Virus record (IMG/VR): IMGVR_UViG_3300032092_003271
Location: 32,920-96,919 of that record
Direction: 5' to 3' (one strand)
Origin: a virus
Length of the DNA stretch: 64,000 bases
A program made the position numbers and the translations under genes. Below the pieces are notes generated by a model. That model was given only the letters and a program-made list of their open reading frames with translations, was not told the origin of the DNA and searched no databases. Below are positions 1 to 64,000 of the stretch, in pieces (position 1 is the stretch's first letter; every line of letters begins with the position of its first letter).

Positions 1-15
1 GTTTTGTTTATCCAT
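1..15 (-). CDS. Start of the next minus-strand gene (partial)
   Basis: A minus-strand ATG followed by four in-frame codons (MDKQN) runs off the left edge. It overlaps the stop codon of the GDP-fucose synthase gene in the same tight way as other gene pairs in this operon. Only five codons are visible, so no function can be given. Confidence 0.4.
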
Positions 16-925
16 TTTTTCTTACAATACTATAATTGTTTTCAAAAAATTCAATAGTTTCCTTCAGACCTTCATAGAATGGTGTGAATTTGAAATTTGG
101 TAGATAATTTTTAATTTTAGTATTGTCTGATGGTTTTCTAAACTGTCCATCGGGTTTTGAGGAGTCAAAAATTACATCTCCTCTGAAGTTCATTAATTCT
201 GTTATTACATCAACAACCTCTTTAATCGATATTTCTTCAGATGTTGATAATATTATTGGTTCATTTTCGTTGTAGTTATATAAAACCCATTCTGTTAATT
301 TTGCAACATCTTTACTAAATATAAATTCACGTAAAGGTTTACCTGATCCCCATATCGTAAGTGGTGTTTTATTTTCTCTTGCCAAATAACACTTGTGAAT
401 TAATGCCGGCAATACATGACCATTTTCAAGATCATAGTTGTCATTTGGTCCGTAGATGTTTGTTGGTATAACGGATTTATAATTTAAACCATATTGTTCA
501 TTGTAAGACCTAATTTGAACGTCCGTCATTCTTTTTGCGTACGCATAAGCATCGTTAGAAAAGTGTGGTTCACCTAAGTGAATCTTTTTTTCTGTTAGTG
601 GGTAATCCACTTTGTCAGGAAAAACACAAGTCGATAAAAATGCTACTAAATTTTTTACACCTGAAAGTCTTGCTCCCTCAATTACATTTGTATTCATCAT
701 TATGTTATTATAAAAGAATTCTCCTTTATAATTCATATTAGCGCCAACACCACCAACTTTGGCGGCACAATGTATAATACCGTCAAAACCTCTCAACATT
801 AATCTGTGGGTTTGATCTCTATCGATCAAATCATATTGGTTTGATGATGGTTTAAAATATTGGTCACCAATAAATTCAGAACCTACTAATCCATTCCCAC
901 CTGTGACTAATATCTTATTTCCCAT
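8..925 (-). CDS. fcl: GDP-L-fucose synthase
   Basis: Predicted NADPH-dependent epimerase/reductase that converts GDP-4-keto-6-deoxymannose to GDP-L-fucose. The 305-residue protein is full length for the family. It shows the extended-SDR Rossmann motif GGNGLVG (residues 9-15), a catalytic-region STC at 98-100 and the Y-x3-K pair Y127/K131. The following NIYGPNDN segment is also typical of Fcl. The gene overlaps the end of gmd by 11 bases, so the two enzymes of the pathway are coupled. The product would feed a fucosyltransferase such as the GT11-like gene in the same operon (inference). Family assignment is strong; the exact sugar made is inferred from the pairing. Confidence 0.93.
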   Translation of the reverse strand: MGNKILVTGGNGLVGSEFIGDQYFKPSSNQYDLIDRDQTHRLMLRGFDGIIHCAAKVGGVGANMNYKGEFFYNNIMMNTNVIEGARLSGVKNLVAFLSTCVFPDKVDYPLTEKKIHLGEPHFSNDAYAYAKRMTDVQIRSYNEQYGLNYKSVIPTNIYGPNDNYDLENGHVLPALIHKCYLARENKTPLTIWGSGKPLREFIFSKDVAKLTEWVLYNYNENEPIILSTSEEISIKEVVDVITELMNFRGDVIFDSSKPDGQFRKPSDNTKIKNYLPNFKFTPFYEGLKETIEFFENNYSIVRKNG

Positions 926-1892
926 AATATTCTAACCAATAGTTTATCATTTCATCTAACATACTTTCAAAAGTATATTCAGGTTGCCATGACAACTCTT
1001 TTTTTAATTTAGATGAATCACCTTTTAAATTTTCTAATTCTTCAGGTCTAAAATGTTTTTCATCAATAACAATATGGTCCATATAATCTAAACCTAATGA
1101 GCTGAAAACATAACTACATAGATCTTGAACGGAGTGAGATACCCCTGTCGCACAAACATAGTCGTCAGGTTTATCTGATTGTAACATTAACCACATAGCA
1201 TAAACATAATCTTTTGCGTGACCCCAATCTCTAGTTGCAGATAGATTACCAATATTTAGTTTATCTTGTAAACCAAGACTAATTCTAACAGCGGCTTTAA
1301 CAACTTTGTTAGTCACAAAATTAGTCCCTCTTCTTGGGGACTCGTGATTAAACAAAATACCATTCCAAATCTTCATCCCGTAAGAATTTCTATAGTTTCT
1401 ACAGATATTGTATGAAAATACTTTAGCACACCCATATGGTGATACGGGATTCATTGGTGTAGTTTCTCTTTGGTACCCGTCTTCGTCAATTGTATTTCCA
1501 AACATCTCGGAGGAAGATGCTTGATATATTTTTGAGTGTTGTGAAACCAATCTAACCGCTTCTAATAGATTTAATGTCCCAACACCTGTAACATTTGTTG
1601 TGTATATTGGTTGGTCAAAACTAATTCTAACATGAGACTGCGCCGCTAAATTATAAACCTCATCTGGTTGTACCATTGATAATACTTTAACTAAAGACGC
1701 CATGTCTGTTAAATCGGCGTATTCAAGATGGATTAAATTACCGTCCCTTAAACTTTCAATCCTTGAAGATTGTGTTTCAGAAACAGAATTTCTTTTTACC
1801 GTTCCCCATACTTCATAACCTTTTTCTAAAAGTAATTCGGCAAGATATGAACCATCTTGACCATTTATTCCTGTTATTAATGCTTTTTTCAT
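915..1892 (-). CDS. gmd: GDP-mannose 4,6-dehydratase
   Basis: Predicted first enzyme of GDP-L-fucose synthesis, converting GDP-mannose to GDP-4-keto-6-deoxymannose. The ATG at 1892 is chosen because it places the Rossmann motif GINGQDG at residues 8-14, as in the family, and lies 2 bases after the upstream stop. A longer reading frame would add an unrelated 31-residue leader. SSSEMFG (126-132), Y153-x3-K157 and the GMD signature FNHESPRRG (181-189) are all present. Length (325 residues) is close to the usual size. It is translationally coupled to fcl. GDP-mannose itself would have to come from the host, since no mannose pyrophosphorylase is visible here. Confidence 0.95.
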   Translation of the reverse strand: MKKALITGINGQDGSYLAELLLEKGYEVWGTVKRNSVSETQSSRIESLRDGNLIHLEYADLTDMASLVKVLSMVQPDEVYNLAAQSHVRISFDQPIYTTNVTGVGTLNLLEAVRLVSQHSKIYQASSSEMFGNTIDEDGYQRETTPMNPVSPYGCAKVFSYNICRNYRNSYGMKIWNGILFNHESPRRGTNFVTNKVVKAAVRISLGLQDKLNIGNLSATRDWGHAKDYVYAMWLMLQSDKPDDYVCATGVSHSVQDLCSYVFSSLGLDYMDHIVIDEKHFRPEELENLKGDSSKLKKELSWQPEYTFESMLDEMINYWLEYYGK

Positions 1893-1893
1893 T

Positions 1894-2496
1894 TTATTTA
1901 TTAAATTTATATAAACATAACCCAACAGAATCATATGGTAAATCATCAAAATCTGAATTCTTTTTATCGGCAAATAATCGTTCAACTAAAGACCATTTTT
2001 CTGAATTTTCAATATAATCTTTTATTTTTATTGATTTTGTGGAATGAGCTTTGTCATACGGTCTATAATGATCCCAATCGTGCATACAAAAATATGTACC
2101 ATCATCAATAAAATTTTCTAAAACAATTATATCATTAAGGGCAACATCAGAATCTTCTGGACCATCAAACATAATAAAATCAGGTATTAAATTATTTTTT
2201 AATAAATCATTTATCATGACATCAGAATTGGTTTTGTAAAATTTTACAAAATCAAAAACATTAAAAAACTCATTATCTGGTTTTCTAACTGGGTCACAAG
2301 TATGTACGGTAGAATTTAGATTATTATCTTTAATTGATTTAGAAATAAAATATGTTGATCCACCACCATTACCAGTACCAACTTCTAAAACTAAGGTTGG
2401 TTTTATTTCTGAGATCCAATTATATAATTTATATCTTTCATATGGTAACATTTCACCATCAAAAATATCATTAAAAAAATTAATTTTTTCAGTCAT
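1894..2496 (-). CDS. Class I SAM-dependent methyltransferase (Methyltransf_24-like)
   Basis: This 200-residue protein has a Rossmann-type SAM-binding motif, LEVGTGNGGGS, near residue 37, and a later FIMFDGPEDSD stretch typical of the small Methyltransf_24/cephalosporin-hydroxylase-like group. These enzymes often methylate sugars or glycan ends in surface-polysaccharide clusters. The gene stop is 1 base from the gmd start and the protein has no membrane segment, so a cytoplasmic sugar-modifying role in the same operon is likely (inference). The acceptor cannot be read from sequence. It is related in fold, but not closely in sequence, to the next methyltransferase gene. Confidence 0.75.
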   Translation of the reverse strand: MTEKINFFNDIFDGEMLPYERYKLYNWISEIKPTLVLEVGTGNGGGSTYFISKSIKDNNLNSTVHTCDPVRKPDNEFFNVFDFVKFYKTNSDVMINDLLKNNLIPDFIMFDGPEDSDVALNDIIVLENFIDDGTYFCMHDWDHYRPYDKAHSTKSIKIKDYIENSEKWSLVERLFADKKNSDFDDLPYDSVGLCLYKFNK

Positions 2497-2514
2497 TGTA
2501 TTAATTATTGTGAT

Positions 2515-3051
2515 TTATTTTTTTATTCCAAAGGTAGGACAACCATCTTTAGTTAAGTAAATTATACTTAAATTATTCTCAACACAAAATTCATCAACGG
2601 CTTTAACAACTTGTGGAAATTTAGTTGGGGAATAATCGTGACCAAATATAAAACCTCCGTTTTTAACTTTCATTAAAGATATATTTAAATCTTTTTTCAC
2701 CCCTTCATATGAGTGATCTCCATCAATGTAGATCAAATCAAAATATTCATCAACAAATTCATTTAATATTTTTTCACTATAACCTTTGTGTATAAAAACT
2801 GAATTATCATTTACAAAATTATTTTTTAGTTTTTCATATTCCTCATTAAGATCGGTCCAAACAACATCATCACCATCTTTGTTCCCTGAACACATCATCC
2901 CTTCAAAAATATCAACTAAGTGAAGTTCTTTAGGGTTTATGTTTTCATATATTATTTTGGAAAACTCCCCCTTGAAGACCCCTATTTCACATATAACTAA
3001 ATTATTGTTTAAATCATTAATTAAGTCGTTTCTTGTTTCGTAAATTTTCAT
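2515..3051 (-). CDS. Class I SAM-dependent methyltransferase (Methyltransf_24-like)
   Basis: A 178-residue protein with the SAM-binding motif CEIGVFKGEFS near residue 21, then an acidic HLVDIF strand and the characteristic YIDGDHSYEGVKKDL motif near residue 108. A conserved FGHDY follows. This pattern is that of Methyltransf_24 proteins commonly found in glycan-modification loci. Its start overlaps the preceding GT8-like gene's stop by 4 bases. The same IDGDHSY motif recurs in the 434-residue fusion on the minus strand at 37.4-38.7 kb, so the phage carries at least two members. The substrate is unknown. Confidence 0.78.
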   Translation of the reverse strand: MKIYETRNDLINDLNNNLVICEIGVFKGEFSKIIYENINPKELHLVDIFEGMMCSGNKDGDDVVWTDLNEEYEKLKNNFVNDNSVFIHKGYSEKILNEFVDEYFDLIYIDGDHSYEGVKKDLNISLMKVKNGGFIFGHDYSPTKFPQVVKAVDEFCVENNLSIIYLTKDGCPTFGIKK

Positions 3052-3803
3052 TTAAAATTTTTATTATAAAAGTTTATCATTTTTTCATATTTTATTGGGA
3101 AATTTCCAGGTCCACCCGCAAAATGTAACACTATACCGTCATATTCTGTTAAATAATAACCAATGTGAGATATTAAATTTGTAAGTTGGTTATCATAAAT
3201 TTTGTTCCTATATAGATAAACGTTAAAAAAAGGTTGCTCTAAACAGTCGTTCACTAAATGCTGATTATTTTTTAAAAACATATCGATGTTTTTTAAATGA
3301 TTAATCATTATTGGTTTGAACCCAAATATACCGGCATTAATCCCTAATATGTTATTTTTTTGTATTTCTTTTTTTTCAGTATCATTTAAAATATCCCCAC
3401 CCCACCAATTTTCAGACATCAAGGAATTTTCATTACTAACATAAAATTTTTCATTTTCTATAATATTAAACATTTTTTCAGGAGAAGATGTCCATAAAAT
3501 ATCAAGATCTGAAAAAATAATTTTATCATACTCATAAGCTTTATCAAACAAATAAATTTTTAGTTTATTTGAACTTGATTCTAGTAACTCCGATTTATCT
3601 AAAACTAAAAAATACGGTTTTTTCTTAAAATTAATTTCATTTAACAATTCTGTTTCTAAATCAGTTATAAACAAAAAATCACCATCATAACCGTTATAAT
3701 ATAGACTATCAATACAAAGCTTTGCTAACTTTATATAATTAACATTATTACCTAATGTAAAATAGATTAAATTTTTTTCTTTAACATCCTTATTTAAATT
3801 CAT
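3048..3803 (-). CDS. GT8-like glycosyltransferase
   Basis: The protein has GT-A features resembling family 8 glycosyltransferases: an SDLDILW segment with the metal-binding D99-x-D101, an NAGIFGFKP motif corresponding to the family's N-(S/A)-G region, and a late HFAGGPGNF that resembles the HFxG motif. At 251 residues it is a single compact domain with no signal peptide or membrane span. It sits inside a continuous run of sugar-modification genes with 3-4 base spacing or overlap. Donor and acceptor sugars are not predictable. A more divergent GT-A family is the alternative. Confidence 0.65.
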   Translation of the reverse strand: MNLNKDVKEKNLIYFTLGNNVNYIKLAKLCIDSLYYNGYDGDFLFITDLETELLNEINFKKKPYFLVLDKSELLESSSNKLKIYLFDKAYEYDKIIFSDLDILWTSSPEKMFNIIENEKFYVSNENSLMSENWWGGDILNDTEKKEIQKNNILGINAGIFGFKPIMINHLKNIDMFLKNNQHLVNDCLEQPFFNVYLYRNKIYDNQLTNLISHIGYYLTEYDGIVLHFAGGPGNFPIKYEKMINFYNKNFK

Positions 3804-3806
3804 CTT

Positions 3807-4610
3807 TTATAATTTTTTAATTTGTTTATTTATCACCTCAACCCAATATCCATATTCCAAACTCTCCCTACTATTTTTTTGAACTTTTTTTATCTCGTCA
3901 GATATAAAATTAAAATCATATAATTTATTCTGATCATCAATAAAAACAACTGGTAGGTTTTTATATATTTTTTCATATATTAAATGGTAGTCTTGTGAGG
4001 AACCAACCACTATTGGAGTGCCACCTAAATATAAAGTTTCATAAGTCCTAATACACTCAATACCATTTCCTCTAGGTGATACAACACCTAAATATGATTT
4101 TACGTGACTTGCAAATTCCTCAAAACTTATTTCATTATAATGATCTATGTGGTTAGATTCTTCACATATTTTTTTTATTTGGGATCTGAATGAAGGATTG
4201 GTCTCAACTCTAAAATTAGAAATTACCTTATTAACTGATTGACCATTCGGAATTAATTCAGGATTTAATAAATATTTTTTTTTATGAAAAATACCTTCAT
4301 TTATTATCCCATGACCTTCTCTTTCAGGTAACATATCAATTTCTACACCAATAGGTATTGGTGTCACTTTATCACTATGACAATTTGTGTTTGTTGAGAA
4401 AATATGAGTTACGTTTTCGGGACAATATGAAAATAAATTATCATCAAAAGTTATATCACCATTAGCTATGATTAGAACACATTTATTCTTTTTAGATTCA
4501 ATACTTTTAAATTCTTGTAATATAAAATCTATTTTACAAAAAATAACATTTTCGTCATTATGAAAGTCATTACAAAATTTAGTCATCTGTAAAAGATTAT
4601 CTTGTGACAT
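3807..4610 (-). CDS. Exostosin/GT47-like glycosyltransferase
   Basis: The C-terminal half of this 267-residue protein contains SPRGNGIECIRTYETLYLGG, followed by TPIVVGSS. This is the typical nucleotide-sugar-binding arrangement of exostosin-like GT-B enzymes (arginine-containing motif, then an acidic residue, then a GG-x-PIV turn). The N-terminal part has alternating strands (CVLIIANGDITF). There is no membrane anchor, unlike eukaryotic exostosins. The stop is 3 bases from the next start in the operon. The family call rests on one motif region, so confidence is moderate. Confidence 0.6.
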   Translation of the reverse strand: MSQDNLLQMTKFCNDFHNDENVIFCKIDFILQEFKSIESKKNKCVLIIANGDITFDDNLFSYCPENVTHIFSTNTNCHSDKVTPIPIGVEIDMLPEREGHGIINEGIFHKKKYLLNPELIPNGQSVNKVISNFRVETNPSFRSQIKKICEESNHIDHYNEISFEEFASHVKSYLGVVSPRGNGIECIRTYETLYLGGTPIVVGSSQDYHLIYEKIYKNLPVVFIDDQNKLYDFNFISDEIKKVQKNSRESLEYGYWVEVINKQIKKL

Positions 4611-4613
4611 AAG

Positions 4614-5624
4614 TTACTTTCTGTATTTTCTATTTGATTTTTCATAAATTTCATCTATCAAAGAAATAACATTCAAAGTCTCTGACATATCAAAATCTTT
4701 TAAGTTTTGATAAACAAATGGATGATTTGGACAAGAACCTTGATAAGAACCGTAATTATTTGGTTCTGTAGATATGTTATATTTTTTTCTGATTTTTTCA
4801 AACTCAGACTGACTTCCGTGAGATAAAAAGTTTGCGGATTCAACTATGTTCAGAGCTTTACCCCCCAACTTTATGTATCCATTTGCGCCTATAACACTTA
4901 AAGAACACTCTAAATTTTGAGGTTCGGCCGCAATTGTAACTTCACAAGTCCCACCAAAATCACCAAAATCAAAAATACTATATATTGTATCCTCAATATC
5001 AACATTAATATGTTTATTTGAATATATTTTTGATGAGTGGACATAAGGTTTACCAAAAAGTTTTTGTAGTACGTCCAAATAATGTATACCCACTTCGTAT
5101 AAAGTTCCACCACCTACATTAGGTAGAGCTCTCCACCCTGTAAAATACTCAAACGGTCTTTGCCATCTTTGTACAAAATTAACAGATCTTATTTTTCCTA
5201 ATAAATTAGAATTTAAAACTTCTCTTAACAATGATACCGTAGGGTTTAATCTAACTTGTAAAACGCAATAAGCCTTTTTATTATTTTTATTTGCGGTTTC
5301 TATTATCTGATCAACCTCTTCTTTAGTAAAAGAAACTGGTTTCTCAACCAAAACATCACAGCCATTTTCTAACGCATATATTGCTTGATTAACGTGAAGT
5401 GAGTTTGGAGTTGCAATAGTTATAAAATTCGAAATACCGCAATCAACTAAATCTTTGTAATTTGTAAAATATTTTACATTATATTTTTTACCTAAGTTTT
5501 TTACTAAATCTTCTTGAATATCACAAACCGCAACCAATTCAAAATCTTCATTTAGTTCAATTGATTCTATGTGTCTTGGTAAAATAGCACCACAACCAAT
5601 TATTGCAACTTTATATTTACTCAT
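4614..5624 (-). CDS. Gfo/Idh/MocA-family NAD(P)-dependent sugar dehydrogenase (WlbA/WbpB-like)
   Basis: Predicted oxidoreductase acting on a nucleotide sugar. The start at 5624 puts the dinucleotide motif IIGCGAILPRH at residues 8-18; an upstream in-frame ATG would add 13 residues overlapping the previous gene. The family EKP motif is at 94-96 and the catalytic-region GIHYLD follows at 179-184 (H181). The usual Asp before it is Glu here (E177). The neighbouring gene encodes a WlbB-like N-acetyltransferase. In bacteria WlbA-type enzymes oxidise C3 of UDP-GlcNAc uronate before transamination and acetylation, so a 3-amino-sugar pathway is likely (inference). The aminotransferase is not adjacent. 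Confidence 0.82.
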   Translation of the reverse strand: MSKYKVAIIGCGAILPRHIESIELNEDFELVAVCDIQEDLVKNLGKKYNVKYFTNYKDLVDCGISNFITIATPNSLHVNQAIYALENGCDVLVEKPVSFTKEEVDQIIETANKNNKKAYCVLQVRLNPTVSLLREVLNSNLLGKIRSVNFVQRWQRPFEYFTGWRALPNVGGGTLYEVGIHYLDVLQKLFGKPYVHSSKIYSNKHINVDIEDTIYSIFDFGDFGGTCEVTIAAEPQNLECSLSVIGANGYIKLGGKALNIVESANFLSHGSQSEFEKIRKKYNISTEPNNYGSYQGSCPNHPFVYQNLKDFDMSETLNVISLIDEIYEKSNRKYRK

Positions 5625-5625
5625 A

Positions 5626-6102
5626 TTATTTATTTTGTTTTTTATATTTTGCTGGATTTCCATAAACTAAACTATCTCTTGGGACATCTTTTGTTACTAC
5701 CGATCCTGCGCCTATCAAACTATTTTCACCAATAGTTACACCACAAATTATAACACTATTGGCCCCAATAGAACACCCTTTTTTAAACAAAGTTTTTTTA
5801 AATCTACCTTCATTCATCCAATCACCGGTTACTTTTGGTGTAAAATCATTTGTTGTTACGGTATTAGGACCAAAAAAAACATCATCTTCCAGTAAAACAC
5901 CTTCATATACTAATGAATTATTTTGAATTTTACAGTTATTCCCAATAACAACATTAGGACCGATATAAACACCTTCACCGATAATACAATTTTTACCTAT
6001 AACCGATCCATTACATATATGGGAAAATGCCCATATTTTAGTACCTTCACCAATATTATCACTTTCTATTATTGAACTTTCGTGGATAAAAACATTTTCC
6101 AT
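5626..6102 (-). CDS. Left-handed beta-helix sugar N-acetyltransferase (WlbB/WbpD-like)
   Basis: The 158-residue protein consists mainly of hexapeptide repeats such as IGEGTKI, IGKNCI, IGPNVVIGNN and IGENSLIGAGSVV, ending in YGNPAKYK. This is the parallel beta-helix fold of trimeric acyl-CoA-dependent acetyltransferases. The N-terminal FIHESSIIESDNIGEGTKIW and central FGPNTVTTND resemble WbpD/WlbB, which acetylate the 3-amino group of UDP-amino-glucuronates. Its partner dehydrogenase gene starts 2 bases beyond its stop. A dTDP-amino-sugar acetyltransferase (FdtC type) is the main alternative. Confidence 0.82.
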   Translation of the reverse strand: MENVFIHESSIIESDNIGEGTKIWAFSHICNGSVIGKNCIIGEGVYIGPNVVIGNNCKIQNNSLVYEGVLLEDDVFFGPNTVTTNDFTPKVTGDWMNEGRFKKTLFKKGCSIGANSVIICGVTIGENSLIGAGSVVTKDVPRDSLVYGNPAKYKKQNK

Positions 6103-6104
6103 AA

Positions 6105-6893
6105 TTAAACAAATTTAGGTATATTATTAAATAGACTGTCTAAATAATTTTTATGATTAGAGTATGGTCTACAGGCATGGCATTCAATAAAATGGTTTGA
6201 GTTTATTAAATCTAAATCGTAACTAACTTCATTATTTCTGTGACAATCAATTCTTCTATTTAAAAAATCTTTAGCTAAACTTAAATCTGACACCCTTCCT
6301 GTATTTTTAAATTCATTTAATTTTAAACAAGCATACGCCTCATCGGTACCCCATTTATTACCCCACATGGTTTTCACATTTAAAGAATTTACCTTCAGTA
6401 CTTCCTCCCAAAAAGAGTCTTCAAAATTAAACACATCACAAAAAGTCTGACCTTTTGCAATATGATAAGCTGATGGACTAAATCCACCTTCATCCCATTT
6501 TTTAGGGTGTTTTCCTTCTAATGTATATTGATTGTCTATCAACATAACATAATTATTATCATCAACATTTGATATAGAATCTTTTAGGAAAAATGTACCT
6601 AATGGTATTTGATCAATCCCCATAATGGCACACACTTCATCTTTATAAAATTTTGTAAAATAAAATAAAGCCCAAGTATATTGCCAAGGTAAAATACCAC
6701 TAACTTCCCTCTCCAATATAATATTACCATATTCCTCAGATAAATTTGCGGACTTTAAATTTTCAGGTGTACCAAAAAAAACCAAGGTTGGGTTTATATT
6801 GAATTTTTCTTTATATGTTTTTGACAAATTATTCCAAAAATCATAATAAAGTGGATCATTATTGGAAACTAAAATAACTCTTTCTACTTTCAT
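6105..6893 (-). CDS. Probable glycosyltransferase-like protein, family not recognised
   Basis: I do not recognise the family. The 262-residue protein begins with a beta-strand ERVILVSNNDPLY, has an internal acidic motif IMGIDQIPLG near residue 91 that could be a metal-binding D-x-x site, a WGTDE motif near residue 182, and a His/Cys-rich end (IECHACRPYSNH). These features and its place between a sugar acetyltransferase and a GT15-like gene suggest a GT-A-type enzyme. No signal peptide or membrane segment is seen. This is inference from context as much as sequence. Confidence 0.4.
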   Translation of the reverse strand: MKVERVILVSNNDPLYYDFWNNLSKTYKEKFNINPTLVFFGTPENLKSANLSEEYGNIILEREVSGILPWQYTWALFYFTKFYKDEVCAIMGIDQIPLGTFFLKDSISNVDDNNYVMLIDNQYTLEGKHPKKWDEGGFSPSAYHIAKGQTFCDVFNFEDSFWEEVLKVNSLNVKTMWGNKWGTDEAYACLKLNEFKNTGRVSDLSLAKDFLNRRIDCHRNNEVSYDLDLINSNHFIECHACRPYSNHKNYLDSLFNNIPKFV

Positions 6894-6898
6894 TTTTG

Positions 6899-7708
6899 TT
6901 AATTTATTTTTTGATTATGACTTCCATGAAAATATTTTATAGTTTTCACTTCTTTATATTGTGTTTTATCTAAAATAGTGTCCAAAATAACACCCCAAAT
7001 TGGTAAGTCACCCCATCGATTACTGTAAATACACCCACAAGAATCAACTTTATTTAAAAAATTTTTTACTTTTAAATTATCATTAATTTCTTTTACATTA
7101 ACAACCATAAAATTGGTGTAAGGGCACATTATTTGATTAAAGTTAGTGGTGTTAGATAAATTATTTTCGGTTATATACTCATTCCTTAAACTTTCCAAAC
7201 CAACAATGACTAAATCAACGTCTTGGTTTTGGAACATTGGTGAAACAAAAACTAAATTTTCAGATTCCATTTCATCTATAATATCAAAATTAAAATCCTC
7301 AACGATACAATCTTCATCTATTCTTATAACATAATTAAAATCTTTTAGATATTCTAAAAAATCTATAGACCAAAAATGACACATATGTTTATACCCTATT
7401 GAAAAATTGTTTGTTAACCAATTTGGTGAACAGAAATCATTAACAATATTTTTGTTGTTATTAAAAGCGGTTTTTGGATCTTTATTTTTTATATCCCAAT
7501 ACTCTATGTTTAAGTTAGGAGTCTTACTTGAAATAAAATTTTGTTGATTTTCGTTTATATTACCTTCATGTAATATTATAAAAGAATAATTATCATTCTT
7601 TTCATTATTTAATAATTTTTCTATCGAAACGTTTCTATTTATAAGGGTTTTATATTGATTTACGTCATTATATCCCCTACTTAGGACACATATTGCAATT
7701 TTTTTCAT
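6899..7708 (-). CDS. GT15 (Kre2/Mnt1)-like mannosyltransferase-type protein
   Basis: The segment GYKHMCHFWS (105-114), followed by a D-x-D-like RIDEDC (129-134), closely resembles the core of family 15 alpha-1,2-mannosyltransferases (Kre2/Mnt1), where a Y-x-H-M-C-R-F motif precedes the catalytic acidic strand. GT15 enzymes use GDP-mannose and are best known from fungi, so a phage copy is unusual. The protein has 269 residues and lacks the fungal membrane anchor. GDP-mannose is also the substrate of Gmd in this operon, so a shared donor pool is plausible (inference). Confidence 0.5.
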   Translation of the reverse strand: MKKIAICVLSRGYNDVNQYKTLINRNVSIEKLLNNEKNDNYSFIILHEGNINENQQNFISSKTPNLNIEYWDIKNKDPKTAFNNNKNIVNDFCSPNWLTNNFSIGYKHMCHFWSIDFLEYLKDFNYVIRIDEDCIVEDFNFDIIDEMESENLVFVSPMFQNQDVDLVIVGLESLRNEYITENNLSNTTNFNQIMCPYTNFMVVNVKEINDNLKVKNFLNKVDSCGCIYSNRWGDLPIWGVILDTILDKTQYKEVKTIKYFHGSHNQKIN

Positions 7709-7710
7709 TA

Positions 7711-8442
7711 TTAAAATAAATCTTTATATTGGGTTTCAAATTTATTTCTACCTATACCTTGAGTGTCGTGTGAGTCAAATTGGAAATGGTGAAGTAAATC
7801 AGGTAAAAAAACATAATTAATATTTTTTAATAAATAAAATATACTAATAGACCTCTCAACTTCGTGACCTGAAAAATTTGAAGTTTTTATATCATCAATC
7901 ATTGGTTCTATCCATTCCATATATTCATTAAAAGTGTTGGTATTAAATGAATGGTTAGAAGTAACTGTAATAACTTTGTTATGAGGTAAAGAATACATTC
8001 GATTATTTAAATTTACATTATAGTTTTTTTCTAATGAAAATCTTAAATGGGATATCCAATGATCTTGACCAATAAAATTAGGTTCTGAAATTAGTATTGG
8101 AACATAACCAATAACATTATAACCTAAACTAAAATTAAAATTTATATGATCCTCAATATCGTCATTTATATTAACATCATACTCGAATAAATTTATAAAA
8201 TTAGATTTTATTAAATTGTTTTTCCATAAAGCATACCATCCGGTAAATGAGGTTAATTTTGGATAATTTTCTAAATTATGTGGTAAATCTCTACAAATTA
8301 TGACATTATCTAAATTTTTAATTTTTTCTATTTCATTATTACCAACAAACACGTACTTTAAATTCTTCATTTTTGAGAATTTGTTTACGTTCATATAATC
8401 TAAAATTATGTTTTCGTCATGGACAAAAATAAAAGTTTCCAT
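7711..8442 (-). CDS. Probable glycosyltransferase-like protein, unassigned family
   Basis: The start at 8442 (METFIFVHDEN) is preferred because it begins with a hydrophobic strand and lies 4 bases after the upstream stop. The longer frame would run 43 codons back into the preceding GT2 gene. The 243-residue product shows FTGWYALWKN, then FINLFEYDVNI with acidic residues that could bind a metal-nucleotide, and a long Asn/Ile-rich middle. I cannot name the family. The position inside the glycosyltransferase run supports a related role, but nothing proves catalysis. Confidence 0.4.
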   Translation of the reverse strand: METFIFVHDENIILDYMNVNKFSKMKNLKYVFVGNNEIEKIKNLDNVIICRDLPHNLENYPKLTSFTGWYALWKNNLIKSNFINLFEYDVNINDDIEDHINFNFSLGYNVIGYVPILISEPNFIGQDHWISHLRFSLEKNYNVNLNNRMYSLPHNKVITVTSNHSFNTNTFNEYMEWIEPMIDDIKTSNFSGHEVERSISIFYLLKNINYVFLPDLLHHFQFDSHDTQGIGRNKFETQYKDLF

Positions 8443-8446
8443 ATTA

Positions 8447-9943
8447 CTAATTAAATAATTTATTTTTGTTATTTTTAACAAAGGGTAATAAAAATTTATT
8501 ATAATCTTCCTGTTCTCCTTTTGAATTTTTTTCGTCTTTACCCCTTGTTTTACTTTCGTAGTGATAAGCAACTAAAGACCCGTCATAATAATTTTTAAGA
8601 CCAAGAAGTCTAACGGATAAATTTAACTCAACATCCTCAAAACAAGTTGTGTAATTTTCATTATAACCACCGGCATTATTAAATGTGTTTTTCCTAATCA
8701 TCATAAGTGCTGCTGTACTACCAACAACTTCTTTTATTCCTGTTGTGTATGAATAGTACGAACCTAACGATGCGTGAGTTAACATAAGTTGATCTTTTCC
8801 TGGTTGTAATTGCATTATAATACCGTCGTGTTGGATTGTATTGTCCTCATAATGTAATCTAGCCCCCACTGTACCAACTTTAGAATTTTCTTTAAAAACT
8901 TTTAACATTCCATAAATAACGTTATTCAGTATTATTATATCATTATTACAAAATAATAAAAACTCGTGCCTGTCAGATAAATGGTTTTTAACCACATCAT
9001 TATTTATTTTTGCAAAATTATAATAATCATACTCAACCAACATAATTTTACCTAAAGGTAAAATTTCATTTTTAATTCTTTCTTTTTCTTCGTTAGTTGA
9101 TCCAGTATCGGCAATAAAAATTTCAAATAAATTATCATTACAGTTATCGTAAAATGATTTCACACAATTAAACAATAAGTCAACATTACCTTTAGTTGGT
9201 ATTATAACCGCGACTTTACCAATGTTTTTTATTTGTTTTTCTTTAATTTCAGGATAATTAACATTTTTTGGTCTTAAATCTAATGGTAATTTATCACCCC
9301 ATTTCTCAACAAATTTTTCTTTACTAACCCAAAATTCTTGATTTGGTTGACCAACAGATTCATGTGTAATTTCAAAAGATGAGGTTACACCAATTTTGAT
9401 ACCATCCAAATAGTTTGGAATACAAAATAGATGATCGTAAAAGTGAAACTTTCCAATTGTCTCATCAAACGTATGTTTAATTTTTGTTTTATCGAAAGAT
9501 ATGAATAAACCATCAATAGTAACAACAGGGATTAAGTAGGGTAATTTAACTGAATATTTGTTTATCCATTTTTTTTGACCTTCGGGGTGATGATATACTT
9601 GACCAACCATTGTCTGATGCATTTTTTCCCAATAGACACCTGACTCAGGAAAGTAACAAGATCCGGCCTTTCCAATAATACCAAATTCAGGATTATTAGA
9701 AAAATCCTCTAAAAGTTTTTTACCCCAATTTTTTTCTAATTTAATGTCGTTGTGGCAACAAACTACAATATCGTAAATTGATTCACTTACCCCACTATTA
9801 TATACTTGAGATAATGAGTATTGGTTATGATTTTCAAATTCTAAAATCTGTACATCCTTTAAACCAACTGTTTGTAACAAATGTTCTTTAAATTTGTTAT
9901 TGTAGTTTTTGTCTTTATGTGTTGAATATATAATAGTTATCAT
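8447..9943 (-). CDS. Two-domain GT2 glycosyltransferase
   Basis: Two GT-A modules are fused. Residues 1-230 resemble the StrF-like/Glyco_tranf_2_5 group (ITIIYSTHKD, then VVCCHNDIKLEKNW with HND at 64-66). Residues 244-498 are a classical family 2 domain beginning VAVIIPTKGN, with FCNNDII as the D-x-D equivalent and an HDGI...ALMMIRKNTF region near the acceptor site. Bifunctional GT2 proteins of this kind extend glycans with two sugars. The 498-residue protein ends in TAG 5 bases before the next start. Sugars are unknown. Confidence 0.85.
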   Translation of the reverse strand: MITIIYSTHKDKNYNNKFKEHLLQTVGLKDVQILEFENHNQYSLSQVYNSGVSESIYDIVVCCHNDIKLEKNWGKKLLEDFSNNPEFGIIGKAGSCYFPESGVYWEKMHQTMVGQVYHHPEGQKKWINKYSVKLPYLIPVVTIDGLFISFDKTKIKHTFDETIGKFHFYDHLFCIPNYLDGIKIGVTSSFEITHESVGQPNQEFWVSKEKFVEKWGDKLPLDLRPKNVNYPEIKEKQIKNIGKVAVIIPTKGNVDLLFNCVKSFYDNCNDNLFEIFIADTGSTNEEKERIKNEILPLGKIMLVEYDYYNFAKINNDVVKNHLSDRHEFLLFCNNDIIILNNVIYGMLKVFKENSKVGTVGARLHYEDNTIQHDGIIMQLQPGKDQLMLTHASLGSYYSYTTGIKEVVGSTAALMMIRKNTFNNAGGYNENYTTCFEDVELNLSVRLLGLKNYYDGSLVAYHYESKTRGKDEKNSKGEQEDYNKFLLPFVKNNKNKLFN

Positions 9944-10833
9944 TTCTTATAATTGTTAAAATAATCTTTTGCTCTTTGTTCGTCTTGTTCATACATGGTT
10001 TTATTGTGCATTGACATATGACCATAACCAACTTCAGAAAAATAACCATGAGTTGAGGATTTATAAATGTCATAATGTTTAAATTTATATCCTTTAGTGA
10101 CCATTTGTTTAAACCATACGTCGGCTAAATCTATCCCATAATAACCACCAAAAGGAAATACGTCACAATTTGGAATTACTTCTTTTTTGTAGTTATCAAC
10201 ATTTATTAATGCACACCATTCGTTAACTCTACATTCCGGCATTGGGAATGGGTTTTGTTTACTAATAAATGGTCTGCCGTGATTGGCACTTCTAGTGTCA
10301 GGGTTTTTATCTACATAATTAATAATCTCGTCATAAGGTAATTGGTTTTCACAATTAGACTCTAATAGATGAGAGTCACATATGTTCTCACGTTTTAATG
10401 GACAATTCCAGCACTGACCAATATGACCAATGGTAAAACAATCCCCAATTTCTGACAACAATTCAGAAACAATATCATTGGTAAATAAAACGTCATTATG
10501 AATGATAAGAAGATGTTTTTTATCCGTGTTCTCTAAACCATATTGATATCTTAAAGATGATCTGTAATCATTATCTGAAATGGTTTTAATAACATCACTA
10601 TTATTTATCCAAAGATGAAACTTAGGTATGAACCTAATTAATTTATCGTAATTTAAATTTTCAGATATAATTTTATAGTCATAATCTTCAGGTTGATCTC
10701 TTTCCTCGATAAAAAATATTTTATCGATTAAATTTCCGGAATGTTCTAATAAAGTTTTTAATGTTATTAACGTTTGATAAGGTTTACCATATACGTTAAT
10801 ACAAACATCAATTTTTTTCATGTTAGATTTCAT
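9940..10833 (-). CDS. GT2-like glycosyltransferase, paralogue A
   Basis: This 297-residue protein is a clear paralogue of the gene at 11678-12511. Both share NVYGKP/HVYGKP near the start, a THND/IHNDVL acidic motif, IGQCWNCP or LGQCWNCP, and MPECRVNEW or LPECRLNEW. The N-terminal strand plus HNDVL looks like a GT-A fold. The conserved CWNCP and a further Cys may form a structural site. Two in-frame ATGs exist four codons apart (10833 and 10821); the first abuts the upstream stop. The two paralogues flank a GT11-like gene, suggesting duplication followed by divergence of acceptor specificity (inference). Confidence 0.6.
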   Translation of the reverse strand: MKSNMKKIDVCINVYGKPYQTLITLKTLLEHSGNLIDKIFFIEERDQPEDYDYKIISENLNYDKLIRFIPKFHLWINNSDVIKTISDNDYRSSLRYQYGLENTDKKHLLIIHNDVLFTNDIVSELLSEIGDCFTIGHIGQCWNCPLKRENICDSHLLESNCENQLPYDEIINYVDKNPDTRSANHGRPFISKQNPFPMPECRVNEWCALINVDNYKKEVIPNCDVFPFGGYYGIDLADVWFKQMVTKGYKFKHYDIYKSSTHGYFSEVGYGHMSMHNKTMYEQDEQRAKDYFNNYKK

Positions 10834-11676
10834 TTAATTTGTTTGATTTATTTCCCAATTTTCAGGATAATAACTAGGACAATAAAACATTTCATAACAC
10901 TGACCATTAAGGTTTTTCCCAGAATGAATTACTCTCCCGTTATTAAAATTTTTAACGTACCACATTTGCCACCAAGTAAAAGTTGAGCTACCCCCAATAA
11001 AATTATCACAAAGAGTGCCTAATATAAATTGATCCATAGGGTTATTTGTGTAGTCTTTAGAAAGTATGTGTGTATTATTAGGTTCGGCAAATAAAAAGTT
11101 TTTACCATTATAATAATTTTTACACCACTCAATATCATCTGAAAAAATTATAATATTATAATCTAAGTAATTTGGAAATTCTTTTTTTAATGTTTCTTCA
11201 TACCAAGTTTCAGGTATTTGATAAAAACAATCATGACCCACAAAATCACCCCTTCTAACACCAATTCCAATTGTTGGTTTTGTAAAAAAATCTTTATATT
11301 TGTTTTTTACCTCTTTAATTTTTTCTTCTTTTATTTCTAAAATATTTTTAATATAATCAACATCATCAATAAACCATTTTTCTGATTGTAATCCAGGATA
11401 TCCTAATATATTAATTATTTTGTCATTATTTAATTTAAAAAACTCAATAAAATTTTCTTTTTCATCATCACTATATTTTGTTATTTGAAATGAATACTCA
11501 ATATCGTAATTCTGATCTTCAGTAACATTAGGTGGATTTTTTAAATAATCCCATAGAAAATATTCAGGAAGTGCAATCTCATTATTAGAATGTTTTGCCA
11601 AGTAGTTTAATCCTGTAAAAAGAAATAACCAATTACCTAATCTTAAGTGGTTACCCCAACCATTGCATTTTATCAT
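10834..11676 (-). CDS. GT11-like alpha-1,2-fucosyltransferase
   Basis: Predicted GDP-fucose-dependent transferase. The ATG at 11676 is chosen because it gives the N-terminal GWGNHLRLGNWLF stretch that matches the family's GGLGNQMFQYA region, and it lies 1 base beyond the upstream stop. Further motifs are IGIGVRRGDF (about 136-145), equivalent to the H-x-R-R-x-D nucleotide-sugar motif, and GGSSTFTWWQMW near the C-terminus, equivalent to the family's S-x-F-S-W-W. The product has 280 residues. The same operon encodes Gmd and Fcl, so synthesis and use of GDP-fucose are genetically linked. Confidence 0.72.
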   Translation of the reverse strand: MIKCNGWGNHLRLGNWLFLFTGLNYLAKHSNNEIALPEYFLWDYLKNPPNVTEDQNYDIEYSFQITKYSDDEKENFIEFFKLNNDKIINILGYPGLQSEKWFIDDVDYIKNILEIKEEKIKEVKNKYKDFFTKPTIGIGVRRGDFVGHDCFYQIPETWYEETLKKEFPNYLDYNIIIFSDDIEWCKNYYNGKNFLFAEPNNTHILSKDYTNNPMDQFILGTLCDNFIGGSSTFTWWQMWYVKNFNNGRVIHSGKNLNGQCYEMFYCPSYYPENWEINQTN

Positions 11677-11677
11677 A

Positions 11678-12511
11678 CTAGTTAAAATTTTCCATGAAAT
11701 ATTTTTTAGCGTTTTCTTCAGCCCCCACATAATAATTGTTATTTAGTGATGTTTGATATCCGCATGATAAATCAGACCAATACGAGTGAACATATTTTTC
11801 AACGTAATTAATGAACTTGTAACCTTTAAGATGTAAACTTCTAAACCAAGCAACCCCGGAGTCAGGACCAAAAACCCCAAAAAGAGGAGTGTCTCCATTT
11901 GGATAGGTTTCTTTATTAGACATTTCTCTATTAATTAAACAAGCCCATTCATTTAATCTACACTCCGGTAATGGTTTAGGATTTGTCCTATCAACATTAT
12001 GTACACCTGTTCTTACATATGGTAAACCTAATGAGATTACCTCATCATATGTTGGGTTCCAATCGTAAAATTTCTCACCACTACATAAGTTAGCTTTGTT
12101 TGCTGGACAATTCCAACATTGACCAAGTTGACCAATACCAATTGAGTCATTTATTTTATTTAACATATCACCAATGATATCGTCAGTGTATAATACATCA
12201 TTGTGAGTTATGAAGATAAATTTCTTATCACTTTTCTCAAATCCATATTGTGAATAACTATTTAAACGATCATTTTCATCGTTCATATTTTTTACCGAAT
12301 ACATTAAAATAGAATGTTTTGGTTCGTACACAATTAAATTATCAAAATAATCTACAACCCAATCAATAGTATCATCGTATGGTTGTTTTGGTTCTTTAAC
12401 AAAAAATATTTTATCAATGTGATTGCCTGAATGTTTCATTAAACTTTTTAATGTACATAATGTTTGCCACGGCTTTCCGTAAACATGAATAACTACATCA
12501 ACCTTTTCCAT
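11678..12511 (-). CDS. GT2-like glycosyltransferase, paralogue B
   Basis: A 277-residue paralogue of the gene at 9940-10833, colinear over almost the whole length. It begins VDVVIHVYGKPWQT, carries the acidic THNDVLYTDDI motif near residue 92, LGQCWNCPANKANLC, and LPECRLNEWACL. The predicted fold is GT-A. It terminates in TAG. It is the first sugar gene downstream of dut, separated by 10 bases without a clear promoter, so it is probably co-transcribed with dut and the exonuclease gene. Donor and acceptor are unknown. Confidence 0.6.
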   Translation of the reverse strand: MEKVDVVIHVYGKPWQTLCTLKSLMKHSGNHIDKIFFVKEPKQPYDDTIDWVVDYFDNLIVYEPKHSILMYSVKNMNDENDRLNSYSQYGFEKSDKKFIFITHNDVLYTDDIIGDMLNKINDSIGIGQLGQCWNCPANKANLCSGEKFYDWNPTYDEVISLGLPYVRTGVHNVDRTNPKPLPECRLNEWACLINREMSNKETYPNGDTPLFGVFGPDSGVAWFRSLHLKGYKFINYVEKYVHSYWSDLSCGYQTSLNNNYYVGAEENAKKYFMENFN

Positions 12512-12521
12512 AATTCTATAA

Positions 12522-13133
12522 CTATTTTAAACCAGTACTCCCAAAACCATTATCGTTTCGATCTTTATTTTCTAATTTATTTTTTTCAACAAACTCAACC
12601 CATTTTCCTGAAACAACAGGACAAAGAACCGCTTGCGCAATTTTTTGACCTTTTTCAATCCTTACTTTCTGATTTGTGGTGTTAAAAAGTATAACCTGTA
12701 TTTCACCTAAATATCCTTGATCTACGGTACCTGGTGAGTTTAAAACCATAAGACCTTGTTTAAGTGCTAAACCACTTTTAGATCTTACTTGTATTTCATA
12801 TCCTTCAGGAATGTCTAAGATTAAACCCGTATTTACTAATTTTCTATCAAATGCGTGTATCCAACACTCCTCAATTGAATACAAATCAAATCCTGAATCA
12901 GAGACATAATTATAAGATGGAGAAACTGTGTCTTCTTTTGATTTTACAAACCCCATTTCAATTTTAGGAATATACTCTTCCATCTCCTTTTCTAATTCAT
13001 CTATATCAATTCCAAAAGAATCCATAATAGCATTGTAATCAATATCTTGGGTTTCATCTATTTCAATATCATCAAGTAATTTCATTAACATGTTTATTTC
13101 TTCCTCGTTAATGTCATCTAATTCTTTACTCAT
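12522..13133 (-). CDS. dut: dUTP diphosphatase (dUTPase)
   Basis: Hydrolyses dUTP to dUMP and pyrophosphate, keeping uracil out of phage DNA and supplying dUMP for dTMP. All five trimeric dUTPase motifs are present: SGFDLYS (80-86), RSKSGLA (117-123), GTVDQGYLG (135-143), GQKIAQ (162-167) and RNDNGFGSTG (192-201). The 203-residue protein carries an unusual acidic N-terminal extension of about 60 residues with no recognised fold. The start codon overlaps the stop of the exonuclease gene (TAATG), indicating translational coupling. Confidence 0.95.
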   Translation of the reverse strand: MSKELDDINEEEINMLMKLLDDIEIDETQDIDYNAIMDSFGIDIDELEKEMEEYIPKIEMGFVKSKEDTVSPSYNYVSDSGFDLYSIEECWIHAFDRKLVNTGLILDIPEGYEIQVRSKSGLALKQGLMVLNSPGTVDQGYLGEIQVILFNTTNQKVRIEKGQKIAQAVLCPVVSGKWVEFVEKNKLENKDRNDNGFGSTGLK

Positions 13134-13858
13134 TATTTTAAACTTTTTAATTTGATTATTGTATCGATCAAAACTTTAACATCTTTCTCACAATACTCAG
13201 ATATTTCTTCCAATCTGTTATGTCCCCAATATGCTTCGTGAACCATTCCTCCGTTTACTTCACCATCTTTTGGTGTTGGGATGTCTAAACATGCACACAT
13301 CAAATCTAATGACCCAATTGCGGTGTATGCACCATACTGCCAAATTTCTTTTGTATCAATTGCTTTTACTTCCCAAGGTTTTGTATCATATGAAGGAAGA
13401 ATCTTTGACGGCATAATTCCATTTACAATCATTCTTTTTGCTAACATCGGGATGTCAAAGTTTTTAAGGTTGTGACCACAAAGATAAAAATCTAATTTAT
13501 GACATCTGTCCAACAAATCCCGAACCTCCAAAAGTAATTTGTGTTCATCATCACCCAAAAATGTTTGTTTTTTGGTTTCACCATTATCTAAAACAAAGGC
13601 CATAGATACACATACGATTTTTGCAAATTCAGGTACAAGTGCTGATCTTTTTCTAAATACAATGTCCATATGTTCTTCGGTTGTTCTATCTTCACCCCAT
13701 TCTTTGTCTTCAGGAAATCTTTTTAAAAACCAATCAAAATATTTGTCGAATTGTTCTGCAATTTTTGGGTTTGATTGAAGACATGTTTGGTAATCAGCGC
13801 AACCACCAACAGTTTCAATGTCTAAAAATAAAATTTTCGTTATTGGTATATTAATCAT
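13133..13858 (-). CDS. 3'-5' exonuclease of the PolB-exonuclease-like type
   Basis: The 241-residue DnaQ-fold protein shows ExoI as LFLDIETVGG (residues 10-19), ExoII as CGHNLKNFDIPML, and ExoIII as YCEKDVKVL near the C-terminus. This arrangement matches the predicted 3'-5' exonucleases related to the exonuclease domain of family B polymerases (PF10108 type). It is separate from the exonuclease domain inside the phage DNA polymerase encoded at 53.7-56.6 kb. A role in DNA repair, recombination or host DNA turnover is possible (inference). It overlaps the nucleotidyltransferase and dut genes by a few bases. Confidence 0.85.
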   Translation of the reverse strand: MINIPITKILFLDIETVGGCADYQTCLQSNPKIAEQFDKYFDWFLKRFPEDKEWGEDRTTEEHMDIVFRKRSALVPEFAKIVCVSMAFVLDNGETKKQTFLGDDEHKLLLEVRDLLDRCHKLDFYLCGHNLKNFDIPMLAKRMIVNGIMPSKILPSYDTKPWEVKAIDTKEIWQYGAYTAIGSLDLMCACLDIPTPKDGEVNGGMVHEAYWGHNRLEEISEYCEKDVKVLIDTIIKLKSLK

Positions 13859-14307
13859 AATTCTGTTTTTTTAATAATTTCAGGATTTTGTTTTAAAGTT
13901 TGTATTGTAATTAAATCTTTAATTTTTGTAGTTGACCATCCGTGAGATCTTGTAGTATAAATAACGTCTATCGGTAAATGGTCTCCCGTAAATCTTTTAC
14001 CGATGTAATCATCACCTAAGATTCTTACATCAGGTTTGTAAAATTCAATTAACCTTTGTAGATCTTCTTCATCGTCATAACATACTACTTCATCAATGTA
14101 TTTGATTGACATTAATGTTTTATATCTTTCGTATAATGGGATGACAGGTTTATATTTTGTATATCTAGTTTCTGATGGATCTCTTTGTAGAAATACCATA
14201 AAATAATCACAATGTTCTTTTGCAGTCTCAAATGTGTAAATGTAACCTGGATGTAACAAGTCAAAGTTACCAGCGGTGAATCCTATTTTTCCTTTTTTCT
14301 GATCCAT
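13855..14307 (-). CDS. TagD-like cytidylyltransferase-family protein
   Basis: A 150-residue single-domain nucleotidyltransferase. It starts with GFTAGNFDLLHPGY (9-22), corresponding to the family's T-x-G-x-F-D-x-x-H-x-G-H, and ends with the STTKIKD motif near residue 128. The ILGDDYIGKRF segment resembles glycerol-3-phosphate cytidylyltransferase (TagD). The second His of the HxGH signature is Tyr here (HPGY), an unusual change in a nucleotide-binding residue. It may make a CDP-activated polyol or sugar precursor for the surrounding transferases, or be altered in activity (inference). Confidence 0.72.
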   Translation of the reverse strand: MDQKKGKIGFTAGNFDLLHPGYIYTFETAKEHCDYFMVFLQRDPSETRYTKYKPVIPLYERYKTLMSIKYIDEVVCYDDEEDLQRLIEFYKPDVRILGDDYIGKRFTGDHLPIDVIYTTRSHGWSTTKIKDLITIQTLKQNPEIIKKTEL

Positions 14308-14309
14308 AA

Positions 14310-15521
14310 TTATTTTATTAAAGATTTATAAAACGATGCTCTTTCGTGAGACACGTTGTTTATGTCGTATTTGTCTTTTACTGTTTCGTATAGTTTTTCA
14401 CCAAGATCTATAATCATATTGGGATTCTCAACAAGTTTTTTAATGTTTTTTACCCAATCACTATGGTTTTTTGTTTCATCAACTAGTAATGCATTACCAT
14501 CAACAAATTGACCATTTTTTAATGAGTGTTTTAAATCAATCGTGTATGGACCAATATTGGAAGCTATAAGTGCTTTTTTATAAAAACCTGCCTCAATAAC
14601 TTTTAACTGAGATTTCATTCTATTAAAGATGTGATTTTTAATTGGTGCTAATGAAATATCAAACTTTGCATAATTTCTTGCGTATGAGTCAGTAGGTCTT
14701 GTCCAAACCCTCACGTAATTTTCAGTTTGAATTGCGGGATAGTCTTCCTCTTTAAATTTATCTAAAAATAATTTATACTCAGGTGAGATAATTTTATAAT
14801 TGTCTGTGAAAATGTTTTCATACATTGCCCACACAGTCTCTTGTGGTTTGATAGGTCTTTGTCTTTTCTCTCCTGTATCTTTGTTGATTTCAGTAACACT
14901 ACCTCTTGTATCGAAACCACAAACATAATATTGTAATTTATCTTTGAGTGGTGAAAGTTTATTAACCATACCATCTAACAATTTTAAATCGTGTAAATGT
15001 GATGATCCTCCTAACCACCCAACACGAATTTTATCTGAAGGTAGCGTAGGTTCGGTAAATTGACCTTCTTTTGGGTCGATTGCGTTAGGGAAAACAACTA
15101 CGTTTTTGTTGAACTTTCTAATTTCGTTTGCAAAGATTTCGGTGGTTGTTGTTACATAATCTGCAGCCTTTAAATTTTCTACAATCTTAAGGTGCATTTT
15201 GTCATTAACAATTAAATTATGGATTGGGTGTTCTTTTGTTGGTAACCAATAATCGTCCATATCTGCGATTACAATTATACCAAGACTCCTAAGTAATTTA
15301 ATAATTGTTGGGCATTGATCTAAATCACCAAAATTTCTGTGAAAATGAACTATTTGGTAATTTTTCCAATAACTTACATCGTTAATTCTTGGTTTATAAT
15401 CGATATCGATATGAAAATCATTAGGATATAAATTTTGTAGATTGATATGCGGATCAACTGAACGATATTTACCAACACCACTTGTGTCGGAAGGTAATAC
15501 TAATACTTTAATTTTAGACAT
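14310..15521 (-). CDS. GT-B (GT4-like) glycosyltransferase
   Basis: The start at 15521 (MSKIKVLVLPSDTSGVGKYR) is preferred over an upstream ATG that adds 15 hydrophobic residues, because the glycine-containing first strand is typical of GT-B enzymes. The 403-residue protein has IVIADMDDYW in the N-terminal lobe, a linker near VFPNAID, IRVGWLGGSSHLHDL at the start of the C-terminal lobe, and KVIEAGFYKKALIASNIGP where family 4 enzymes carry the E-x7-E type motif. It is preceded by a terminator, so its transcription start may lie in the short upstream gap. The specificity is unknown. Confidence 0.75.
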   Translation of the reverse strand: MSKIKVLVLPSDTSGVGKYRSVDPHINLQNLYPNDFHIDIDYKPRINDVSYWKNYQIVHFHRNFGDLDQCPTIIKLLRSLGIIVIADMDDYWLPTKEHPIHNLIVNDKMHLKIVENLKAADYVTTTTEIFANEIRKFNKNVVVFPNAIDPKEGQFTEPTLPSDKIRVGWLGGSSHLHDLKLLDGMVNKLSPLKDKLQYYVCGFDTRGSVTEINKDTGEKRQRPIKPQETVWAMYENIFTDNYKIISPEYKLFLDKFKEEDYPAIQTENYVRVWTRPTDSYARNYAKFDISLAPIKNHIFNRMKSQLKVIEAGFYKKALIASNIGPYTIDLKHSLKNGQFVDGNALLVDETKNHSDWVKNIKKLVENPNMIIDLGEKLYETVKDKYDINNVSHERASFYKSLIK

Positions 15522-15570
15522 AAATTTCTTTTGTAGAAATCTAATAATTTTAAACAAAATAATCAATAAT

Positions 15571-15601
15571 AAAAAAAAATACCCACCATAAGATGAGTAT
15601 T
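15571..15601 (-). terminator. Rho-independent terminator
   Basis: Read on the minus strand, an 8-base stem (AATACTCA paired with TGGGTATT, one G-U pair) encloses an 8-base loop and is followed by a run of eight or more T. It lies about 25 bases past the end of the 205-residue protein gene transcribed in the same direction, so it should end the 15.6-18.3 kb minus-strand transcript. Confidence 0.75.
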
Positions 15602-15625
15602 TAATTTACGCCTGAAAAGTATTTT

Positions 15626-16243
15626 TTATTTTGCGATTTTTTTAACCTTTAAAACTTTACCCTCAAATAAGTGTTGACCAACTCTAAATTTGAACATTTC
15701 TCCACTATTTGATTCTGATTCAACTAAAAGACCATTTTCTTTTAGAACATCCTGAACTGTTTCTCTAACAATTTCTCTTATTTGATTTGAGGTCAATGAA
15801 CTTGATGATTGTACTTGTTGTGTTTGTTGTCTTGGTTTACTCTCAGCAATTTGATCACCTTTTGCATTTGTGTTCATTAATCTTGCCGCCTTCTCAATTA
15901 AATCATTACTTAAAACTGTATCTGTTGACATACCCATTGATGGTTGTTGTATAGGATGTTCCATCATTAATCTTTTAATTTCGTCAGGTAATTTAGAACT
16001 TGCAATTCTATCTTCCATAGGTAGATTAGATTGTCTTGGTTGTGATACAGGTCTTGTTTCTTCCATTAAATCCGCAGGTAAGTTATATCTTGCTGCTGGA
16101 GCCTCATAATTCTCAACCATTGGGCTTGAGTAATCATTACCCATGTTTATGTTACGAGCTTGACCTCTACCCATGTCATTGTGTTTTTCCATGATCTTTT
16201 TTGAGACCATTAATTTTTGTAGTAATTCTGATTCTGAATTCAT
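15626..16243 (-). CDS. Hypothetical phage protein, Gln/Ser-rich with conserved C-terminal segment
   Basis: A 205-residue hydrophilic protein of unknown function. Most of the first 130 residues look disordered (rich in Gln, Pro, Asn, Met). Residues about 145-170 form an amphipathic helix (IREIVRETVQDVLKE), followed by a short basic beta-rich end (FKFRVGQHLFEGKVLKVKKIAK). This layout suits a scaffold-like or tethered virion protein, but no family is recognised. It is the last gene before a terminator in a five-gene minus-strand group. Confidence 0.6.
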   Translation of the reverse strand: MNSESELLQKLMVSKKIMEKHNDMGRGQARNINMGNDYSSPMVENYEAPAARYNLPADLMEETRPVSQPRQSNLPMEDRIASSKLPDEIKRLMMEHPIQQPSMGMSTDTVLSNDLIEKAARLMNTNAKGDQIAESKPRQQTQQVQSSSSLTSNQIREIVRETVQDVLKENGLLVESESNSGEMFKFRVGQHLFEGKVLKVKKIAK

Positions 16244-16244
16244 A

Positions 16245-16643
16245 TTATGTTATATTTTCGTTTCCAAATACTGCGTTAATTATCATTCTTTCCATACTCC
16301 TGTCACCTGTAGGATTATATCCAGGACGAGGAGTGTCAAATACTTCTTGAGTTGGTCTAATGAATTCCATTTTATCCACTCTAAAAAATCTCCAACTAGG
16401 AAGAGGTTTTTTTCCTAAATAAGCTCTATGTGATGATCCTTCTCTATCCCAAGCTCTTAATACGGGATTACCCCTCTTACTATAACCGTAGGCCACGGGT
16501 TCAATAACCCTTAACCCCTTACCTCCAGGTTCGTCACCGTTATAATAAATAACACATACTTTTTTATTTCTTATAGCATCAGTTATTTGATCAGCTGTTG
16601 CTACCTCTAAAATAAGTTTATTTAATGTGTTGTAAAGTTTCAT
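16245..16643 (-). CDS. Small WYL-like domain protein
   Basis: The 132-residue protein contains a WYL-like core: KVCVIYYNG followed by LRVIEPVAYGYSKRGNPVLRAWDREG, and later WRFFRVDKMEFIRPT. In WYL domains the corresponding strands read I-x-Y, R-x-I-x-P and R-x-F-R-x-D-R-I, and the domain binds ligands or nucleic acid in many bacterial regulators. Here it stands alone without a helix-turn-helix, so a direct DNA-binding regulator is not evident. The start overlaps the upstream gene's stop by 1 base. Function is unknown. Confidence 0.55.
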   Translation of the reverse strand: MKLYNTLNKLILEVATADQITDAIRNKKVCVIYYNGDEPGGKGLRVIEPVAYGYSKRGNPVLRAWDREGSSHRAYLGKKPLPSWRFFRVDKMEFIRPTQEVFDTPRPGYNPTGDRSMERMIINAVFGNENIT

Positions 16644-16927
16644 TATGCAGATGGAGTTGTGTATGGTTTGTTTGGTTGGTATTCATTAACTTTTATTTCA
16701 TTTTTTCTTTCAATAATATCAATTGATGAACCACCATTGATCGTATCTAAGAAAATTCCAGTACCTTTACCTGACTCATCACCATCTGATAGTGCATCAG
16801 GGTTAACCGCAGAATATGGATTTACCGTTTTGTAATCATTTTTTACAAGAAGGCTTTTTCTTTGGATGTCAGCAACTGCAGTCAAATCATTTGCTGGTTG
16901 GCTAAAATCTAATCTTTCTGTTTGCAT
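16643..16927 (-). CDS. Hypothetical small phage protein
   Basis: A 94-residue, mostly polar protein with an Asn/Tyr/Pro-rich C-terminus (NEYQPNKPYTTPSA). No recognisable domain, membrane segment or Cys motif. It is coupled by 1-base overlap to the WYL-like gene and ends 1 base from the next upstream gene, so it is a genuine operon member. Function unknown. Confidence 0.6.
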   Translation of the reverse strand: MQTERLDFSQPANDLTAVADIQRKSLLVKNDYKTVNPYSAVNPDALSDGDESGKGTGIFLDTINGGSSIDIIERKNEIKVNEYQPNKPYTTPSA

Positions 16928-16928
16928 T

Positions 16929-17399
16929 TTAAATTATTTGTTTCATTATTTGGTTTATTCTGTCAAGGTCTTCTTTAATTCTAACATCTTGTGTAAAAGT
17001 GCTATGTTCCTTAGAAGGTCTTGACATATCGGCAATAGGTCCTAAATCTTTAATTAATTTATCATCTATTTCGTCCGGCATATAATCGTTTTGTATTTGA
17101 TTTGAAAAATTGTCATTTTTTCTGAGTCCTTGAATTGTATTCTCAACCCAATTTTTCATATAATCGGCTCCATTTAAAACAAATGGTGCGTCAGTCCCAT
17201 CACCTTCATAATTATCAAACCAATTTTTTATCCTACCAAGTTGTTGGTATGTTACATATCCAGTATCCCTTAATTCCTCATTTCTTTTGTGACCTTCAAT
17301 TGATGGGTCTGAATTAGGAATGTGATCAAAACATACTTGAAGATATTCAACTACTTCTTTTGGTAGTTCAATAGTTTTATTATATAAATTACTATTCAC
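16929..17399 (-). CDS. Hypothetical phage protein
   Basis: A 156-residue acidic, helix-rich protein with no recognised family. Visible segments include LPKEVVEYLQVCFDHIPNSD near the start, YQQLGRIKNWFDNYEG, and a helical C-terminus (IKEDLDRINQIMKQII). It overlaps the preceding gene by 8 bases. Codon use and spacing match its neighbours, supporting that it is real. Function unknown; a structural or scaffold role is only a guess. Confidence 0.6.
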   Translation of the reverse strand: MNSNLYNKTIELPKEVVEYLQVCFDHIPNSDPSIEGHKRNEELRDTGYVTYQQLGRIKNWFDNYEGDGTDAPFVLNGADYMKNWVENTIQGLRKNDNFSNQIQNDYMPDEIDDKLIKDLGPIADMSRPSKEHSTFTQDVRIKEDLDRINQIMKQII

Positions 17400-18276
17400 C
17401 TTGTTTTAAATGTTTTACCAATTTATCAATACTAATACCTTCTTTATCTGCAAGTCTTTTAATCGCTTCAATATTTCTTATTAATATTTTAGAGACTGGT
17501 TTAGATAATTTATCGTCTTCTTTTGTTTTTTTTACAACTTCTTTGTCTTTGGATTTTTTTGAAAGTAATATCTCATCAATCAAAGTTTCCATTTTTTCTT
17601 TTTCTAATTCAGACAATCTTCTTTTTGTAAAACAATTTTTACAATGTCCTCGTTTCTTTTCGTTTTTTAATTCTTTATCTAAATTTCTATCAAACCCCAA
17701 TCTTTTTAATCTTTCATCCCTTTCAATAGGATCCTCAACCTCCATCTTTTTTAATATTTTATTTGCAACATCATAAGTAGGTGCAAATTCGGTTTCTTCA
17801 AAACCAAAAGATTCAGATTGATCAACTTCACTTAATGTGTTATTTTTCACATCTTCAGACTCACCATAATAAACACGAATGAATGGCCACTGTTGAGCTC
17901 TAGTCATACGAACAGTTTGGTCCATAGTTTTCTTGGCCAAATTTCTTTGGTTTAATACGGGTATGTTAGAACTTATTAAAGAACCATCAGGGTCAACTAA
18001 TTCATCAATTTCACCGTCATTATGTTTCTTCTTACTATGAGAATCAATTAATTTGTGAACTTGTTGTTTTGTTAACTTTTTACCTGATTTTAATATTTTT
18101 GAAATTAACTTTTGAATTTCTTCAAATACAGATTTATCAACCTCAATAAATTCATCTTCTTTTCTGGATTCAGATAATGTTTCAGATACTGAATAATATA
18201 TACCAACTTTATTCCCTTTATCTTTTAAAAAGAAATAATACGGTTTTTCAAAATACTCTTTATTCAATTCTATCAT
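17392..18276 (-). CDS. Hypothetical charged coiled-coil-like phage protein
   Basis: The start at 18276 is chosen because an upstream ATG would run through the divergent gene's start and both motif copies. The 294-residue protein begins IELNKEYFEKPYYFFLKDKG and becomes very rich in Lys/Glu, with probable coiled-coil stretches around EELQ-like IQKLISKILKSGKKL and ELEKEKMETLIDEILL. A single CKNC pair lies near residue 212. The TRAQQWPFIRVYYGES segment is the only compact-looking part. I do not recognise it. It heads the five-gene minus-strand group. Confidence 0.6.
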   Translation of the reverse strand: MIELNKEYFEKPYYFFLKDKGNKVGIYYSVSETLSESRKEDEFIEVDKSVFEEIQKLISKILKSGKKLTKQQVHKLIDSHSKKKHNDGEIDELVDPDGSLISSNIPVLNQRNLAKKTMDQTVRMTRAQQWPFIRVYYGESEDVKNNTLSEVDQSESFGFEETEFAPTYDVANKILKKMEVEDPIERDERLKRLGFDRNLDKELKNEKKRGHCKNCFTKRRLSELEKEKMETLIDEILLSKKSKDKEVVKKTKEDDKLSKPVSKILIRNIEAIKRLADKEGISIDKLVKHLKQGE

Positions 18277-18291
18277 GGTATAGTTTTTACA

Positions 18292-18319
18292 ATAAATACT
18301 TTCATTTGTTGTATTTATA
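18292..18319. promoter_or_regulatory. Divergent pair of TATTTAT promoter-like motifs
   Basis: The 53-base gap between two divergent genes holds one copy of TATTTAT on each coding strand: minus strand at 18298-18292 (15 bases before the minus gene) and plus strand at 18312-18318 (11 bases before the plus gene). The plus copy extends to TATTTATA, whose complement is the T4 late-promoter core TATAAATA. Which strand each copy serves cannot be told from sequence alone. Confidence 0.5.
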
Positions 18320-18329
18320 AGTAAAACAC

Positions 18330-20576
18330 ATGGCATACCAAAATATAAATCAATATAACTACCCAAAGTTAAAGTTACAACTCATTTATGATGGGCAAGA
18401 TATGTCTTTGGCGTCTGATGAGGTAGACTTTAATCAAGAGGTAGTTTTTTCTCCATATATAATAGGTACAGATAATGGTGAAAAATTACCTGTGAATGTT
18501 GATTTAAATAGTCCATTATCAACTCAAAACTTAACATTGAGCTATGGTGTGTATAACCCTAATAATGTTGTAATCTCAGAATCATTTTATGAACCTAAAG
18601 ATTTAAGAATTGATTGTTTTACTGCAGGAACAACTTGTGATATTGGTTTAACGGGAATAGATAATGGTTTAGTTGATAATATTGTCGGTGAAACTTTAAA
18701 TTATACAAATGGTTTATTCACAGATGCGGTTAAGTTTGATAGGATGTTTTACGATAGACGAATGAAGTTCATTCAAACAACTACAAATGTCCCACAAAAT
18801 AATAGATTTTCAGGTATACCAAAATATACGGCCTATGAAATGGTATCTAAAAATAATCCACAAGTTGGGAGATACGTTGAATTATATGGTGGGTTTTATC
18901 AAGGATTTTATAAATTGTTTGGTTATGATTATGAAATTCTACCCGAAAGAATGAAAAAAGGGTGGTCTGTTGAAATGATCTTGAAACCTAGATTAATTAA
19001 TGAATATACCCCAAAACCTGGATACGAAACACTAAATCAAATTTACCCGAATAATAAAAATACTTTATTTTATTTAGGGACAAGAGCTGAAAATAAATTT
19101 TACCATTATGCCGATGGATCACCAAAATGTGATCCTAATTATGTTAGAGTGACTTCAGAATTAGCGGGATGTTTTCAAACGTGCGCTTGTTGTAATTATG
19201 ACGTAAATAATAGTAGATGTATATACGTATACCCGCCAAGACCAATTGGTGGTGTTTATGACCCACATATTAATTATGGTTGTAATCTTTGTAATGGAAA
19301 TCCTGAGACTAAACTCACTTGTGGATGTGGTTGTGATTTAGATCCTTGTCTCACTTGTGGATGGATGTGTTTTGAACATAAATGTAGCACAGTTATAGTC
19401 CCTTCCCCTACACCAACACCAACTCCTACACCAACCCCTCCTTGTGATACTTACCCAACTGAAGTTTCGTGTCCACCAAAACCTTGTTGTACATCATGCC
19501 CAAGTTGTGGATGCGATACTTGCGGTTGTCCACCACCATACCCATCAGATACATTTTCATCTATTGAGGATACTTGTGAAAAGGACCCCAAGTTTGATGC
19601 ATTATCAAACAATTTTTCAATTAGATTGTGCGGTGACCCAAAGAATCCAGGAATTGGTATTAGAGTTTTAAAAATAACAGGAGATTGTGAAACTACAGGA
19701 ACATGCGTAACAGGACAAACATATGTAACAGGTTATACAATACAAGATATTTGTACACCACCAATTTATCCTTTTTGTTTACAAACTAATCCTGCTTGGT
19801 TGGAGTATGAGCATTGGTTCCAATTAGACGTTGTGTTTGAAAGATACACGTTTATTGATTATTGTGATTTAAGATGGTTTGGAGGTTTAGATCAAATTAC
19901 AAGAGTTGAGTTTTTGGCCTCTCTTGCTAATAACACGGTATCTTTAATTGGACCTCCTGTAACAAATGGTTATGATGTTCCACAACAAGTTGAGATAGTA
20001 CAATTAAATCAAATATGGTTAGATGAGACAAAGTTTAGAAGAGGTAGATTAAGAATTTTTATTAATGGAAGAATATTCTACACAATTGAAGATTTTGAAG
20101 AAGTTATACCAAGAGCTTTAGATACTGATAAAGAAAAACAAGTTGCGGTTCCATTTAATATGTCTTGGGGTGGAGGAACACAAGGTTTACATGAAAATTT
20201 AACTTTATCATCATGTACCGCAACAACTATTGGTGATTATATACAAGATCCTGAATGTTTTCCTGAAAATATTTTAAGTGCAACTACTTTAAATAAATTA
20301 AAAACACACATTCTTTTAGAAGAAAATTTTGCAGGAACTTTTGAAGGTGGAATATCCCAATTTAGATTTTATACTGAACCTTTATCAGCTCCCGAAGTCA
20401 AACATAATTTTAAATTATTGAAAGATAAATTTATGATGTTTGACCCTGATTGCCCTGTTTGTAACACTGAAACTTGTGCGCCTAACGATTACACATATAT
20501 AATTTCTAATGATGTAACAACTACAACCACAACATCATCAGGATCAACAGGTAGAGTTTCTTTTAGTTTAGGTTAA
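18330..20576 (+). CDS. Large virion adhesin with Cys-rich region, Pro-Thr linker and LamG-like region
   Basis: A 748-residue probable tail or capsid adhesin. Residues about 276-410 are extremely Cys-rich with many CxxC and CGCGC patterns, interrupted by a Pro-Thr linker (PTPTPTPTPTPP, about 359-370). The second half (about 425-700) has the beta-rich pattern of a LamG/concanavalin A-like jelly roll, including RGRLRIFINGRIFYTIEDFEE and a late FEGGISQFRFYTEPLS. It ends in a Thr/Ser-rich tail. No signal peptide is present, as expected for a virion protein. The same kinds of linker recur in three other genes here. Exact structural role unknown. Confidence 0.7.
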   Translation: MAYQNINQYNYPKLKLQLIYDGQDMSLASDEVDFNQEVVFSPYIIGTDNGEKLPVNVDLNSPLSTQNLTLSYGVYNPNNVVISESFYEPKDLRIDCFTAGTTCDIGLTGIDNGLVDNIVGETLNYTNGLFTDAVKFDRMFYDRRMKFIQTTTNVPQNNRFSGIPKYTAYEMVSKNNPQVGRYVELYGGFYQGFYKLFGYDYEILPERMKKGWSVEMILKPRLINEYTPKPGYETLNQIYPNNKNTLFYLGTRAENKFYHYADGSPKCDPNYVRVTSELAGCFQTCACCNYDVNNSRCIYVYPPRPIGGVYDPHINYGCNLCNGNPETKLTCGCGCDLDPCLTCGWMCFEHKCSTVIVPSPTPTPTPTPTPPCDTYPTEVSCPPKPCCTSCPSCGCDTCGCPPPYPSDTFSSIEDTCEKDPKFDALSNNFSIRLCGDPKNPGIGIRVLKITGDCETTGTCVTGQTYVTGYTIQDICTPPIYPFCLQTNPAWLEYEHWFQLDVVFERYTFIDYCDLRWFGGLDQITRVEFLASLANNTVSLIGPPVTNGYDVPQQVEIVQLNQIWLDETKFRRGRLRIFINGRIFYTIEDFEEVIPRALDTDKEKQVAVPFNMSWGGGTQGLHENLTLSSCTATTIGDYIQDPECFPENILSATTLNKLKTHILLEENFAGTFEGGISQFRFYTEPLSAPEVKHNFKLLKDKFMMFDPDCPVCNTETCAPNDYTYIISNDVTTTTTTSSGSTGRVSFSLG

Positions 20577-20606
20577 ATCAAAAAGATATAAATAAGGTTA
20601 TGGTTG

Positions 20607-20613
20607 TATTTAT
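20607..20613 (+). promoter_or_regulatory. TATTTAT motif; T4-late-like TATAAATA lies just upstream
   Basis: A TATTTAT copy ends 11 bases before the ATG at 20625. An exact TATAAATA (T4 late-promoter core) lies on the same strand at 20587-20594. Either could start transcription of the fibre genes. Confidence 0.45.
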
Positions 20614-20624
20614 TTAGAAATACA

Positions 20625-21650
20625 ATGAGTCAAATTATTACAATAAATAGTATCAATCACGACGGTGAACTAGCCAATGTTTTGTTCACGCCTGATAATG
20701 ATCCTGTTGTGATAAATTTGGGTGACATAACTTTACCATTTGTTTTTGAACCATCTTTATTAATACCACCAAGAGAAGTTTATGGAACTTACACAATTTA
20801 CACATATGAGGATAAATGTACTAATATATTACAAGTACCACGCCCAACACCTACACCGACACCAACAGTAACACCAACAAGAACTGCAACGCCAACACCT
20901 ACACCAACACCAACAGTAACACCAACATACGAACCTTGTGCTTCTGCAACACCTGCACCAACACAAAATCCTACACCGACGCCAACAAGAACCCCAAGAC
21001 CTACACCGACGCCAACGACTACACTACCACCTTGTTTGTCACAAACACCGACACCAACACCGACACCAACACCGACTACACCTCCGAATTATTTCGCGTA
21101 TTTGTTTATAGAACCTGTTTCAGGATCATCCGCAATTGGTTCGTATATGTATTCGAATGGATCTAACTTCTTCGGATTCACAAACGCTTCCCAACCAACA
21201 CAAAGTCAGACGCAATTCAATATAGATATGAATTTATATATGAACTACTCTTCATGGACTAATGGACAATTCCCTAGCATCATTGTCCAATCTGTTTCAC
21301 AAACTACAGGTGGTGATGATCTATTTGGAAACCCAATCAGTAAATATAATTTCTTTACAACAGAAATTAAATCTGGTACAGTACTTTCAAAAGCTTGGTA
21401 CACTTGGTTTATTCCTGTAATTGCGACAAATAATGAAATACAAACTGAAATCTACATTAATGCAATGGGTAACCCGACCCAACAAGAATCTGTTGGAACT
21501 GAACCTACTATTAATAGTTATTTAGTTAACTACACAGGATCAACGATTCCTTCAGGAACTTATCGAGTTTATACAACATTCCCTAACCAAATATTTAGGT
21601 TAAACAATAATAACAATATTTATTTTAGAGGTAGCGATACCCAACCATAA
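20625..21650 (+). CDS. Virion protein with long Pro-Thr repeat stalk
   Basis: The ATG at 20625 is preferred over an in-frame TTG seven codons earlier, which lies inside the TATTTAT motif. The 341-residue protein has an N-terminal beta domain (residues 1-70), a PTPTPT-type stalk of about 80 residues (about 72-153) and a C-terminal beta-rich domain (FAYLFIEPVSGSSAIGSYMYSNGSN onward) ending in an Asn-rich tip. The stalk resembles mucin-like linkers: Thr in Pro context is a common O-glycan acceptor. A tail fibre or decoration protein is likely; the stalk may be glycosylated by phage enzymes (inference). Confidence 0.65.
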   Translation: MSQIITINSINHDGELANVLFTPDNDPVVINLGDITLPFVFEPSLLIPPREVYGTYTIYTYEDKCTNILQVPRPTPTPTPTVTPTRTATPTPTPTPTVTPTYEPCASATPAPTQNPTPTPTRTPRPTPTPTTTLPPCLSQTPTPTPTPTPTTPPNYFAYLFIEPVSGSSAIGSYMYSNGSNFFGFTNASQPTQSQTQFNIDMNLYMNYSSWTNGQFPSIIVQSVSQTTGGDDLFGNPISKYNFFTTEIKSGTVLSKAWYTWFIPVIATNNEIQTEIYINAMGNPTQQESVGTEPTINSYLVNYTGSTIPSGTYRVYTTFPNQIFRLNNNNNIYFRGSDTQP

Positions 21651-21662
21651 AATTGATATAGA

Positions 21663-24600
21663 ATGGCAAATCCATATAAAAATCCACAAACACCTTTATT
21701 AGCGGTTGGAACTTTCTCAGTTCAACCAAGTCAGACATTTGGTACTAATTTTAGTATATATAGTGTTGGTGGTTATATGGAAGTTTATGAACTTCAGGAT
21801 TTAATTTATACAATCCCAACTGGATCTCAAGGAGATATAGAATTTTCAGGTAATACAATTCCAATACAATTCCAAAAAGGTAGTGGATCGGTTTTCTCAC
21901 CTGACGTTTTAACATTAAATTCGGATAATATTTCGTCAGGTCGTAGAAGACTTGGTATGTTGGCGTATGTTTATTCAACACAAGAAATATTCCAATATAA
22001 TATCCCAAATTATACGACACTTTGGAATAACGCATTGGCGGCTTCAGGACCTGGTGGACCAACCGTACTACAATCAAAATTTGGAACCACAGTAAAAAGT
22101 AATTCAGCTGCAGGACAAGCGTTAATTAATGCTTGGACAGGATCAACAATTCAGGGTCACAGTGGTGGAACTGCCAATTCTAATTGGAGATTATTAGACA
22201 CAGGTGGATGTTGTATTACAGGATTTACATACAACAATGACAATAGTTTCACTATATACGATGATAATGGTGGTGTATTTACCGCATCTTTTGATGTTGT
22301 TACAGGATTGACAGTATCAGGAGGATCTTTAATTGTTAATGGTGTTAATATTACAGGTGACACATTTACAACAGGAGGTACATATTTTAGTGCAACAAGT
22401 ACAATAGATTTATATGACAATCAAGGGGGTATTGTTACAATTACAGGTATAACGGCATCAGGTGTTGCAGGATCAAACGGATCTTCAGGTTCTAGCGGTA
22501 CTTCAGGAACATCAGGAACATCAGGATCTAATGGATCTTCAGGTATATCCGGTTCTTCAGGATCTAGTGGGACTAGCGGAACATCAGGTGTAAGCGGTTT
22601 ATCAGGAACGAGCGGTTCTTCAGGTTCTTCAGGTTCTTCAGGAATTTCAGGATCTTCAGGGACTTCAGGAACTAGAGGTTCTTCAGGGACTTCAGGAACT
22701 TCAGGGACTAGAGGTTCTTCAGGTAGTTCAGGAAGTGGTGGTACAAGCGGTACAAGCGGAGTTAGTGGTGCGTCAGGAACTAGCGGTACAAACGGTACAA
22801 GCGGTAGTTCAGGAACATCAGGAAGTAGTGGTACAAACGGTACTTCAGGAACATCAGGAACTTCTGGTACAGGTGGTACTTCAGGTATAAACGGACAATC
22901 AAATTCATTATTCCCATATAACGCAAGAGTAGATATCCAATCAGGAGATCCAGGTAATACAAATATTATTTGGAATAATGTAACACAATCGGCATCAACA
23001 CAAATAAATATTTCACATTTAGATAATGATAATGATGATATTGATATATTTTTGGGGTTAATTCCAAGTGGAACAACAATTATTATCCAAGACCAAATTA
23101 ATTCAACTGAATTTCAAAAATGGATTGTTGGAGTTGGTGTTGAAGCGGCTCCCAATTCATATTGGACTTTTCCTGTTACATTAGTATCATCAACCATTGA
23201 ATTTACAGGTGGGGAAAATATATTATTTATTATAGGACAATTACCTTCTGGAACAAGTGGGGTATCAGGAACATCAGGAACATCAGGATCTAATGGTTCT
23301 TCAGGTACGTCAGGAAATAGCGGTACAGACGGAACTTCAGGGTCTAGTGGTTCTTCAGGAAGTAGTGGTTCTTCAGGAAGAAGTGGTTCTTCAGGTACGT
23401 CAGGAACTAGCGGTATAGATGGAAACGATTCTTCGAATAGTGGTAGATGGGGATATGAGGGCATTTCTACTACTCCCGGACCTGGTCGTTTTGGGACGGA
23501 TAACCCGGTAATGAGTTTAATTGGGTATGTCTACATAAATTCAGAAGCCGAAAACGGTGTAGATTATTCTACATGGCTTTCAGGAGTAGATAGTATACAA
23601 AACCTTGGATTCCCTGTTTCTTTACAAATTACACAGGTAGGTTCTAACAATATTATCGGTATATGGGAAGTTGTTTCTATTACTTCAACAGGTAGTGTTT
23701 ACGAGTTTCAAGTTGACCCGCCATTTGTTACAAATGGTACTATAACAGATACTTGTACAATATCATGGGTATATAATGGGATCAGTGGTTCTTCAGGTTC
23801 TTCAGGAATTTCAGGATCTTCAGGAATTTCAGGTTCTTCAGGTTCTTCAGGTTCTTCAGGTTCTTCAGGAATTTCAGGATCTTCAGGGACTTCAGGAACT
23901 AGAGGTTCTTCAGGGACTTCAGGGACTAGAGGTTCTTCAGGTAGTTCAGGTTCTTCAGGGACTTCAGGGACTAGAGGTTCTTCAGGGACTTCAGGGGCTT
24001 CAGTTGCCGTTAATGGTATCACAAATTACGTTGTTAAATTTACAGGGTCAACAGGTATCGGTAATAGTCAAATTTTTGATAATGGAACCACAGTAAGTAT
24101 CGGTACATCCGCATCGACTAGTAATTACAAATTAGATGTTCGTGGAGCAACCATTATGTCTGCAACAACAGGAACAAGTCTAACTGTAATTAGTTCAGGT
24201 AACAGTACATCGGCACCCGTACTTTCAGTCCAAGGATCACAAGGCGAATTGTTTAGTGTTACGGATAGTTTAATTGGATCTTTATTTTCCGTTAATGACA
24301 TTTCAGGTTTACCTATACTGGAGGTATTTTCTGATAGTACCACAATAATTGGTAACTATTTAGCGCCTTCATTATATACGACAACAAAAGTAACATCGAT
24401 AACTGCATCAACTGGAACAACAATATATTCAATACCGATCAGTGCATACACATCTTCATTTATTGATTATTATGTAAGTGGAGCCACAGGTATGAGAGCA
24501 GGTAATATTATGGCAATATGGAGCGGGACTACTGTACAATCAACAGATAATTCAACCGCAGACATCGGTAGTACAACACCTTTAACATTTGGGTTTTTGG

Positions 24601-24680
24601 TTTCGGGGTCAACAACATTATTTAGTGCGTCAGCATCAACAGGGAATTGGACTGTTGAGTCCATAATAAGGGCATTGTAA
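21663..24680 (+). CDS. Collagen-like tail fibre with Gly-X-Ser repeats
   Basis: A 1005-residue fibre protein. An N-terminal domain (about 1-265) is followed by three collagen-like blocks of Gly-X-Ser triplets (X is mostly Ser or Thr, also Ile, Val, Arg). A globular NDSSNSGRW module between the second and third blocks (about 593-705) is shared with the fibre at 46.5-48.4 kb. The C-terminal domain (about 780-1005) resembles other fibre tips. Gly at every third position predicts a triple helix, but proline is almost absent, so it would be unusual. Repeated Ser/Thr make it a prime glycosylation target (inference). It lies 12 bases after the preceding stalk protein gene. Confidence 0.8.
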   Translation: MANPYKNPQTPLLAVGTFSVQPSQTFGTNFSIYSVGGYMEVYELQDLIYTIPTGSQGDIEFSGNTIPIQFQKGSGSVFSPDVLTLNSDNISSGRRRLGMLAYVYSTQEIFQYNIPNYTTLWNNALAASGPGGPTVLQSKFGTTVKSNSAAGQALINAWTGSTIQGHSGGTANSNWRLLDTGGCCITGFTYNNDNSFTIYDDNGGVFTASFDVVTGLTVSGGSLIVNGVNITGDTFTTGGTYFSATSTIDLYDNQGGIVTITGITASGVAGSNGSSGSSGTSGTSGTSGSNGSSGISGSSGSSGTSGTSGVSGLSGTSGSSGSSGSSGISGSSGTSGTRGSSGTSGTSGTRGSSGSSGSGGTSGTSGVSGASGTSGTNGTSGSSGTSGSSGTNGTSGTSGTSGTGGTSGINGQSNSLFPYNARVDIQSGDPGNTNIIWNNVTQSASTQINISHLDNDNDDIDIFLGLIPSGTTIIIQDQINSTEFQKWIVGVGVEAAPNSYWTFPVTLVSSTIEFTGGENILFIIGQLPSGTSGVSGTSGTSGSNGSSGTSGNSGTDGTSGSSGSSGSSGSSGRSGSSGTSGTSGIDGNDSSNSGRWGYEGISTTPGPGRFGTDNPVMSLIGYVYINSEAENGVDYSTWLSGVDSIQNLGFPVSLQITQVGSNNIIGIWEVVSITSTGSVYEFQVDPPFVTNGTITDTCTISWVYNGISGSSGSSGISGSSGISGSSGSSGSSGSSGISGSSGTSGTRGSSGTSGTRGSSGSSGSSGTSGTRGSSGTSGASVAVNGITNYVVKFTGSTGIGNSQIFDNGTTVSIGTSASTSNYKLDVRGATIMSATTGTSLTVISSGNSTSAPVLSVQGSQGELFSVTDSLIGSLFSVNDISGLPILEVFSDSTTIIGNYLAPSLYTTTKVTSITASTGTTIYSIPISAYTSSFIDYYVSGATGMRAGNIMAIWSGTTVQSTDNSTADIGSTTPLTFGFLVSGSTTLFSASASTGNWTVESIIRAL
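22461..22893 (+). repeat. Collagen-like Gly-X-Ser block 1
   Basis: About 48 consecutive Gly-X-Ser-type triplets, built from related codons such as TCA-GGA/GGT and AGT/AGC-GGT. Third position is nearly always Ser, with occasional Arg, Asn or Gly. Confidence 0.85.
23245..23425 (+). repeat. Collagen-like Gly-X-Ser block 2
   Basis: About 20 Gly-X-Ser triplets in the same reading frame, ending at the shared NDSSNSGRW module. Confidence 0.85.
23778..24003 (+). repeat. Collagen-like Gly-X-Ser block 3
   Basis: About 25 triplets, dominated by GSS, GIS and GTS with several GTR. It contains near-identical short nucleotide repeats of ggttcttcaggt type, which would be prone to slippage. Confidence 0.85.
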
Positions 24681-24681
24681 T

Positions 24682-25386
24682 ATGGCATTTAATTATTCAC
24701 CTAAAATAGTTACAGATAGATTAGCCATGTATTTAGATGCGGCTAACACCAAATCATATGTTTCAGGTTCAACTACCGCCTATTCATTAACTGGATCGAT
24801 TAACGGTTCATTAATTAATGGAACAGGATATAGTAATATAAATGGAGGGGCTTGGAGGTTTGACGGTATAGATGATAGTATTTTTTATGGTCTTCAACCA
24901 ATTAACTTTAATCCCTCAACTCAACCTTTCTCTATGGGTGGATGGGCCAATTTACTTTCAACCGGAGGAAATGGAAATAGGGCCGTAATATTAGACATAT
25001 GCGGTACTAATACATCTCGTTTATATATTGCTATAGATAAAACTAATTTACGTTTGATTGTTGATATAAGACCACCTGCCGGAACAGTTTACGTTCCAGT
25101 ATCCGGTAATACAAATTCAATTTCATTAGGAAGATGGGTTTATGGTATGGTTACATTCGATGGGGGTACTATTAATTTATATCAAAATGGAGAATTAATT
25201 AGTACCGCAACTGGTTTTACTAATTACCCCGTTATAAATTACAATTGGTATAGCGGATTTCAAGATGATGATGACGCAGATATGAATGGATATATAAGTT
25301 CAGTCTCATTTTATCTAAAAACATTATCGGCATCAGAAGTTCTCCAAAACTATAACGCAATTAAATCACGATACGGATTATTATAA
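24682..25386 (+). CDS. LamG-like (concanavalin A-like) fibre-associated protein 1
   Basis: The 234-residue protein is a single LamG-type jelly roll: MYLDAANTKSYVSGSTT, then FDGIDDSIFYG, QPFSMGGWANL, GRWVYGMVTFDGGTINLYQNGELIS, and a C-terminal EVLQNYNAIKSRYGLL signature shared with the next two genes. Such domains commonly bind carbohydrate and occur at phage fibre ends. Its ATG follows the fibre stop by 1 base and its own stop overlaps the next start (TAATG). It may bind host glycans directly or associate with the collagen-like fibre (inference). Confidence 0.75.
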   Translation: MAFNYSPKIVTDRLAMYLDAANTKSYVSGSTTAYSLTGSINGSLINGTGYSNINGGAWRFDGIDDSIFYGLQPINFNPSTQPFSMGGWANLLSTGGNGNRAVILDICGTNTSRLYIAIDKTNLRLIVDIRPPAGTVYVPVSGNTNSISLGRWVYGMVTFDGGTINLYQNGELISTATGFTNYPVINYNWYSGFQDDDDADMNGYISSVSFYLKTLSASEVLQNYNAIKSRYGLL

Positions 25387-26114
25387 TGGCAGGAAGAATA
25401 ACATATTACGGTGCTGTAGTAAAAGACGGTCTTGTTTTAGATTTAGATGCCGCAAAACGTGATTCATATATTGGAAATGGAATTGTATGGACGGATGTTT
25501 CAGGATTCCAAAATATTGGTACGTTAACAAATGGACCTACATTTGATTCAAACAATGGGGGTAGTATTCTATTTGATGGTGTAGATGATGAGGTTCTTGT
25601 TGGTAATGACCGTTATACTATGGTTTCGGCAATGACTTGGGACATATGGGTTAAAAGAATTTCTGATGGAAATGTATTCAACATGATGATGAGTAATTTT
25701 ATGCCATATATGGCTTTCAGAGGGACTGATAGCGGCTCAGACATAAATAAATTTAATGTTGCATACCGTACAGTCACAGGAGTTACGACAACTCAAAGAA
25801 ATTTATTAACGACAGGCGCAACTTTTAGTAATAACATATGGTATAATTTTACTTACACTTTATTGTATGATTTACAAAATCAACTTGCAACCGCAAAAAT
25901 TTATGTTAACGGAGTATTCAACACGTCATCTTCAAATAACAGTGATTCAGTTTACCAACCATCTGTAGGTAGTAGATTACGTTTAGGTAACTATACGTCA
26001 AATCAATATCCGTTTCCTGGTAACATTAGTAATTTTAAAATCTATCATAAAATACTTTCAGACTCAGAAGTTCTCCAAAACTATAATGCACTAAAAGGGA
26101 GGTACGGACTATGA
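25386..26114 (+). CDS. LamG-like fibre-associated protein 2
   Basis: Second of three tandem paralogues, 242 residues. It has LVLDLDAAKRDSYIGNG, FDGVDDEVLVG, MTWDIWVKRISDG, a YVNGVFNTSSSNN hairpin and the C-terminal EVLQNYNALKGRYGL. Part of its sequence is identical at the DNA level, over 74 bases, to a LamG domain in the gene at 44.2-45.9 kb. Its start overlaps the upstream stop by 1 base and its stop overlaps the next start by 4, so the three are translated together. Carbohydrate binding is expected from the fold but not shown. Confidence 0.75.
   Translation: MAGRITYYGAVVKDGLVLDLDAAKRDSYIGNGIVWTDVSGFQNIGTLTNGPTFDSNNGGSILFDGVDDEVLVGNDRYTMVSAMTWDIWVKRISDGNVFNMMMSNFMPYMAFRGTDSGSDINKFNVAYRTVTGVTTTQRNLLTTGATFSNNIWYNFTYTLLYDLQNQLATAKIYVNGVFNTSSSNNSDSVYQPSVGSRLRLGNYTSNQYPFPGNISNFKIYHKILSDSEVLQNYNALKGRYGL
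25818..25891 (+). repeat. 74-bp perfect repeat, copy 1
   Basis: Identical over 74 bases to 44951-45024 although the flanking DNA has diverged. It encodes a LamG strand region. Recent gene conversion or recombination between fibre genes is the simplest explanation. Confidence 0.9.
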
Positions 26115-26821
26115 GTACTCTATCAGGTGGTCCTAATATTGTGACCAATGGGTTGGTATTGTATTTGGATGCTGCAAACCCAAATTCATATGTTTCCGGA
26201 TCAACTACTTGGAGAGATATTTCTCGTAGTGTAAATAATGGGACATTGATAAATGGACCTACATACAGCAGTGCTAATGGTGGATCTATCGTTTTTGATG
26301 GTTCGGATGATTATGTAAATTTAGGTGTTAATTTAAATAATATTTTTATTGGTTCCTCATTCACCGTAAATATGTGGGTTTCTATTTCTATTAATTTACC
26401 GGACGGCAACGGTTATTCTCTAATATCTAACTATAGTGGTGATATTCCAACAAATAATGGGTTTCAATTAGGTTGGAGAGGTGGTTTGGGGGACACCTTA
26501 TACGCTTTTGGGGATGGGTATTTATCTCGTACACTAGATAACGTCACAGGATTAACCTCCAATGTTTGGTACAATATTACTTTTGTATATGTGAGAAACA
26601 CGTCAGGAAACATTTATTTAGATGGTATAAATAAAACCAATAATTCATTTACGAATACAGTTAACGCACCAAACCAAAATTTAAAATTAGGTGTAAGATC
26701 CGATAATAATACTTTCCCATGGTATGGTAAGATGGCAATCACCCAAGTCTATAATCGTGCACTAAGTGATTCTGAAATTTTACAAAACTATAACGCAATT
26801 AAATCACGATTCGGAGTTTAA
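26111..26821 (+). CDS. LamG-like fibre-associated protein 3
   Basis: Third tandem paralogue, 236 residues. It shows LVLYLDAANPNSYVSGSTT, FDGSDDYVNLG, SFTVNMWVSI, GNIYLDGINKTNNSF and the C-terminal EILQNYNAIKSRFGV. The start overlaps the preceding stop (ATGA). Sequence between the three copies has diverged mostly in predicted loops, as expected if each recognises a different glycan (inference). After it comes a 99-base gap with a promoter-like motif and a hairpin. Confidence 0.75.
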   Translation: MSTLSGGPNIVTNGLVLYLDAANPNSYVSGSTTWRDISRSVNNGTLINGPTYSSANGGSIVFDGSDDYVNLGVNLNNIFIGSSFTVNMWVSISINLPDGNGYSLISNYSGDIPTNNGFQLGWRGGLGDTLYAFGDGYLSRTLDNVTGLTSNVWYNITFVYVRNTSGNIYLDGINKTNNSFTNTVNAPNQNLKLGVRSDNNTFPWYGKMAITQVYNRALSDSEILQNYNAIKSRFGV

Positions 26822-26855
26822 TTTTTTTTTAAGGTAATAAACTTTGATAAGGTAA

Positions 26856-26894
26856 TATTTATCTATAAAACATAAATCAAAAGGTTTTCTTTTG
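26856..26894 (+). promoter_or_regulatory. TATTTAT motif followed by leader hairpin
   Basis: TATTTAT at 26856-26862 is followed by a 6-bp perfect stem (CAAAAG, 26878-26883, with CTTTTG, 26889-26894) around a 5-base loop. It ends 26 bases before the start of the repeat-adhesin gene. There is no T-run after it, so a leader structure fits better than a terminator. Confidence 0.4.
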
Positions 26895-26920
26895 GATAGG
26901 GGAAAAAAGAGAAAGAATAG

Positions 26921-29062
26921 ATGGCAAATGAATTTGTTGCAAGGCGTGGTATAACATCTTTGGGTGGTATTACATTACCATATACGGGAGTAAGCTCCAC
27001 ATATACAATCAATACAAACAATTATTTCATTGATTGTACAAGTGGGACATTTACTGTCACCCTTCCGACTGCGGTTGGTATTGCGGGTCAAACTTTTATA
27101 ATAAAAAATAGCGGAGCAGGAACAATAACCGTTGCAACGACAGGTGGTCAAAGTATAGATGGGACTACAACAAAAACATTAACACAATACGAGTCAATAA
27201 CCGTACAAAGTGACGGATCCAATTGGGCTATTGGTAGTACCGCTGAAACGGGAGGATCGGCAATACCAGGTTCAAACAATCAACTATTAACTTCAGATGG
27301 TGCAGGTGGTGCGATTGCAGAATCATTATTAACGTTTGATGGTACAATTACGTCACCGTATTTAAATGTCAATTCAGTAAAAATCGGAAGGGGTAATAAC
27401 AATGTATCAACAAATATTTCAATTGGCGGGATTGCGTTTAGTTCTGGATCAACAGGGTGTAATAATACTGCGATAGGTTTAAATTCTCTTAGTGCTAACA
27501 CAACAGGATCTTTCAATATTGCGATAGGAGGATCCACTTTAAGCGCATCAACTATAGGTAATAGAAATATTGCAATTGGTCACCAATCTCTTCAATCAGG
27601 TGCCGGACTTTGTAATAACGTAGCGATTGGATATAAGTCAGGGGCTCGTTTAGGTAACAATCTCACTCCAACCGATAATATTTTTATTGGGTGTCAAGCT
27701 GGTTACGGTGCAAATACAGGAAATGTTAGTTTTGGTAATATATTATCTGATAATATTGCTATTGGCAAAAAAGCAGGATGTAGTATAGGAAGTAAATACA
27801 ATCCCTCAATATATTGTGGTAATAGTGGATATCCTGATTATATCAATGAGTATGCCCCGGGTTGGGCAACTAGTGGTAAAAATGTTTTTATAGGAAACTA
27901 CGCAGGACAAAATGCCACACCACCATCACCCTGTTCCCCAGCCGCAACAATAATAGGATATAATACGGCAATTGGTCATTGTTCAATGGCCTCTACCACA
28001 TATGGTAAATTAAATACTGCAATAGGATATGCATCTTTAAAATCTAATACCACAGGTAACTACAACGTAGCGATTGGGTTACATTCTCTTTGTTCTAATA
28101 CGTCGGGAAATTTAAACGTAGCAATAGGTACTTGTGCGTTACGTTTAAATACGACCGGAATTCAAAATAATGCGATGGGGTTTAGATCACTAGGAAAAAA
28201 TACATCCGGGCTTAGGAACACGGCAATAGGATATAATACTTTATACGCAAATACGACAGGTACTGATAACTTGGCACTTGGTCATCGTTCTTTATTATTT
28301 AACACTACGGGAGGTAATAACATTGGTTTAGGGGTTTATGCATTACGAAATAATACTACTGGAAACCGTAATACCGCAATAGGTTCAAACGCGTTACGGT
28401 GCAATACTACATGTTCAGATAACACAGCAATAGGGTACTTTGCTTTAGCTTCAAATGATATCTCAAATTTTAACACAGCTATAGGGTCCAATTCCCAAAG
28501 GAATTCCAGCACAGGTGGTGCTAATACTTCAATAGGAACGGATAGTTTAAGGTTTAACACAACAGGTGGTGGTAATAATGCAATAGGTTCCCGTGCTTTA
28601 TATGCTAACACAACAGGTGATGGTAATACAGCAATAGGTAGGAATACTTTATGTTCAAACACAACTGGATTTTTTAACGTAGCTATAGGATTTTATTCTT
28701 TAAATAAAAATACAAATGGCTCACGTAATATAGCAATAGGTAGAGATTCTTTATATGGAAGAACATCCAATTGTGATACAATTGCTATTGGATATAAGGC
28801 TTTTCGTGGTGGTGGTGGTCCATTTTTTCCTGATACTTGTACTACATCCCACAATATTGGTATTGGTGCATATGTAAATTTTGCATGTAATACAGTAGGT
28901 TCTGTTATTATAGGTAGATGTGCTACATCTACGGCAAGTAATCAATTTGTGATTGGTAGTACTACTAATATAGTAGGAGCCGTTACCACAGAAACTTGTT
29001 CTGCAACTAAAACATGGTCTGTAGTAATTAATGGAGTAGCACAAAAAATTCTACTTGCTTAA
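26921..29062 (+). CDS. Tail fibre with YadA-head-like NxAIG repeats
   Basis: A 713-residue trimeric-adhesin-like fibre. The N-terminal part (1-115) is a beta domain common to phage fibres (TFTVTLPTAVGIAGQTFIIKNSG). From about residue 165 to 615 it is built of 20 or more repeats of the type NTAIG-x-SL-x-NTTG-x-N-x-AIG, the pattern of YadA/trimeric-autotransporter heads, which form left-handed beta-rolls. The C-terminus (VIGSTTNIVGAVTTETC...) could be the trimerisation or attachment end. The repeats are rich in Asn and Thr, similar to autotransporter regions glycosylated by BAHT enzymes (family knowledge), and a BAHT-like domain is encoded 4 kb away. Confidence 0.8.
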   Translation: MANEFVARRGITSLGGITLPYTGVSSTYTINTNNYFIDCTSGTFTVTLPTAVGIAGQTFIIKNSGAGTITVATTGGQSIDGTTTKTLTQYESITVQSDGSNWAIGSTAETGGSAIPGSNNQLLTSDGAGGAIAESLLTFDGTITSPYLNVNSVKIGRGNNNVSTNISIGGIAFSSGSTGCNNTAIGLNSLSANTTGSFNIAIGGSTLSASTIGNRNIAIGHQSLQSGAGLCNNVAIGYKSGARLGNNLTPTDNIFIGCQAGYGANTGNVSFGNILSDNIAIGKKAGCSIGSKYNPSIYCGNSGYPDYINEYAPGWATSGKNVFIGNYAGQNATPPSPCSPAATIIGYNTAIGHCSMASTTYGKLNTAIGYASLKSNTTGNYNVAIGLHSLCSNTSGNLNVAIGTCALRLNTTGIQNNAMGFRSLGKNTSGLRNTAIGYNTLYANTTGTDNLALGHRSLLFNTTGGNNIGLGVYALRNNTTGNRNTAIGSNALRCNTTCSDNTAIGYFALASNDISNFNTAIGSNSQRNSSTGGANTSIGTDSLRFNTTGGGNNAIGSRALYANTTGDGNTAIGRNTLCSNTTGFFNVAIGFYSLNKNTNGSRNIAIGRDSLYGRTSNCDTIAIGYKAFRGGGGPFFPDTCTTSHNIGIGAYVNFACNTVGSVIIGRCATSTASNQFVIGSTTNIVGAVTTETCSATKTWSVVINGVAQKILLA
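27418..28760 (+). repeat. YadA-head-like protein repeats
   Basis: Degenerate repeats of roughly 23 to 24 codons with conserved AIG and NTTG. DNA copies are diverged, so this is an old expansion maintained at the protein level. Confidence 0.75.
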
Positions 29063-29120
29063 AAAATGACTTTGACATTTAAATTGTAACACTTATGTTT
29101 TATTAAACAAAATAAAATTT

Positions 29121-29942
29121 ATGGTGCAAAAAGTATTTTATAATCCATCCATGCCTAGAGCAGGATCAACCTTGATTCAAAACATTTTAATGCAAAATCC
29201 CGATATCTATTCAACCCCTACTTCAGGTGTAATTGAATTTTTATTGAATGCGAGATCAGTATATTCTGCGGGTGATTCATTTAGGGCTCAAGATCAGGAT
29301 GAAATGAAAAAAGGATTCAAAAATTTCTGCAAAACAGGACTATATGGTTTCTTTGACGGAATTACAGACCGTCCATACGTAATAGATAAGAGTAGATCGT
29401 GGTTAGGTCACTTTAACTTCATTGAGTTTTTTACGGATGAAAAACCAAAAATGATTGTTATGGTCCGTGATTTACGAGCAATATTTGCTTCAATGGAGAA
29501 AAATTTCCGTAAACACCCCGACAAAGACCCAATGATTATTAATGGTGTTGAATTAAAAAACATGACTACCGCCGCTCGAGTTGATCATTTTTCAATTTCT
29601 CCACCCATTGGTCCGTCTATTGAGTGGTTATCTGAGGCAATACATCAAGGAATAGATAAAGATATTTTATTTATAAGATTTGAAGATTTGACAGTGGATC
29701 CTGAAACTGAATTAATAAAAATCTATAATTATTTAGAACTACCATATTTTAAACATGACTTTAATAACGTAGAACAACTAACAAATGAAAATGATGTTAT
29801 ACATGGTATTTTTGGAGACCATAAAATTAAACCTCAAGTAAAACCTGTAAAGGATAATTTTATTGAAATTCTTGGAAAAGAACAATGTGATCGTTTACGA
29901 GAACATTATGATTGGTATTTTAGAGCCTTTAACTATATTTAA
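29121..29942 (+). CDS. PAPS-dependent sulfotransferase
   Basis: Predicted transfer of sulfate from PAPS to a hydroxyl of a glycan, or possibly tyrosine. The 273-residue protein has the 5'-phosphosulfate loop as MPRAGSTLIQ (11-20) and the 3'-phosphate motif as VMVRDLRAIFASM near residue 115, with IRFEDLTVDPE following. These define the Sulfotransfer family. It lies just upstream of an APS kinase gene and a nucleotidyltransferase gene, so the phage seems able to help make the sulfate donor. No membrane anchor or signal is present, so the acceptor would be cytoplasmic: a virion protein glycan or a precursor (inference). Confidence 0.85.
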   Translation: MVQKVFYNPSMPRAGSTLIQNILMQNPDIYSTPTSGVIEFLLNARSVYSAGDSFRAQDQDEMKKGFKNFCKTGLYGFFDGITDRPYVIDKSRSWLGHFNFIEFFTDEKPKMIVMVRDLRAIFASMEKNFRKHPDKDPMIINGVELKNMTTAARVDHFSISPPIGPSIEWLSEAIHQGIDKDILFIRFEDLTVDPETELIKIYNYLELPYFKHDFNNVEQLTNENDVIHGIFGDHKIKPQVKPVKDNFIEILGKEQCDRLREHYDWYFRAFNYI

Positions 29943-29949
29943 TATTTAT
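29943..29949 (+). promoter_or_regulatory. TATTTAT motif
   Basis: The copy ends 12 bases before an ATG and is directly after the sulfotransferase stop. All flanking genes point the same way, so it sits on the coding strand. Confidence 0.4.
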
Positions 29950-29961
29950 AAAAAAAACAAA

Positions 29962-30198
29962 ATGGAAGAAACACAAACAACAGAACAAGTGCAACAACAT
30001 ATTAGTGCGGCATTTGACTCGGTTAATTTAATTAACGAAGAAATCACTAAAGAAATGACCGATGAACGTAAAAACACAATAAAACGTAATGGTGATCATC
30101 TTGAAATTATGATGGCAAAAGGTTGGTTTTTATCGGGATGTACTGAACAACAGATTATCGATATTAATAATTCTATTACTACGTCAAAGTCGTATTAA
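29962..30198 (+). CDS. Small hypothetical protein
   Basis: A 78-residue, mostly helical acidic protein (EETQTTEQVQQHISAAFDSVN... IIDINNSITT). The ATG at 29962 is preferred to an upstream one that overlaps the sulfotransferase gene by 80 bases, and it follows a TATTTAT motif. No known family is recognised. Its position between sulfotransferase and GT9-like genes may be incidental. Confidence 0.55.
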   Translation: MEETQTTEQVQQHISAAFDSVNLINEEITKEMTDERKNTIKRNGDHLEIMMAKGWFLSGCTEQQIIDINNSITTSKSY

Positions 30199-30210
30199 AA
30201 AATATTATAA

Positions 30211-31089
30211 ATGGAAGAAAAATATTTAGTGTGGCATATTCAGGGAGGTTTAGGTAAGAATGTTGCTGCAACATCATTAATAGACTCTTTATCTGTAAAA
30301 TATTCAGATAGGAAGATAGTGATAGTGGCATCATATCCCGAAGTATTTTTGAATCAAGAAAACATTTATAGAGTATATGGTTTAGGTAACACTCAATATT
30401 TTTATGATGATTATATAAAGGATAAAGATACTTTAGTATTTAGACACGAACCTTATTATGAGACTAATCATATACTAAAAAATAAACATCTATTATCCAA
30501 TTGGTGCAAATTATTAGGTATTGATTATGATTTTCAAAAACCAAAGTTATCTTTTAATTTTGCACAAAAAAGAATGTCTTTAAAATGGAAACGAGAAAAA
30601 CCAATTTTTTTAATTCAAACAAACGGAGGATCAATGATGTCAGACCAAGAATATTCTTGGGCTAGAGATTTACCATTTTCTATTTCATTAGAGGTTGTAG
30701 AAAAGTTTAAGGAAACTCATCACGTTATTCAAATTTGTAAACCGTCTTCATTAAAAATACCCGGAGTAGAAGTGATAAGTGATAATATGTCATCAATGGA
30801 GTTATTTACATTACTTTCGGTGACAGACAAACGATTGTTAATTGATTCTAGTTTACAACATGTGGCAACAGCAATGAATTTACCATCAACCGTAATTTGG
30901 ATTGCCACATCACCGACAAATTTTGGATATTCAATGCATAATAATATAGTTGCAAATCCACCTTCAGGTAACGTTAAATTAATTGGTTCTTATCTTTTTG
31001 ATTATTCTTTTGATGGTTTACCTCATGAGTGCCCTTATTACAGTTTGGATGAAATGTTCGACATTGATAAAATATTAGAAAGTTTATAA
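30211..31089 (+). CDS. GT9-like (heptosyltransferase-fold) glycosyltransferase
   Basis: The 292-residue protein has the features of a GT-B enzyme of the heptosyltransferase type: an N-terminal HIQGGLGKNVAATSLIDSL strand-loop-helix typical of GT9, and a C-terminal region with LIDSSLQHVATAMNLPSTVIW, corresponding to the donor-site D-S-x-x-x-H-x-A-x-A motif. It lies within the sulfation module, 12 bases downstream of a small gene and 2 bases before the APS kinase gene. Substrate is unknown; ADP-heptose or another NDP-sugar would be in line with the family. Confidence 0.7.
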   Translation: MEEKYLVWHIQGGLGKNVAATSLIDSLSVKYSDRKIVIVASYPEVFLNQENIYRVYGLGNTQYFYDDYIKDKDTLVFRHEPYYETNHILKNKHLLSNWCKLLGIDYDFQKPKLSFNFAQKRMSLKWKREKPIFLIQTNGGSMMSDQEYSWARDLPFSISLEVVEKFKETHHVIQICKPSSLKIPGVEVISDNMSSMELFTLLSVTDKRLLIDSSLQHVATAMNLPSTVIWIATSPTNFGYSMHNNIVANPPSGNVKLIGSYLFDYSFDGLPHECPYYSLDEMFDIDKILESL

Positions 31090-31091
31090 TT

Positions 31092-31544
31092 ATGATATAT
31101 TGGTTTACAGGTCAGCCTGGTGCGGGAAAAACCTCAATCGCAAAATCCTTAATCGAAAAATTACCAAATAACACGTTCCATGTTGATGGTGACGATTTAA
31201 GAGAAATCTTTAATAACAAAGATTATAGTGAAACGGGTAGAAGAAAAAATATTGAGTTAGCTCAACACCTAACACATTTCTTACACAATAAAGGAAATAA
31301 TGTTTTGGTTAGTTTGGTTTCACCGTATAGAGATCAAAGAGAAGACTTTAAAAATAAATTAAATGGGTCTATAATTGAGATATATGTCCATACTGAACAT
31401 ATAAGAGGACGGGAAGATTTCCGTGTCAAAAATTATGAAGAACCTATTGATAATTTTTTAGATATGGATACATCTGATGTTCTAATAGAAACATGTGTTA
31501 ATCAAATTCTAAATTATGAAAAATTACATAGCAAAGGCGGATAA
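31092..31544 (+). CDS. cysC: Adenylylsulfate (APS) kinase
   Basis: Phosphorylates APS to PAPS, the donor used by sulfotransferases. At 150 residues it is compact for CysC. It has the P-loop GQPGAGKT (7-14), the FHVDGDDLRE substrate segment (29-38), NIELAQHLTHFLHNKGNNVLV, and the VSLVSPYRDQRE motif. EIYVHTEHIRGREDFR follows, as in the family lid region. Upstream is a sulfotransferase, downstream a nucleotidyltransferase that overlaps its last 29 bases. Alternatives such as another small-molecule kinase are unlikely given the motif set. Confidence 0.88.
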   Translation: MIYWFTGQPGAGKTSIAKSLIEKLPNNTFHVDGDDLREIFNNKDYSETGRRKNIELAQHLTHFLHNKGNNVLVSLVSPYRDQREDFKNKLNGSIIEIYVHTEHIRGREDFRVKNYEEPIDNFLDMDTSDVLIETCVNQILNYEKLHSKGG

Positions 31545-31914
31545 AAAAACATCATCCACTGATAGACAATATTCTATGTTTGTGGGGCGATGGCAGCCCC
31601 TTCATTTAGGACATCAATGGTTATTTAACCAAGCTTTAGAAGAAGGTAAGAATGTTCTAATTTGTATTAGAGATGTTAAACCTGACGAAAAAAATCCTTT
31701 TACGCCTGAAGAGGTAAAATCTAATATAGAAAACCATTATGGTAATTTAATAACACAAGAACGTGTTAAAGTTATTGTGATTCCTGATATTGAGTCAATC
31801 AATTATGGTAGAGGCGTTGGTTATGATATTATCGAACATGTACCACCCCAAGATATTCACGATATTTCAGCCACTAAAGTTAGAGAACAAATGAGACAGG
31901 AGGGTAAGTTATGA
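31516..31914 (+). CDS. HIGH-type nucleotidyltransferase next to APS kinase
   Basis: A 132-residue nucleotidyltransferase with FVGRWQPLHLGHQWL (HLGH at 30-33) and ISATKVREQ (117-125), the two signatures of the cytidylyltransferase/NMNAT/ATP-sulfurylase superfamily. The start overlaps cysC by 29 bases; an internal ATG at residue 21 would also retain the core motif. Its tight coupling to cysC suggests a role in the same pathway, for example forming APS from ATP and sulfate, but NMN or other substrates are equally allowed by these motifs. It is not full-length ATP sulfurylase. Confidence 0.65.
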   Translation: MKNYIAKADKKTSSTDRQYSMFVGRWQPLHLGHQWLFNQALEEGKNVLICIRDVKPDEKNPFTPEEVKSNIENHYGNLITQERVKVIVIPDIESINYGRGVGYDIIEHVPPQDIHDISATKVREQMRQEGKL

Positions 31915-32354
31915 AAGAAAAAATAAAAAAATTCCAAATTAGATTTAACGTTAATAGCACATCTGAAATTGATCGATGGAGATTAATTACTGATGGTGAT
32001 GAAAAATTGGTTAAAGATATTATAATTGATGGTCACACCTACACTTCTATGGATTGGATGGAGGATATTAATGAATACAAATGGCATGTTAGTTGTGAAG
32101 GTTATGTAACAATAACTAACAATGTTGCATATGTTGTAACCGTAAAAGAAGATGCTGCTATGGTTAGACACATATTAAAAACAATCTCTTATCGTTTTTT
32201 AGGTACTTTAACAACGATTGTTACAGCGTATTCGTTAGGAGTTTCTTTAGAGTTGTCATCTTTATTAGGTATTGGTGAACTCATGATAAAACCAGTTATG
32301 TACTTCTTCCACGAAAGAATTTGGTATAAGTATGTAAGAATAGGTAATAAATAA
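31911..32354 (+). CDS. DUF2061-type small membrane protein with extra N-terminal domain
   Basis: A 147-residue protein. Residues about 86-140 match DUF2061 (AMVRHILKTISYRFLGTLTTIVTAYSLG... ELMIKPVMYFFHERIWYK), with two probable membrane helices separated by a short acidic turn. Residues 1-80 form a soluble domain with a conserved-looking DRWRLITDGDEKLV segment that I do not recognise. DUF2061 genes are often found near sulfate-activation genes in bacteria (from memory, not checked). The gene overlaps its upstream neighbour by 4 bases and its stop directly abuts the stop of the convergent 930-residue gene. Confidence 0.68.
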   Translation: MKEKIKKFQIRFNVNSTSEIDRWRLITDGDEKLVKDIIIDGHTYTSMDWMEDINEYKWHVSCEGYVTITNNVAYVVTVKEDAAMVRHILKTISYRFLGTLTTIVTAYSLGVSLELSSLLGIGELMIKPVMYFFHERIWYKYVRIGNK

Positions 32355-35147
32355 TTACCTATTATCAATATATAAATTTACTTCACTATAATACTCAATA
32401 AAGTGATCGTTCCATAGATCCCACTTTATATCAATACCATCAACTGAAAATACTTGATGGTTTGTAAATTCCTTTAAATATAAATCTCTAAACTTTCTAA
32501 ATTTGTTTTTGGTTTCTTTATTATGAAGATGCCACTCACCTGAGATTTTTTTAACATTGTTTTTAATCCAATTAAAGTTTTCTTCCGTAAAGATATTATA
32601 TTCACCACCTTCAGAATCTGTTTTAAGAAAATCAATTTTAGTAATACCATGTTCTTTAATTAAAGAATCAAATCTAACTGAATCCATTTGTGTTTGTACA
32701 CCAAGTTCTGCAGTAAACATATTACCCGTGTTTACAACCCCATCAGTGTCGGTAATTCCTTTATTAATGTGAACTACAAAATCTTTGTTTGTGTTTTTAA
32801 CTAAGTATGGGAACTCCTCATCACAAGGTTCAATAGAATAAATTACCGAAGGTTTTTTGTTTAATATAGAATATGTGAATGGACCAATACTTGCACCAAT
32901 GTCCATAACAACATCACCTTCTTCTACGGTAAAAAACTTCTCATAAATTCGTTCCTCAAAGATTTCTTTATTAATTGCCCATCTAAACCAATCATTAGAT
33001 TTACCCCAATCAAAATCAATTCTATCCCCAAGTAGTAAGTCAATTTTATCTATGACCATTTGTGATGTTATATTTTTGGTGCACTCAAATTGACGACTTG
33101 TGTTTTTATGTAGTGGACACCAATACCAATCACCAGCATCAAATTTTTCTTTATTAAAACATCCGTGACATACGTTCTCATTAATCACTCGATGAACTCC
33201 TGTTAACATCTCAGCGTTTTTTTCACTAAATCCTGAAATCAAAATTAAAGGTAATCCTGTAGACCATGCCAACCAAGATAATCCTGAACCTAAACCAATG
33301 AAGAATTCACAAGTTGCAAGATCATCAATTACTTCTTGAATTGATCCACCCTTAAATTTAGTTGCTCCATTTGGATTTTTGTTACCCATATATCCACTAT
33401 CTTCTTTTGAATATATCATAACTTCGTATCCTTTGTCTGTTAGATACTTAACCACTTCTTCCCAACCCAAAAGGTTGTTCCAATATTTTGATTGTGCCGT
33501 TGAATGGACCCCAATACCAATTTTCTTTTTCTTTGGTACCTTAGGTATTTTTAATTTTGGTTTCACTTCATTATAAGGTAACCCTAAAATATCAGACGCA
33601 GTTTGTTGTAATGGTATGTGTCTAAAATCATTTGGGTGTAAACTATAATTAACATTATCACCATCAAAGAACCAACCTATTTTATACAACGCATATAAAT
33701 CGTGTACTGGTTCACCAGGGTTTATAAATTTTATTTGTGGATATTGATCAATAAACAACTCATTCATAAATGTAGAAACAATCAATTCACAATTATGTTT
33801 TTTTCTAAACTCCTCACATTGTGGGAACCAAGCCATTGTATCGCCTAATGATTTAGATTCAAGTGCAATATAGACTCTTTTCTTGTTAAAGTTTGGTACG
33901 TGTTCGTAAACTAATTCATCTCCATCAAAAACTTTACAAGTAATATTTTTAAAATACTCAACAATAAGTTTTGACCACATATTTGCCTTAATCTCAGATT
34001 GATACATTAAATTATTTAAATCCCAAAACTCGACTCTATATAATTTTTGTGAACTACCTTTAATATCGATAGTTGGGTTACCAACAAAATGAAAACTAAA
34101 ACTTACATTATCTCTTGGTTCTTTATGCGTAATTTCAGTTTCTTCAAATGTTTTTATGTAAAGATTTTTGGTATCTTCGGATCTATAATGTTTATTGATT
34201 ATTTTAACTGACTTATAGATATCGATTAATCTTTTTGTTATTATCGACCAATCAAAATCAATCCTTGTTTCTATGGTTTCATGAAATAACTTACCCCAAT
34301 TTTCAATAACATATTTAAGACCACTAACTACTGACTCGGTGGATCTTCCAATCTTTCTTAATCCACCTATTTTTGGTGTTCCATCGTAAGTACCAACTGT
34401 TGGTAGTCCACATGACATAGCTTCTAATAATGTTAGATTAGGGTGTCCCGCTTCTAAAATCGATGGGTGTGCAAATATGGTATGTGATCGATATAATTCT
34501 CTTATTGATTCTTCGTCAGGGTTTCCATAAACCACATTTAACTTTTTATATTCTAATAAGTCAGGGTTAGCATCAAAAAAGTTTTTGTTGTTATCAGGAC
34601 CCGCAACTGTAATCTCAAGATCTAATTCTTTTGCTGCTTCTATGGCATATCTAAAACCTTTTCTATCAATTGATTGGTTATATGCAAAACCATTATTTGC
34701 AAGACATAATATTTTATGATTGAGCGATCCTTTTGGGTTTTGGTTATCAAAAAAATTAGTATCAACACCATGAGACAAATAAAATAATTTATCAGTTTCA
34801 ACAAAATAATCTACCAAAAATTCCGCATGACAAAATGATATAACAGAATTCTTTATTGCTTTTAAATTTAAATTATAAAGATCCGATTCTCTTCCATATT
34901 CAACAACGTGATGATCATGTAAAGAGAAAATATATGGTATTCCCATTTCATGGGCCTCAATAGCCAAGTTTGCAACATGGATATGAATTATGTCTGAGTT
35001 TCTATCTACTTCACTTAAATATTTAATTTCAGACTCATGACCTTGTTCTATTGAGTTTAAGTGGTAATTCCAAATTACCTTTTCAATTGCCCCCCAACCA
35101 TTTGGTGGTATTGCTATTAAACCTGGTGTTACTTGTGTTATCTTCAT
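32355..35147 (-). CDS. GT4-like + BAHT-like O-heptosyltransferase + FkbM methyltransferase fusion
   Basis: A 930-residue three-part enzyme. Residues 1-320 are a GT-B family 4-like domain (HPSILEAGHPNLTLLEAMSCG near 227-247). Residues about 420-710 match bacterial autotransporter heptosyltransferases (Aah/TibC): VYIALESKSLGDTMAWFP, IGVHSTAQSKYWNN, FIGLGSGLSWLAWS and four cysteines at 660, 663, 677 and 689 in the family's metal-binding finger order (CHGC...WCP...FEC). Residues about 740-930 are an FkbM-type SAM methyltransferase (VMDIGASIGPF, FLKTDSEGGEY). BAHT enzymes transfer heptose to Ser on autotransporter repeats. Here repeat fibres are encoded nearby, so self-fibre glycosylation is proposed (inference). 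It is the last gene of its operon. Confidence 0.82.
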   Translation of the reverse strand: MKITQVTPGLIAIPPNGWGAIEKVIWNYHLNSIEQGHESEIKYLSEVDRNSDIIHIHVANLAIEAHEMGIPYIFSLHDHHVVEYGRESDLYNLNLKAIKNSVISFCHAEFLVDYFVETDKLFYLSHGVDTNFFDNQNPKGSLNHKILCLANNGFAYNQSIDRKGFRYAIEAAKELDLEITVAGPDNNKNFFDANPDLLEYKKLNVVYGNPDEESIRELYRSHTIFAHPSILEAGHPNLTLLEAMSCGLPTVGTYDGTPKIGGLRKIGRSTESVVSGLKYVIENWGKLFHETIETRIDFDWSIITKRLIDIYKSVKIINKHYRSEDTKNLYIKTFEETEITHKEPRDNVSFSFHFVGNPTIDIKGSSQKLYRVEFWDLNNLMYQSEIKANMWSKLIVEYFKNITCKVFDGDELVYEHVPNFNKKRVYIALESKSLGDTMAWFPQCEEFRKKHNCELIVSTFMNELFIDQYPQIKFINPGEPVHDLYALYKIGWFFDGDNVNYSLHPNDFRHIPLQQTASDILGLPYNEVKPKLKIPKVPKKKKIGIGVHSTAQSKYWNNLLGWEEVVKYLTDKGYEVMIYSKEDSGYMGNKNPNGATKFKGGSIQEVIDDLATCEFFIGLGSGLSWLAWSTGLPLILISGFSEKNAEMLTGVHRVINENVCHGCFNKEKFDAGDWYWCPLHKNTSRQFECTKNITSQMVIDKIDLLLGDRIDFDWGKSNDWFRWAINKEIFEERIYEKFFTVEEGDVVMDIGASIGPFTYSILNKKPSVIYSIEPCDEEFPYLVKNTNKDFVVHINKGITDTDGVVNTGNMFTAELGVQTQMDSVRFDSLIKEHGITKIDFLKTDSEGGEYNIFTEENFNWIKNNVKKISGEWHLHNKETKNKFRKFRDLYLKEFTNHQVFSVDGIDIKWDLWNDHFIEYYSEVNLYIDNR

Positions 35148-35148
35148 A

Positions 35149-36870
35149 TTATGTAAATTCTAAATAACCGTATATGTTTTTATTTTCCATTTCATATAAA
35201 AACTCATCAGTTTCTGAGTTATATACTTTTATTTTTTTAATATTCTCCCAATAGATATTATATGACCACGCCCAAGAATAATTAAGGTAATGTATTATCT
35301 CTTCTTCATGATTATCAAATTCTATTATTATTTTTCTAATAACTCTATGGTTATTATAGTTAAATGATAAAATAGCTAAAGAATCTTGATTGTTAACTTT
35401 ATAAATTTTTGTGGTACAACCTTCATAAAACTCAGCTAAAGTTGATTGACTTGTTTCTGTATTCCACATTGTGTTAGGAAAATCTAAATTCATTTGGTCA
35501 CTACCATACTTACTTAAAATTAAATTGGTATTTGAATTCATTAGATTATGGAACATATAAACCTCTACTGATTTAAACTCATCACCAAATCCGTTATTTT
35601 TTAAATATTTTTTATATGATTCTTCACTATCAACTCTATTTATTTTTTCTAAAAAGAAATCAATTTCTGAGAAAAAATAATGAAAAGATATATCTTTTTC
35701 ATTAAAATAAAATAACGATTTTTTATTTTCGTTTTTACATAGTTCAGGAATTGTTTTCATAAATTCATATGATTCATCAGAAAACAAATCATCAACTTCC
35801 ATTCTTTGGAAATGTGTGTACCCAAGTGATTTTGCTAAATCCAAACAATTAAATAGATTACACATTACTGATAACCCATGTCTTTGTAATTCGGGAGTGA
35901 CTTCATGAATAGTAAATCCTTCATACGATTTCCATAGATCAACATAACTTACATTTTCATATTGTTCTTTAAACAATTTGTTTTCACTATTATATAAAAA
36001 ATAATCAACTTGTTCTATAAGATCTTGTGGTGGAACTTTATTAGAAACTAAAAGAATTTTATGATCGTGTTTTTTTAAATTACTAATTGCATCTCTAAGT
36101 TTAGATAATAAAGAATCATTGGATACAAAGCAATCTATAATTGTAATTGTTTTAATGTTTTTATTATAATCTTCTTTTAATCTATTTTTTACTTTGTTAA
36201 TATTTAATTCTTTTTCTTCCTCCGATAATGTTGAGAATATTCCTTTTTTAGAAATTCTGTAGTGACCCCCAAATATGTTTAAAAATTTTATTTTACCTTG
36301 TTTACTCAATTCATAATTAAGTGGCCAATCAACAAAAGGTAATCCCTCAAAATATTTTTTTATTATATTTTTTTTATTCCTAAAAACCCTACCAAAACCA
36401 ACATAATTAGTTTCTAATAAATCTTCAGTTGTAATATCTTCTTTTAGTGAAATTATAAATGCATCTTCTTCTTTAGGTGATGCATAATCTTCGTATAGAT
36501 ATTTTGTCGCAGTAAAAGTCATTACGTAGTCTGTGTTTTCATCTAAAAAATCAACCTGTTTTTGTAATTTATCTTTATCACCAAACAAATCATCACCATC
36601 TAAATACGCAATATATTCTGATTCAGAATTATCTAAAAGTAGTTTTATATTATTAAGAGCACCTAAATTTTCAGACCCATCCAAAATTTTAATTTCAGGG
36701 TATTTTAATTTTAATTCATTTAATTTTTCTTGAGTTTTATCAGTTGAGTTATCATCTCTAATTATAACATCAAAATCAAAATTAGTTTTTTGTTTAAAAA
36801 TTGAGTCGATACAATCAAAGACGTATTGTTCAAAATTATATAATGGTACTATAACTGATAATTTTTTCAT
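35149..36870 (-). CDS. GT2 glycosyltransferase with second GT-A-like domain
   Basis: The N-terminal part of this 573-residue protein is a classical family 2 domain: LSVIVPLYNFEQYV, IIRDDNSTDKTQ and YLDGDDLFGD (D91-x-D93-D94). From about residue 240 a second domain starts with TITIIDCFVSNDSLL and includes HFQRMEVDDLF, which looks like another GT-A acidic site (D-D near a strand). The C-terminal 100 residues are beta-rich and Trp/Tyr-rich, as in carbohydrate-binding ends. It overlaps the NeuD/PglD-like gene by 4 bases. Donors are unknown. Confidence 0.75.
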   Translation of the reverse strand: MKKLSVIVPLYNFEQYVFDCIDSIFKQKTNFDFDVIIRDDNSTDKTQEKLNELKLKYPEIKILDGSENLGALNNIKLLLDNSESEYIAYLDGDDLFGDKDKLQKQVDFLDENTDYVMTFTATKYLYEDYASPKEEDAFIISLKEDITTEDLLETNYVGFGRVFRNKKNIIKKYFEGLPFVDWPLNYELSKQGKIKFLNIFGGHYRISKKGIFSTLSEEEKELNINKVKNRLKEDYNKNIKTITIIDCFVSNDSLLSKLRDAISNLKKHDHKILLVSNKVPPQDLIEQVDYFLYNSENKLFKEQYENVSYVDLWKSYEGFTIHEVTPELQRHGLSVMCNLFNCLDLAKSLGYTHFQRMEVDDLFSDESYEFMKTIPELCKNENKKSLFYFNEKDISFHYFFSEIDFFLEKINRVDSEESYKKYLKNNGFGDEFKSVEVYMFHNLMNSNTNLILSKYGSDQMNLDFPNTMWNTETSQSTLAEFYEGCTTKIYKVNNQDSLAILSFNYNNHRVIRKIIIEFDNHEEEIIHYLNYSWAWSYNIYWENIKKIKVYNSETDEFLYEMENKNIYGYLEFT

Positions 36871-37445
36871 TTATATATTTTTTTTGCAGGGACACCAACG
36901 TATGTTCCAGGTTCGTTTATATTCGATACTACTGCAGCACCCATACCTATTGTGGATAATGAATGGACACTAATTTTTTCTCTAATAGATGAATTATTTC
37001 CCATATAGACACAATCATATATTTTAACATTACCGGAAACTATTGATCCTGGCATCATAGAAAAATAATCACCTATTTCACAATCATGACCAATTTGGTT
37101 TCCCCTATTTAATAATGCGTGTTTACCAATTTTTATGTTTGTTGTTATTATTGAATTTGCTCCAATAAAAGAACCTTCACCAATTTTGACATCATCAGAT
37201 ATGATTGCGGTTGGGTGTATCCATGTGAAATATTTTGTATTTTTTGGTAATCTATTTGCAACGTCAAATCTATTTTTTGGGTCAGCAATTGCTATGATTA
37301 TTTCATATTCTTTGGTGTTAAATTCTGACAATGGTTTTGTGTGTTCATTAACATATTGGTCATCAACAAAACAAGTAATCTTTTCCCCCATCTGAAACAT
37401 AACCTCTCTTGCGTGGCCTCCATAACCTATCAGTGCTTTTTTCAT
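36867..37445 (-). CDS. NeuD/PglD-like sugar acyltransferase
   Basis: The 192-residue protein has the PglD_N Rossmann-like start LIGYGGHAREV (5-15) and a left-handed beta-helix made of hexapeptides (IGEGSFIGANSIITTNIKIGKHA). The catalytic His is placed at H120 in GNQIGHDCEIGD, as in the PglD family, and the end GVPAKKIYK is typical. Such enzymes acetylate amino-sugar nucleotides (PglD on UDP-4-amino-sugars) or sialic acid derivatives. The start of the downstream GT2 gene overlaps its stop. Together with the WlbB-like gene it gives the phage two sugar acyltransferases. Confidence 0.85.
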   Translation of the reverse strand: MKKALIGYGGHAREVMFQMGEKITCFVDDQYVNEHTKPLSEFNTKEYEIIIAIADPKNRFDVANRLPKNTKYFTWIHPTAIISDDVKIGEGSFIGANSIITTNIKIGKHALLNRGNQIGHDCEIGDYFSMMPGSIVSGNVKIYDCVYMGNNSSIREKISVHSLSTIGMGAAVVSNINEPGTYVGVPAKKIYK

Positions 37446-38749
37446 TAGTTAAATCTATATTTTTTAGGATCAAAATAATGTTCATACCAAGATGAAACAT
37501 TTTCATTATAGTAACTCTTCCAAGTATGTGGGGACATACCAATCCACCTTTCTTGTATTGATCTGTTATTATTAGTTTCAATTTTTAATTTAGATAAATT
37601 GGGTAGTGTATTAATGTAAGAATTATTTGCCCACCAAAAATTACCTGAAAAATAATTTTTAAACTCATATTCTAAAAATTTAAAATACTCAACATATAAG
37701 GCTCCTGACAAGTCACAATCTTTATTTTTTAAGTCTTTAAATGGTATACTCCAATTTTCAATACAAAAATATTCTAAACATTCTCTCCATGATTCTATAT
37801 TAGAATCATAAGGTCTTGAGGTTCCTTTTGTGTGAAAATAAAATGTACTTCCACATGGGTTTAAATATGAATAATTTTGTAATTTAATTAAAGTTAAAAA
37901 TTCATCTTCATTTTTTTCATACCAACAAATATTAATTTTCTTATCAATGTCATGGGTTTTAACAATTTTGTTAAACAAATTAAAATCATCATACGATTCT
38001 GTAATAACATTATAAAATATTTGATCAGATCTTTTATATAATCCAAAATCTGATAACTTTTGGAGTTGAGATTGTAATACGTGAACCCAATTATTTTGTA
38101 AAAAATTATGGGAGAATATGGAAACTTTATGATTTTTTATTAAACCAATTCCTCCCCATAAACTATAATGTGTATTTTGTAGTAATTTATGGAATTCATT
38201 ATCTTTTGAGTATTTGTCGTCTTTTTCTTTTGCAAAAAACGTATAATATTCATTATAGTTTTCTATAATTTCGTCCCAAAATTTGTATACAAAAATATCA
38301 TATTCTTTAGTAACATCACTCTCAACAACATCATGAAATGCCAAATAACCGTCATCTGCCAAAAATTGTTTAAATTTATCATAATCATTTTTCACCCCAT
38401 TGTATGAGTGATCCCCGTCAATAAAAATTAAATCAAATTCAACACCTAAATTTTTAATAATTTCAACTGTGTCGTTTGATGTTGAATCCCCAATAATATA
38501 GTTAAAGTTTGGATATGTTTGTTTTATAGTATCAAAATTTTCGTGGTGTTTAATGTCAATTGCAATTACCTTTTCATATAAATGACATAATGCGACTGAA
38601 GTACCACCAAAGTTACTACCAATTTCTAAGGCGTATTTTCTTTTTTTTGTATTACTTAAATGATCTAAAAACAATTTGAATTCTTCGGGTTTTTGTTCAA
38701 TGTTAAATTTTAAACACGAATTCCAAATAGTATTAAAATTATAATTCAT
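37445..38749 (-). CDS. Methyltransf_24-like methyltransferase fused to a glycosyltransferase-like domain
   Basis: A 434-residue fusion. Residues about 30-190 form a class I SAM methyltransferase with ALEIGSNFGGTSVAL, a VIAIDIK strand and IFIDGDHSYNGVKNDY. The C-terminal half (about 205-434) begins VSIFSHNFLQNNWVHVL and contains FYFHTKGTS, a motif I associate with polysaccharide glycosyltransferase-like proteins, then SGNFWWANNSYI. The second domain's function is therefore tentative. It overlaps the next gene by 1 base. The arrangement suggests that sugar transfer is followed by methylation of the glycan by one polypeptide (inference). Confidence 0.7.
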   Translation of the reverse strand: MNYNFNTIWNSCLKFNIEQKPEEFKLFLDHLSNTKKRKYALEIGSNFGGTSVALCHLYEKVIAIDIKHHENFDTIKQTYPNFNYIIGDSTSNDTVEIIKNLGVEFDLIFIDGDHSYNGVKNDYDKFKQFLADDGYLAFHDVVESDVTKEYDIFVYKFWDEIIENYNEYYTFFAKEKDDKYSKDNEFHKLLQNTHYSLWGGIGLIKNHKVSIFSHNFLQNNWVHVLQSQLQKLSDFGLYKRSDQIFYNVITESYDDFNLFNKIVKTHDIDKKINICWYEKNEDEFLTLIKLQNYSYLNPCGSTFYFHTKGTSRPYDSNIESWRECLEYFCIENWSIPFKDLKNKDCDLSGALYVEYFKFLEYEFKNYFSGNFWWANNSYINTLPNLSKLKIETNNNRSIQERWIGMSPHTWKSYYNENVSSWYEHYFDPKKYRFN

Positions 38750-38750
38750 T

Positions 38751-39545
38751 CTAATTACTGTTGTTTAATGAGTAGGAGCTTTTACTTGAGTCCCAAGCTA
38801 AATTTATAATGTGAAAATTTTTATGACATAAACTTTTATATTTTTTTGACCATCTAATGGCAAACTCTAATTCAGTTCTCATTTCATTTGTGTCGTAATC
38901 GGTTGAAAATTCACCAATACTTAAAAATCTTTTGGCGTGGTTAACACCAGGTCTTAATGAATAACTAGGCCAATTTGTATACATCATCCAAAGAGTTGGG
39001 ATCATTGTTTGTGTTGCCGAAACCTCATCTAAAAATAAATGATCATTTATTGGTCTATTTGGATCATAATACCATTCCCAATAATCTCCAATAGTTTTAG
39101 GTTGTATTTCGGGTGGAAAATTTTTATATGACTGAGAAAACCCAACATAACCATATTCTTCATGGTTTTCTAAAAGGTCTATGGTTTCTTTAATATTAAA
39201 ATGATTCACAAAAAGATAATCATCCTCCAACATAAAAAAATAATCGGTCTCTGTGTCAATTAGTTTTTTTCTCATTTCATTTAAAATTCTTGAGTGTCTA
39301 TACCCATCCTCAAAAGAATTTTTATAAAAATGTGTCACTATTATATTTTTATTTGGAAACTTATCCTGTAATAGATGTTCCATATTTATTTTGTCCATTT
39401 CAGATGACGAGTCATCAAAAAATATAATATTGTCAATAATCTCCAAATCCTTACAAAATGTGACAAAACCACGAAGAGTCATTTGTAATAATTCAAATCT
39501 TTTTGATGACGTTATTGTTAAAGAAATTTTTTTGTTATTGTACAT
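38751..39545 (-). CDS. GT-A (GT2-like) glycosyltransferase
   Basis: The start at 39545 is preferred because it lies 1 base beyond the upstream stop, the usual spacing here; an ATG seven codons earlier would overlap. The 264-residue protein begins with ISLTITSSKRFELL and carries FFDDSSSE, then FFMLEDDYLFVNHF, a metal-binding acidic motif typical of family 2-type enzymes. A YVGFSQSYKNFP loop and conserved Trp residues follow. Donor and acceptor are not predictable. Confidence 0.7.
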   Translation of the reverse strand: MYNNKKISLTITSSKRFELLQMTLRGFVTFCKDLEIIDNIIFFDDSSSEMDKINMEHLLQDKFPNKNIIVTHFYKNSFEDGYRHSRILNEMRKKLIDTETDYFFMLEDDYLFVNHFNIKETIDLLENHEEYGYVGFSQSYKNFPPEIQPKTIGDYWEWYYDPNRPINDHLFLDEVSATQTMIPTLWMMYTNWPSYSLRPGVNHAKRFLSIGEFSTDYDTNEMRTELEFAIRWSKKYKSLCHKNFHIINLAWDSSKSSYSLNNSN

Positions 39546-39546
39546 A

Positions 39547-42144
39547 TTATTGTTTGTATACTTCAAATTTAGATAAGTCAGGATAAGGTAATTCTAAATC
39601 CTCATTATGTTTTGGCATTCCGTCTACTTTATAAAATTGGTTCATAAGAAGTAAACCTCTTGATGCTATTTCTGGCATCATATAAAAATTCCAACCCAAC
39701 ATGTCAAAGTCATCTTCATGATACGAACATTCGTTTCTTCCCGAATATCTCGCTCGTTTAAACCATTTGTATGCCTCATAATCGTCAGTAATAATTGCAC
39801 CACCTTTACCAAGTTTTAAATGTTTGTATGGTCCTGTAAATGACAAACACATATGTGTATTTGGAATGTACATGTCTGTTGTAAATCTTAACGCACTATC
39901 CCATACTCTTGTTGGGTATAATTGATATGCGCCTTTTAATGTTAAACTATTAACTGATTCAAATTCAACCTTTCCCCCTGCATGTATAATCTCACAAGGA
40001 ACTGAAGGGTATGTACGTGATGGAATTCTTATAGTTTGACCTTTTATGTTTTCATACATTAAAGCCAAAAACAAAGCGTTACTTTGGTTATCTACAGTAA
40101 CTGCATATGGGGCTCCTGTGTAATCACAAAGAACTTGTTCAAAATCTTTAGTTACTTGATAAGTTGATTTCCCAAGTGATCCAGGTCTTTTAAATCTTTC
40201 ATTTTTTGGTTTTGCAAAAATAACACCATGTTCAACTGACTCATCAGATCTTATTTGTTTTCCCATTTCAAACACTATAATTTTATATTCAAAATCATTT
40301 CGTTTTAATTTCTCAATTATTGGTGTAATTTCATTGTTATAATTTCCATGAAACTCAACCATAAATCTATCAACTAATTTTATTTGTTCATCAGTCACAG
40401 ATTCAAAGAAAGGATATTCACCACCCTCAATATCACATTTTAATAATGATATTCTTTCATAATTGTTATCTTTTAAAATATCATCTAAAGTTATTGTATC
40501 ACACTCAATAAGATTATTTAATTGACCGTAGTTAGGATCATCAGTTCCAAAATAATTTGACCCAATAGTTGTGTTCTCCATTGAGAATCTAAATGGAATT
40601 TTTGTATGTTCTTTATAAATTGGATTCATGTAGATCACAGATCTTTCATTATCATCGTCCAACAAAGTTTCAATACTATCCCTTAGGTAAGGATTTGCTT
40701 CTACTAATATTACTTTCTTTGCATTAATTGAATACATGTATTTTGCAAATAACCCAACATTGGCACCAATATCTATAACTGTATTCAAATTATCTAAATC
40801 TAAACCACTAAAACATCTGTCAATAAAAAACTCGTGATAATTAACATAGTTACAATCAAATGGTTTAAAATTGAATGATGGGATATTTGGTTTTACATCA
40901 TTAACAACCAATTCTTTTGAACCTAATAATTCATTGTTTAAATTATAAAACTCAATTCTAAATCCTCTGAAATTTTTCATTCCTTCAAATTTCATAACAT
41001 GGGTTGGAATTGGGATAATAAAATAAGATAATGGTTCTATAATATTTAAATTGAACCAATATAGTGGTGCGTTTGATGTCATACATCTTATGGTAATGTT
41101 CAGGTTTATTTTTTCTGAATAACCATAATTTAATATGATTTTATTTTCGATACCAACCCAACTAACATCAAACATATTTCCTACGTTTGATATACCTAAA
41201 GTGTTTAATAGTATTTGTATGTCTTTATTAATGTCTCCTGTCATAAATTTAATATTTTCATCGTTATTATACTTACCACAATAAACGTCCAAATTAAACA
41301 TCATCATTGGTAATTCGTATTTGATTGCTTCTTTAATTGCAATCGGGTTTAGTTCTTTGTTAAATCTGTCTCCTTTTGATGGGAATAAAAATAAATCAGA
41401 TGCTTGTAAAAAAGTATCAACATCTGATCTTTCACCCCAAACCACACAGTTATCTGGTTTGTCTTTCATTAAGGGCTCCCAATAATGTCTGAAGTTGTCG
41501 GCTTGATTTCCAATAAAGTGAAATAATATTTTTTCATCTTTTAATTGTTTTGCCATCTCAAAGACATAACCTTGATTTTTTCTTTCAGTAAATAGACCAA
41601 CAATCACAACATGTTTCCATTCAGGATCCAACATAAATTGTTCTTGAGCCCATTGTTTATCCGGTTTTACAATGTCAATTGGATATTCAATAATTTCGTA
41701 AGGTACATCAAACATTGAGTATCTAAATGCGTTAAATGGACTTACAAAAATAAATTTATCGGGAAACCATCTTTTGTTTGTTACAGGAATACTTGAATCG
41801 TGAGTCGTTTCAAATAGTTTGTATGTTCTTTCTTTAATAAATAATTTCTCATTAATTTCTTCAGGTATAAAATGTTCACAAAATTCTTCCAAACAAACGA
41901 TGTCTGGTTGAAATCCATGGATCAAATCAAATATTTTATTTTTATCTTCCCCTAAAACAAATAAATTTTCAGGTCCAATAAGATCTTTAATTCTATTTTT
42001 TTGAACAACAAAGGCGTCTCCATGCCAACTCCACTCAACACATTTGATTATATAATCATCTTTTAATAATTCTATTTTATTTACCAATACTTGCGGTAAC
42101 CCTCCTGTGGATAGATGAGGTGCGACAAATAAGATCTTTTTCAT
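39547..42144 (-). CDS. GT4-like + FkbM methyltransferase + DegT-like aminotransferase fusion
   Basis: An 865-residue three-part protein. Residues 1-340 are GT-B (FVAPHLSTGGLPQVL, VVIVGLFTERKNQGY, FLFPSKGDRFNKE). About 435-640 is an FkbM methyltransferase (VIDIGANVGLFAKY, LLKCDIEGGEYPFF). About 650-865 resembles the first two-thirds of DegT/DnrJ/EryC1 sugar aminotransferases: AVTVDNQSNALFLAL, RIPSRTYPSVPCEIIHAGG, VWDSAL, a candidate PLP lysine K774 in SFTGPYKHLKLGKGG, and LGWNFYMMPEIASRG. It lacks the family's C-terminal portion and the usual GEGG is GKGG. It could supply the transamination step for a 3-amino sugar, or be a binding domain (inference). It heads the minus-strand operon. Confidence 0.78.
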   Translation of the reverse strand: MKKILFVAPHLSTGGLPQVLVNKIELLKDDYIIKCVEWSWHGDAFVVQKNRIKDLIGPENLFVLGEDKNKIFDLIHGFQPDIVCLEEFCEHFIPEEINEKLFIKERTYKLFETTHDSSIPVTNKRWFPDKFIFVSPFNAFRYSMFDVPYEIIEYPIDIVKPDKQWAQEQFMLDPEWKHVVIVGLFTERKNQGYVFEMAKQLKDEKILFHFIGNQADNFRHYWEPLMKDKPDNCVVWGERSDVDTFLQASDLFLFPSKGDRFNKELNPIAIKEAIKYELPMMMFNLDVYCGKYNNDENIKFMTGDINKDIQILLNTLGISNVGNMFDVSWVGIENKIILNYGYSEKINLNITIRCMTSNAPLYWFNLNIIEPLSYFIIPIPTHVMKFEGMKNFRGFRIEFYNLNNELLGSKELVVNDVKPNIPSFNFKPFDCNYVNYHEFFIDRCFSGLDLDNLNTVIDIGANVGLFAKYMYSINAKKVILVEANPYLRDSIETLLDDDNERSVIYMNPIYKEHTKIPFRFSMENTTIGSNYFGTDDPNYGQLNNLIECDTITLDDILKDNNYERISLLKCDIEGGEYPFFESVTDEQIKLVDRFMVEFHGNYNNEITPIIEKLKRNDFEYKIIVFEMGKQIRSDESVEHGVIFAKPKNERFKRPGSLGKSTYQVTKDFEQVLCDYTGAPYAVTVDNQSNALFLALMYENIKGQTIRIPSRTYPSVPCEIIHAGGKVEFESVNSLTLKGAYQLYPTRVWDSALRFTTDMYIPNTHMCLSFTGPYKHLKLGKGGAIITDDYEAYKWFKRARYSGRNECSYHEDDFDMLGWNFYMMPEIASRGLLLMNQFYKVDGMPKHNEDLELPYPDLSKFEVYKQ

Positions 42145-42180
42145 ATGTAGAATATAGTTAATTGTAACACGAAAGCAAAG

Positions 42181-42187
42181 TATTTAT
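42181..42187 (+). promoter_or_regulatory. TATTTAT motif in divergent intergenic region
   Basis: This is the plus-strand copy 13 bases before the ATG at 42201. The reverse strand reads AATAAATA, directed to the divergent operon starting at 42144. Confidence 0.4.
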
Positions 42188-42200
42188 TGTAATAAAGATT

Positions 42201-43952
42201 ATGGCGAATACAATAAAATACTCAACAACGGGGGATACACTATCAATAAAAAAAGAAAATTTTTTCTTTGGGGTTGGTGATGTTGGAAAGGGTCCAAGTC
42301 AATCAACAGATCATTATCAGGGTATTTCACCACCCTCAGGTGGTTATACAATTTACGCTAACACAAACGGATCTTTTACCGCAATTTTTTGTGCAAATGA
42401 TAACGCTCAATTAATAAACTTTACAAATGGATTCTCAAACCAAAATTTTACTGCCGCAACTCAATGTTTGAATTGGTATCTTAGTCAATCAAATTTTGCT
42501 TGTGTAAACAAAGACTATGAGCCAATTATTACAAGTGGTCTTACACTTTGTTTGGATTCATCTTTTTCACCTTCGTATACTACTTCTGGAAGTGTATGGT
42601 ATGATTTATCGTATAGCGTAAAAAATGCAACATTGAGCGGTTCTCCAACTTATAAACCGTCAGATAAAAGTTTAAGTTTTGTACCGGCACAAAGTCAATA
42701 TGCGACTATTCCTGATTTAGGTAGTTTAACCACATGGACAATAGAATCTTTGGTGAAGTTTACAGCACCATTGGTCGTAGGAAACACAATTTCTGCAGTT
42801 ATAACAAATCAGTACAATGGGGCAGTAAATTTGAATTTTAGTATGGGTACTCTAAACTCACCTACGGATGCGTTAATTAGGGTTGGGTTCTTTGATGGTT
42901 CTTGGAGAATAACATCAGGTTTTGCACCATTGACAGGTGTTACATATTATATTTCAGGTACTTATGATGGAACTACAATAAGACAATACGTTAACGGTGT
43001 TGCGTCAGGTGGTACTTTATCTTATGAAGGTACACCATCTTCAGGAGGTGAAGTAAGATTAATGAGAAAATGGGATGATGTGGTTAATACTACAAATTTA
43101 ATGTCTGGCGATTTAACAATGGTAAGGGTTTATAATAGAGCCTTAAGTGCTTCAGAAATTTTGAGTAATTATAATGCACAGACCACTATATCTTACGATC
43201 CCAATGCGGTTGCATTTATAGTTGCTGCCGGTATAACAAATACAACACAACAATCGGCAATTAACCAACTAGTTCTTGATTTGAAATCGTATTCATTATG
43301 GGATAAATGTAGTGCGATTTATCCATTCGTAGGTGGAACTGCATCATCTCACAAATATAATCTCAAAGACCCAAGAGATTTAGATGTTGCATTTAGAATT
43401 CAATTTTATGGTGGGTGGACTCATAACTCTAATGGAATACAAGGTAACGGGTCAAACGCTTATGCCGATACTTTTGTGGCAATGAATACAAGTGCTTTAT
43501 TGAATTTATCAAACCACCTTAGTTCTTACAATAGAATATTACCACCGTCAACAGGCACATATTATCATGGAATTGTAAATACAAGTAGTGGTATTGCGGT
43601 TTTTGGGGGTTTATGGAATGTTAATTCCCTTACAGGTGGTTTACAAAATTGGCTTTCAGGCGGTGCCGTAGCTGAGTTAGGACTTGTGAATATTACCGTT
43701 ATCAATGAAAGTACATCCAAATTCTATTTAAACGGAACTTTAAGATCTGAACCTAACGATCCAGTTTCAATGACTCTCCAAACTAATTATTATTTAGGAG
43801 CCGCTTATAGTACTTCATCTATGGGTCCTGCGTATTATAATACAACTAATTATGCATTTACCTCTTTAGGTGCGTCTATTACTACAACAGACGCATCCAA
43901 TTTATATACCGCTGTTCAAGCATTTCAAACAACATTAGGAAGACAAGTTTAA
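42201..43952 (+). CDS. LamG-like tail fibre protein with shared N-terminal module
   Basis: A 583-residue probable fibre. The first 95 residues (TIKYSTTGDTLSIKK... ATQCLNWY) are a module shared with the gene at 44.2-45.9 kb, so it probably attaches the protein to the virion. Residues about 110-330 form a LamG-like domain (LTLCLDSSFSPSYTTSGSVWYDLS; ASEILSNYNAQ). Residues about 335-583 are a separate beta-rich region with KCSAIYPFVGGTASSHKYNLKDP, possibly an enzyme-free adhesin tip. It has no signal sequence. Specific receptor unknown. Confidence 0.72.
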   Translation: MANTIKYSTTGDTLSIKKENFFFGVGDVGKGPSQSTDHYQGISPPSGGYTIYANTNGSFTAIFCANDNAQLINFTNGFSNQNFTAATQCLNWYLSQSNFACVNKDYEPIITSGLTLCLDSSFSPSYTTSGSVWYDLSYSVKNATLSGSPTYKPSDKSLSFVPAQSQYATIPDLGSLTTWTIESLVKFTAPLVVGNTISAVITNQYNGAVNLNFSMGTLNSPTDALIRVGFFDGSWRITSGFAPLTGVTYYISGTYDGTTIRQYVNGVASGGTLSYEGTPSSGGEVRLMRKWDDVVNTTNLMSGDLTMVRVYNRALSASEILSNYNAQTTISYDPNAVAFIVAAGITNTTQQSAINQLVLDLKSYSLWDKCSAIYPFVGGTASSHKYNLKDPRDLDVAFRIQFYGGWTHNSNGIQGNGSNAYADTFVAMNTSALLNLSNHLSSYNRILPPSTGTYYHGIVNTSSGIAVFGGLWNVNSLTGGLQNWLSGGAVAELGLVNITVINESTSKFYLNGTLRSEPNDPVSMTLQTNYYLGAAYSTSSMGPAYYNTTNYAFTSLGASITTTDASNLYTAVQAFQTTLGRQV

Positions 43953-43956
43953 TAAT

Positions 43957-44214
43957 ATGAAAATAACAGATATAACACCAAACGACCCAACAATATATGT
44001 TGGTTTGTTGACAGAAGAACAAAAAAATCAATTAAACGGCCAATGGTTTGCACCTGATAGTTATTTCTATGCGGTACAAGATATAAACGATAATTGGTTT
44101 ATATCAATTATAGAAATTATGAATTGTGTAAATCCTGATTTTTTATGGGTTAAAGATTTAGATTTAATCCCTTATGATCCAAAAATTGATAACATGCCCC
44201 TAATAGAAAGTTAA
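43957..44214 (+). CDS. Small hypothetical fibre-linked protein
   Basis: An 85-residue acidic protein starting 4 bases after the preceding fibre stop. It has a compact-looking middle (LNGQWFAPDSYFYAVQDINDNWFISIIEIMNC) and no known domain. A fibre chaperone or small virion component is possible only from context. Confidence 0.5.
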   Translation: MKITDITPNDPTIYVGLLTEEQKNQLNGQWFAPDSYFYAVQDINDNWFISIIEIMNCVNPDFLWVKDLDLIPYDPKIDNMPLIES

Positions 44215-44221
44215 AAATAAA

Positions 44222-45943
44222 ATGCCAAATTTAATTAAATACTCAACAACAGGTGACACTTTATCGTTAAAGAAGGGTAATTTCTTTATTGGTACTGGTG
44301 ATGTCGGTAAAGGACCGACTGAAGTAACCGGATATTGGAATGGTGTCGATGTTCCGAGTGGAGGTTACATTATCCATAAAAACAAATCAGTTAATGGTCC
44401 GGCAATGTGGCTTTGTAAAGATGATGCCGAATTTGTTTATATAACCAACAATATTGAGGGGACCACATTTACAGGTGCAACGCAATCTTTAGTGTATTAT
44501 TCACCTATGAATGATGCGATGGTTTTCAATAGAAATTACAATACGATTACGACAAGTTTACTATCAATTGTTTTGGATCCTAGTTTTACTGTTTCATATC
44601 CTAAGTCAGGAACAACATTTTATAATATTGGTAATAATAACAATTCATTAACATTCAGTTTGTTAAATGGTGTATCCTATTCTTCAGAATCCGGTGGATC
44701 TTTGGTGTTTGATGGTGTTGACGATGAGGTTAGTAGTGACGCGGTTTATACAATGACTTCAGGTACAACTTATGATATTTGGGTTAAAAGGACCTCAAAC
44801 GGGAATGAATTCAACATGATGATGAGTAACTTTATACCATATATGTCATTTAGAGGTACTGGTAGTGGGTCTGACATAAACAGATACCAAGTGGCTTGGT
44901 ATGGAGTGTCAGGAGGTACACAAACACAAAGAAATCTATATTCAACAGGAGCAACTTTTAGTAATAACATATGGTATAATTTTACTTACACTTTATTGTA
45001 TGATTTACAAAATCAACTTGCAACTGGAAGAATTTATATTAACGGAGTTTTTAATGGTACGGATTCAATTTATAGTGATTCTATTTATCAACCATCAAGT
45101 AATAGAAGATTACTATTAGGTAATTATATAAATAACCAATACCCATTTACTGGAAATATTGGTAGATTTTTAGTTTATGAAAGGGTGTTATCTGACTCAG
45201 AAATTATAAATAATTACCAATCTAATTTACCAATAATATTAAATGAAAATATTGTAACAAATGGGTTGGTTAGCTATCTTGATGCCGGATTCAGAACTTC
45301 ATACCCAACAACAGGTACCACTTGGTATGATGTGAGCGGATATGGTCTAAACGGAACATTAACAAATGGTCCGACATATAGCTCATTGGATGGGGGATCA
45401 ATTGTTTTCGACGGTACAAATGATTATGTTAATAGCGTAGGAGCAACAACATCATTTTCATTCATACAAAATACTGGAATTTTTACAATAAGCGCTTGGG
45501 TTAAACTTAATGATTTATCAACCGCAAGATATATTATGGGTAATAATGACGGTCTTACAACAAGTAGAGGGTTCTTTTTGGGATATTCAGGAACTTCTGG
45601 CACATGTTTTTTGGCTATTACACGTGCCCTTTCAAACCAATATACTCTTGATCTAAAAAAACCTAATTTTTTTACTGATAATAATTGGGTATTAGTTACT
45701 TGTGTTGGAAATAGAACAAACTGTCAATTGTATAAAAATGGAATTCCTTTTGATACCCCTGTTAACTTTAGTACCTTTGCAACAACAAACAGTACAAGAG
45801 CATTAAATATTGGTAGAATTAATAGTCTGAATGGTGGCTATTGGTCCGGTAATGTTGCGTTAACTCAGATTTATAATCGAGCTTTATCATCAACAGAAGT
45901 TTTACAAAACTTTAACGCTCAAAAATCAAGATTTGGATTATAA
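44222..45943 (+). CDS. Tail fibre with shared N-terminal module and two LamG-like domains
   Basis: A 573-residue fibre sharing its N-terminal module (LIKYSTTGDTLSLKKGNFF; GATQSLVYY) with the gene at 42.2-44.0 kb. Two LamG-like domains follow: about 115-340 (FDGVDDEVSSDAVYTMTSGTTYDIWVKR) and about 345-573 (LVSYLDAGFRTSYPTTGTTWYDVSG; EVLQNFNAQKSRFGL). The first is closely related to the gene at 25.4-26.1 kb and shares a 74-base identical stretch. It probably recognises surface glycan; no catalytic residues are evident. Confidence 0.75.
   Translation: MPNLIKYSTTGDTLSLKKGNFFIGTGDVGKGPTEVTGYWNGVDVPSGGYIIHKNKSVNGPAMWLCKDDAEFVYITNNIEGTTFTGATQSLVYYSPMNDAMVFNRNYNTITTSLLSIVLDPSFTVSYPKSGTTFYNIGNNNNSLTFSLLNGVSYSSESGGSLVFDGVDDEVSSDAVYTMTSGTTYDIWVKRTSNGNEFNMMMSNFIPYMSFRGTGSGSDINRYQVAWYGVSGGTQTQRNLYSTGATFSNNIWYNFTYTLLYDLQNQLATGRIYINGVFNGTDSIYSDSIYQPSSNRRLLLGNYINNQYPFTGNIGRFLVYERVLSDSEIINNYQSNLPIILNENIVTNGLVSYLDAGFRTSYPTTGTTWYDVSGYGLNGTLTNGPTYSSLDGGSIVFDGTNDYVNSVGATTSFSFIQNTGIFTISAWVKLNDLSTARYIMGNNDGLTTSRGFFLGYSGTSGTCFLAITRALSNQYTLDLKKPNFFTDNNWVLVTCVGNRTNCQLYKNGIPFDTPVNFSTFATTNSTRALNIGRINSLNGGYWSGNVALTQIYNRALSSTEVLQNFNAQKSRFGL
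44951..45024 (+). repeat. 74-bp perfect repeat, copy 2
   Basis: Identical to 25818-25891, in the same relative reading frame and LamG strand position, 19 kb away. Confidence 0.9.
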
Positions 45944-45946
45944 AAA

Positions 45947-45953
45947 TATTTAT
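45947..45953 (+). promoter_or_regulatory. TATTTAT motif close to a start codon
   Basis: It ends only 4 bases before the ATG at 45958. If it is a promoter core, the transcript would be leaderless or nearly so. Confidence 0.35.
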
Positions 45954-45957
45954 TAAT

Positions 45958-46230
45958 ATGGAAACACAAATACAAGAATACGATAACAGAGAATTTATGA
46001 TTTTCTCTGTGACTGAATTAGATCAGATTGATTTTACTCAGGTTTTGGAAACCTCGATAGATACCGTTAGAAAATCAGTTGATGAAACAAAAACATTTGT
46101 TAAGTGGGATGGATCAATGCCTGAGTGTGTAAGTAACCTTACGACAAAAGAAGGTCCTTATAATTACCATGAAATTTTACAAATATTAAATACACCTGAA
46201 TGGACTAACCCAAATCAAATGGAAGGATAA
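45958..46230 (+). CDS. Small hypothetical protein
   Basis: A 90-residue acidic protein (EYDNREFMIFSVTELDQIDFTQVLE... FVKWDGSMPECV). No known domain. Its stop overlaps the next start (TAATG), and it lies between two fibre genes, so a fibre-assembly role is a guess. Confidence 0.55.
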   Translation: METQIQEYDNREFMIFSVTELDQIDFTQVLETSIDTVRKSVDETKTFVKWDGSMPECVSNLTTKEGPYNYHEILQILNTPEWTNPNQMEG

Positions 46231-46532
46231 TGCCAAACTATGTCCAAATAAATTCAATATCAGGAACGTCACCATATACAATATTTGTGTGTGATCAGAC
46301 TTTCACATATTGTTATTTAGCTGCGGGACCCGTAATAATTACAACACCATATACATTTATGGTTCCACCACCATTAACTAATACCACAGATGTGATTGTT
46401 AAAATAATAGATTCAAACGGATGTGACACTTGGGTTCCATTATCTTGTGGTACATATTACGGAAAAGAATTTGAGGACTTTGCAATATTTTTATTTCAAG
46501 ATACAAATATTTATTTATTTGAAGGTCAGTAA
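46230..46532 (+). CDS. Small hypothetical beta-rich protein
   Basis: A 100-residue protein with beta-strand-like segments (YVQINSISGTSPYTIFVCDQTFTYC; VIVKIIDSNGCDTWVPL) and four Cys. It could be a small immunoglobulin-like virion module. It ends 11 bases before the collagen-like fibre start. No family is recognised. Confidence 0.55.
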   Translation: MPNYVQINSISGTSPYTIFVCDQTFTYCYLAAGPVIITTPYTFMVPPPLTNTTDVIVKIIDSNGCDTWVPLSCGTYYGKEFEDFAIFLFQDTNIYLFEGQ

Positions 46533-46539
46533 TATTTAT
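46533..46539 (+). promoter_or_regulatory. TATTTAT motif close to a start codon
   Basis: It ends 4 bases before the ATG of the second collagen-like fibre gene, the same geometry as the copy at 45947. Confidence 0.35.
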
Positions 46540-46543
46540 TAGT

Positions 46544-48409
46544 ATGCCAGTTTATAATAGATTAACGGATAGACAACAGGTTTCCGCGGTAACCTTAAAC
46601 GATATCATTCACGTAGTTGTTACAGGAGATACTTCTCAAAGCCCTCAGGGTTCTTCATATTTTGCCCCATTAAGTTATATACAAGCAATCTTGAGTGGTG
46701 CTAGTGGTACACAAGGTACTTCAGGTACATCAGGTACGAGGGGTAGTTCAGGATCTAGTGGTAGTTCAGGTACATCAGGTACGAGGGGTTCATCAGGAAC
46801 ATCAGGTTCTAGTGGTTCTAGTGGTACATCGGGTACGACAGGATCTAGCGGTAGTAGTGGATCATCAGGTAGTAGTGGTACAAGTGGGACTAGCGGTTCA
46901 TCGGGTTCAAGTGGAACTAGCGGATCTAATGGATCTTCAGGTACTTCAGGAACTAGAGGTTCTTCAGGTACTTCGGGATCAAGTGGTACAACCGGATCTT
47001 CAGGTAGTTCAGGCGTATCTTTTGGTACATCAGGTACAAGTGGTTTATCAGGAAACGATTCTTCAAATAGTGGTAGGTGGAGATATGTAGGAGTAGGTAA
47101 TAACCCCTCACCAGGACTTTTTGAGACGGATAATACAACAATATCTTCAATAGCCTTTGTCTACATAAATACACAGGATGAAAACGGTTCAGATTATACT
47201 AGATGGTTTTTAGGGGTAGATACTATACAAGACCTTGGTAACACTGTCTATTTACAAATCACACAAGTAGGTTCTAATAATATTATTGGTATCTGGACAG
47301 TTAGATCCATTACTTCATCAGGTAGTGTTTACGAGTTTGAAGTTGATAATCCAGCACTTGTTGCAGATGGTACTATAACAGATACTTGCACAATATCATG
47401 GGTATTTAATGGACTAAATGGTGAAACAGGATCAAGTGGAATATCCGGATCTTCAGGATCAAGTGGTAGTTCAGGTACTAGAGGTTCATCAGGTAGTTCA
47501 GGATCAAGTGGAATATCCGGATCTTCAGGATCAAGTGGTAGTTCAGGTACTAGAGGTTCATCAGGTAGTTCAGGATCAAGTGGAATATCCGGATCTTCAG
47601 GATCAAGTGGTACTAGTGGTGTAAATGGTACTGAGGGATCTAACGGTAGTAGTGGATCATCAGGTAGTTCAGGGTCTTCAGGTTCAAGTGGATCATCAGG
47701 AACATCCCCTTTACCCTCAGAAGTTTATACAGTAGAAAATACGGGTAACACTAAGTTTTATGTTACTTTTGTTGATTCAAATAACTTAGTTGCTGCACCT
47801 GAAAGTGTTTATACAAATACGGGTATAAGTTACAATCCAAGTACAGATATTTTAGAACTCATAACAGGATATCGAAGTGGTGATGGAACAGTTTCGGCCC
47901 CACCTTATAGTTTTATTGCAGATACTAATACGGGAATATATAGGATTGGTACCGATAATTTAGGTTTTGCAACAAACGGTACTAGACGAATGTCTATTGA
48001 TAGTACCGGTAGAATTTTAATGGGTAATGGTGATGAATCTTCAGGATCAAACTTTATAATTCCTTTAGGTGGGTACGCGGCAACATCTAATGCAACTCCA
48101 GCAACACTTATAACATTAGCAACAGACACTGATGGTGTGTATACTGTAGAGGCGTTTGTTGCGGGGGCCACAGTAACAGGAAGTAATGCGATCGGTGGAA
48201 TTATAAGCGCAACTTTTTTAAATAACGGAGGATCTCTTAGTCTTATCGGATCGGTACAAGGATCGGTACAAGAAAACTATGCGGGATCACCGACCTTCAC
48301 ACTTCTTGCGTCAGGAACTAATATAATATTACAAGTCACAGGAGTTGCGTCGACCACTATAAATTGGTTTGGTAAAATTAAATATATTACGGGATCTAGA
48401 GCCATTTAA
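46544..48409 (+). CDS. Collagen-like tail fibre with Gly-X-Ser repeats (second copy)
   Basis: A 621-residue fibre. A 50-residue N-terminal anchor (PVYNRLTDRQQVSAVTLNDIIHVVVTGD) leads into a Gly-X-Ser block, then the NDSSNSGRW globular module (about 169-288) also found in the 1005-residue fibre, then a second Gly-X-Ser block including a 72-base perfect tandem repeat. The C-terminal tip contains ADTNTGIYRIGTDNLGFATNGTRRMSIDS, a widespread phage fibre-tip sequence. The gene is followed by a GT60-like glycosyltransferase gene. Ser and Thr in the triplets are candidate glycosylation sites (inference). Confidence 0.82.
   Translation: MPVYNRLTDRQQVSAVTLNDIIHVVVTGDTSQSPQGSSYFAPLSYIQAILSGASGTQGTSGTSGTRGSSGSSGSSGTSGTRGSSGTSGSSGSSGTSGTTGSSGSSGSSGSSGTSGTSGSSGSSGTSGSNGSSGTSGTRGSSGTSGSSGTTGSSGSSGVSFGTSGTSGLSGNDSSNSGRWRYVGVGNNPSPGLFETDNTTISSIAFVYINTQDENGSDYTRWFLGVDTIQDLGNTVYLQITQVGSNNIIGIWTVRSITSSGSVYEFEVDNPALVADGTITDTCTISWVFNGLNGETGSSGISGSSGSSGSSGTRGSSGSSGSSGISGSSGSSGSSGTRGSSGSSGSSGISGSSGSSGTSGVNGTEGSNGSSGSSGSSGSSGSSGSSGTSPLPSEVYTVENTGNTKFYVTFVDSNNLVAAPESVYTNTGISYNPSTDILELITGYRSGDGTVSAPPYSFIADTNTGIYRIGTDNLGFATNGTRRMSIDSTGRILMGNGDESSGSNFIIPLGGYAATSNATPATLITLATDTDGVYTVEAFVAGATVTGSNAIGGIISATFLNNGGSLSLIGSVQGSVQENYAGSPTFTLLASGTNIILQVTGVASTTINWFGKIKYITGSRAI
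46692..47050 (+). repeat. Collagen-like Gly-X-Ser block
   Basis: About 39 Gly-X-Ser-type triplets in frame, ending at the shared NDSSNSGRW module. Confidence 0.85.
47429..47612 (+). repeat. 72-bp perfect tandem repeat, about 2.5 copies
   Basis: Units start at 47429, 47501 and 47573; the third is truncated after about 40 bases. Each unit encodes 24 residues (eight collagen-like triplets), so copy number changes keep the frame and change fibre length. Confidence 0.9.
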
Positions 48410-48456
48410 CTTTTAATTTTCATTTATTTTAGTCATTATTTTTTTATTTTTTCTGT

Positions 48457-49701
48457 ATGAGAATATTTGTGCAGATTGCTGCTTATCGTGACCCCCAACT
48501 TATACCAACAATTAAATCTATGTTGGAGAAAGCAAAAAAACCAAAAAATATTATTATTGGTATTGCAAGACAATTTCATCCTGAAGATGGTTTTGATGAT
48601 TTAACTGAATATGAAAATGATGATCGTTTTCGTATTTTAAATATCCCACACACTGAATCAAAAGGCGTTTGTTGGGCAAGACATCAAGTCCAACAATTAT
48701 ATGGAGGTGAAGAATACACACTTCAAATCGATTCTCATATGAGGTTTGAAAAAGATTGGGATGACACTTTAATCAAAATGATTAAAAGATTACAAAAACT
48801 TGGTTATAAAAAACCTTTGTTAACAGGTTACGTTTCATCTTTTGATCCTGATAATGATCCTGAAGGTAGAGTTAATGAACCTTGGAGAATGGCGTTTGAT
48901 AGATTCACACCTGAAGGTGTTGTATTTTTCTTACCTGAGGTAATTCCTGATTGGAATAAAATTAAAGATCCAATTCCTGCAAGATTTTATTCGGCTCACT
49001 TCTGTTTCACTTTAGGACAATTCTCAACTGAAGTACAACACGATCCCGAATTTTATTTTCATGGTGAAGAAATTTCAATAACCGTTAGAGCATATACTCA
49101 TGGTTATGATTTATTCCACCCAAATAAAGTGGTTATTTGGCATGAATACACAAGAAAAGGTAGGACTAAACAATGGGACGATGATAAAGAATGGTATTTA
49201 AAAAACACCGCATGTCATAAAAAGAATAGACAACTTCTTGGTATTGATGGTGAAAAATATGAAGGAGACTATTATGATTGGTTTGGTAAAGAAAGAACTA
49301 TAAGAGATTATGAAAAATATGCCGGATTGCTATTTGAAACAAGAGCAGTACAACAAGATACTATAGATAAAAAATATCCCCCAAACCATTATGATTTTGA
49401 AAATGAAAATGAATGGAAAAAAAGTTTCTCAACAATATTCAAACACTGTATTGATTTAGATTTAAATCAAGTTCCCGAAACAGACTACGATTTTTGGGTT
49501 GTTGCTTTTCACGATCAAGAACATCAAACAATTTTTAGACAAGATGCCGACGCAAACGAAATAATAAGAATAAAGTCAGACCCTGAGGGATATGGTAAAA
49601 TATGGAGAGAATTCAACACAACAAAAATACCATCGTATTGGGTAGTATGGCCCCACTCAATTTCAAAAGATTGGTGTGATAGAATTGTTGGTAATTTATG
49701 A
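48457..49701 (+). CDS. GT60-like polypeptide GlcNAc-transferase family protein
   Basis: The 414-residue protein resembles the PF11397/GT60 family, whose members add GlcNAc to hydroxyproline of Skp1 in protists or to Thr of mucins in trypanosomes. Visible features are IFVQIAAYRDPQLIPTI at the start, GVCWARHQVQQLYGGEEYTLQIDSHMRF with the D-S-H motif at 92-94, and YSAHFCFTLGQF followed by FHGEEISITVRAYTHG. These enzymes act on protein side chains in the cytosol. The gene lies directly behind a Gly-X-Ser fibre gene, which suggests the fibre as acceptor (inference). No membrane anchor is present. It overlaps the next gene by 4 bases. Confidence 0.78.
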   Translation: MRIFVQIAAYRDPQLIPTIKSMLEKAKKPKNIIIGIARQFHPEDGFDDLTEYENDDRFRILNIPHTESKGVCWARHQVQQLYGGEEYTLQIDSHMRFEKDWDDTLIKMIKRLQKLGYKKPLLTGYVSSFDPDNDPEGRVNEPWRMAFDRFTPEGVVFFLPEVIPDWNKIKDPIPARFYSAHFCFTLGQFSTEVQHDPEFYFHGEEISITVRAYTHGYDLFHPNKVVIWHEYTRKGRTKQWDDDKEWYLKNTACHKKNRQLLGIDGEKYEGDYYDWFGKERTIRDYEKYAGLLFETRAVQQDTIDKKYPPNHYDFENENEWKKSFSTIFKHCIDLDLNQVPETDYDFWVVAFHDQEHQTIFRQDADANEIIRIKSDPEGYGKIWREFNTTKIPSYWVVWPHSISKDWCDRIVGNL

Positions 49702-50585
49702 GAACACTATTTGTAACTTGTTTATACTCAAAACTTTTTGGATCTGAGTTTGGTGGTAGAGATAGTAGAGACGGTCACTACAAAAATTCACTAAAAAGTC
49801 TTTTAAAGATGTCTGACGCTAAATTTATTTGTTATACGTCAGAAGATCAGATAAATGATTTAAAATCTTTTTTCTATAAACAAAACAAATTCAATGAGGA
49901 CCAAATCCAATTCAAAATCTTTGATTTAAAAAATTGTGAATATCATCAAAAAATTTCTGAATTAAGAAAAACTCAAAGTAATTTACTACACGATAGATGT
50001 TATGAAATACAATATTCTAAATTTTTTTGGTGTTTAAAAAATTGTGACAATTCAGATTTTGATTATGTTTTTTGGATAGATGCCGGATTATCACATAGTG
50101 GATTGATACCACCAAAATATTTAGACCAAACAAAAGGATATTGGGAAAAATATTTTGAGTCTGAATTATTTAACAACAAACTTTTAAATAATTTGATTAA
50201 ACATACTGGTGAACAGATTGTGGTGTGCGCAAAAGAAAATCAAAGAAACCATTGGTCAAAAACTTTACCAAAAAAATATTATAACAATTATAGTTTCGAT
50301 AGACATATTATTGGTGGTTTGTTCGGAGGTAAAAAAGAAAATCTAAAAAACTTTTGTAATTTATTTGACGAAAACATCAAAAATGTTTTAAACAACGAAA
50401 CTGAACTTTTCTTAGAGGAAAACATAATGAGTTTAATGTTCTTTAATAATAATGAATTATTCAATCCACTTCTATTTGACATTTGGTGGCATGAGGAAGA
50501 CTTTATACCTGGTGTTGATTTAAAAGAATTGACCTTAAAAGAAAAAAGTTTTTATAAAATTATAGAAAATCTAAATAATATATAA
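49698..50585 (+). CDS. HtrL/YibB-like glycosyltransferase-type protein
   Basis: A 295-residue protein with the central motif YVFWIDAGLSHSGL (123-136), characteristic of the HtrL/YibB/WlaTC family, and a later HIIGGLFGGKKENL. These proteins are found in LPS and surface-glycan loci and are regarded as probable glycosyltransferases. It starts inside the last codons of the GT60-like gene and ends 1 base before the next. A related domain forms the first half of the following protein. Confidence 0.68.
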   Translation: MRTLFVTCLYSKLFGSEFGGRDSRDGHYKNSLKSLLKMSDAKFICYTSEDQINDLKSFFYKQNKFNEDQIQFKIFDLKNCEYHQKISELRKTQSNLLHDRCYEIQYSKFFWCLKNCDNSDFDYVFWIDAGLSHSGLIPPKYLDQTKGYWEKYFESELFNNKLLNNLIKHTGEQIVVCAKENQRNHWSKTLPKKYYNNYSFDRHIIGGLFGGKKENLKNFCNLFDENIKNVLNNETELFLEENIMSLMFFNNNELFNPLLFDIWWHEEDFIPGVDLKELTLKEKSFYKIIENLNNI

Positions 50586-50586
50586 G

Positions 50587-52254
50587 ATGATAACATTAGT
50601 TACAGGATTATGGGACATTGGTAGGGGAGACCTATCAGAAGGATGGTCAAGATCTTTTGATCATTATTTAAGTAAATTCGAACAACTATTACAAGTAGAT
50701 TGTAATATGATAATTTTTGGTGATAGTGAGTTAGAAAAGTTTGTTAATCAAAGACGAAGTGTAACCAACACACAATTTGTATTAAGAGATTTAAATTGGT
50801 TTAGAAATAATGAATTTTATAATCAAATTCAATCAATAAGAACAAATCCAAAATGGTATAATCTTGCAGGTTGGTTAAAAGACTCAACACAGGCAAGATT
50901 AGAAATGTACAACCCATTAGTAATGTCAAAAATGTTTTTATTACATGATGCGGTATTATTAGATAAATTTAATTCTGAAAAACTATATTGGATTGATGCT
51001 GGCTTAGCAAACACTGTTCACATGGGTTACTTAACTCATGATAAAGTATTACCAAGGATTGATGATCTTTTTACTAATTTTACATTTATTTGTTTTCCAT
51101 ATGTTGCAGATAAAGAAATACATGGTTTTGATATTAATAAAATGGATATCATTACAGGAACAAGAGTCGATAAAGTTTGTAGAGGAGGATTCTTTGGGGG
51201 TCCTGTAAATCTAATAAGACAAATGAATACCCTTTATTATAATTTAATAAAATCAACATTAGAAAGAGGATTAATGGGAACGGAAGAAAGCCTGTTTTCA
51301 ATACTACTATATAACAACCCAACGATAATTGATTATGTCGAGATTGAGTCTAACGGTTTAATTTATAAATTTTTTGAGGATGTAAAGAACAATAACTTAG
51401 TTATTAAATCTTTAAAAAAAGAAAGGGTTATTAAAAATAAAACCAACGGTCAAGTTGGTTTATATGTTATAACATTTAATAGTCCAAAACAATTTGAAAC
51501 TCTTATCAATTCTATGTTACTATATGACTCTGAATTTTTAGAAAAAACTAATAAATTTTTATTAAATAACTCAACCGATCTATCGACAACACCTGAATAT
51601 ATTAAGTTATGTGAACAATATGGATTTGAACATATTAAAAAAGATAATATAGGAATTACAGGTGGTAGAGTATTTGTTGCAGATCATTTTGAAAATTCTG
51701 AAATGGAGTACTATTTGTTTTTTGAAGATGACATGTTTTTCAACATGGGTGCGGATGATGTATGTAAAAATGGGTTTAATAGAAATGTAAGACATCTATA
51801 TAGGAAAGTTCTACAAATTATGAGAAAAGAAAATTTTGATTTTCTTAAATTAAATTATACGGAATTTTACGGTAGTCATGAAAGACAATGGTCTTGGTAT
51901 AATGTAGATCAAGAGTTTAGATCAAAACATTGGCCAAACAATCAAAAACTACCAACACACGGACAAGATCCTAACTCTCCTTTTTTAGAATTTAAAAACA
52001 TAAAATCAGTCGACGGTTTACCATACGCAACAGGTGAGATTTATTTATCTAATTGGCCAATTATTTTATCAAGAGAGGGTAATTACAAGTGTTATATTGA
52101 AACTAAATTTGATCATCCTTACGAACAAACTTTAATGTCTCATTGTTATAAACAAACAATCAAAGGTAGAATTCATGCTGGTTTACTTCTCTTAACTCCA
52201 ACAGAACACAATAGGTTTGACTTCTATGATGGTAAATTGAGAAAAGAATTCTAA
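50587..52254 (+). CDS. HtrL/YibB-like domain fused to a GT-A glycosyltransferase domain
   Basis: A 555-residue fusion. The first half (1-280) carries LYWIDAGLANTVH (133-145) and a GGFFGGPVNLI segment parallel to the neighbouring HtrL-like protein. The second half (about 290-555) begins VGLYVITFNSPKQFETLINSM and has a YYLFFEDDMFF acidic motif near residue 377, as in GT2-type enzymes, with SNWPIILSREG later. The two activities may act in succession on the same glycan (inference). It closes the three-gene transferase set behind the second collagen-like fibre. Confidence 0.7.
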   Translation: MITLVTGLWDIGRGDLSEGWSRSFDHYLSKFEQLLQVDCNMIIFGDSELEKFVNQRRSVTNTQFVLRDLNWFRNNEFYNQIQSIRTNPKWYNLAGWLKDSTQARLEMYNPLVMSKMFLLHDAVLLDKFNSEKLYWIDAGLANTVHMGYLTHDKVLPRIDDLFTNFTFICFPYVADKEIHGFDINKMDIITGTRVDKVCRGGFFGGPVNLIRQMNTLYYNLIKSTLERGLMGTEESLFSILLYNNPTIIDYVEIESNGLIYKFFEDVKNNNLVIKSLKKERVIKNKTNGQVGLYVITFNSPKQFETLINSMLLYDSEFLEKTNKFLLNNSTDLSTTPEYIKLCEQYGFEHIKKDNIGITGGRVFVADHFENSEMEYYLFFEDDMFFNMGADDVCKNGFNRNVRHLYRKVLQIMRKENFDFLKLNYTEFYGSHERQWSWYNVDQEFRSKHWPNNQKLPTHGQDPNSPFLEFKNIKSVDGLPYATGEIYLSNWPIILSREGNYKCYIETKFDHPYEQTLMSHCYKQTIKGRIHAGLLLLTPTEHNRFDFYDGKLRKEF

Positions 52255-52260
52255 TCGAAG

Positions 52261-52267
52261 TATTTAT
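52261..52267 (+). promoter_or_regulatory. TATTTAT(A) motif
   Basis: It ends 14 bases before the ATG at 52282. Genes on both sides are plus strand, so the motif is on the coding strand. Confidence 0.4.
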
Positions 52268-52281
52268 AGATAAAAGATTAG

Positions 52282-52794
52282 ATGGAGTTTTTTATCAGAA
52301 AAAATGCAACACTCCCTGTGTTGAAGATTAACGCTATTAAAGACGGAAGAAGTGACTACAATAGGTCTATGAGATTTATTGAAGATACTGATATCTTTTT
52401 TTCTATGGTGGATACAGAAACTAATATTCCTAGAATAACCTCAAGACCTGCCGGTCTCATGAAAAAAGATCCGTTAGATATTAGTACGGACGCTGAGTAT
52501 TATGTGTACTATCAATTCACACCATTTGATACAAAAAAAGTTGCAAGATATAAAGGTCAATTTTTATTTAGAAATGAAACTGGAATATTGACCCTACCTT
52601 TGAGTGAGGAAATATATATAAACGTAATTGAAAGTTTTATAATTGACGATTTTGAATTCCAAAGTTGTTATGTTGTAGATTACCCTTGTTGTTTTGGTCC
52701 CGTACCAATTCCTCCAGGACCTGTTCCACCAGGACCAACAACGACAACAACAACTATAATACCAACAACGACCACAACAAGTATTTATATTTAA
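52282..52794 (+). CDS. Virion protein with Thr-rich C-terminal tail
   Basis: A 170-residue protein whose first 135 residues are paralogous to the N-terminus of the next gene (MEFFIRKNATLPVLKI; AEYYVYYQFTPFD; YINVIESFI). The beta-rich domain is followed by a short Pro-Gly linker and a Thr-rich tail (about 150-166). It may be a baseplate- or fibre-attached small protein. The Thr tail is a possible O-glycan acceptor (inference). No known family is recognised. Confidence 0.6.
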   Translation: MEFFIRKNATLPVLKINAIKDGRSDYNRSMRFIEDTDIFFSMVDTETNIPRITSRPAGLMKKDPLDISTDAEYYVYYQFTPFDTKKVARYKGQFLFRNETGILTLPLSEEIYINVIESFIIDDFEFQSCYVVDYPCCFGPVPIPPGPVPPGPTTTTTTIIPTTTTTSIYI

Positions 52795-52803
52795 ATAAAA
52801 TCT

Positions 52804-53646
52804 ATGGAATTTACAATAGGACAAAATTCAAGTTTACCACTACTTAAATTACAAGTAGTGAATGATGGTACACAAAATTTTGATTCAATGATGAAGTTTA
52901 TTGAGACCTCATCTGTATTTTTTTCAATGATTAGAACGGAAAATGGAATTCCAAAAATATTAACAAAAAGTGCGGGGTTTGTCGAAAAATTAGATATGGA
53001 CCCAAACGCTTCACCTGAATATTATGTTTACTATAGATTTACAACTCAAGACACTTCAAAAGTCGGAAGGTTTGAAGGTCAGTTTTTATTTATAAACGAA
53101 GAAGGTACTTTAGTTTTACCAATAAGAGAAAGTTTATATATTAATGTTATTGAAAGTTTCATTGCGAATGATTTAACTTATGATCCTTGTTATGTTTTAG
53201 AATATAAATGTTGTACAACGCCATTCCCTTCACCAACACCAACACCTACAAAAGAACCGGTAATTAGTCCAACACCAACAACAACCGCCACTCCAACACC
53301 GACAATCACTCCAACACCAACAACAACACCAAATAAACCTGTTTGTATTCACCCAAGATATGAAGAATTAATCTATTCAACAACTTTAGATGGTGATTTC
53401 ACTTCTAGTTTGGTTAGTGCATGTGCGGCATTAAATTGTTTAGAGAGTGCTAACTGTACTTATAATGGATATTATGATAGATACTTTAATATTAATGGAC
53501 CAACGGTTGGGTCATTAGCATTCGAAAACGAAACAACTTGTTACCCAACCAATGACACAGGTTATTTTATAATGTGGTTAAACGGGTCCTTCAGCGTCAT
53601 CCAATTTGTAAATGGAGTTTTACAAAATTCCCCTTGTTTATGTTGA
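52804..53646 (+). CDS. Paralogous virion protein with Pro-Thr stalk and C-terminal domain
   Basis: A 280-residue protein paralogous to its upstream neighbour over residues 1-140 (EFTIGQNSSLPLLKL; PEYYVYYRFTTQD; LYINVIESFI). A Pro-Thr stalk (about 143-180) links this base to a C-terminal Cys-containing domain (VCIHPRYEELIYSTTLDGDF... SPCLC). The short version upstream ends where this one extends, suggesting duplication with tip acquisition (inference). The stop lies 85 bases before the polymerase gene. Confidence 0.62.
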   Translation: MEFTIGQNSSLPLLKLQVVNDGTQNFDSMMKFIETSSVFFSMIRTENGIPKILTKSAGFVEKLDMDPNASPEYYVYYRFTTQDTSKVGRFEGQFLFINEEGTLVLPIRESLYINVIESFIANDLTYDPCYVLEYKCCTTPFPSPTPTPTKEPVISPTPTTTATPTPTITPTPTTTPNKPVCIHPRYEELIYSTTLDGDFTSSLVSACAALNCLESANCTYNGYYDRYFNINGPTVGSLAFENETTCYPTNDTGYFIMWLNGSFSVIQFVNGVLQNSPCLC

Positions 53647-53667
53647 TAAGATAATTCCTTTCATTTA

Positions 53668-53704
53668 TATTTATTTACGAAGGTAAATGCCGACCTAATT
53701 CGGT
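53668..53704 (+). promoter_or_regulatory. TATTTAT motif and leader hairpin upstream of DNA polymerase
   Basis: TATTTAT at 53668-53674 is followed by a 5-bp stem-loop (53689-53693 with 53700-53704, one G-T pair; loop CCTAAT) about 27 bases before the polymerase ATG. In T4, gp43 represses its own translation by binding a hairpin operator in its leader. A similar operator here is a hypothesis. Confidence 0.35.
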
Positions 53705-53731
53705 AGCTAATACACCAAAAGTAAAAAATAT

Positions 53732-56593
53732 ATGATATCACAAGAAGAAATTGAAAACTTCCTTGTGGGTAATGACCCTGAGGAATTTATCGTATCGGTA
53801 GAGTACGATTATGTATCTGACAAAATCTACAAAATCAAAGAAGTTCCTGGTAAAGGTAAACAAATACAACGAGACACATTAATCTCATTTGCTTGGGTTG
53901 GTGATCTACGTGGTCAAAACTTTTACTCTTCATCAAAAGGTTTACAAAAAGAAGCCATGACCAAACATGGTATTATGATTGAGAAACTTAAAACTGAAGG
54001 TAATGATCGTTTAGAACAAGGACTTACCTTTATGGTTAAATCTATGAAAGGTTATAGAAATCTAATACAATTCTTTAGAGAAGGTGGAGTTGATCCTTGG
54101 GGTGAAAAAACAAAAGACCTCATTATGGTCCTTCCCCCCGTTGAGCAATACCTCATCTCTAAAGAGAAACGACTATTTAAAGGATTTGAAGAATACAACG
54201 ACATCACGAGGATGGTATTCGACTTGGAAACGACCTCACTTGAACCTAAGGATGGTCGTATCTTCATGATTGGAATCAAAACAAACAAGGGGTATAAAAA
54301 AGTTATTGAGTGTGCAACACCAGATGATGAAAGAAGAGGACTTGTTGAGTTCTTTAATATCATCGATGATATCAAACCTTCAATCCTTTCAGGTTACAAC
54401 TCATTTAACTTCGATTGGTATTGGATCTATGAAAGATGTAAGGCACTAAACCTCGACATAAAAAAAGTTGCCAAGTCACTAAATCCTGATAAATCAATCT
54501 CAATGAAAGAGTCAATGTTGAAATTGGCAAACGAAGTTGAGAAGTTTAACCAAACACAAATGTGGGGTTATAACATTATTGATATCCTGCACTCAGTTCG
54601 TAGAGCTCAGGCGATCAACTCAAACATCAAGGAAGCCGGTTTGAAGTACATAACCAAGTATATTGAGGCAGAAGCACCTGATCGTGTTTATGTGGATCAT
54701 GATAAGATTGGATCTATGTATCGTGAGAAAGAAGAGTATTGGTTAAACATTGAAAATGGTAAGTACAAGAAGGTAGGCAATGATCCAAAAGTTGATGAGG
54801 TTTGCGGAAGACATTCTCAAGTATATATAAAAACAACTGGGGACGACATTATTGAGCGTTATCTTGACGATGACTTAGAAGAAACTCTATTGGTTGACGA
54901 AGAGTTTAACCAAGGTTCATTCTTGTTGGCATCATTACTTCCAACAACGTATGAAAGAGTCTCAACGATGGGTACTGCCACATTATGGAAAATGTTGATG
55001 TTGGCTTGGTCTTACAAACATAACTTGGCAATACCAGCTAAGAATGATAAAGGGAACTTCGTAGGAGGACTTTCTCGATTGATCCGAACAGGATACTCAA
55101 AAAACGTATTAAAACTTGACTACTCGTCTCTATATCCATCTATTCAGTTGGTACACGATGTATTCCCCGAGTGTGATGTAACAGGTGCGATGAAAGGATT
55201 ATTATCTTACTTCCGTAACACTCGTATTAAATACAAACAACTTGCTGAGGAATATGCAAGTATTGATAAAAAGAAATCAACATCTTATGACCGTAAACAA
55301 TTACCGATTAAGATCTTTATCAACTCGATGTTCGGTGCGTTATCAGCCCCACAAGTATTTCATTGGGGGGATATGGACAAAGGTGAGATGATTACTTGTA
55401 CAGGTCGTCAGTATCTTCGTATGATGATTCACTTCTTCATGGATCGTGGTTACACGCCTCTTGTAATGGATACGGATGGTATTAACTTCTCGGTTCCTGA
55501 AGGTGTGACAGAAAGACGTTATGTTGGTAAAGGTCTAAACTGGAAAGTTGTTGATGGTAAAGAGTATGTTGGTGAAGAAGCAGATGTAATGGAATTTAAT
55601 GATCTCGCAATGAGAGGTGAGATGGCACTTGACACTGATGGACAATGGCCGGCTTGTATTAACTTAGCTCGTAAAAACTACGCTTTGATTACCGCAAAAG
55701 GTAAAATCAAACTTACAGGTAACTCAATCAAATCTAAGAAAATGCCGATCTACATTGAGAAGTTCTTGGATAAAGGAATCAAGTTATTACTTGATGGTAA
55801 AGGACAAGAGTTTGTTGAGTGGTATTATGAATACGTACAAAAAATATTTGATCAGAAAATTCCTTTAATGGATATTGCAAACAAAGCAAAGATCAAACAA
55901 ACTATTGATGATTATATTGCAAGAAGTAAAACCAAAACTAAGTCAGGGGCATTAATGTCACGTCAAGCACATATGGAGTTGGCAATCAAAGACAAACTGA
56001 ATGCTAATCTTGGTGAGGTTATCTTCTATGTCAACAACGGTACAAAAGCATCTCACGGAGATGTGCAAAAAGTTAACAAACCGAAAAAAGGTTGGTCTCA
56101 AGAACATATTGATAATTACATGAGAGATTGGGGAACAACAATACCTGAAAATACAGATTCAATAATTCAGTTAAATTGTTATCGAATTGATCCGTCAGAT
56201 ATTGAAACTAACCCAACGATGACCGGTGAATATAATATTCAGAGAGCAATTGCAACTTTTAACAAACGAGTAGAACCTTTATTAGTCGTGTTCAAACAAG
56301 AAGTTAGAAACGGATTATTAGTTAAGAATCCTGAGGATAGACCATTCTTCACTAAAGATCAATGTGAATTAATTAACGGACAACCATTTGAGGAAGGTGA
56401 TCAAGATAAACTAGAAGATGTAATGGAAATTTCTGATGAAGAAATGTCTTTTTGGAATCGTGTTGGTGAAACACCTTACCACATGTATAAAGATGCGGAT
56501 CAAACTATGTGGAGATATGTACCTGAAAAAGATTTAGTCCATTTTAACTCCATCGGAAGAAAGGATATACCAAACACCGTTGACATTTTGTAA
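53732..56593 (+). CDS. 43: Family B DNA polymerase (T4 gp43-like)
   Basis: The replicative DNA polymerase with 3'-5' proofreading. In the 953-residue protein, ExoI is MVFDLETTSL (D164, E166), ExoII SGYNSFNFDWYW (D228) and ExoIII YNIID (Y280, D284). Polymerase motif A is LDYSSLYPS (D463), motif B RKQLPIKIFINSMFG (521-535) and motif C VMDTDG (D580, D582). Length and order agree with the T4 type, and all catalytic acids are present. The start has no Shine-Dalgarno sequence. The last 60 bases overlap, tail to tail, a small minus-strand gene. Confidence 0.96.
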   Translation: MISQEEIENFLVGNDPEEFIVSVEYDYVSDKIYKIKEVPGKGKQIQRDTLISFAWVGDLRGQNFYSSSKGLQKEAMTKHGIMIEKLKTEGNDRLEQGLTFMVKSMKGYRNLIQFFREGGVDPWGEKTKDLIMVLPPVEQYLISKEKRLFKGFEEYNDITRMVFDLETTSLEPKDGRIFMIGIKTNKGYKKVIECATPDDERRGLVEFFNIIDDIKPSILSGYNSFNFDWYWIYERCKALNLDIKKVAKSLNPDKSISMKESMLKLANEVEKFNQTQMWGYNIIDILHSVRRAQAINSNIKEAGLKYITKYIEAEAPDRVYVDHDKIGSMYREKEEYWLNIENGKYKKVGNDPKVDEVCGRHSQVYIKTTGDDIIERYLDDDLEETLLVDEEFNQGSFLLASLLPTTYERVSTMGTATLWKMLMLAWSYKHNLAIPAKNDKGNFVGGLSRLIRTGYSKNVLKLDYSSLYPSIQLVHDVFPECDVTGAMKGLLSYFRNTRIKYKQLAEEYASIDKKKSTSYDRKQLPIKIFINSMFGALSAPQVFHWGDMDKGEMITCTGRQYLRMMIHFFMDRGYTPLVMDTDGINFSVPEGVTERRYVGKGLNWKVVDGKEYVGEEADVMEFNDLAMRGEMALDTDGQWPACINLARKNYALITAKGKIKLTGNSIKSKKMPIYIEKFLDKGIKLLLDGKGQEFVEWYYEYVQKIFDQKIPLMDIANKAKIKQTIDDYIARSKTKTKSGALMSRQAHMELAIKDKLNANLGEVIFYVNNGTKASHGDVQKVNKPKKGWSQEHIDNYMRDWGTTIPENTDSIIQLNCYRIDPSDIETNPTMTGEYNIQRAIATFNKRVEPLLVVFKQEVRNGLLVKNPEDRPFFTKDQCELINGQPFEEGDQDKLEDVMEISDEEMSFWNRVGETPYHMYKDADQTMWRYVPEKDLVHFNSIGRKDIPNTVDIL

Positions 56594-56881
56594 CTCAACA
56601 CAAGCACCCTTACCAACTGAAATTTCGTCCCATTCTTCGTCTATTCGACCTATATCGGGAATAATCACACAGTTGGTAAGTGTTTTTATTTTAACTCGTT
56701 CTGTTGTTGTTGAATCAAGTTTTACTTTTGATTGTGCAACATCTTTTACGATTAAAAGTGTTTCACCATTTGTTTGATAAATTTCATCACTAATTACAAT
56801 AACTTCAAACGTTTCTAAATTAAATGATCTATCTCCTCTTATTACAGTTTTTCTAACTGCTTTGTTTCTTATAATTGACAT
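56534..56881 (-). CDS. Small hypothetical, probably structural, protein
   Basis: A 115-residue beta-rich protein (TFEVIVISDEIYQTNGETLLIVKD; VELQNVNGVWYILSS) lying directly downstream of the gp13-like neck gene, 4 bases away. Its 3' end overlaps the end of the polymerase gene by 60 bases in convergent orientation. The C-terminal NGVWYILSSDG is reminiscent of phage head-decoration or fibre beta folds. No family is recognised. Confidence 0.65.
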   Translation of the reverse strand: MSIIRNKAVRKTVIRGDRSFNLETFEVIVISDEIYQTNGETLLIVKDVAQSKVKLDSTTTERVKIKTLTNCVIIPDIGRIDEEWDEISVGKGACVELQNVNGVWYILSSDGVKMD

Positions 56882-56885
56882 AAAA

Positions 56886-58013
56886 TTAAATTACATATAT
56901 TTGACGAGGCATGGCTCTAAACTTAAGAGTTTTGTTTAAGTTTTCAGCTAACAAAGCCTCTCTTTCCATAACTTTTTCAGGACGAAGTCTTGTTAATCTT
57001 CCTTCAGGACCGATTAATTCCTCGGCTAATTTAGTCTTTTCATCTTTACCTTCAGTACCTAATGTTGCGTAATCCATAGTTAAGTCGCCATCAGGAGTCT
57101 TTAAGTTACCACTAAATTTACCACGAACTCTTGCCAAAGTTTCTTTACAGTAAGCAATAAACCATCTACGAACCCAAACTTGAGCAGGATTATTTAGTTT
57201 GTACCAACTTATTTTATTAAATGGTACATCGGAAGGTAAAAGAACAATATCAGGATTATCCGCCAAACACTTATCTCTATCACCTTGTGAAGTATCATAA
57301 TACCAATACCAAACTTGACCTTTTGCTAATTCCGCATTACCGAAGTCAAATTTACCACCGGGAGTGTTTAAAAGATGTAATGCTTTTTTACCACCAGGAA
57401 GTGCTGTAATATAGTAAGTTAAATCACCCGCAAATATTCTTCTTTGGATGTTAACTTCTTGCATTCTTAATAATGTATCGAAGGCTGGTGTTAAATAATA
57501 ACTTCCCGCCATATTACCAATTTGTGCAAGACCTCCACCACCACCAAGTCCTGTTCCATTACCAATACCCGCAAAACCACCTAAACCAAACATTAAGTTG
57601 TTTAATGTTGATGGAGTAAACCATAATACTTCATTTATCTCACGACCCGCAGGTATCTCATAAATTTGTTGGTTAGGAACTAACTGTATGTAATCTTTTT
57701 TAATTTCCCAATCACCACCCGCTTGTAAACCAACAATTTTAGAGTATGCGTAAGTATACCTTGTTTCGAAGTCTAAACTTTTAGTGATAAAGGCTCTTGA
57801 TAAAGATTGGGTATCTAAATTTAAATTATTTAATGTGGTCCATTGAGAATCAATTAACCAATCTTGGACATACTGAGAATAATCGTCAATTGAATATTCC
57901 AATAATGTATCCATCATTTCATCTTCCAATTCTACAGATCTTAAAGGTGCACCTAACAAGTGTCTAACTTTTTGATAGAATTGACTTCTTTCTGGTTCGT
58001 CGATTATTGCCAT
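56886..58013 (-). CDS. T4 gp13-like neck protein
   Basis: A 375-residue protein with the layout of T4-like gp13 head-completion proteins: an N-terminal helix pair ending in LLEYSIDDYSQYVQDW, a beta region with IQLVPNQQIYEIPAG and an EVLWF strand, and a C-terminal helical region WVRRWFIAYCKETLARVRGKFSGNLKTPDG. The last resembles the gp13 segment in which the neck protein binds its partner. A Gly-rich insert (FGLGGFAGIGNGTGLGGGGG) is unusual. It probably joins the head to the tail together with the gp14- and gp15-like proteins. The call is by pattern, not alignment. Confidence 0.62.
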   Translation of the reverse strand: MAIIDEPERSQFYQKVRHLLGAPLRSVELEDEMMDTLLEYSIDDYSQYVQDWLIDSQWTTLNNLNLDTQSLSRAFITKSLDFETRYTYAYSKIVGLQAGGDWEIKKDYIQLVPNQQIYEIPAGREINEVLWFTPSTLNNLMFGLGGFAGIGNGTGLGGGGGLAQIGNMAGSYYLTPAFDTLLRMQEVNIQRRIFAGDLTYYITALPGGKKALHLLNTPGGKFDFGNAELAKGQVWYWYYDTSQGDRDKCLADNPDIVLLPSDVPFNKISWYKLNNPAQVWVRRWFIAYCKETLARVRGKFSGNLKTPDGDLTMDYATLGTEGKDEKTKLAEELIGPEGRLTRLRPEKVMEREALLAENLNKTLKFRAMPRQIYVI

Positions 58014-58027
58014 AGAGTTTTTTCTCT

Positions 58028-58034
58028 ATAAATA
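58028..58034 (-). promoter_or_regulatory. TATTTAT(A) motif
   Basis: Minus-strand copy ending 14 bases before the neck gene start. The plus strand reads TATAAATA here, but genes on both sides are minus strand. Confidence 0.4.
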
Positions 58035-58054
58035 TCTTTAATAATTAATTTGTG

Positions 58055-60250
58055 TTAGATAGAACAAACGATCTTCTCTCTATCTTTTGATTTGACATTC
58101 AAAGTGACGGATTCTAAAGTATTTTTGTCTCTGAAGAAATAACCATTAATCGAACTGAATTCAGGTTTTATTCTGAATCTAATTGATAACCTTTTTTCAT
58201 CACATCCTCGTTGACCTTTATTGGACCAATACAGATCAATATATTTGATAGGTACTATTAAATCACCCTCATAAATTATACCGGCCATTTGACTTCTAAC
58301 TTTATCCAAGTACTCCTGTGCAGAAGATTTACTATTTAACCAAGTAAATAATTTATCTATCAACTCATTATACAATTTTATGTAGATTGGTTTTTCATTT
58401 GATAATGAGGTTTGTTTAAAAATAGAAAAGAACTCGGACAAATAGCTATCAATAAACGGGTCCATTTTTTTAACCTCAAAGAATGAACCGACAGGAAATA
58501 TAACATCACCATTCTCATCTTTTAAATCTTGTTTAGTTACTAAATCCGCCTTTATATAATAACTCCCTTTTTTAAAGGATTTAGATAAACAAGAGGTTAT
58601 TTGAAAAAAAGTATAGTTTAAAGTTTCAGTACCCGAATGGATCTTTCGTAACAAATCAATCAACGTTTCTTTCGCATCATCAGAACACTTATAATCTAAT
58701 TGTAATTTTGTAAGATTCTTTTCAAAATATTCTCCTGAAAATCTATCTTCATATTTACTATGTTCTTTCTGTCTAGCATATGCCAACAAACCCTCAATAT
58801 CATTTGGTATTGTTGTTGTGTACCTTTGTTTGTTCAATATTTTTTTTACTTGATCGTTATCATAGTTCTTATCAACAATAAAGTTAGATACTAAATCTAA
58901 AAAGTTTACGGTTCTACTTTTGTCTTGGAGTGATAACTGAATTATTACAGGAAATGTACCAACATTTTTTTTACCAAAAAATTGATCTAATATAAACATT
59001 GATTGTTCCAACTCGTTGACCAAATATTGATCTTCTAAACCATCTCTAAAATTTTTTAATTGACAATATGGTGATCCTTCAACTTTTGATTGTTTACATA
59101 AATAATCTATCTTGGAGTGTCTTCTTAGAGCAATTTCATTTACTTCTTGAGATTCGTTAAGTTTTTTTTTATCGGTACGACCTACAAATAAATCATTAAC
59201 AAATTCCCAATTAACGACATCCCAAAACTTTTGGATATATTCATCACGTTTGTTTTGATATTTCAAGTAGTAAGCATGTTCCCACACATCAAGACCTAAC
59301 AAAGGATAACCACCCTTTTTAACTATATTCATTAATGGATTATCTTGATTTGGTGTAGACATAATTTTTAAATTACCGTCACTGTTAAGATACAACCAAG
59401 CCCATCCTGAACCAAAACGATCCTGAGCGGCTTTGTTGAACTCATCCTTCATTTTTTTAATATTACCAAAATCTTTTTTGATTTTTTTTAAAATCTCACC
59501 ACTTGGTAGTTGTTTTTTAGGGGACAACATTTTCCAAAATAATGCGTGGTTGAAAGCTCCTCCAGCGTTATTCCTAACTTTATTATCAAATTTACTGATA
59601 GTTTTTACGATTTCTTCTAACTCTAAATCACCATCAATATTTTTGATTGCTTTATTTAATTTATCAACATATCCTTTGTAGTGTTTATTGTAATGGATAT
59701 TCATAGTTTTTGAATCTATAAATCTATTCAAAGAGGAATATGAGTAAGGTAACTTTTCAATACCAATTGATTTCATTTCAGAAACCAAATTTTTTTTGAT
59801 TAGTTGTTTTTCGTTTAATAAAATTTGTTCAGATAAAAGACTTACTTTTCCCTCGATACCTTTATGTTCGTACATTAGTTCCTCAAGTTCAGGATATTTT
59901 TTTTCAAATTTTTTGACAATCTGTCCTGCAAAGGCATTTGCTTCGTCTTCATTAATACCACCGATATTAGGTCCGTGTTCTCTACCAAGAATTGTCATTT
60001 GATATTCATGAACCCATTCATGAGCCAATGTTCTCATGATGTCACGATTTAATCTTCCCTTAGCAAGAACTTTAATTAGGTGATCACCTCTTCTACTACC
60101 TGTAGACATCTCACCTTTCCTACCATTTAAAAACATAATTTTTAAATCATTCTTAAGTGGGTATTCATCTTGTAGTAAGGAAATAAACTTTTTAACAAAG
60201 TCTTTTCGATTTTTAATATCGGGATTTTCGTATTTGATAGAAACTTTCAT
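58055..60250 (-). CDS. Zincin protease domain + Fe/Mn superoxide dismutase domain + unknown C-terminal region
   Basis: A 731-residue fusion. Residues about 30-125 hold LAHEWVHEYQ (HEWVH, 77-81) and EDEANAFAG (E103), a zinc-metallopeptidase pattern like ImmA/IrrE-type zincins. Residues about 165-355 are a complete Fe/Mn superoxide dismutase: LPYSYSSLNRFIDSKTM, NNAGGAFNHALFW, FGSGWAWL and GLDVWEHAYYLKYQN. All four metal ligands are present (H186, H235, D321, H325), as well as H190 and Y194. The remaining 370 residues are unrecognised. The gene lies between the neck gene and the helicase gene. Function could be a virion- or scaffold-associated protease with a metal or redox domain (inference). 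Confidence 0.85.
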   Translation of the reverse strand: MKVSIKYENPDIKNRKDFVKKFISLLQDEYPLKNDLKIMFLNGRKGEMSTGSRRGDHLIKVLAKGRLNRDIMRTLAHEWVHEYQMTILGREHGPNIGGINEDEANAFAGQIVKKFEKKYPELEELMYEHKGIEGKVSLLSEQILLNEKQLIKKNLVSEMKSIGIEKLPYSYSSLNRFIDSKTMNIHYNKHYKGYVDKLNKAIKNIDGDLELEEIVKTISKFDNKVRNNAGGAFNHALFWKMLSPKKQLPSGEILKKIKKDFGNIKKMKDEFNKAAQDRFGSGWAWLYLNSDGNLKIMSTPNQDNPLMNIVKKGGYPLLGLDVWEHAYYLKYQNKRDEYIQKFWDVVNWEFVNDLFVGRTDKKKLNESQEVNEIALRRHSKIDYLCKQSKVEGSPYCQLKNFRDGLEDQYLVNELEQSMFILDQFFGKKNVGTFPVIIQLSLQDKSRTVNFLDLVSNFIVDKNYDNDQVKKILNKQRYTTTIPNDIEGLLAYARQKEHSKYEDRFSGEYFEKNLTKLQLDYKCSDDAKETLIDLLRKIHSGTETLNYTFFQITSCLSKSFKKGSYYIKADLVTKQDLKDENGDVIFPVGSFFEVKKMDPFIDSYLSEFFSIFKQTSLSNEKPIYIKLYNELIDKLFTWLNSKSSAQEYLDKVRSQMAGIIYEGDLIVPIKYIDLYWSNKGQRGCDEKRLSIRFRIKPEFSSINGYFFRDKNTLESVTLNVKSKDREKIVCSI

Positions 60251-60255
60251 CTTTG

Positions 60256-60262
60256 ATAAATA
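60256..60262 (-). promoter_or_regulatory. TATTTAT motif
   Basis: Minus-strand copy ending 5 bases before the start of the protease-SOD gene; flanking genes are minus strand. Confidence 0.4.
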
Positions 60263-60279
60263 TTGTACCGATCAAAAGA

Positions 60280-62046
60280 TTATCGCCTATTGTTGATTAG
60301 ATTCAATATTTCTTCAACAATGTCACCTGTATTTTCTACAATACCATCACCCATTACGGTTCTAATGATTTCTTTTTTACGATTAAGTATATCATAAATT
60401 GCACCCTCAATAGTGTTTTCAAATAGTGGGTAGTAAACCAATACGTTTGATTTTTGACCATAACGATAAGCTCTATCTTCAGCTTGTGCGTGTTCTGCAG
60501 GAACAAAAGATAAATCATTCATAATCACAGCTTCTGCAGAAGTTAAAGTCAAACCAACACCCGCAGCTTTTAAGTTACCAACAAAAACTTTGATTTTATC
60601 ATCGTTTTGAAATTGATCTACAGCTTGTTGACGCATGGCATTAGAACAACTACCATCAAGGTAAACTGCTTGTTTTGAGAAATGTTGGTATATTGTTTGA
60701 AGGGTGTCAGTAAAGTTTGTGAATATTATAACTTTCTTTCCCTGTTCTATAATGTTTTCAGCAAACTCAATTGTTTGTTTTGTTTTTTCATTTGCAATTA
60801 CTTTTCTAACTTTCATAAGTTTAGAAAACTGAACTGTTAAAGATGACGACTCGTCAGGATTTTTATCGTACCAATCAAAATATTCACCCATTAAATCTTC
60901 GTACTCTTTTGACTTTAATCTCAAATAAACAGGTGTAATGATTTTATCAGGTAAATCTAAAACATCTTCTTTTAATCTTCTAAGAATTTGTTTTGATGTA
61001 CGATCTCTTAATTCCTCTAAATTAGATGCCCCTGTCACATTCCATACTTTTCTTTTACCTGCTGTAAATTGGAATCCTTGACAATACCTAATTGCATAAG
61101 CTTTCCAATTCTGAGCAACAGGACTTTCAATTAGATTTAACAAATTATAATAATTCATTGGTCTAGAAGTCATCGGTGTTCCTGTCAATAACCAAACTCG
61201 TTCTACTTTTTTTGCAAAACTATTAATGATCTTTGTTCTTTGTGCCTGAACATTTGATATCATGTGAGCCTCATCTAAGATCACCAAGTCAAATCCACTT
61301 TGTAATAATAGAGACTCATCTTTTTTCTTTGCATCTGAGTCGTGGAAGTTTTTAAGGATATCATAATTAACGATTACAAAATCATCTTCAGTTGAGAATT
61401 TTTTACCTTCCGCAATAAAAACAGGTCTATCTGAATAATTTGCAATTTCTCTTTGCCAATTTATTTTTAAAGATGCGGGGCAAACAATTAATATTTTTTT
61501 CGCACCTGTCTCTAACGCGGCAATAATAGTTGAGGTTGTTTTACCAAGACCCATGTCATCGGCAAGAATAAATCTTTTAGATCCTGCCAGTTTTTCAATC
61601 GCAATTTTTTGATGATCAAGAGGAGGACGATGAGAATATTTAGAATAATCAACACTAACGGACTGAACGTTATGGGTTTTAATTAATGCAGATTTTGGAA
61701 TCCAAAATTCTGATAGTTTATCCCTTTCAAAAAATTTACCCCAAACATGATAAGACTTTTCTTTTTCAACTAAAAGTTTTTCAATATAAATATGGTCTGG
61801 TACTTGAATCAAATATTTTTCTTCTGCGAATTTTTTAGAGAAGTAAGTGTCAAGCTCAACCCATTTACGTGCAATTTTAGGTGTTGAGTTGTGATATGTT
61901 GTAATATATTCCGATTGACTTCTAGTTGGGTAAAATTTACTAGAGACTTCTTTTTTATGTTTGAGATATAGTATATAATTATTTGCACCACTATAACTTT
62001 CGAGCAACTCTAATGCTTTATGTTCTATCAGTGTTTTTGTTTCCAA
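60280..62046 (-). CDS. SNF2-family DNA helicase/translocase
   Basis: A 588-residue superfamily 2 ATPase. Motif I is ADDMGLGKT (162-170), motif II LDEAH (257-261), motif III LTGTP (287-291), and motif V/VI NLKAAGVGLTLTSAEAVI followed by QAEDRAYRYGQ. This is the SMARCAL1/SNF2 type rather than the UvsW type. The first 130 residues form a beta-rich domain probably contacting DNA. Phage SNF2 helicases are thought to remodel replication forks or recombination intermediates. It starts 57 bases from the divergent neck gene, with a TATTTAT motif between them. Confidence 0.92.
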   Translation of the reverse strand: METKTLIEHKALELLESYSGANNYILYLKHKKEVSSKFYPTRSQSEYITTYHNSTPKIARKWVELDTYFSKKFAEEKYLIQVPDHIYIEKLLVEKEKSYHVWGKFFERDKLSEFWIPKSALIKTHNVQSVSVDYSKYSHRPPLDHQKIAIEKLAGSKRFILADDMGLGKTTSTIIAALETGAKKILIVCPASLKINWQREIANYSDRPVFIAEGKKFSTEDDFVIVNYDILKNFHDSDAKKKDESLLLQSGFDLVILDEAHMISNVQAQRTKIINSFAKKVERVWLLTGTPMTSRPMNYYNLLNLIESPVAQNWKAYAIRYCQGFQFTAGKRKVWNVTGASNLEELRDRTSKQILRRLKEDVLDLPDKIITPVYLRLKSKEYEDLMGEYFDWYDKNPDESSSLTVQFSKLMKVRKVIANEKTKQTIEFAENIIEQGKKVIIFTNFTDTLQTIYQHFSKQAVYLDGSCSNAMRQQAVDQFQNDDKIKVFVGNLKAAGVGLTLTSAEAVIMNDLSFVPAEHAQAEDRAYRYGQKSNVLVYYPLFENTIEGAIYDILNRKKEIIRTVMGDGIVENTGDIVEEILNLINNRR

Positions 62047-62080
62047 TTAATCTTTTTTAAAAAAATACTAATAAAAAAGA

Positions 62081-62087
62081 TATTTAT
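62081..62087 (+). promoter_or_regulatory. TATTTAT motif in divergent gap
   Basis: Plus-strand copy ending 15 bases before the ATG at 62103, in the gap between helicase (minus) and neck/tail (plus) genes. Confidence 0.4.
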
Positions 62088-62102
62088 CAATAAAATCGTA
62101 TT

Positions 62103-62615
62103 ATGAGAAGTAATGTTCCTATTACAAGATTTGGTAAATTCTTTGGTGATCGTGATTTCGAACTAGAAATTGGTATGGGTCAAGAATGGTTAATTGGTGA
62201 TATGAACTTCACTTGTGTTTTGTATAGAGTAGATAAAAACAAAATAAAAACTGATGACGTATATGGTGAGGCGGTAACAGACGGAATTAAATTTTTACCA
62301 CCTGTAGAGTTTAATGCCTATGTTGGGATTGCGGCACCTGAAAACAAAATGATCGGTTCTACTCGTATGGATCAACTTGAGCCAGGTAATATAACAATGT
62401 CTGTTTATATGAAAACTCTTGAGGATTTAGATATTGAAATTGACTTTGGTGATTACGTTGGTTACTACGATAGTGAAAATTTTGTAAGATATTACACAGT
62501 TGTTAACGATGGTCGTGTAACTTCAGATATAAAACATACCTATAAAGGATTTAAACCTTTTTATAGAACAATAATTGCGGCTCCTGTTGGGCCAAATGAA
62601 TTTAGAGGATTATAA
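62103..62615 (+). CDS. Probable neck/head-closure protein (gp14 position)
   Basis: A 170-residue protein with beta-rich segments (DVYGEAVTDGIKFLPPVEFNAYVGI; IEIDFGDYVGYYD; RYYTVVNDG; YRTIIAAPVG). The DFGDYVGYYD pattern recalls the head-closure or neck proteins of other phages. Its place immediately before a gp15-like gene and a gp18-like gene is where T4 has gp14, so a neck role is likely. It is shorter than T4 gp14 and sequence identity is not visible. Its stop overlaps the next start (TAATG). Confidence 0.5.
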   Translation: MRSNVPITRFGKFFGDRDFELEIGMGQEWLIGDMNFTCVLYRVDKNKIKTDDVYGEAVTDGIKFLPPVEFNAYVGIAAPENKMIGSTRMDQLEPGNITMSVYMKTLEDLDIEIDFGDYVGYYDSENFVRYYTVVNDGRVTSDIKHTYKGFKPFYRTIIAAPVGPNEFRGL

Positions 62616-63658
62616 TGGCATTACCAAAAAAACATCCGGTAAAACCGGCAATACCCTTAACATACCCTAAAACTCTTTTACCAAGAAGGGAAGAGATTAA
62701 GGATATGATAACTAAGGATGGTACGTACCTTCCTAAGTCATTATTACATGCCGATTTGGATGGTGGTTTTTTAGAGTTTGTTAAAAATACTTTAAAAATT
62801 TCATCAGAGGGAAAAACTGTACCTGTTGCTGACATACTAATTACAACACAAAACTGGTCTCAGTTTGTCGAAACTTGGGATTTTCAAAACATTGATAAAA
62901 ACATTGAGCCTCCATTTATTACTGTAATTAGAAATCCTGAAGTGAAATACGGAAATAATCCTGCTGTTATGTACAACATACCAAACAGGAGAATGTATTA
63001 TTACATGGAAGTTCCTACTTGGGACGGTAATAGGGTTGGTGCTGACATTTATAAAATACCACAACCTGTACCTGCAGATTTTAAATACACGGTTGCAATT
63101 GTTTGTAATAGAATGAGAGAATTAAACTCTTTTAATAAAAAAGTTTTAGAAACGTTTGCATCAAGACAGGCCTATCAAGTTATTAAAGGTCACTACATCC
63201 CGATTATAAATGATAGTATGACCGATGAATCGGTTTTGGATTTAGAAAAAAGAAAATACTACATACAAAAATATGAATTTACAATGATGGGATTCTTAAT
63301 AGACGAAGATGAGTTTGAGGTGTACCCTGCGTTATCAAGAACTTTTCAAATGTATGAAGTCGATCAAAGACCCGTTAAACGACCTCAGAAAAAACAAATG
63401 CCAGTACAACCCGAAACAATTAGTTTGGTATATCCTGTAGATAATTTGTCTCAAGAATACTTTTTTGAATACACGTGTGATTTAAATTTCGATACCTCAG
63501 ATAATTTAGAAAGTTATTCCGTATTCATAAATGACCAATATTATGGTGATGATGTTGACAAAATTCAAATCAATACTAACGACACATTAAGGATTGATGT
63601 TATTAAACAAGTGAGTGCTGCAGAATCTTCATTAACATTCACACAATTTTTAGTTTAA
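62615..63658 (+). CDS. T4 gp15-like tail terminator protein
   Basis: A 347-residue protein. The region FKYTVAIVCNRMRELNSFNKKVLETFASRQAY, then KRKYYIQKYEFTMMGFLIDEDEFEVYPALSR, parallels the T4 gp15 core (a strand-helix of Y-E-L-S-I-F-T-R-Y type, a proline-rich loop, and a final strand before a Pro-containing exit). gp15 caps the tail tube and sheath and joins the neck. An extra C-terminal 70-residue domain (VYPVDNLSQEYFFEY... FTQFLV) is not in T4. The following sheath gene supports the assignment. Similarity is by eye and should be confirmed by a profile search. Confidence 0.6.
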   Translation: MALPKKHPVKPAIPLTYPKTLLPRREEIKDMITKDGTYLPKSLLHADLDGGFLEFVKNTLKISSEGKTVPVADILITTQNWSQFVETWDFQNIDKNIEPPFITVIRNPEVKYGNNPAVMYNIPNRRMYYYMEVPTWDGNRVGADIYKIPQPVPADFKYTVAIVCNRMRELNSFNKKVLETFASRQAYQVIKGHYIPIINDSMTDESVLDLEKRKYYIQKYEFTMMGFLIDEDEFEVYPALSRTFQMYEVDQRPVKRPQKKQMPVQPETISLVYPVDNLSQEYFFEYTCDLNFDTSDNLESYSVFINDQYYGDDVDKIQINTNDTLRIDVIKQVSAAESSLTFTQFLV

Positions 63659-63816
63659 CTTTCCCCGTATATATCTTTCTTCTCCTTACATTTTTCAAGT
63701 ATAAGGTTCTCTAAAAATTTATACATTTTAATACCTCTCTTATCACAATATTTTTTTAGGACATCGTGTACTTCGGCATCAATTTTTAAGTTTTTTATCT
63801 TCTTAGGTTCTTTCAT
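63655..63816 (-). CDS. Small ribbon-helix-helix-like protein
   Basis: The ATG at 63816 gives a 53-residue basic protein (IKNLKIDAEVHDVLKKYCDKRGIKMYKFLENLILEKCKE). The first strand followed by two helices with a VH-x-x-L...K-x-x-K pattern is that of CopG/Arc-type ribbon-helix-helix DNA-binding proteins. An upstream ATG adds 13 residues that are less consistent. It lies antisense between the gp15-like and sheath genes, overlapping the gp15-like stop by 4 bases. It may regulate late genes (inference). Confidence 0.5.
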   Translation of the reverse strand: MKEPKKIKNLKIDAEVHDVLKKYCDKRGIKMYKFLENLILEKCKEKKDIYGES

Positions 63817-63857
63817 AACGGTAGGCAGAAAAAAGGCAGAATAAAATCTTACCAAAA

Positions 63858-63908
63858 TATAAATAGTTTGTGCAATGTAAAGTTTTTACTAAAAACTCGA
63901 ATATTTAT
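63858..63908. promoter_or_regulatory. T4-late-like TATAAATA and TATTTAT motifs upstream of the sheath gene
   Basis: TATAAATA on the plus strand at 63858-63865 and TATTTAT on the plus strand at 63902-63908 precede the sheath ATG at 63941. The minus strand reads TATTTATA over the first copy, upstream of the ribbon-helix-helix gene. Direction of use is not certain. Confidence 0.45.
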
Positions 63909-63940
63909 AGGTAAAATAAATAAGTAAAGACATTTTAAAC

Positions 63941-64000
63941 ATGGCAACAAACAGTAAAGTTTTCGTTTCACCTGGTGTTTATACTTCTGAAGTAGATTTG
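63941..64000 (+). CDS. 18: Tail sheath protein (gp18-like), N-terminal fragment
   Basis: Only the first 20 codons are in the window: ATNSKVFVSPGVYTSEVDL follows the start Met. The V-S-P-G-V-Y-x-S-E-x-D pattern is the typical N-terminus of T4-like contractile sheath proteins. The gene follows the gp15-like terminator, as in T4 where 15 and 18 are close. It confirms a contractile-tail (myovirus) phage. Confidence 0.8.
   Translation, partial: MATNSKVFVSPGVYTSEVDL

What the first reader, a model, noticed from the sequence alone, without database searches (positions are those of the whole stretch)
58055..60250. Phage protein fusing a zincin protease domain to a complete Fe/Mn superoxide dismutase domain
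The sequence shows HEWVH plus EDEANAFAG, then an entire SOD domain with all four metal ligands (H186, H235, D321, H325) in one 731-residue frame, followed by 370 unrecognised residues. SOD domains are normally stand-alone enzymes; this architecture is one I do not know. It sits between the neck gene and the helicase gene. The SOD part could be an active antioxidant, a metal-binding scaffold or a virion component; the protease could process head or tail proteins or a host regulator.
Basis: partly seen in the sequence, partly recalled or inferred. Interest (0 to 1): 0.85.

Follow-up and report, generated by a model that had tools for sequence, protein, structure and literature searches.

The report
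Phage protease–superoxide dismutase fusion, probable virion cargo
Large aquatic T4-like phages carry a protein that joins a small zinc-protease-like domain, a complete manganese-type superoxide dismutase and an exchangeable third domain through linkers that look like cutting sites of the phage's own capsid-maturation protease, so the parts may be packed in the capsid, cut apart and injected into the host.

Summary
ORF 58055-60250 (-) encodes 731 aa: an HExxH...E zincin-like domain, a complete Mn-type superoxide dismutase (SOD) with all four ligands, and a C-terminal part of no recognised family. It is not a misassembly: 104 distinct family members were recovered from IMG/VR contigs, syntenic between an SNF2 helicase and the neck gene. 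Zincin motif residues and SOD ligands are invariant in the 49 aligned members.

(2) Both linkers are dense in L/I-x-E, the T4 gp21 prohead-protease motif; the genome has a gp21-like protease and an MCP with the same kind of site. (3) In L222 and the L080 group the second linker equals, or replaces, the N-terminal tag of free paralogous proteins encoded next door; about 55 unrelated proteins of one such phage share such tags, which resemble T4 capsid-targeting sequences. (4) 99 of 104 members have TATTTAT 11-14 bp before the start, a signal shared with structural and tagged genes and absent from sugar genes. Best explanation: a late-expressed virion cargo polyprotein, cut during head maturation. 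Packaging, cleavage and activity are untested. A relative with the same fusion is in UniProt, named only 'superoxide dismutase'.

The parts
58055..60250 (-). Zincin-SOD-module fusion ORF, 731 aa
   Evidence: 104 distinct relatives
59867..60250 (-). Zincin-like (minimal HExxH gluzincin) domain, residues 1-128
   Evidence: HExxH plus E101/E103 invariant in 49 aligned members; stand-alone phage homologue S-SRM01 gp257 and 129 stretches related to it; BFVD matches 'IrrE N-terminal-like' and SprT-like phage proteins
60008..60022 (-). HEWVH zinc-binding motif (residues 77-81)
59936..59950 (-). EDEAN (residues 101-105), presumed third zinc ligand E103 or E101
59765..59866 (-). Linker 1 (residues 129-162) with conserved L/I-x-E-type sites at E141, E147, E158
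   Evidence: low pLDDT
59186..59764 (-). Complete Mn-type Fe/Mn superoxide dismutase domain (residues 163-355), ligands H186, H235, D321, H325
   Evidence: Pfam, NCBIfam, phmmer, fold
59126..59185 (-). Linker 2 (residues 356-375, with KKKLNESQEVNEI): tag-like; L/I-x-E motif present in 68 of 68 tailed members
58058..59125 (-). Exchangeable C-terminal module, type A (residues 376-731), no known fold found
60256..60262 (-). TATTTAT, presumptive late-gene upstream signal 12 bp before the ATG
   Evidence: 99 of 104 members have it at 11-14 bp; shared with structural and tagged genes
56886..58013 (-). Neck / head-tail adaptor gene (conserved downstream neighbour)
   Evidence: PHROG 211; synteny
60280..62046 (-). 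SNF2-type helicase (conserved upstream neighbour)
   Evidence: Pfam, PHROG 62; synteny

Best explanation
The gene encodes a late-expressed cargo polyprotein of the virion. It is made with the head proteins and packed into the prohead. There the phage's gp21-like protease cuts it after L/I-x-E in the two linkers, giving a zincin-like protein (about residues 1-147), a free MnSOD of normal size (about 159-366, 208 aa) and an exchangeable third effector (about 367-731). On infection the parts enter the host with the DNA: the SOD removes superoxide (and so spares phage DNA and enzymes), while the zincin-like part and the third module act on unidentified, possibly defence-related, host targets. Shown by sequence: the fusion, its conservation, intact active-site residues, the exchangeable module, the L/I-x-E density of the linkers, the linker/tag equivalence in L222 and the L080 group, and the shared upstream signal. 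Inferred: packaging, cleavage, ejection, enzyme activity and host targets.
For: L/I-x-E density is 9.8 (linker 1) and 7.3 (linker 2) per 100 aa against 0.6-1.2 in the domains; 72% and 53% of linker glutamates lie in that motif against 8-15% elsewhere. In linker 2 and in the N-terminal tags the excess is strongest at offset +2 (3.2x and 2.6x). All 68 distinct tailed members have the motif at the start of the tail (54 have two or more) against 19% of random domain stretches; the 36 untailed ones stop before it. Linker 2 of L222 (KKKNIITENQSDKINERVRSTVEKFG) is the N-terminal tag of the free paralogues next to it (MKIIITENQSDKINHRIKSTVEKFG); in L080, L208, L210 and L211 the fused module starts after PLNES, where free copies carry MKIIISESQYKLIKEN or a close variant. 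The genome has a gp21-like protease (PHROG 207, E 7e-43) and an MCP whose N-terminus reads SYLINE/ATSDG. T4 gp21 cuts after L/I-X-E, and T4 capsid-targeting sequences (CTS) are short N-terminal propeptides of diverse internal proteins (PMC9026906, PMC3012670). 55 non-paralogous G001 proteins share such tags (47 strong pairs against 0 in control segments), two of them near the MCP gene. TATTTAT precedes 99 of 104 family members and structural and tagged genes; 0 of 40 sugar genes in G000 (p 1e-6). dN/dS about 0.01-0.1 in most domain comparisons.
Against: No proteomics or cleavage data. The N-terminus has no CTS-like tag, so packaging would depend on the internal linkers. In linker 1 the +2 offset is not specific (E is also enriched at +3 and -4), so it may be only an amphipathic helix. 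P1' residues (M, K, Q, N, S) differ from the A that follows the MCP site. CTS function of the tags is by analogy. TATTTAT is not proven to be a late promoter, and a helicase gene lies directly upstream.
Confidence: 0.5

Rival explanations
1. Uncut intracellular antioxidant: the protein stays whole in the infected cell and the SOD works as an auxiliary metabolic enzyme there, with zincin and tail as partners or regulators.
For: Complete conserved Mn-type active site; stand-alone SODs are annotated in other large phages such as PA5oct-like phages; the gene follows a helicase.
Against: L/I-x-E linkers and linker/tag equivalence; upstream signal shared with structural genes rather than metabolic ones.
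Confidence: 0.22
2. Uncleaved virion structural protein: an SOD dimer used as a module of the neck or head, catalysis incidental.
For: Gene next to the neck gene in the loci examined; upstream signal shared with structural genes.
Against: Full conservation of ligands and second-sphere residues; tail freely exchanged or missing, unlike a fixed structural part; linkers have low model confidence and look cleavable.
Confidence: 0.1
3. Self-processing or substrate-processing zincin: the N-terminal HExxH domain, not the gp21-like protease, cuts the linkers or other head proteins.
For: Invariant HExxH and E103; proximity of domain and linkers.
Against: The motif matches gp21 specificity and the phage already has a gp21-like protease; stand-alone zincins occur in cyanophages without SOD; the same motif occurs on tags of proteins that lack a zincin.
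Confidence: 0.1
4. The SOD fold is retained but inactive, as a binding scaffold.
For: A more diverged 385-aa relative aligns over most of its length at 22% identity, so decay may occur elsewhere.
Against: All ligands, Y194, Q302, W285, E324 invariant in 49 members and dN/dS about 0.01-0.06 for the SOD.
Confidence: 0.05

Closest known systems
Bacterial MnSOD (SodA; closest solved match Sphingobacterium sp. T2, PDB 6gsc/5a9g)
   Same: Whole fold, four ligands, Mn-type Gln and second-sphere Tyr; about 50% identity
   Different: Embedded between two other domains in a phage protein instead of stand-alone
Phage T4 internal proteins (IPI-III, Alt) with capsid targeting sequence
   Same: Short motif ending in L/I-x-E on otherwise unrelated cargo; gp21-like protease and gp23-like capsid in the same phage group
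   Different: Tag lies inside a polyprotein between domains; cargo includes an antioxidant enzyme; no homology to the internal proteins shown
Processed head and ejection proteins of giant phages (phiKZ, SPN3US)
   Same: Head-maturation protease cuts after x-x-E motifs in many inner-head proteins (PMC10052503, PMC9026906)
   Different: There mostly N-terminal propeptides are removed; here enzyme domains would be split from one another
Stand-alone phage zincin (Synechococcus phage S-SRM01 gp257, 'IrrE N-terminal-like' phage proteins)
   Same: About 130-aa minimal zincin domain; 32% identity over window residues 19-168
   Different: Not fused to SOD; encoded between a short hypothetical gene after MazG and a cytidyltransferase gene
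UniProt A0A6J5L953 'superoxide dismutase [uncultured Caudovirales phage]' (501 aa)
   Same: Aligns over 477 columns at 35% identity, so most likely the same fusion
   Different: Shorter tail; annotated only as SOD, architecture not commented on in any paper found

Membership tests
Fe/Mn superoxide dismutase (PF00081/PF02777) | Both Pfam domains above curated cut-off | tested here: met
   77 and 139 bits against cut-offs 27 and 20.9
Fe/Mn superoxide dismutase (PF00081/PF02777) | Three His and one Asp metal ligands plus second-sphere Tyr and Gln | tested here: met
   H186, H235, D321, H325, Y194, Q302 invariant in 49 members
Fe/Mn superoxide dismutase (PF00081/PF02777) | SOD fold in the predicted model | tested here: met
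   VIA Z 17.6, 185 residues, rmsd 4.3; Foldseek E 5e-15. Metal-site geometry was not measured
Fe/Mn superoxide dismutase (PF00081/PF02777) | Superoxide dismutase activity | not testable with these tools
   needs an assay
SodA equivalog (NCBIfam NF008177) | Whole-protein score above cut-off 363 | tested here: not met
   205 bits; Mn model beats Fe model (166 bits) but both are below cut-off
Peptidase M78 / SprT-like zincin | Pfam match above gathering score | tested here: not met
   SprT-like 13.6 bits against 25.6 for residues 1-129; M78 13.0 against 22 for the stand-alone homologue
Peptidase M78 / SprT-like zincin | HExxH with downstream acidic third ligand | tested here: met
   H77, E78, H81, E101, E103 invariant; which Glu is the ligand was not resolved
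T4-type capsid-targeted internal protein | N-terminal CTS on the protein itself | tested here: not met
   N-terminus is the zincin-like domain; tag-like segments are internal
T4-type capsid-targeted internal protein | L/I-x-E cleavage-type sites, and a gp21-like protease in the same genome | tested here: met
T4-type capsid-targeted internal protein | Present and cleaved in the mature head | not testable with these tools
   needs virion proteomics

The most novel reading that the evidence does not exclude
This phage lineage runs a general cargo-loading system: dozens of unrelated proteins carry a small set of N-terminal tags with L/I-x-E that send them into the capsid and are then cut by the gp21-like protease. 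Genes joined through such tags make segmenting polyproteins, of which zincin-SOD-module is the conserved example, so the phage injects a superoxide dismutase and a protease together with an interchangeable effector.
Probability: 0.4. Interest if true: 0.85.

Novelty: new variant of a known kind. Interest (0 to 1): 0.66.

Why it matters
If right, phages pre-load their virions with an antioxidant enzyme so that it can act from the first moment of infection, and oxidative chemistry becomes a candidate layer of phage-host conflict in aquatic bacteria. It would also extend the T4 internal-protein principle from a few proteins to a lineage-wide, modular cargo system with recognisable tags, so that injected effectors could be listed from sequence. 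Each step is testable by ordinary virion proteomics and in vitro cleavage.

Tried and rejected
Misassembly or chimeric contig: rejected, the fusion recurs in 104 distinct proteins on separate contigs with the same neighbours. Cellular origin of the fusion: a scan of the bacterial and archaeal genome collection gave three SOD-only loci and no fusion, but only two SOD patterns were used, so absence is not proven. C-terminal type A: no Pfam, no useful PHROG, Foldseek best E 0.28, VIA best Z 4.8 to designed helical proteins; treated as unresolved, not as a new fold. Modules B and C look by eye like PD-(D/E)XK nucleases (GQD...FQVKP; FExLIxGLLGG...DVI...SCK), but Pfam did not support this; not claimed. 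PADLOC gave nothing usable. Nearest cultured MCP relatives include Flavobacterium phage immuto; no zincin-SOD match was reported there, and in the three stretches scanned (150 of 160 kb) no convincing tags were found, so no ready proteome was at hand. A T4-type TATAAATA upstream motif was enriched less than TATTTAT. The full-model Foldseek and VIA lists were filled by SODs, so zincin and tail were barely tested there. Literature searches found no paper on this fusion, within the open library only.

Full report
WHAT IS THERE. The minus-strand ORF 58055-60250 encodes 731 aa with no internal stop. Residues 163-355 are a complete Fe/Mn superoxide dismutase: both Pfam domains far above cut-off, phmmer E 2e-65 to Sphingobacterium MnSOD, NCBIfam Mn model 205 bits against 166 for the Fe model though below the equivalog cut-off, fold Z 17.6. 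The stated ligands H186, H235, D321, H325 are correct and invariant in 49 distinct aligned members, as are Y194, Q302 (the Mn-type Gln in NQD, from general knowledge of the family), W285 and E324. Residues 1-128 carry HEWVH (77-81) and EDEAN (101-105), with H77, E78, H81, E101 and E103 invariant. No Pfam peptidase model reaches its cut-off, but stand-alone relatives exist: S-SRM01 gp257 (132 aa) with 129 related stretches in viral contigs, and BFVD proteins named IrrE N-terminal-like or SprT-like. I call it zincin-like and do not file it under M78.

CONSERVATION. One scan found 224 viral loci encoding relatives; from two scans 104 distinct fusion proteins were extracted. In the loci examined the order helicase - fusion - neck gene - 115 aa gene is kept, sometimes with small inserted genes. 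dN/dS is about 0.01-0.1 in most zincin, SOD and tail comparisons, up to 0.24 in one close pair where counts are small (the script stopped before the last pairs). The fusion is therefore an old, selected protein, not an assembly error. A 501-aa UniProt relative aligns over 477 columns and is named only 'superoxide dismutase'.

THE THIRD PART IS EXCHANGEABLE. Behind the SOD I distinguish four kinds of tail by sequence: A (window), B, C and D; automatic clustering gave three groups, with D linked to B. 36 of 104 distinct members have no tail and end within about 5-11 residues after the SOD, typically ...TKK(E)N. Type A folds alone with pLDDT 85 but gave no significant match. Pfam gave nothing for B, C or D.

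THE LINKERS. L/I-x-E occurs 9.8 and 7.3 times per 100 aa in linkers 1 and 2, against 0.8, 0.6 and 1.2 in zincin, SOD and tail. Conserved sites are E141 (39 of 49), E147 (45 of 49), E158 (44 of 49; the window itself has V at that position, VSE) and E366 (32 of 38). All 68 tailed members have the motif in the first 28 residues of the tail, 54 at least twice; random 28-aa stretches of the two domains have it in 19%. Untailed members lack it, but their stubs are so short that this is expected. As a check against plain amphipathic helices, the position of E relative to L/I was profiled: linker 2 peaks at +2 (3.2-fold), the G001 tags at +2 (2.6-fold); linker 1 is enriched at +2, +3 and -4 alike and is the weaker case.

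LINKER 2 IS TAG-LIKE. In the L080 group (L080, L208, L210, L211) the fused type D module follows KKPLNES, and free paralogues encoded next door start MKIIISESQYKLIKEN or MRIIITENQYKLIKEN followed by the same VSLKEKLLGLIKKVGF. In L222 the fusion reads KKKNIITENQSDKINERVRSTVEKFG and its free neighbours MKIIITENQSDKINHRIKSTVEKFG: the tag itself sits inside the fusion. A free type-B relative in G001 starts MNSLHEDIRRIKKLMNLLEGE. In G001 (272 kb, the record of L047) 55 proteins that are not paralogues share N-terminal tags; 47 pairs score 50 or more in residues 1-24 and none in residues 31-54 or 61-84. These were grouped by tag similarity, so the motif they share is descriptive. Two tagged proteins lie close to the major capsid gene in G001, G006 and G000.

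WHY A VIRION. The window is the last 64 kb of a 96,919-bp IMG/VR record. That record has a gp21-like head maturation protease (PHROG 207, E 6.7e-43) and a capsid protein with N-terminus ...ENQASYLINEATSDG; gp23 Pfam matches were obtained for its counterparts in three related records, and tblastn of it hits T4-type capsid genes. T4 gp21 cuts after L/I-X-E, and T4 internal proteins, diverse anti-restriction proteins among them, are packed by a short N-terminal targeting sequence that gp21 removes (PMC9026906; PMC3012670; PMC5694885). Giant phages cut at similar motifs in many head proteins (PMC10052503). The equivalence of the MCP site with T4 SFLTE/A rests on my knowledge of the T4 sequence. 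A further line: TATTTAT stands 11-14 bp before the start in 99 of 104 family members (93 at exactly 12), and upstream of terminase, protease, scaffold, neck, other structural-region genes and 35 of 55 tagged genes (tagged against untagged in G001: p 2.5e-6), and before 0 of 40 genes in the sugar blocks of G000 against 23 of 60 others (p 1e-6). I found the motif by inspecting upstream regions of this genome, so the G000 test is not independent of its discovery; the conservation over the 104 members is the stronger result, although close relatives are not independent either. It suggests late expression; it has not been mapped as a promoter.

MECHANISM. Most likely (0.5): packed whole into the prohead, cut after linker glutamates into zincin, a 208-aa SOD of normal size and the variable module, and ejected with DNA; the SOD then protects early infection from superoxide while the other parts meet host factors. 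Shown: architecture, conservation, linker motifs, linker/tag equivalence in two groups of loci, shared upstream signal. Inferred: packaging, cleavage, ejection, activity, targets. The host is not established; the SOD is closest in solved structures to Sphingobacterium, and MCP relatives include a Flavobacterium and a Microcystis phage.

NOVELTY. All named parts belong to known kinds (SOD fold, zincin-like domain, L/I-x-E maturation), and a relative of the fusion is already deposited under a plain SOD name. New are the architecture as a conserved modular family, the tag-like linkers and the lineage-wide tag set: a new variant of a known kind, with a testable case for a larger cargo system.

Noticed in passing
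G001 (record of L047), e.g. L101 and L102; also G003, G006: At least 55 unrelated proteins of G001 share N-terminal tags of a few types (MKRIVRLTESDLARIVRRVINEE, MKIIITEDQYxxL, MNLQEQIRRILKEE, MKELIRHILKEE), possibly capsid-targeting sequences.
   Followed up: partly
G000, G001, G003, G006, starts of structural genes: TATTTAT at preferred distances (about 11-12 or 20-22 bp) before start codons of structural and tagged genes, absent before sugar-metabolism genes of G000; presumptive late signal of this lineage.
   Followed up: partly
L080 7490-10972; L210 3045-6963; L222 5606-6962: Tandem arrays of tagged ~150-aa paralogues next to the fusion gene, with one copy fused to the SOD.
   Followed up: yes
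L051 8000-10145: The fusion gene is split into two ORFs (190 and 506 aa); frameshift or sequencing error not resolved.
   Followed up: no
window 8-15566 and 32355-42144: Large blocks of glycosyltransferase-, nucleotide-sugar- and methyltransferase-like genes, judged by eye from the translations.
   Followed up: no
window 21663-24680 and 46544-48409: Proteins with long SGTSGSSG collagen-like repeats, perhaps tail-associated.
   Followed up: no
window 16245-16643 (-): 132-aa protein starting MKLYNTLNKLILEVA, tag-like, followed by a part that resembles WYL domains by eye.
   Followed up: no
BFVD A0A6J5R4H4 and A0A6J5MCV5: The model also matches parts of an AAA-domain protein and a cytidyltransferase-like phage protein, so the zincin may be fused to other enzymes elsewhere.
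   Followed up: no
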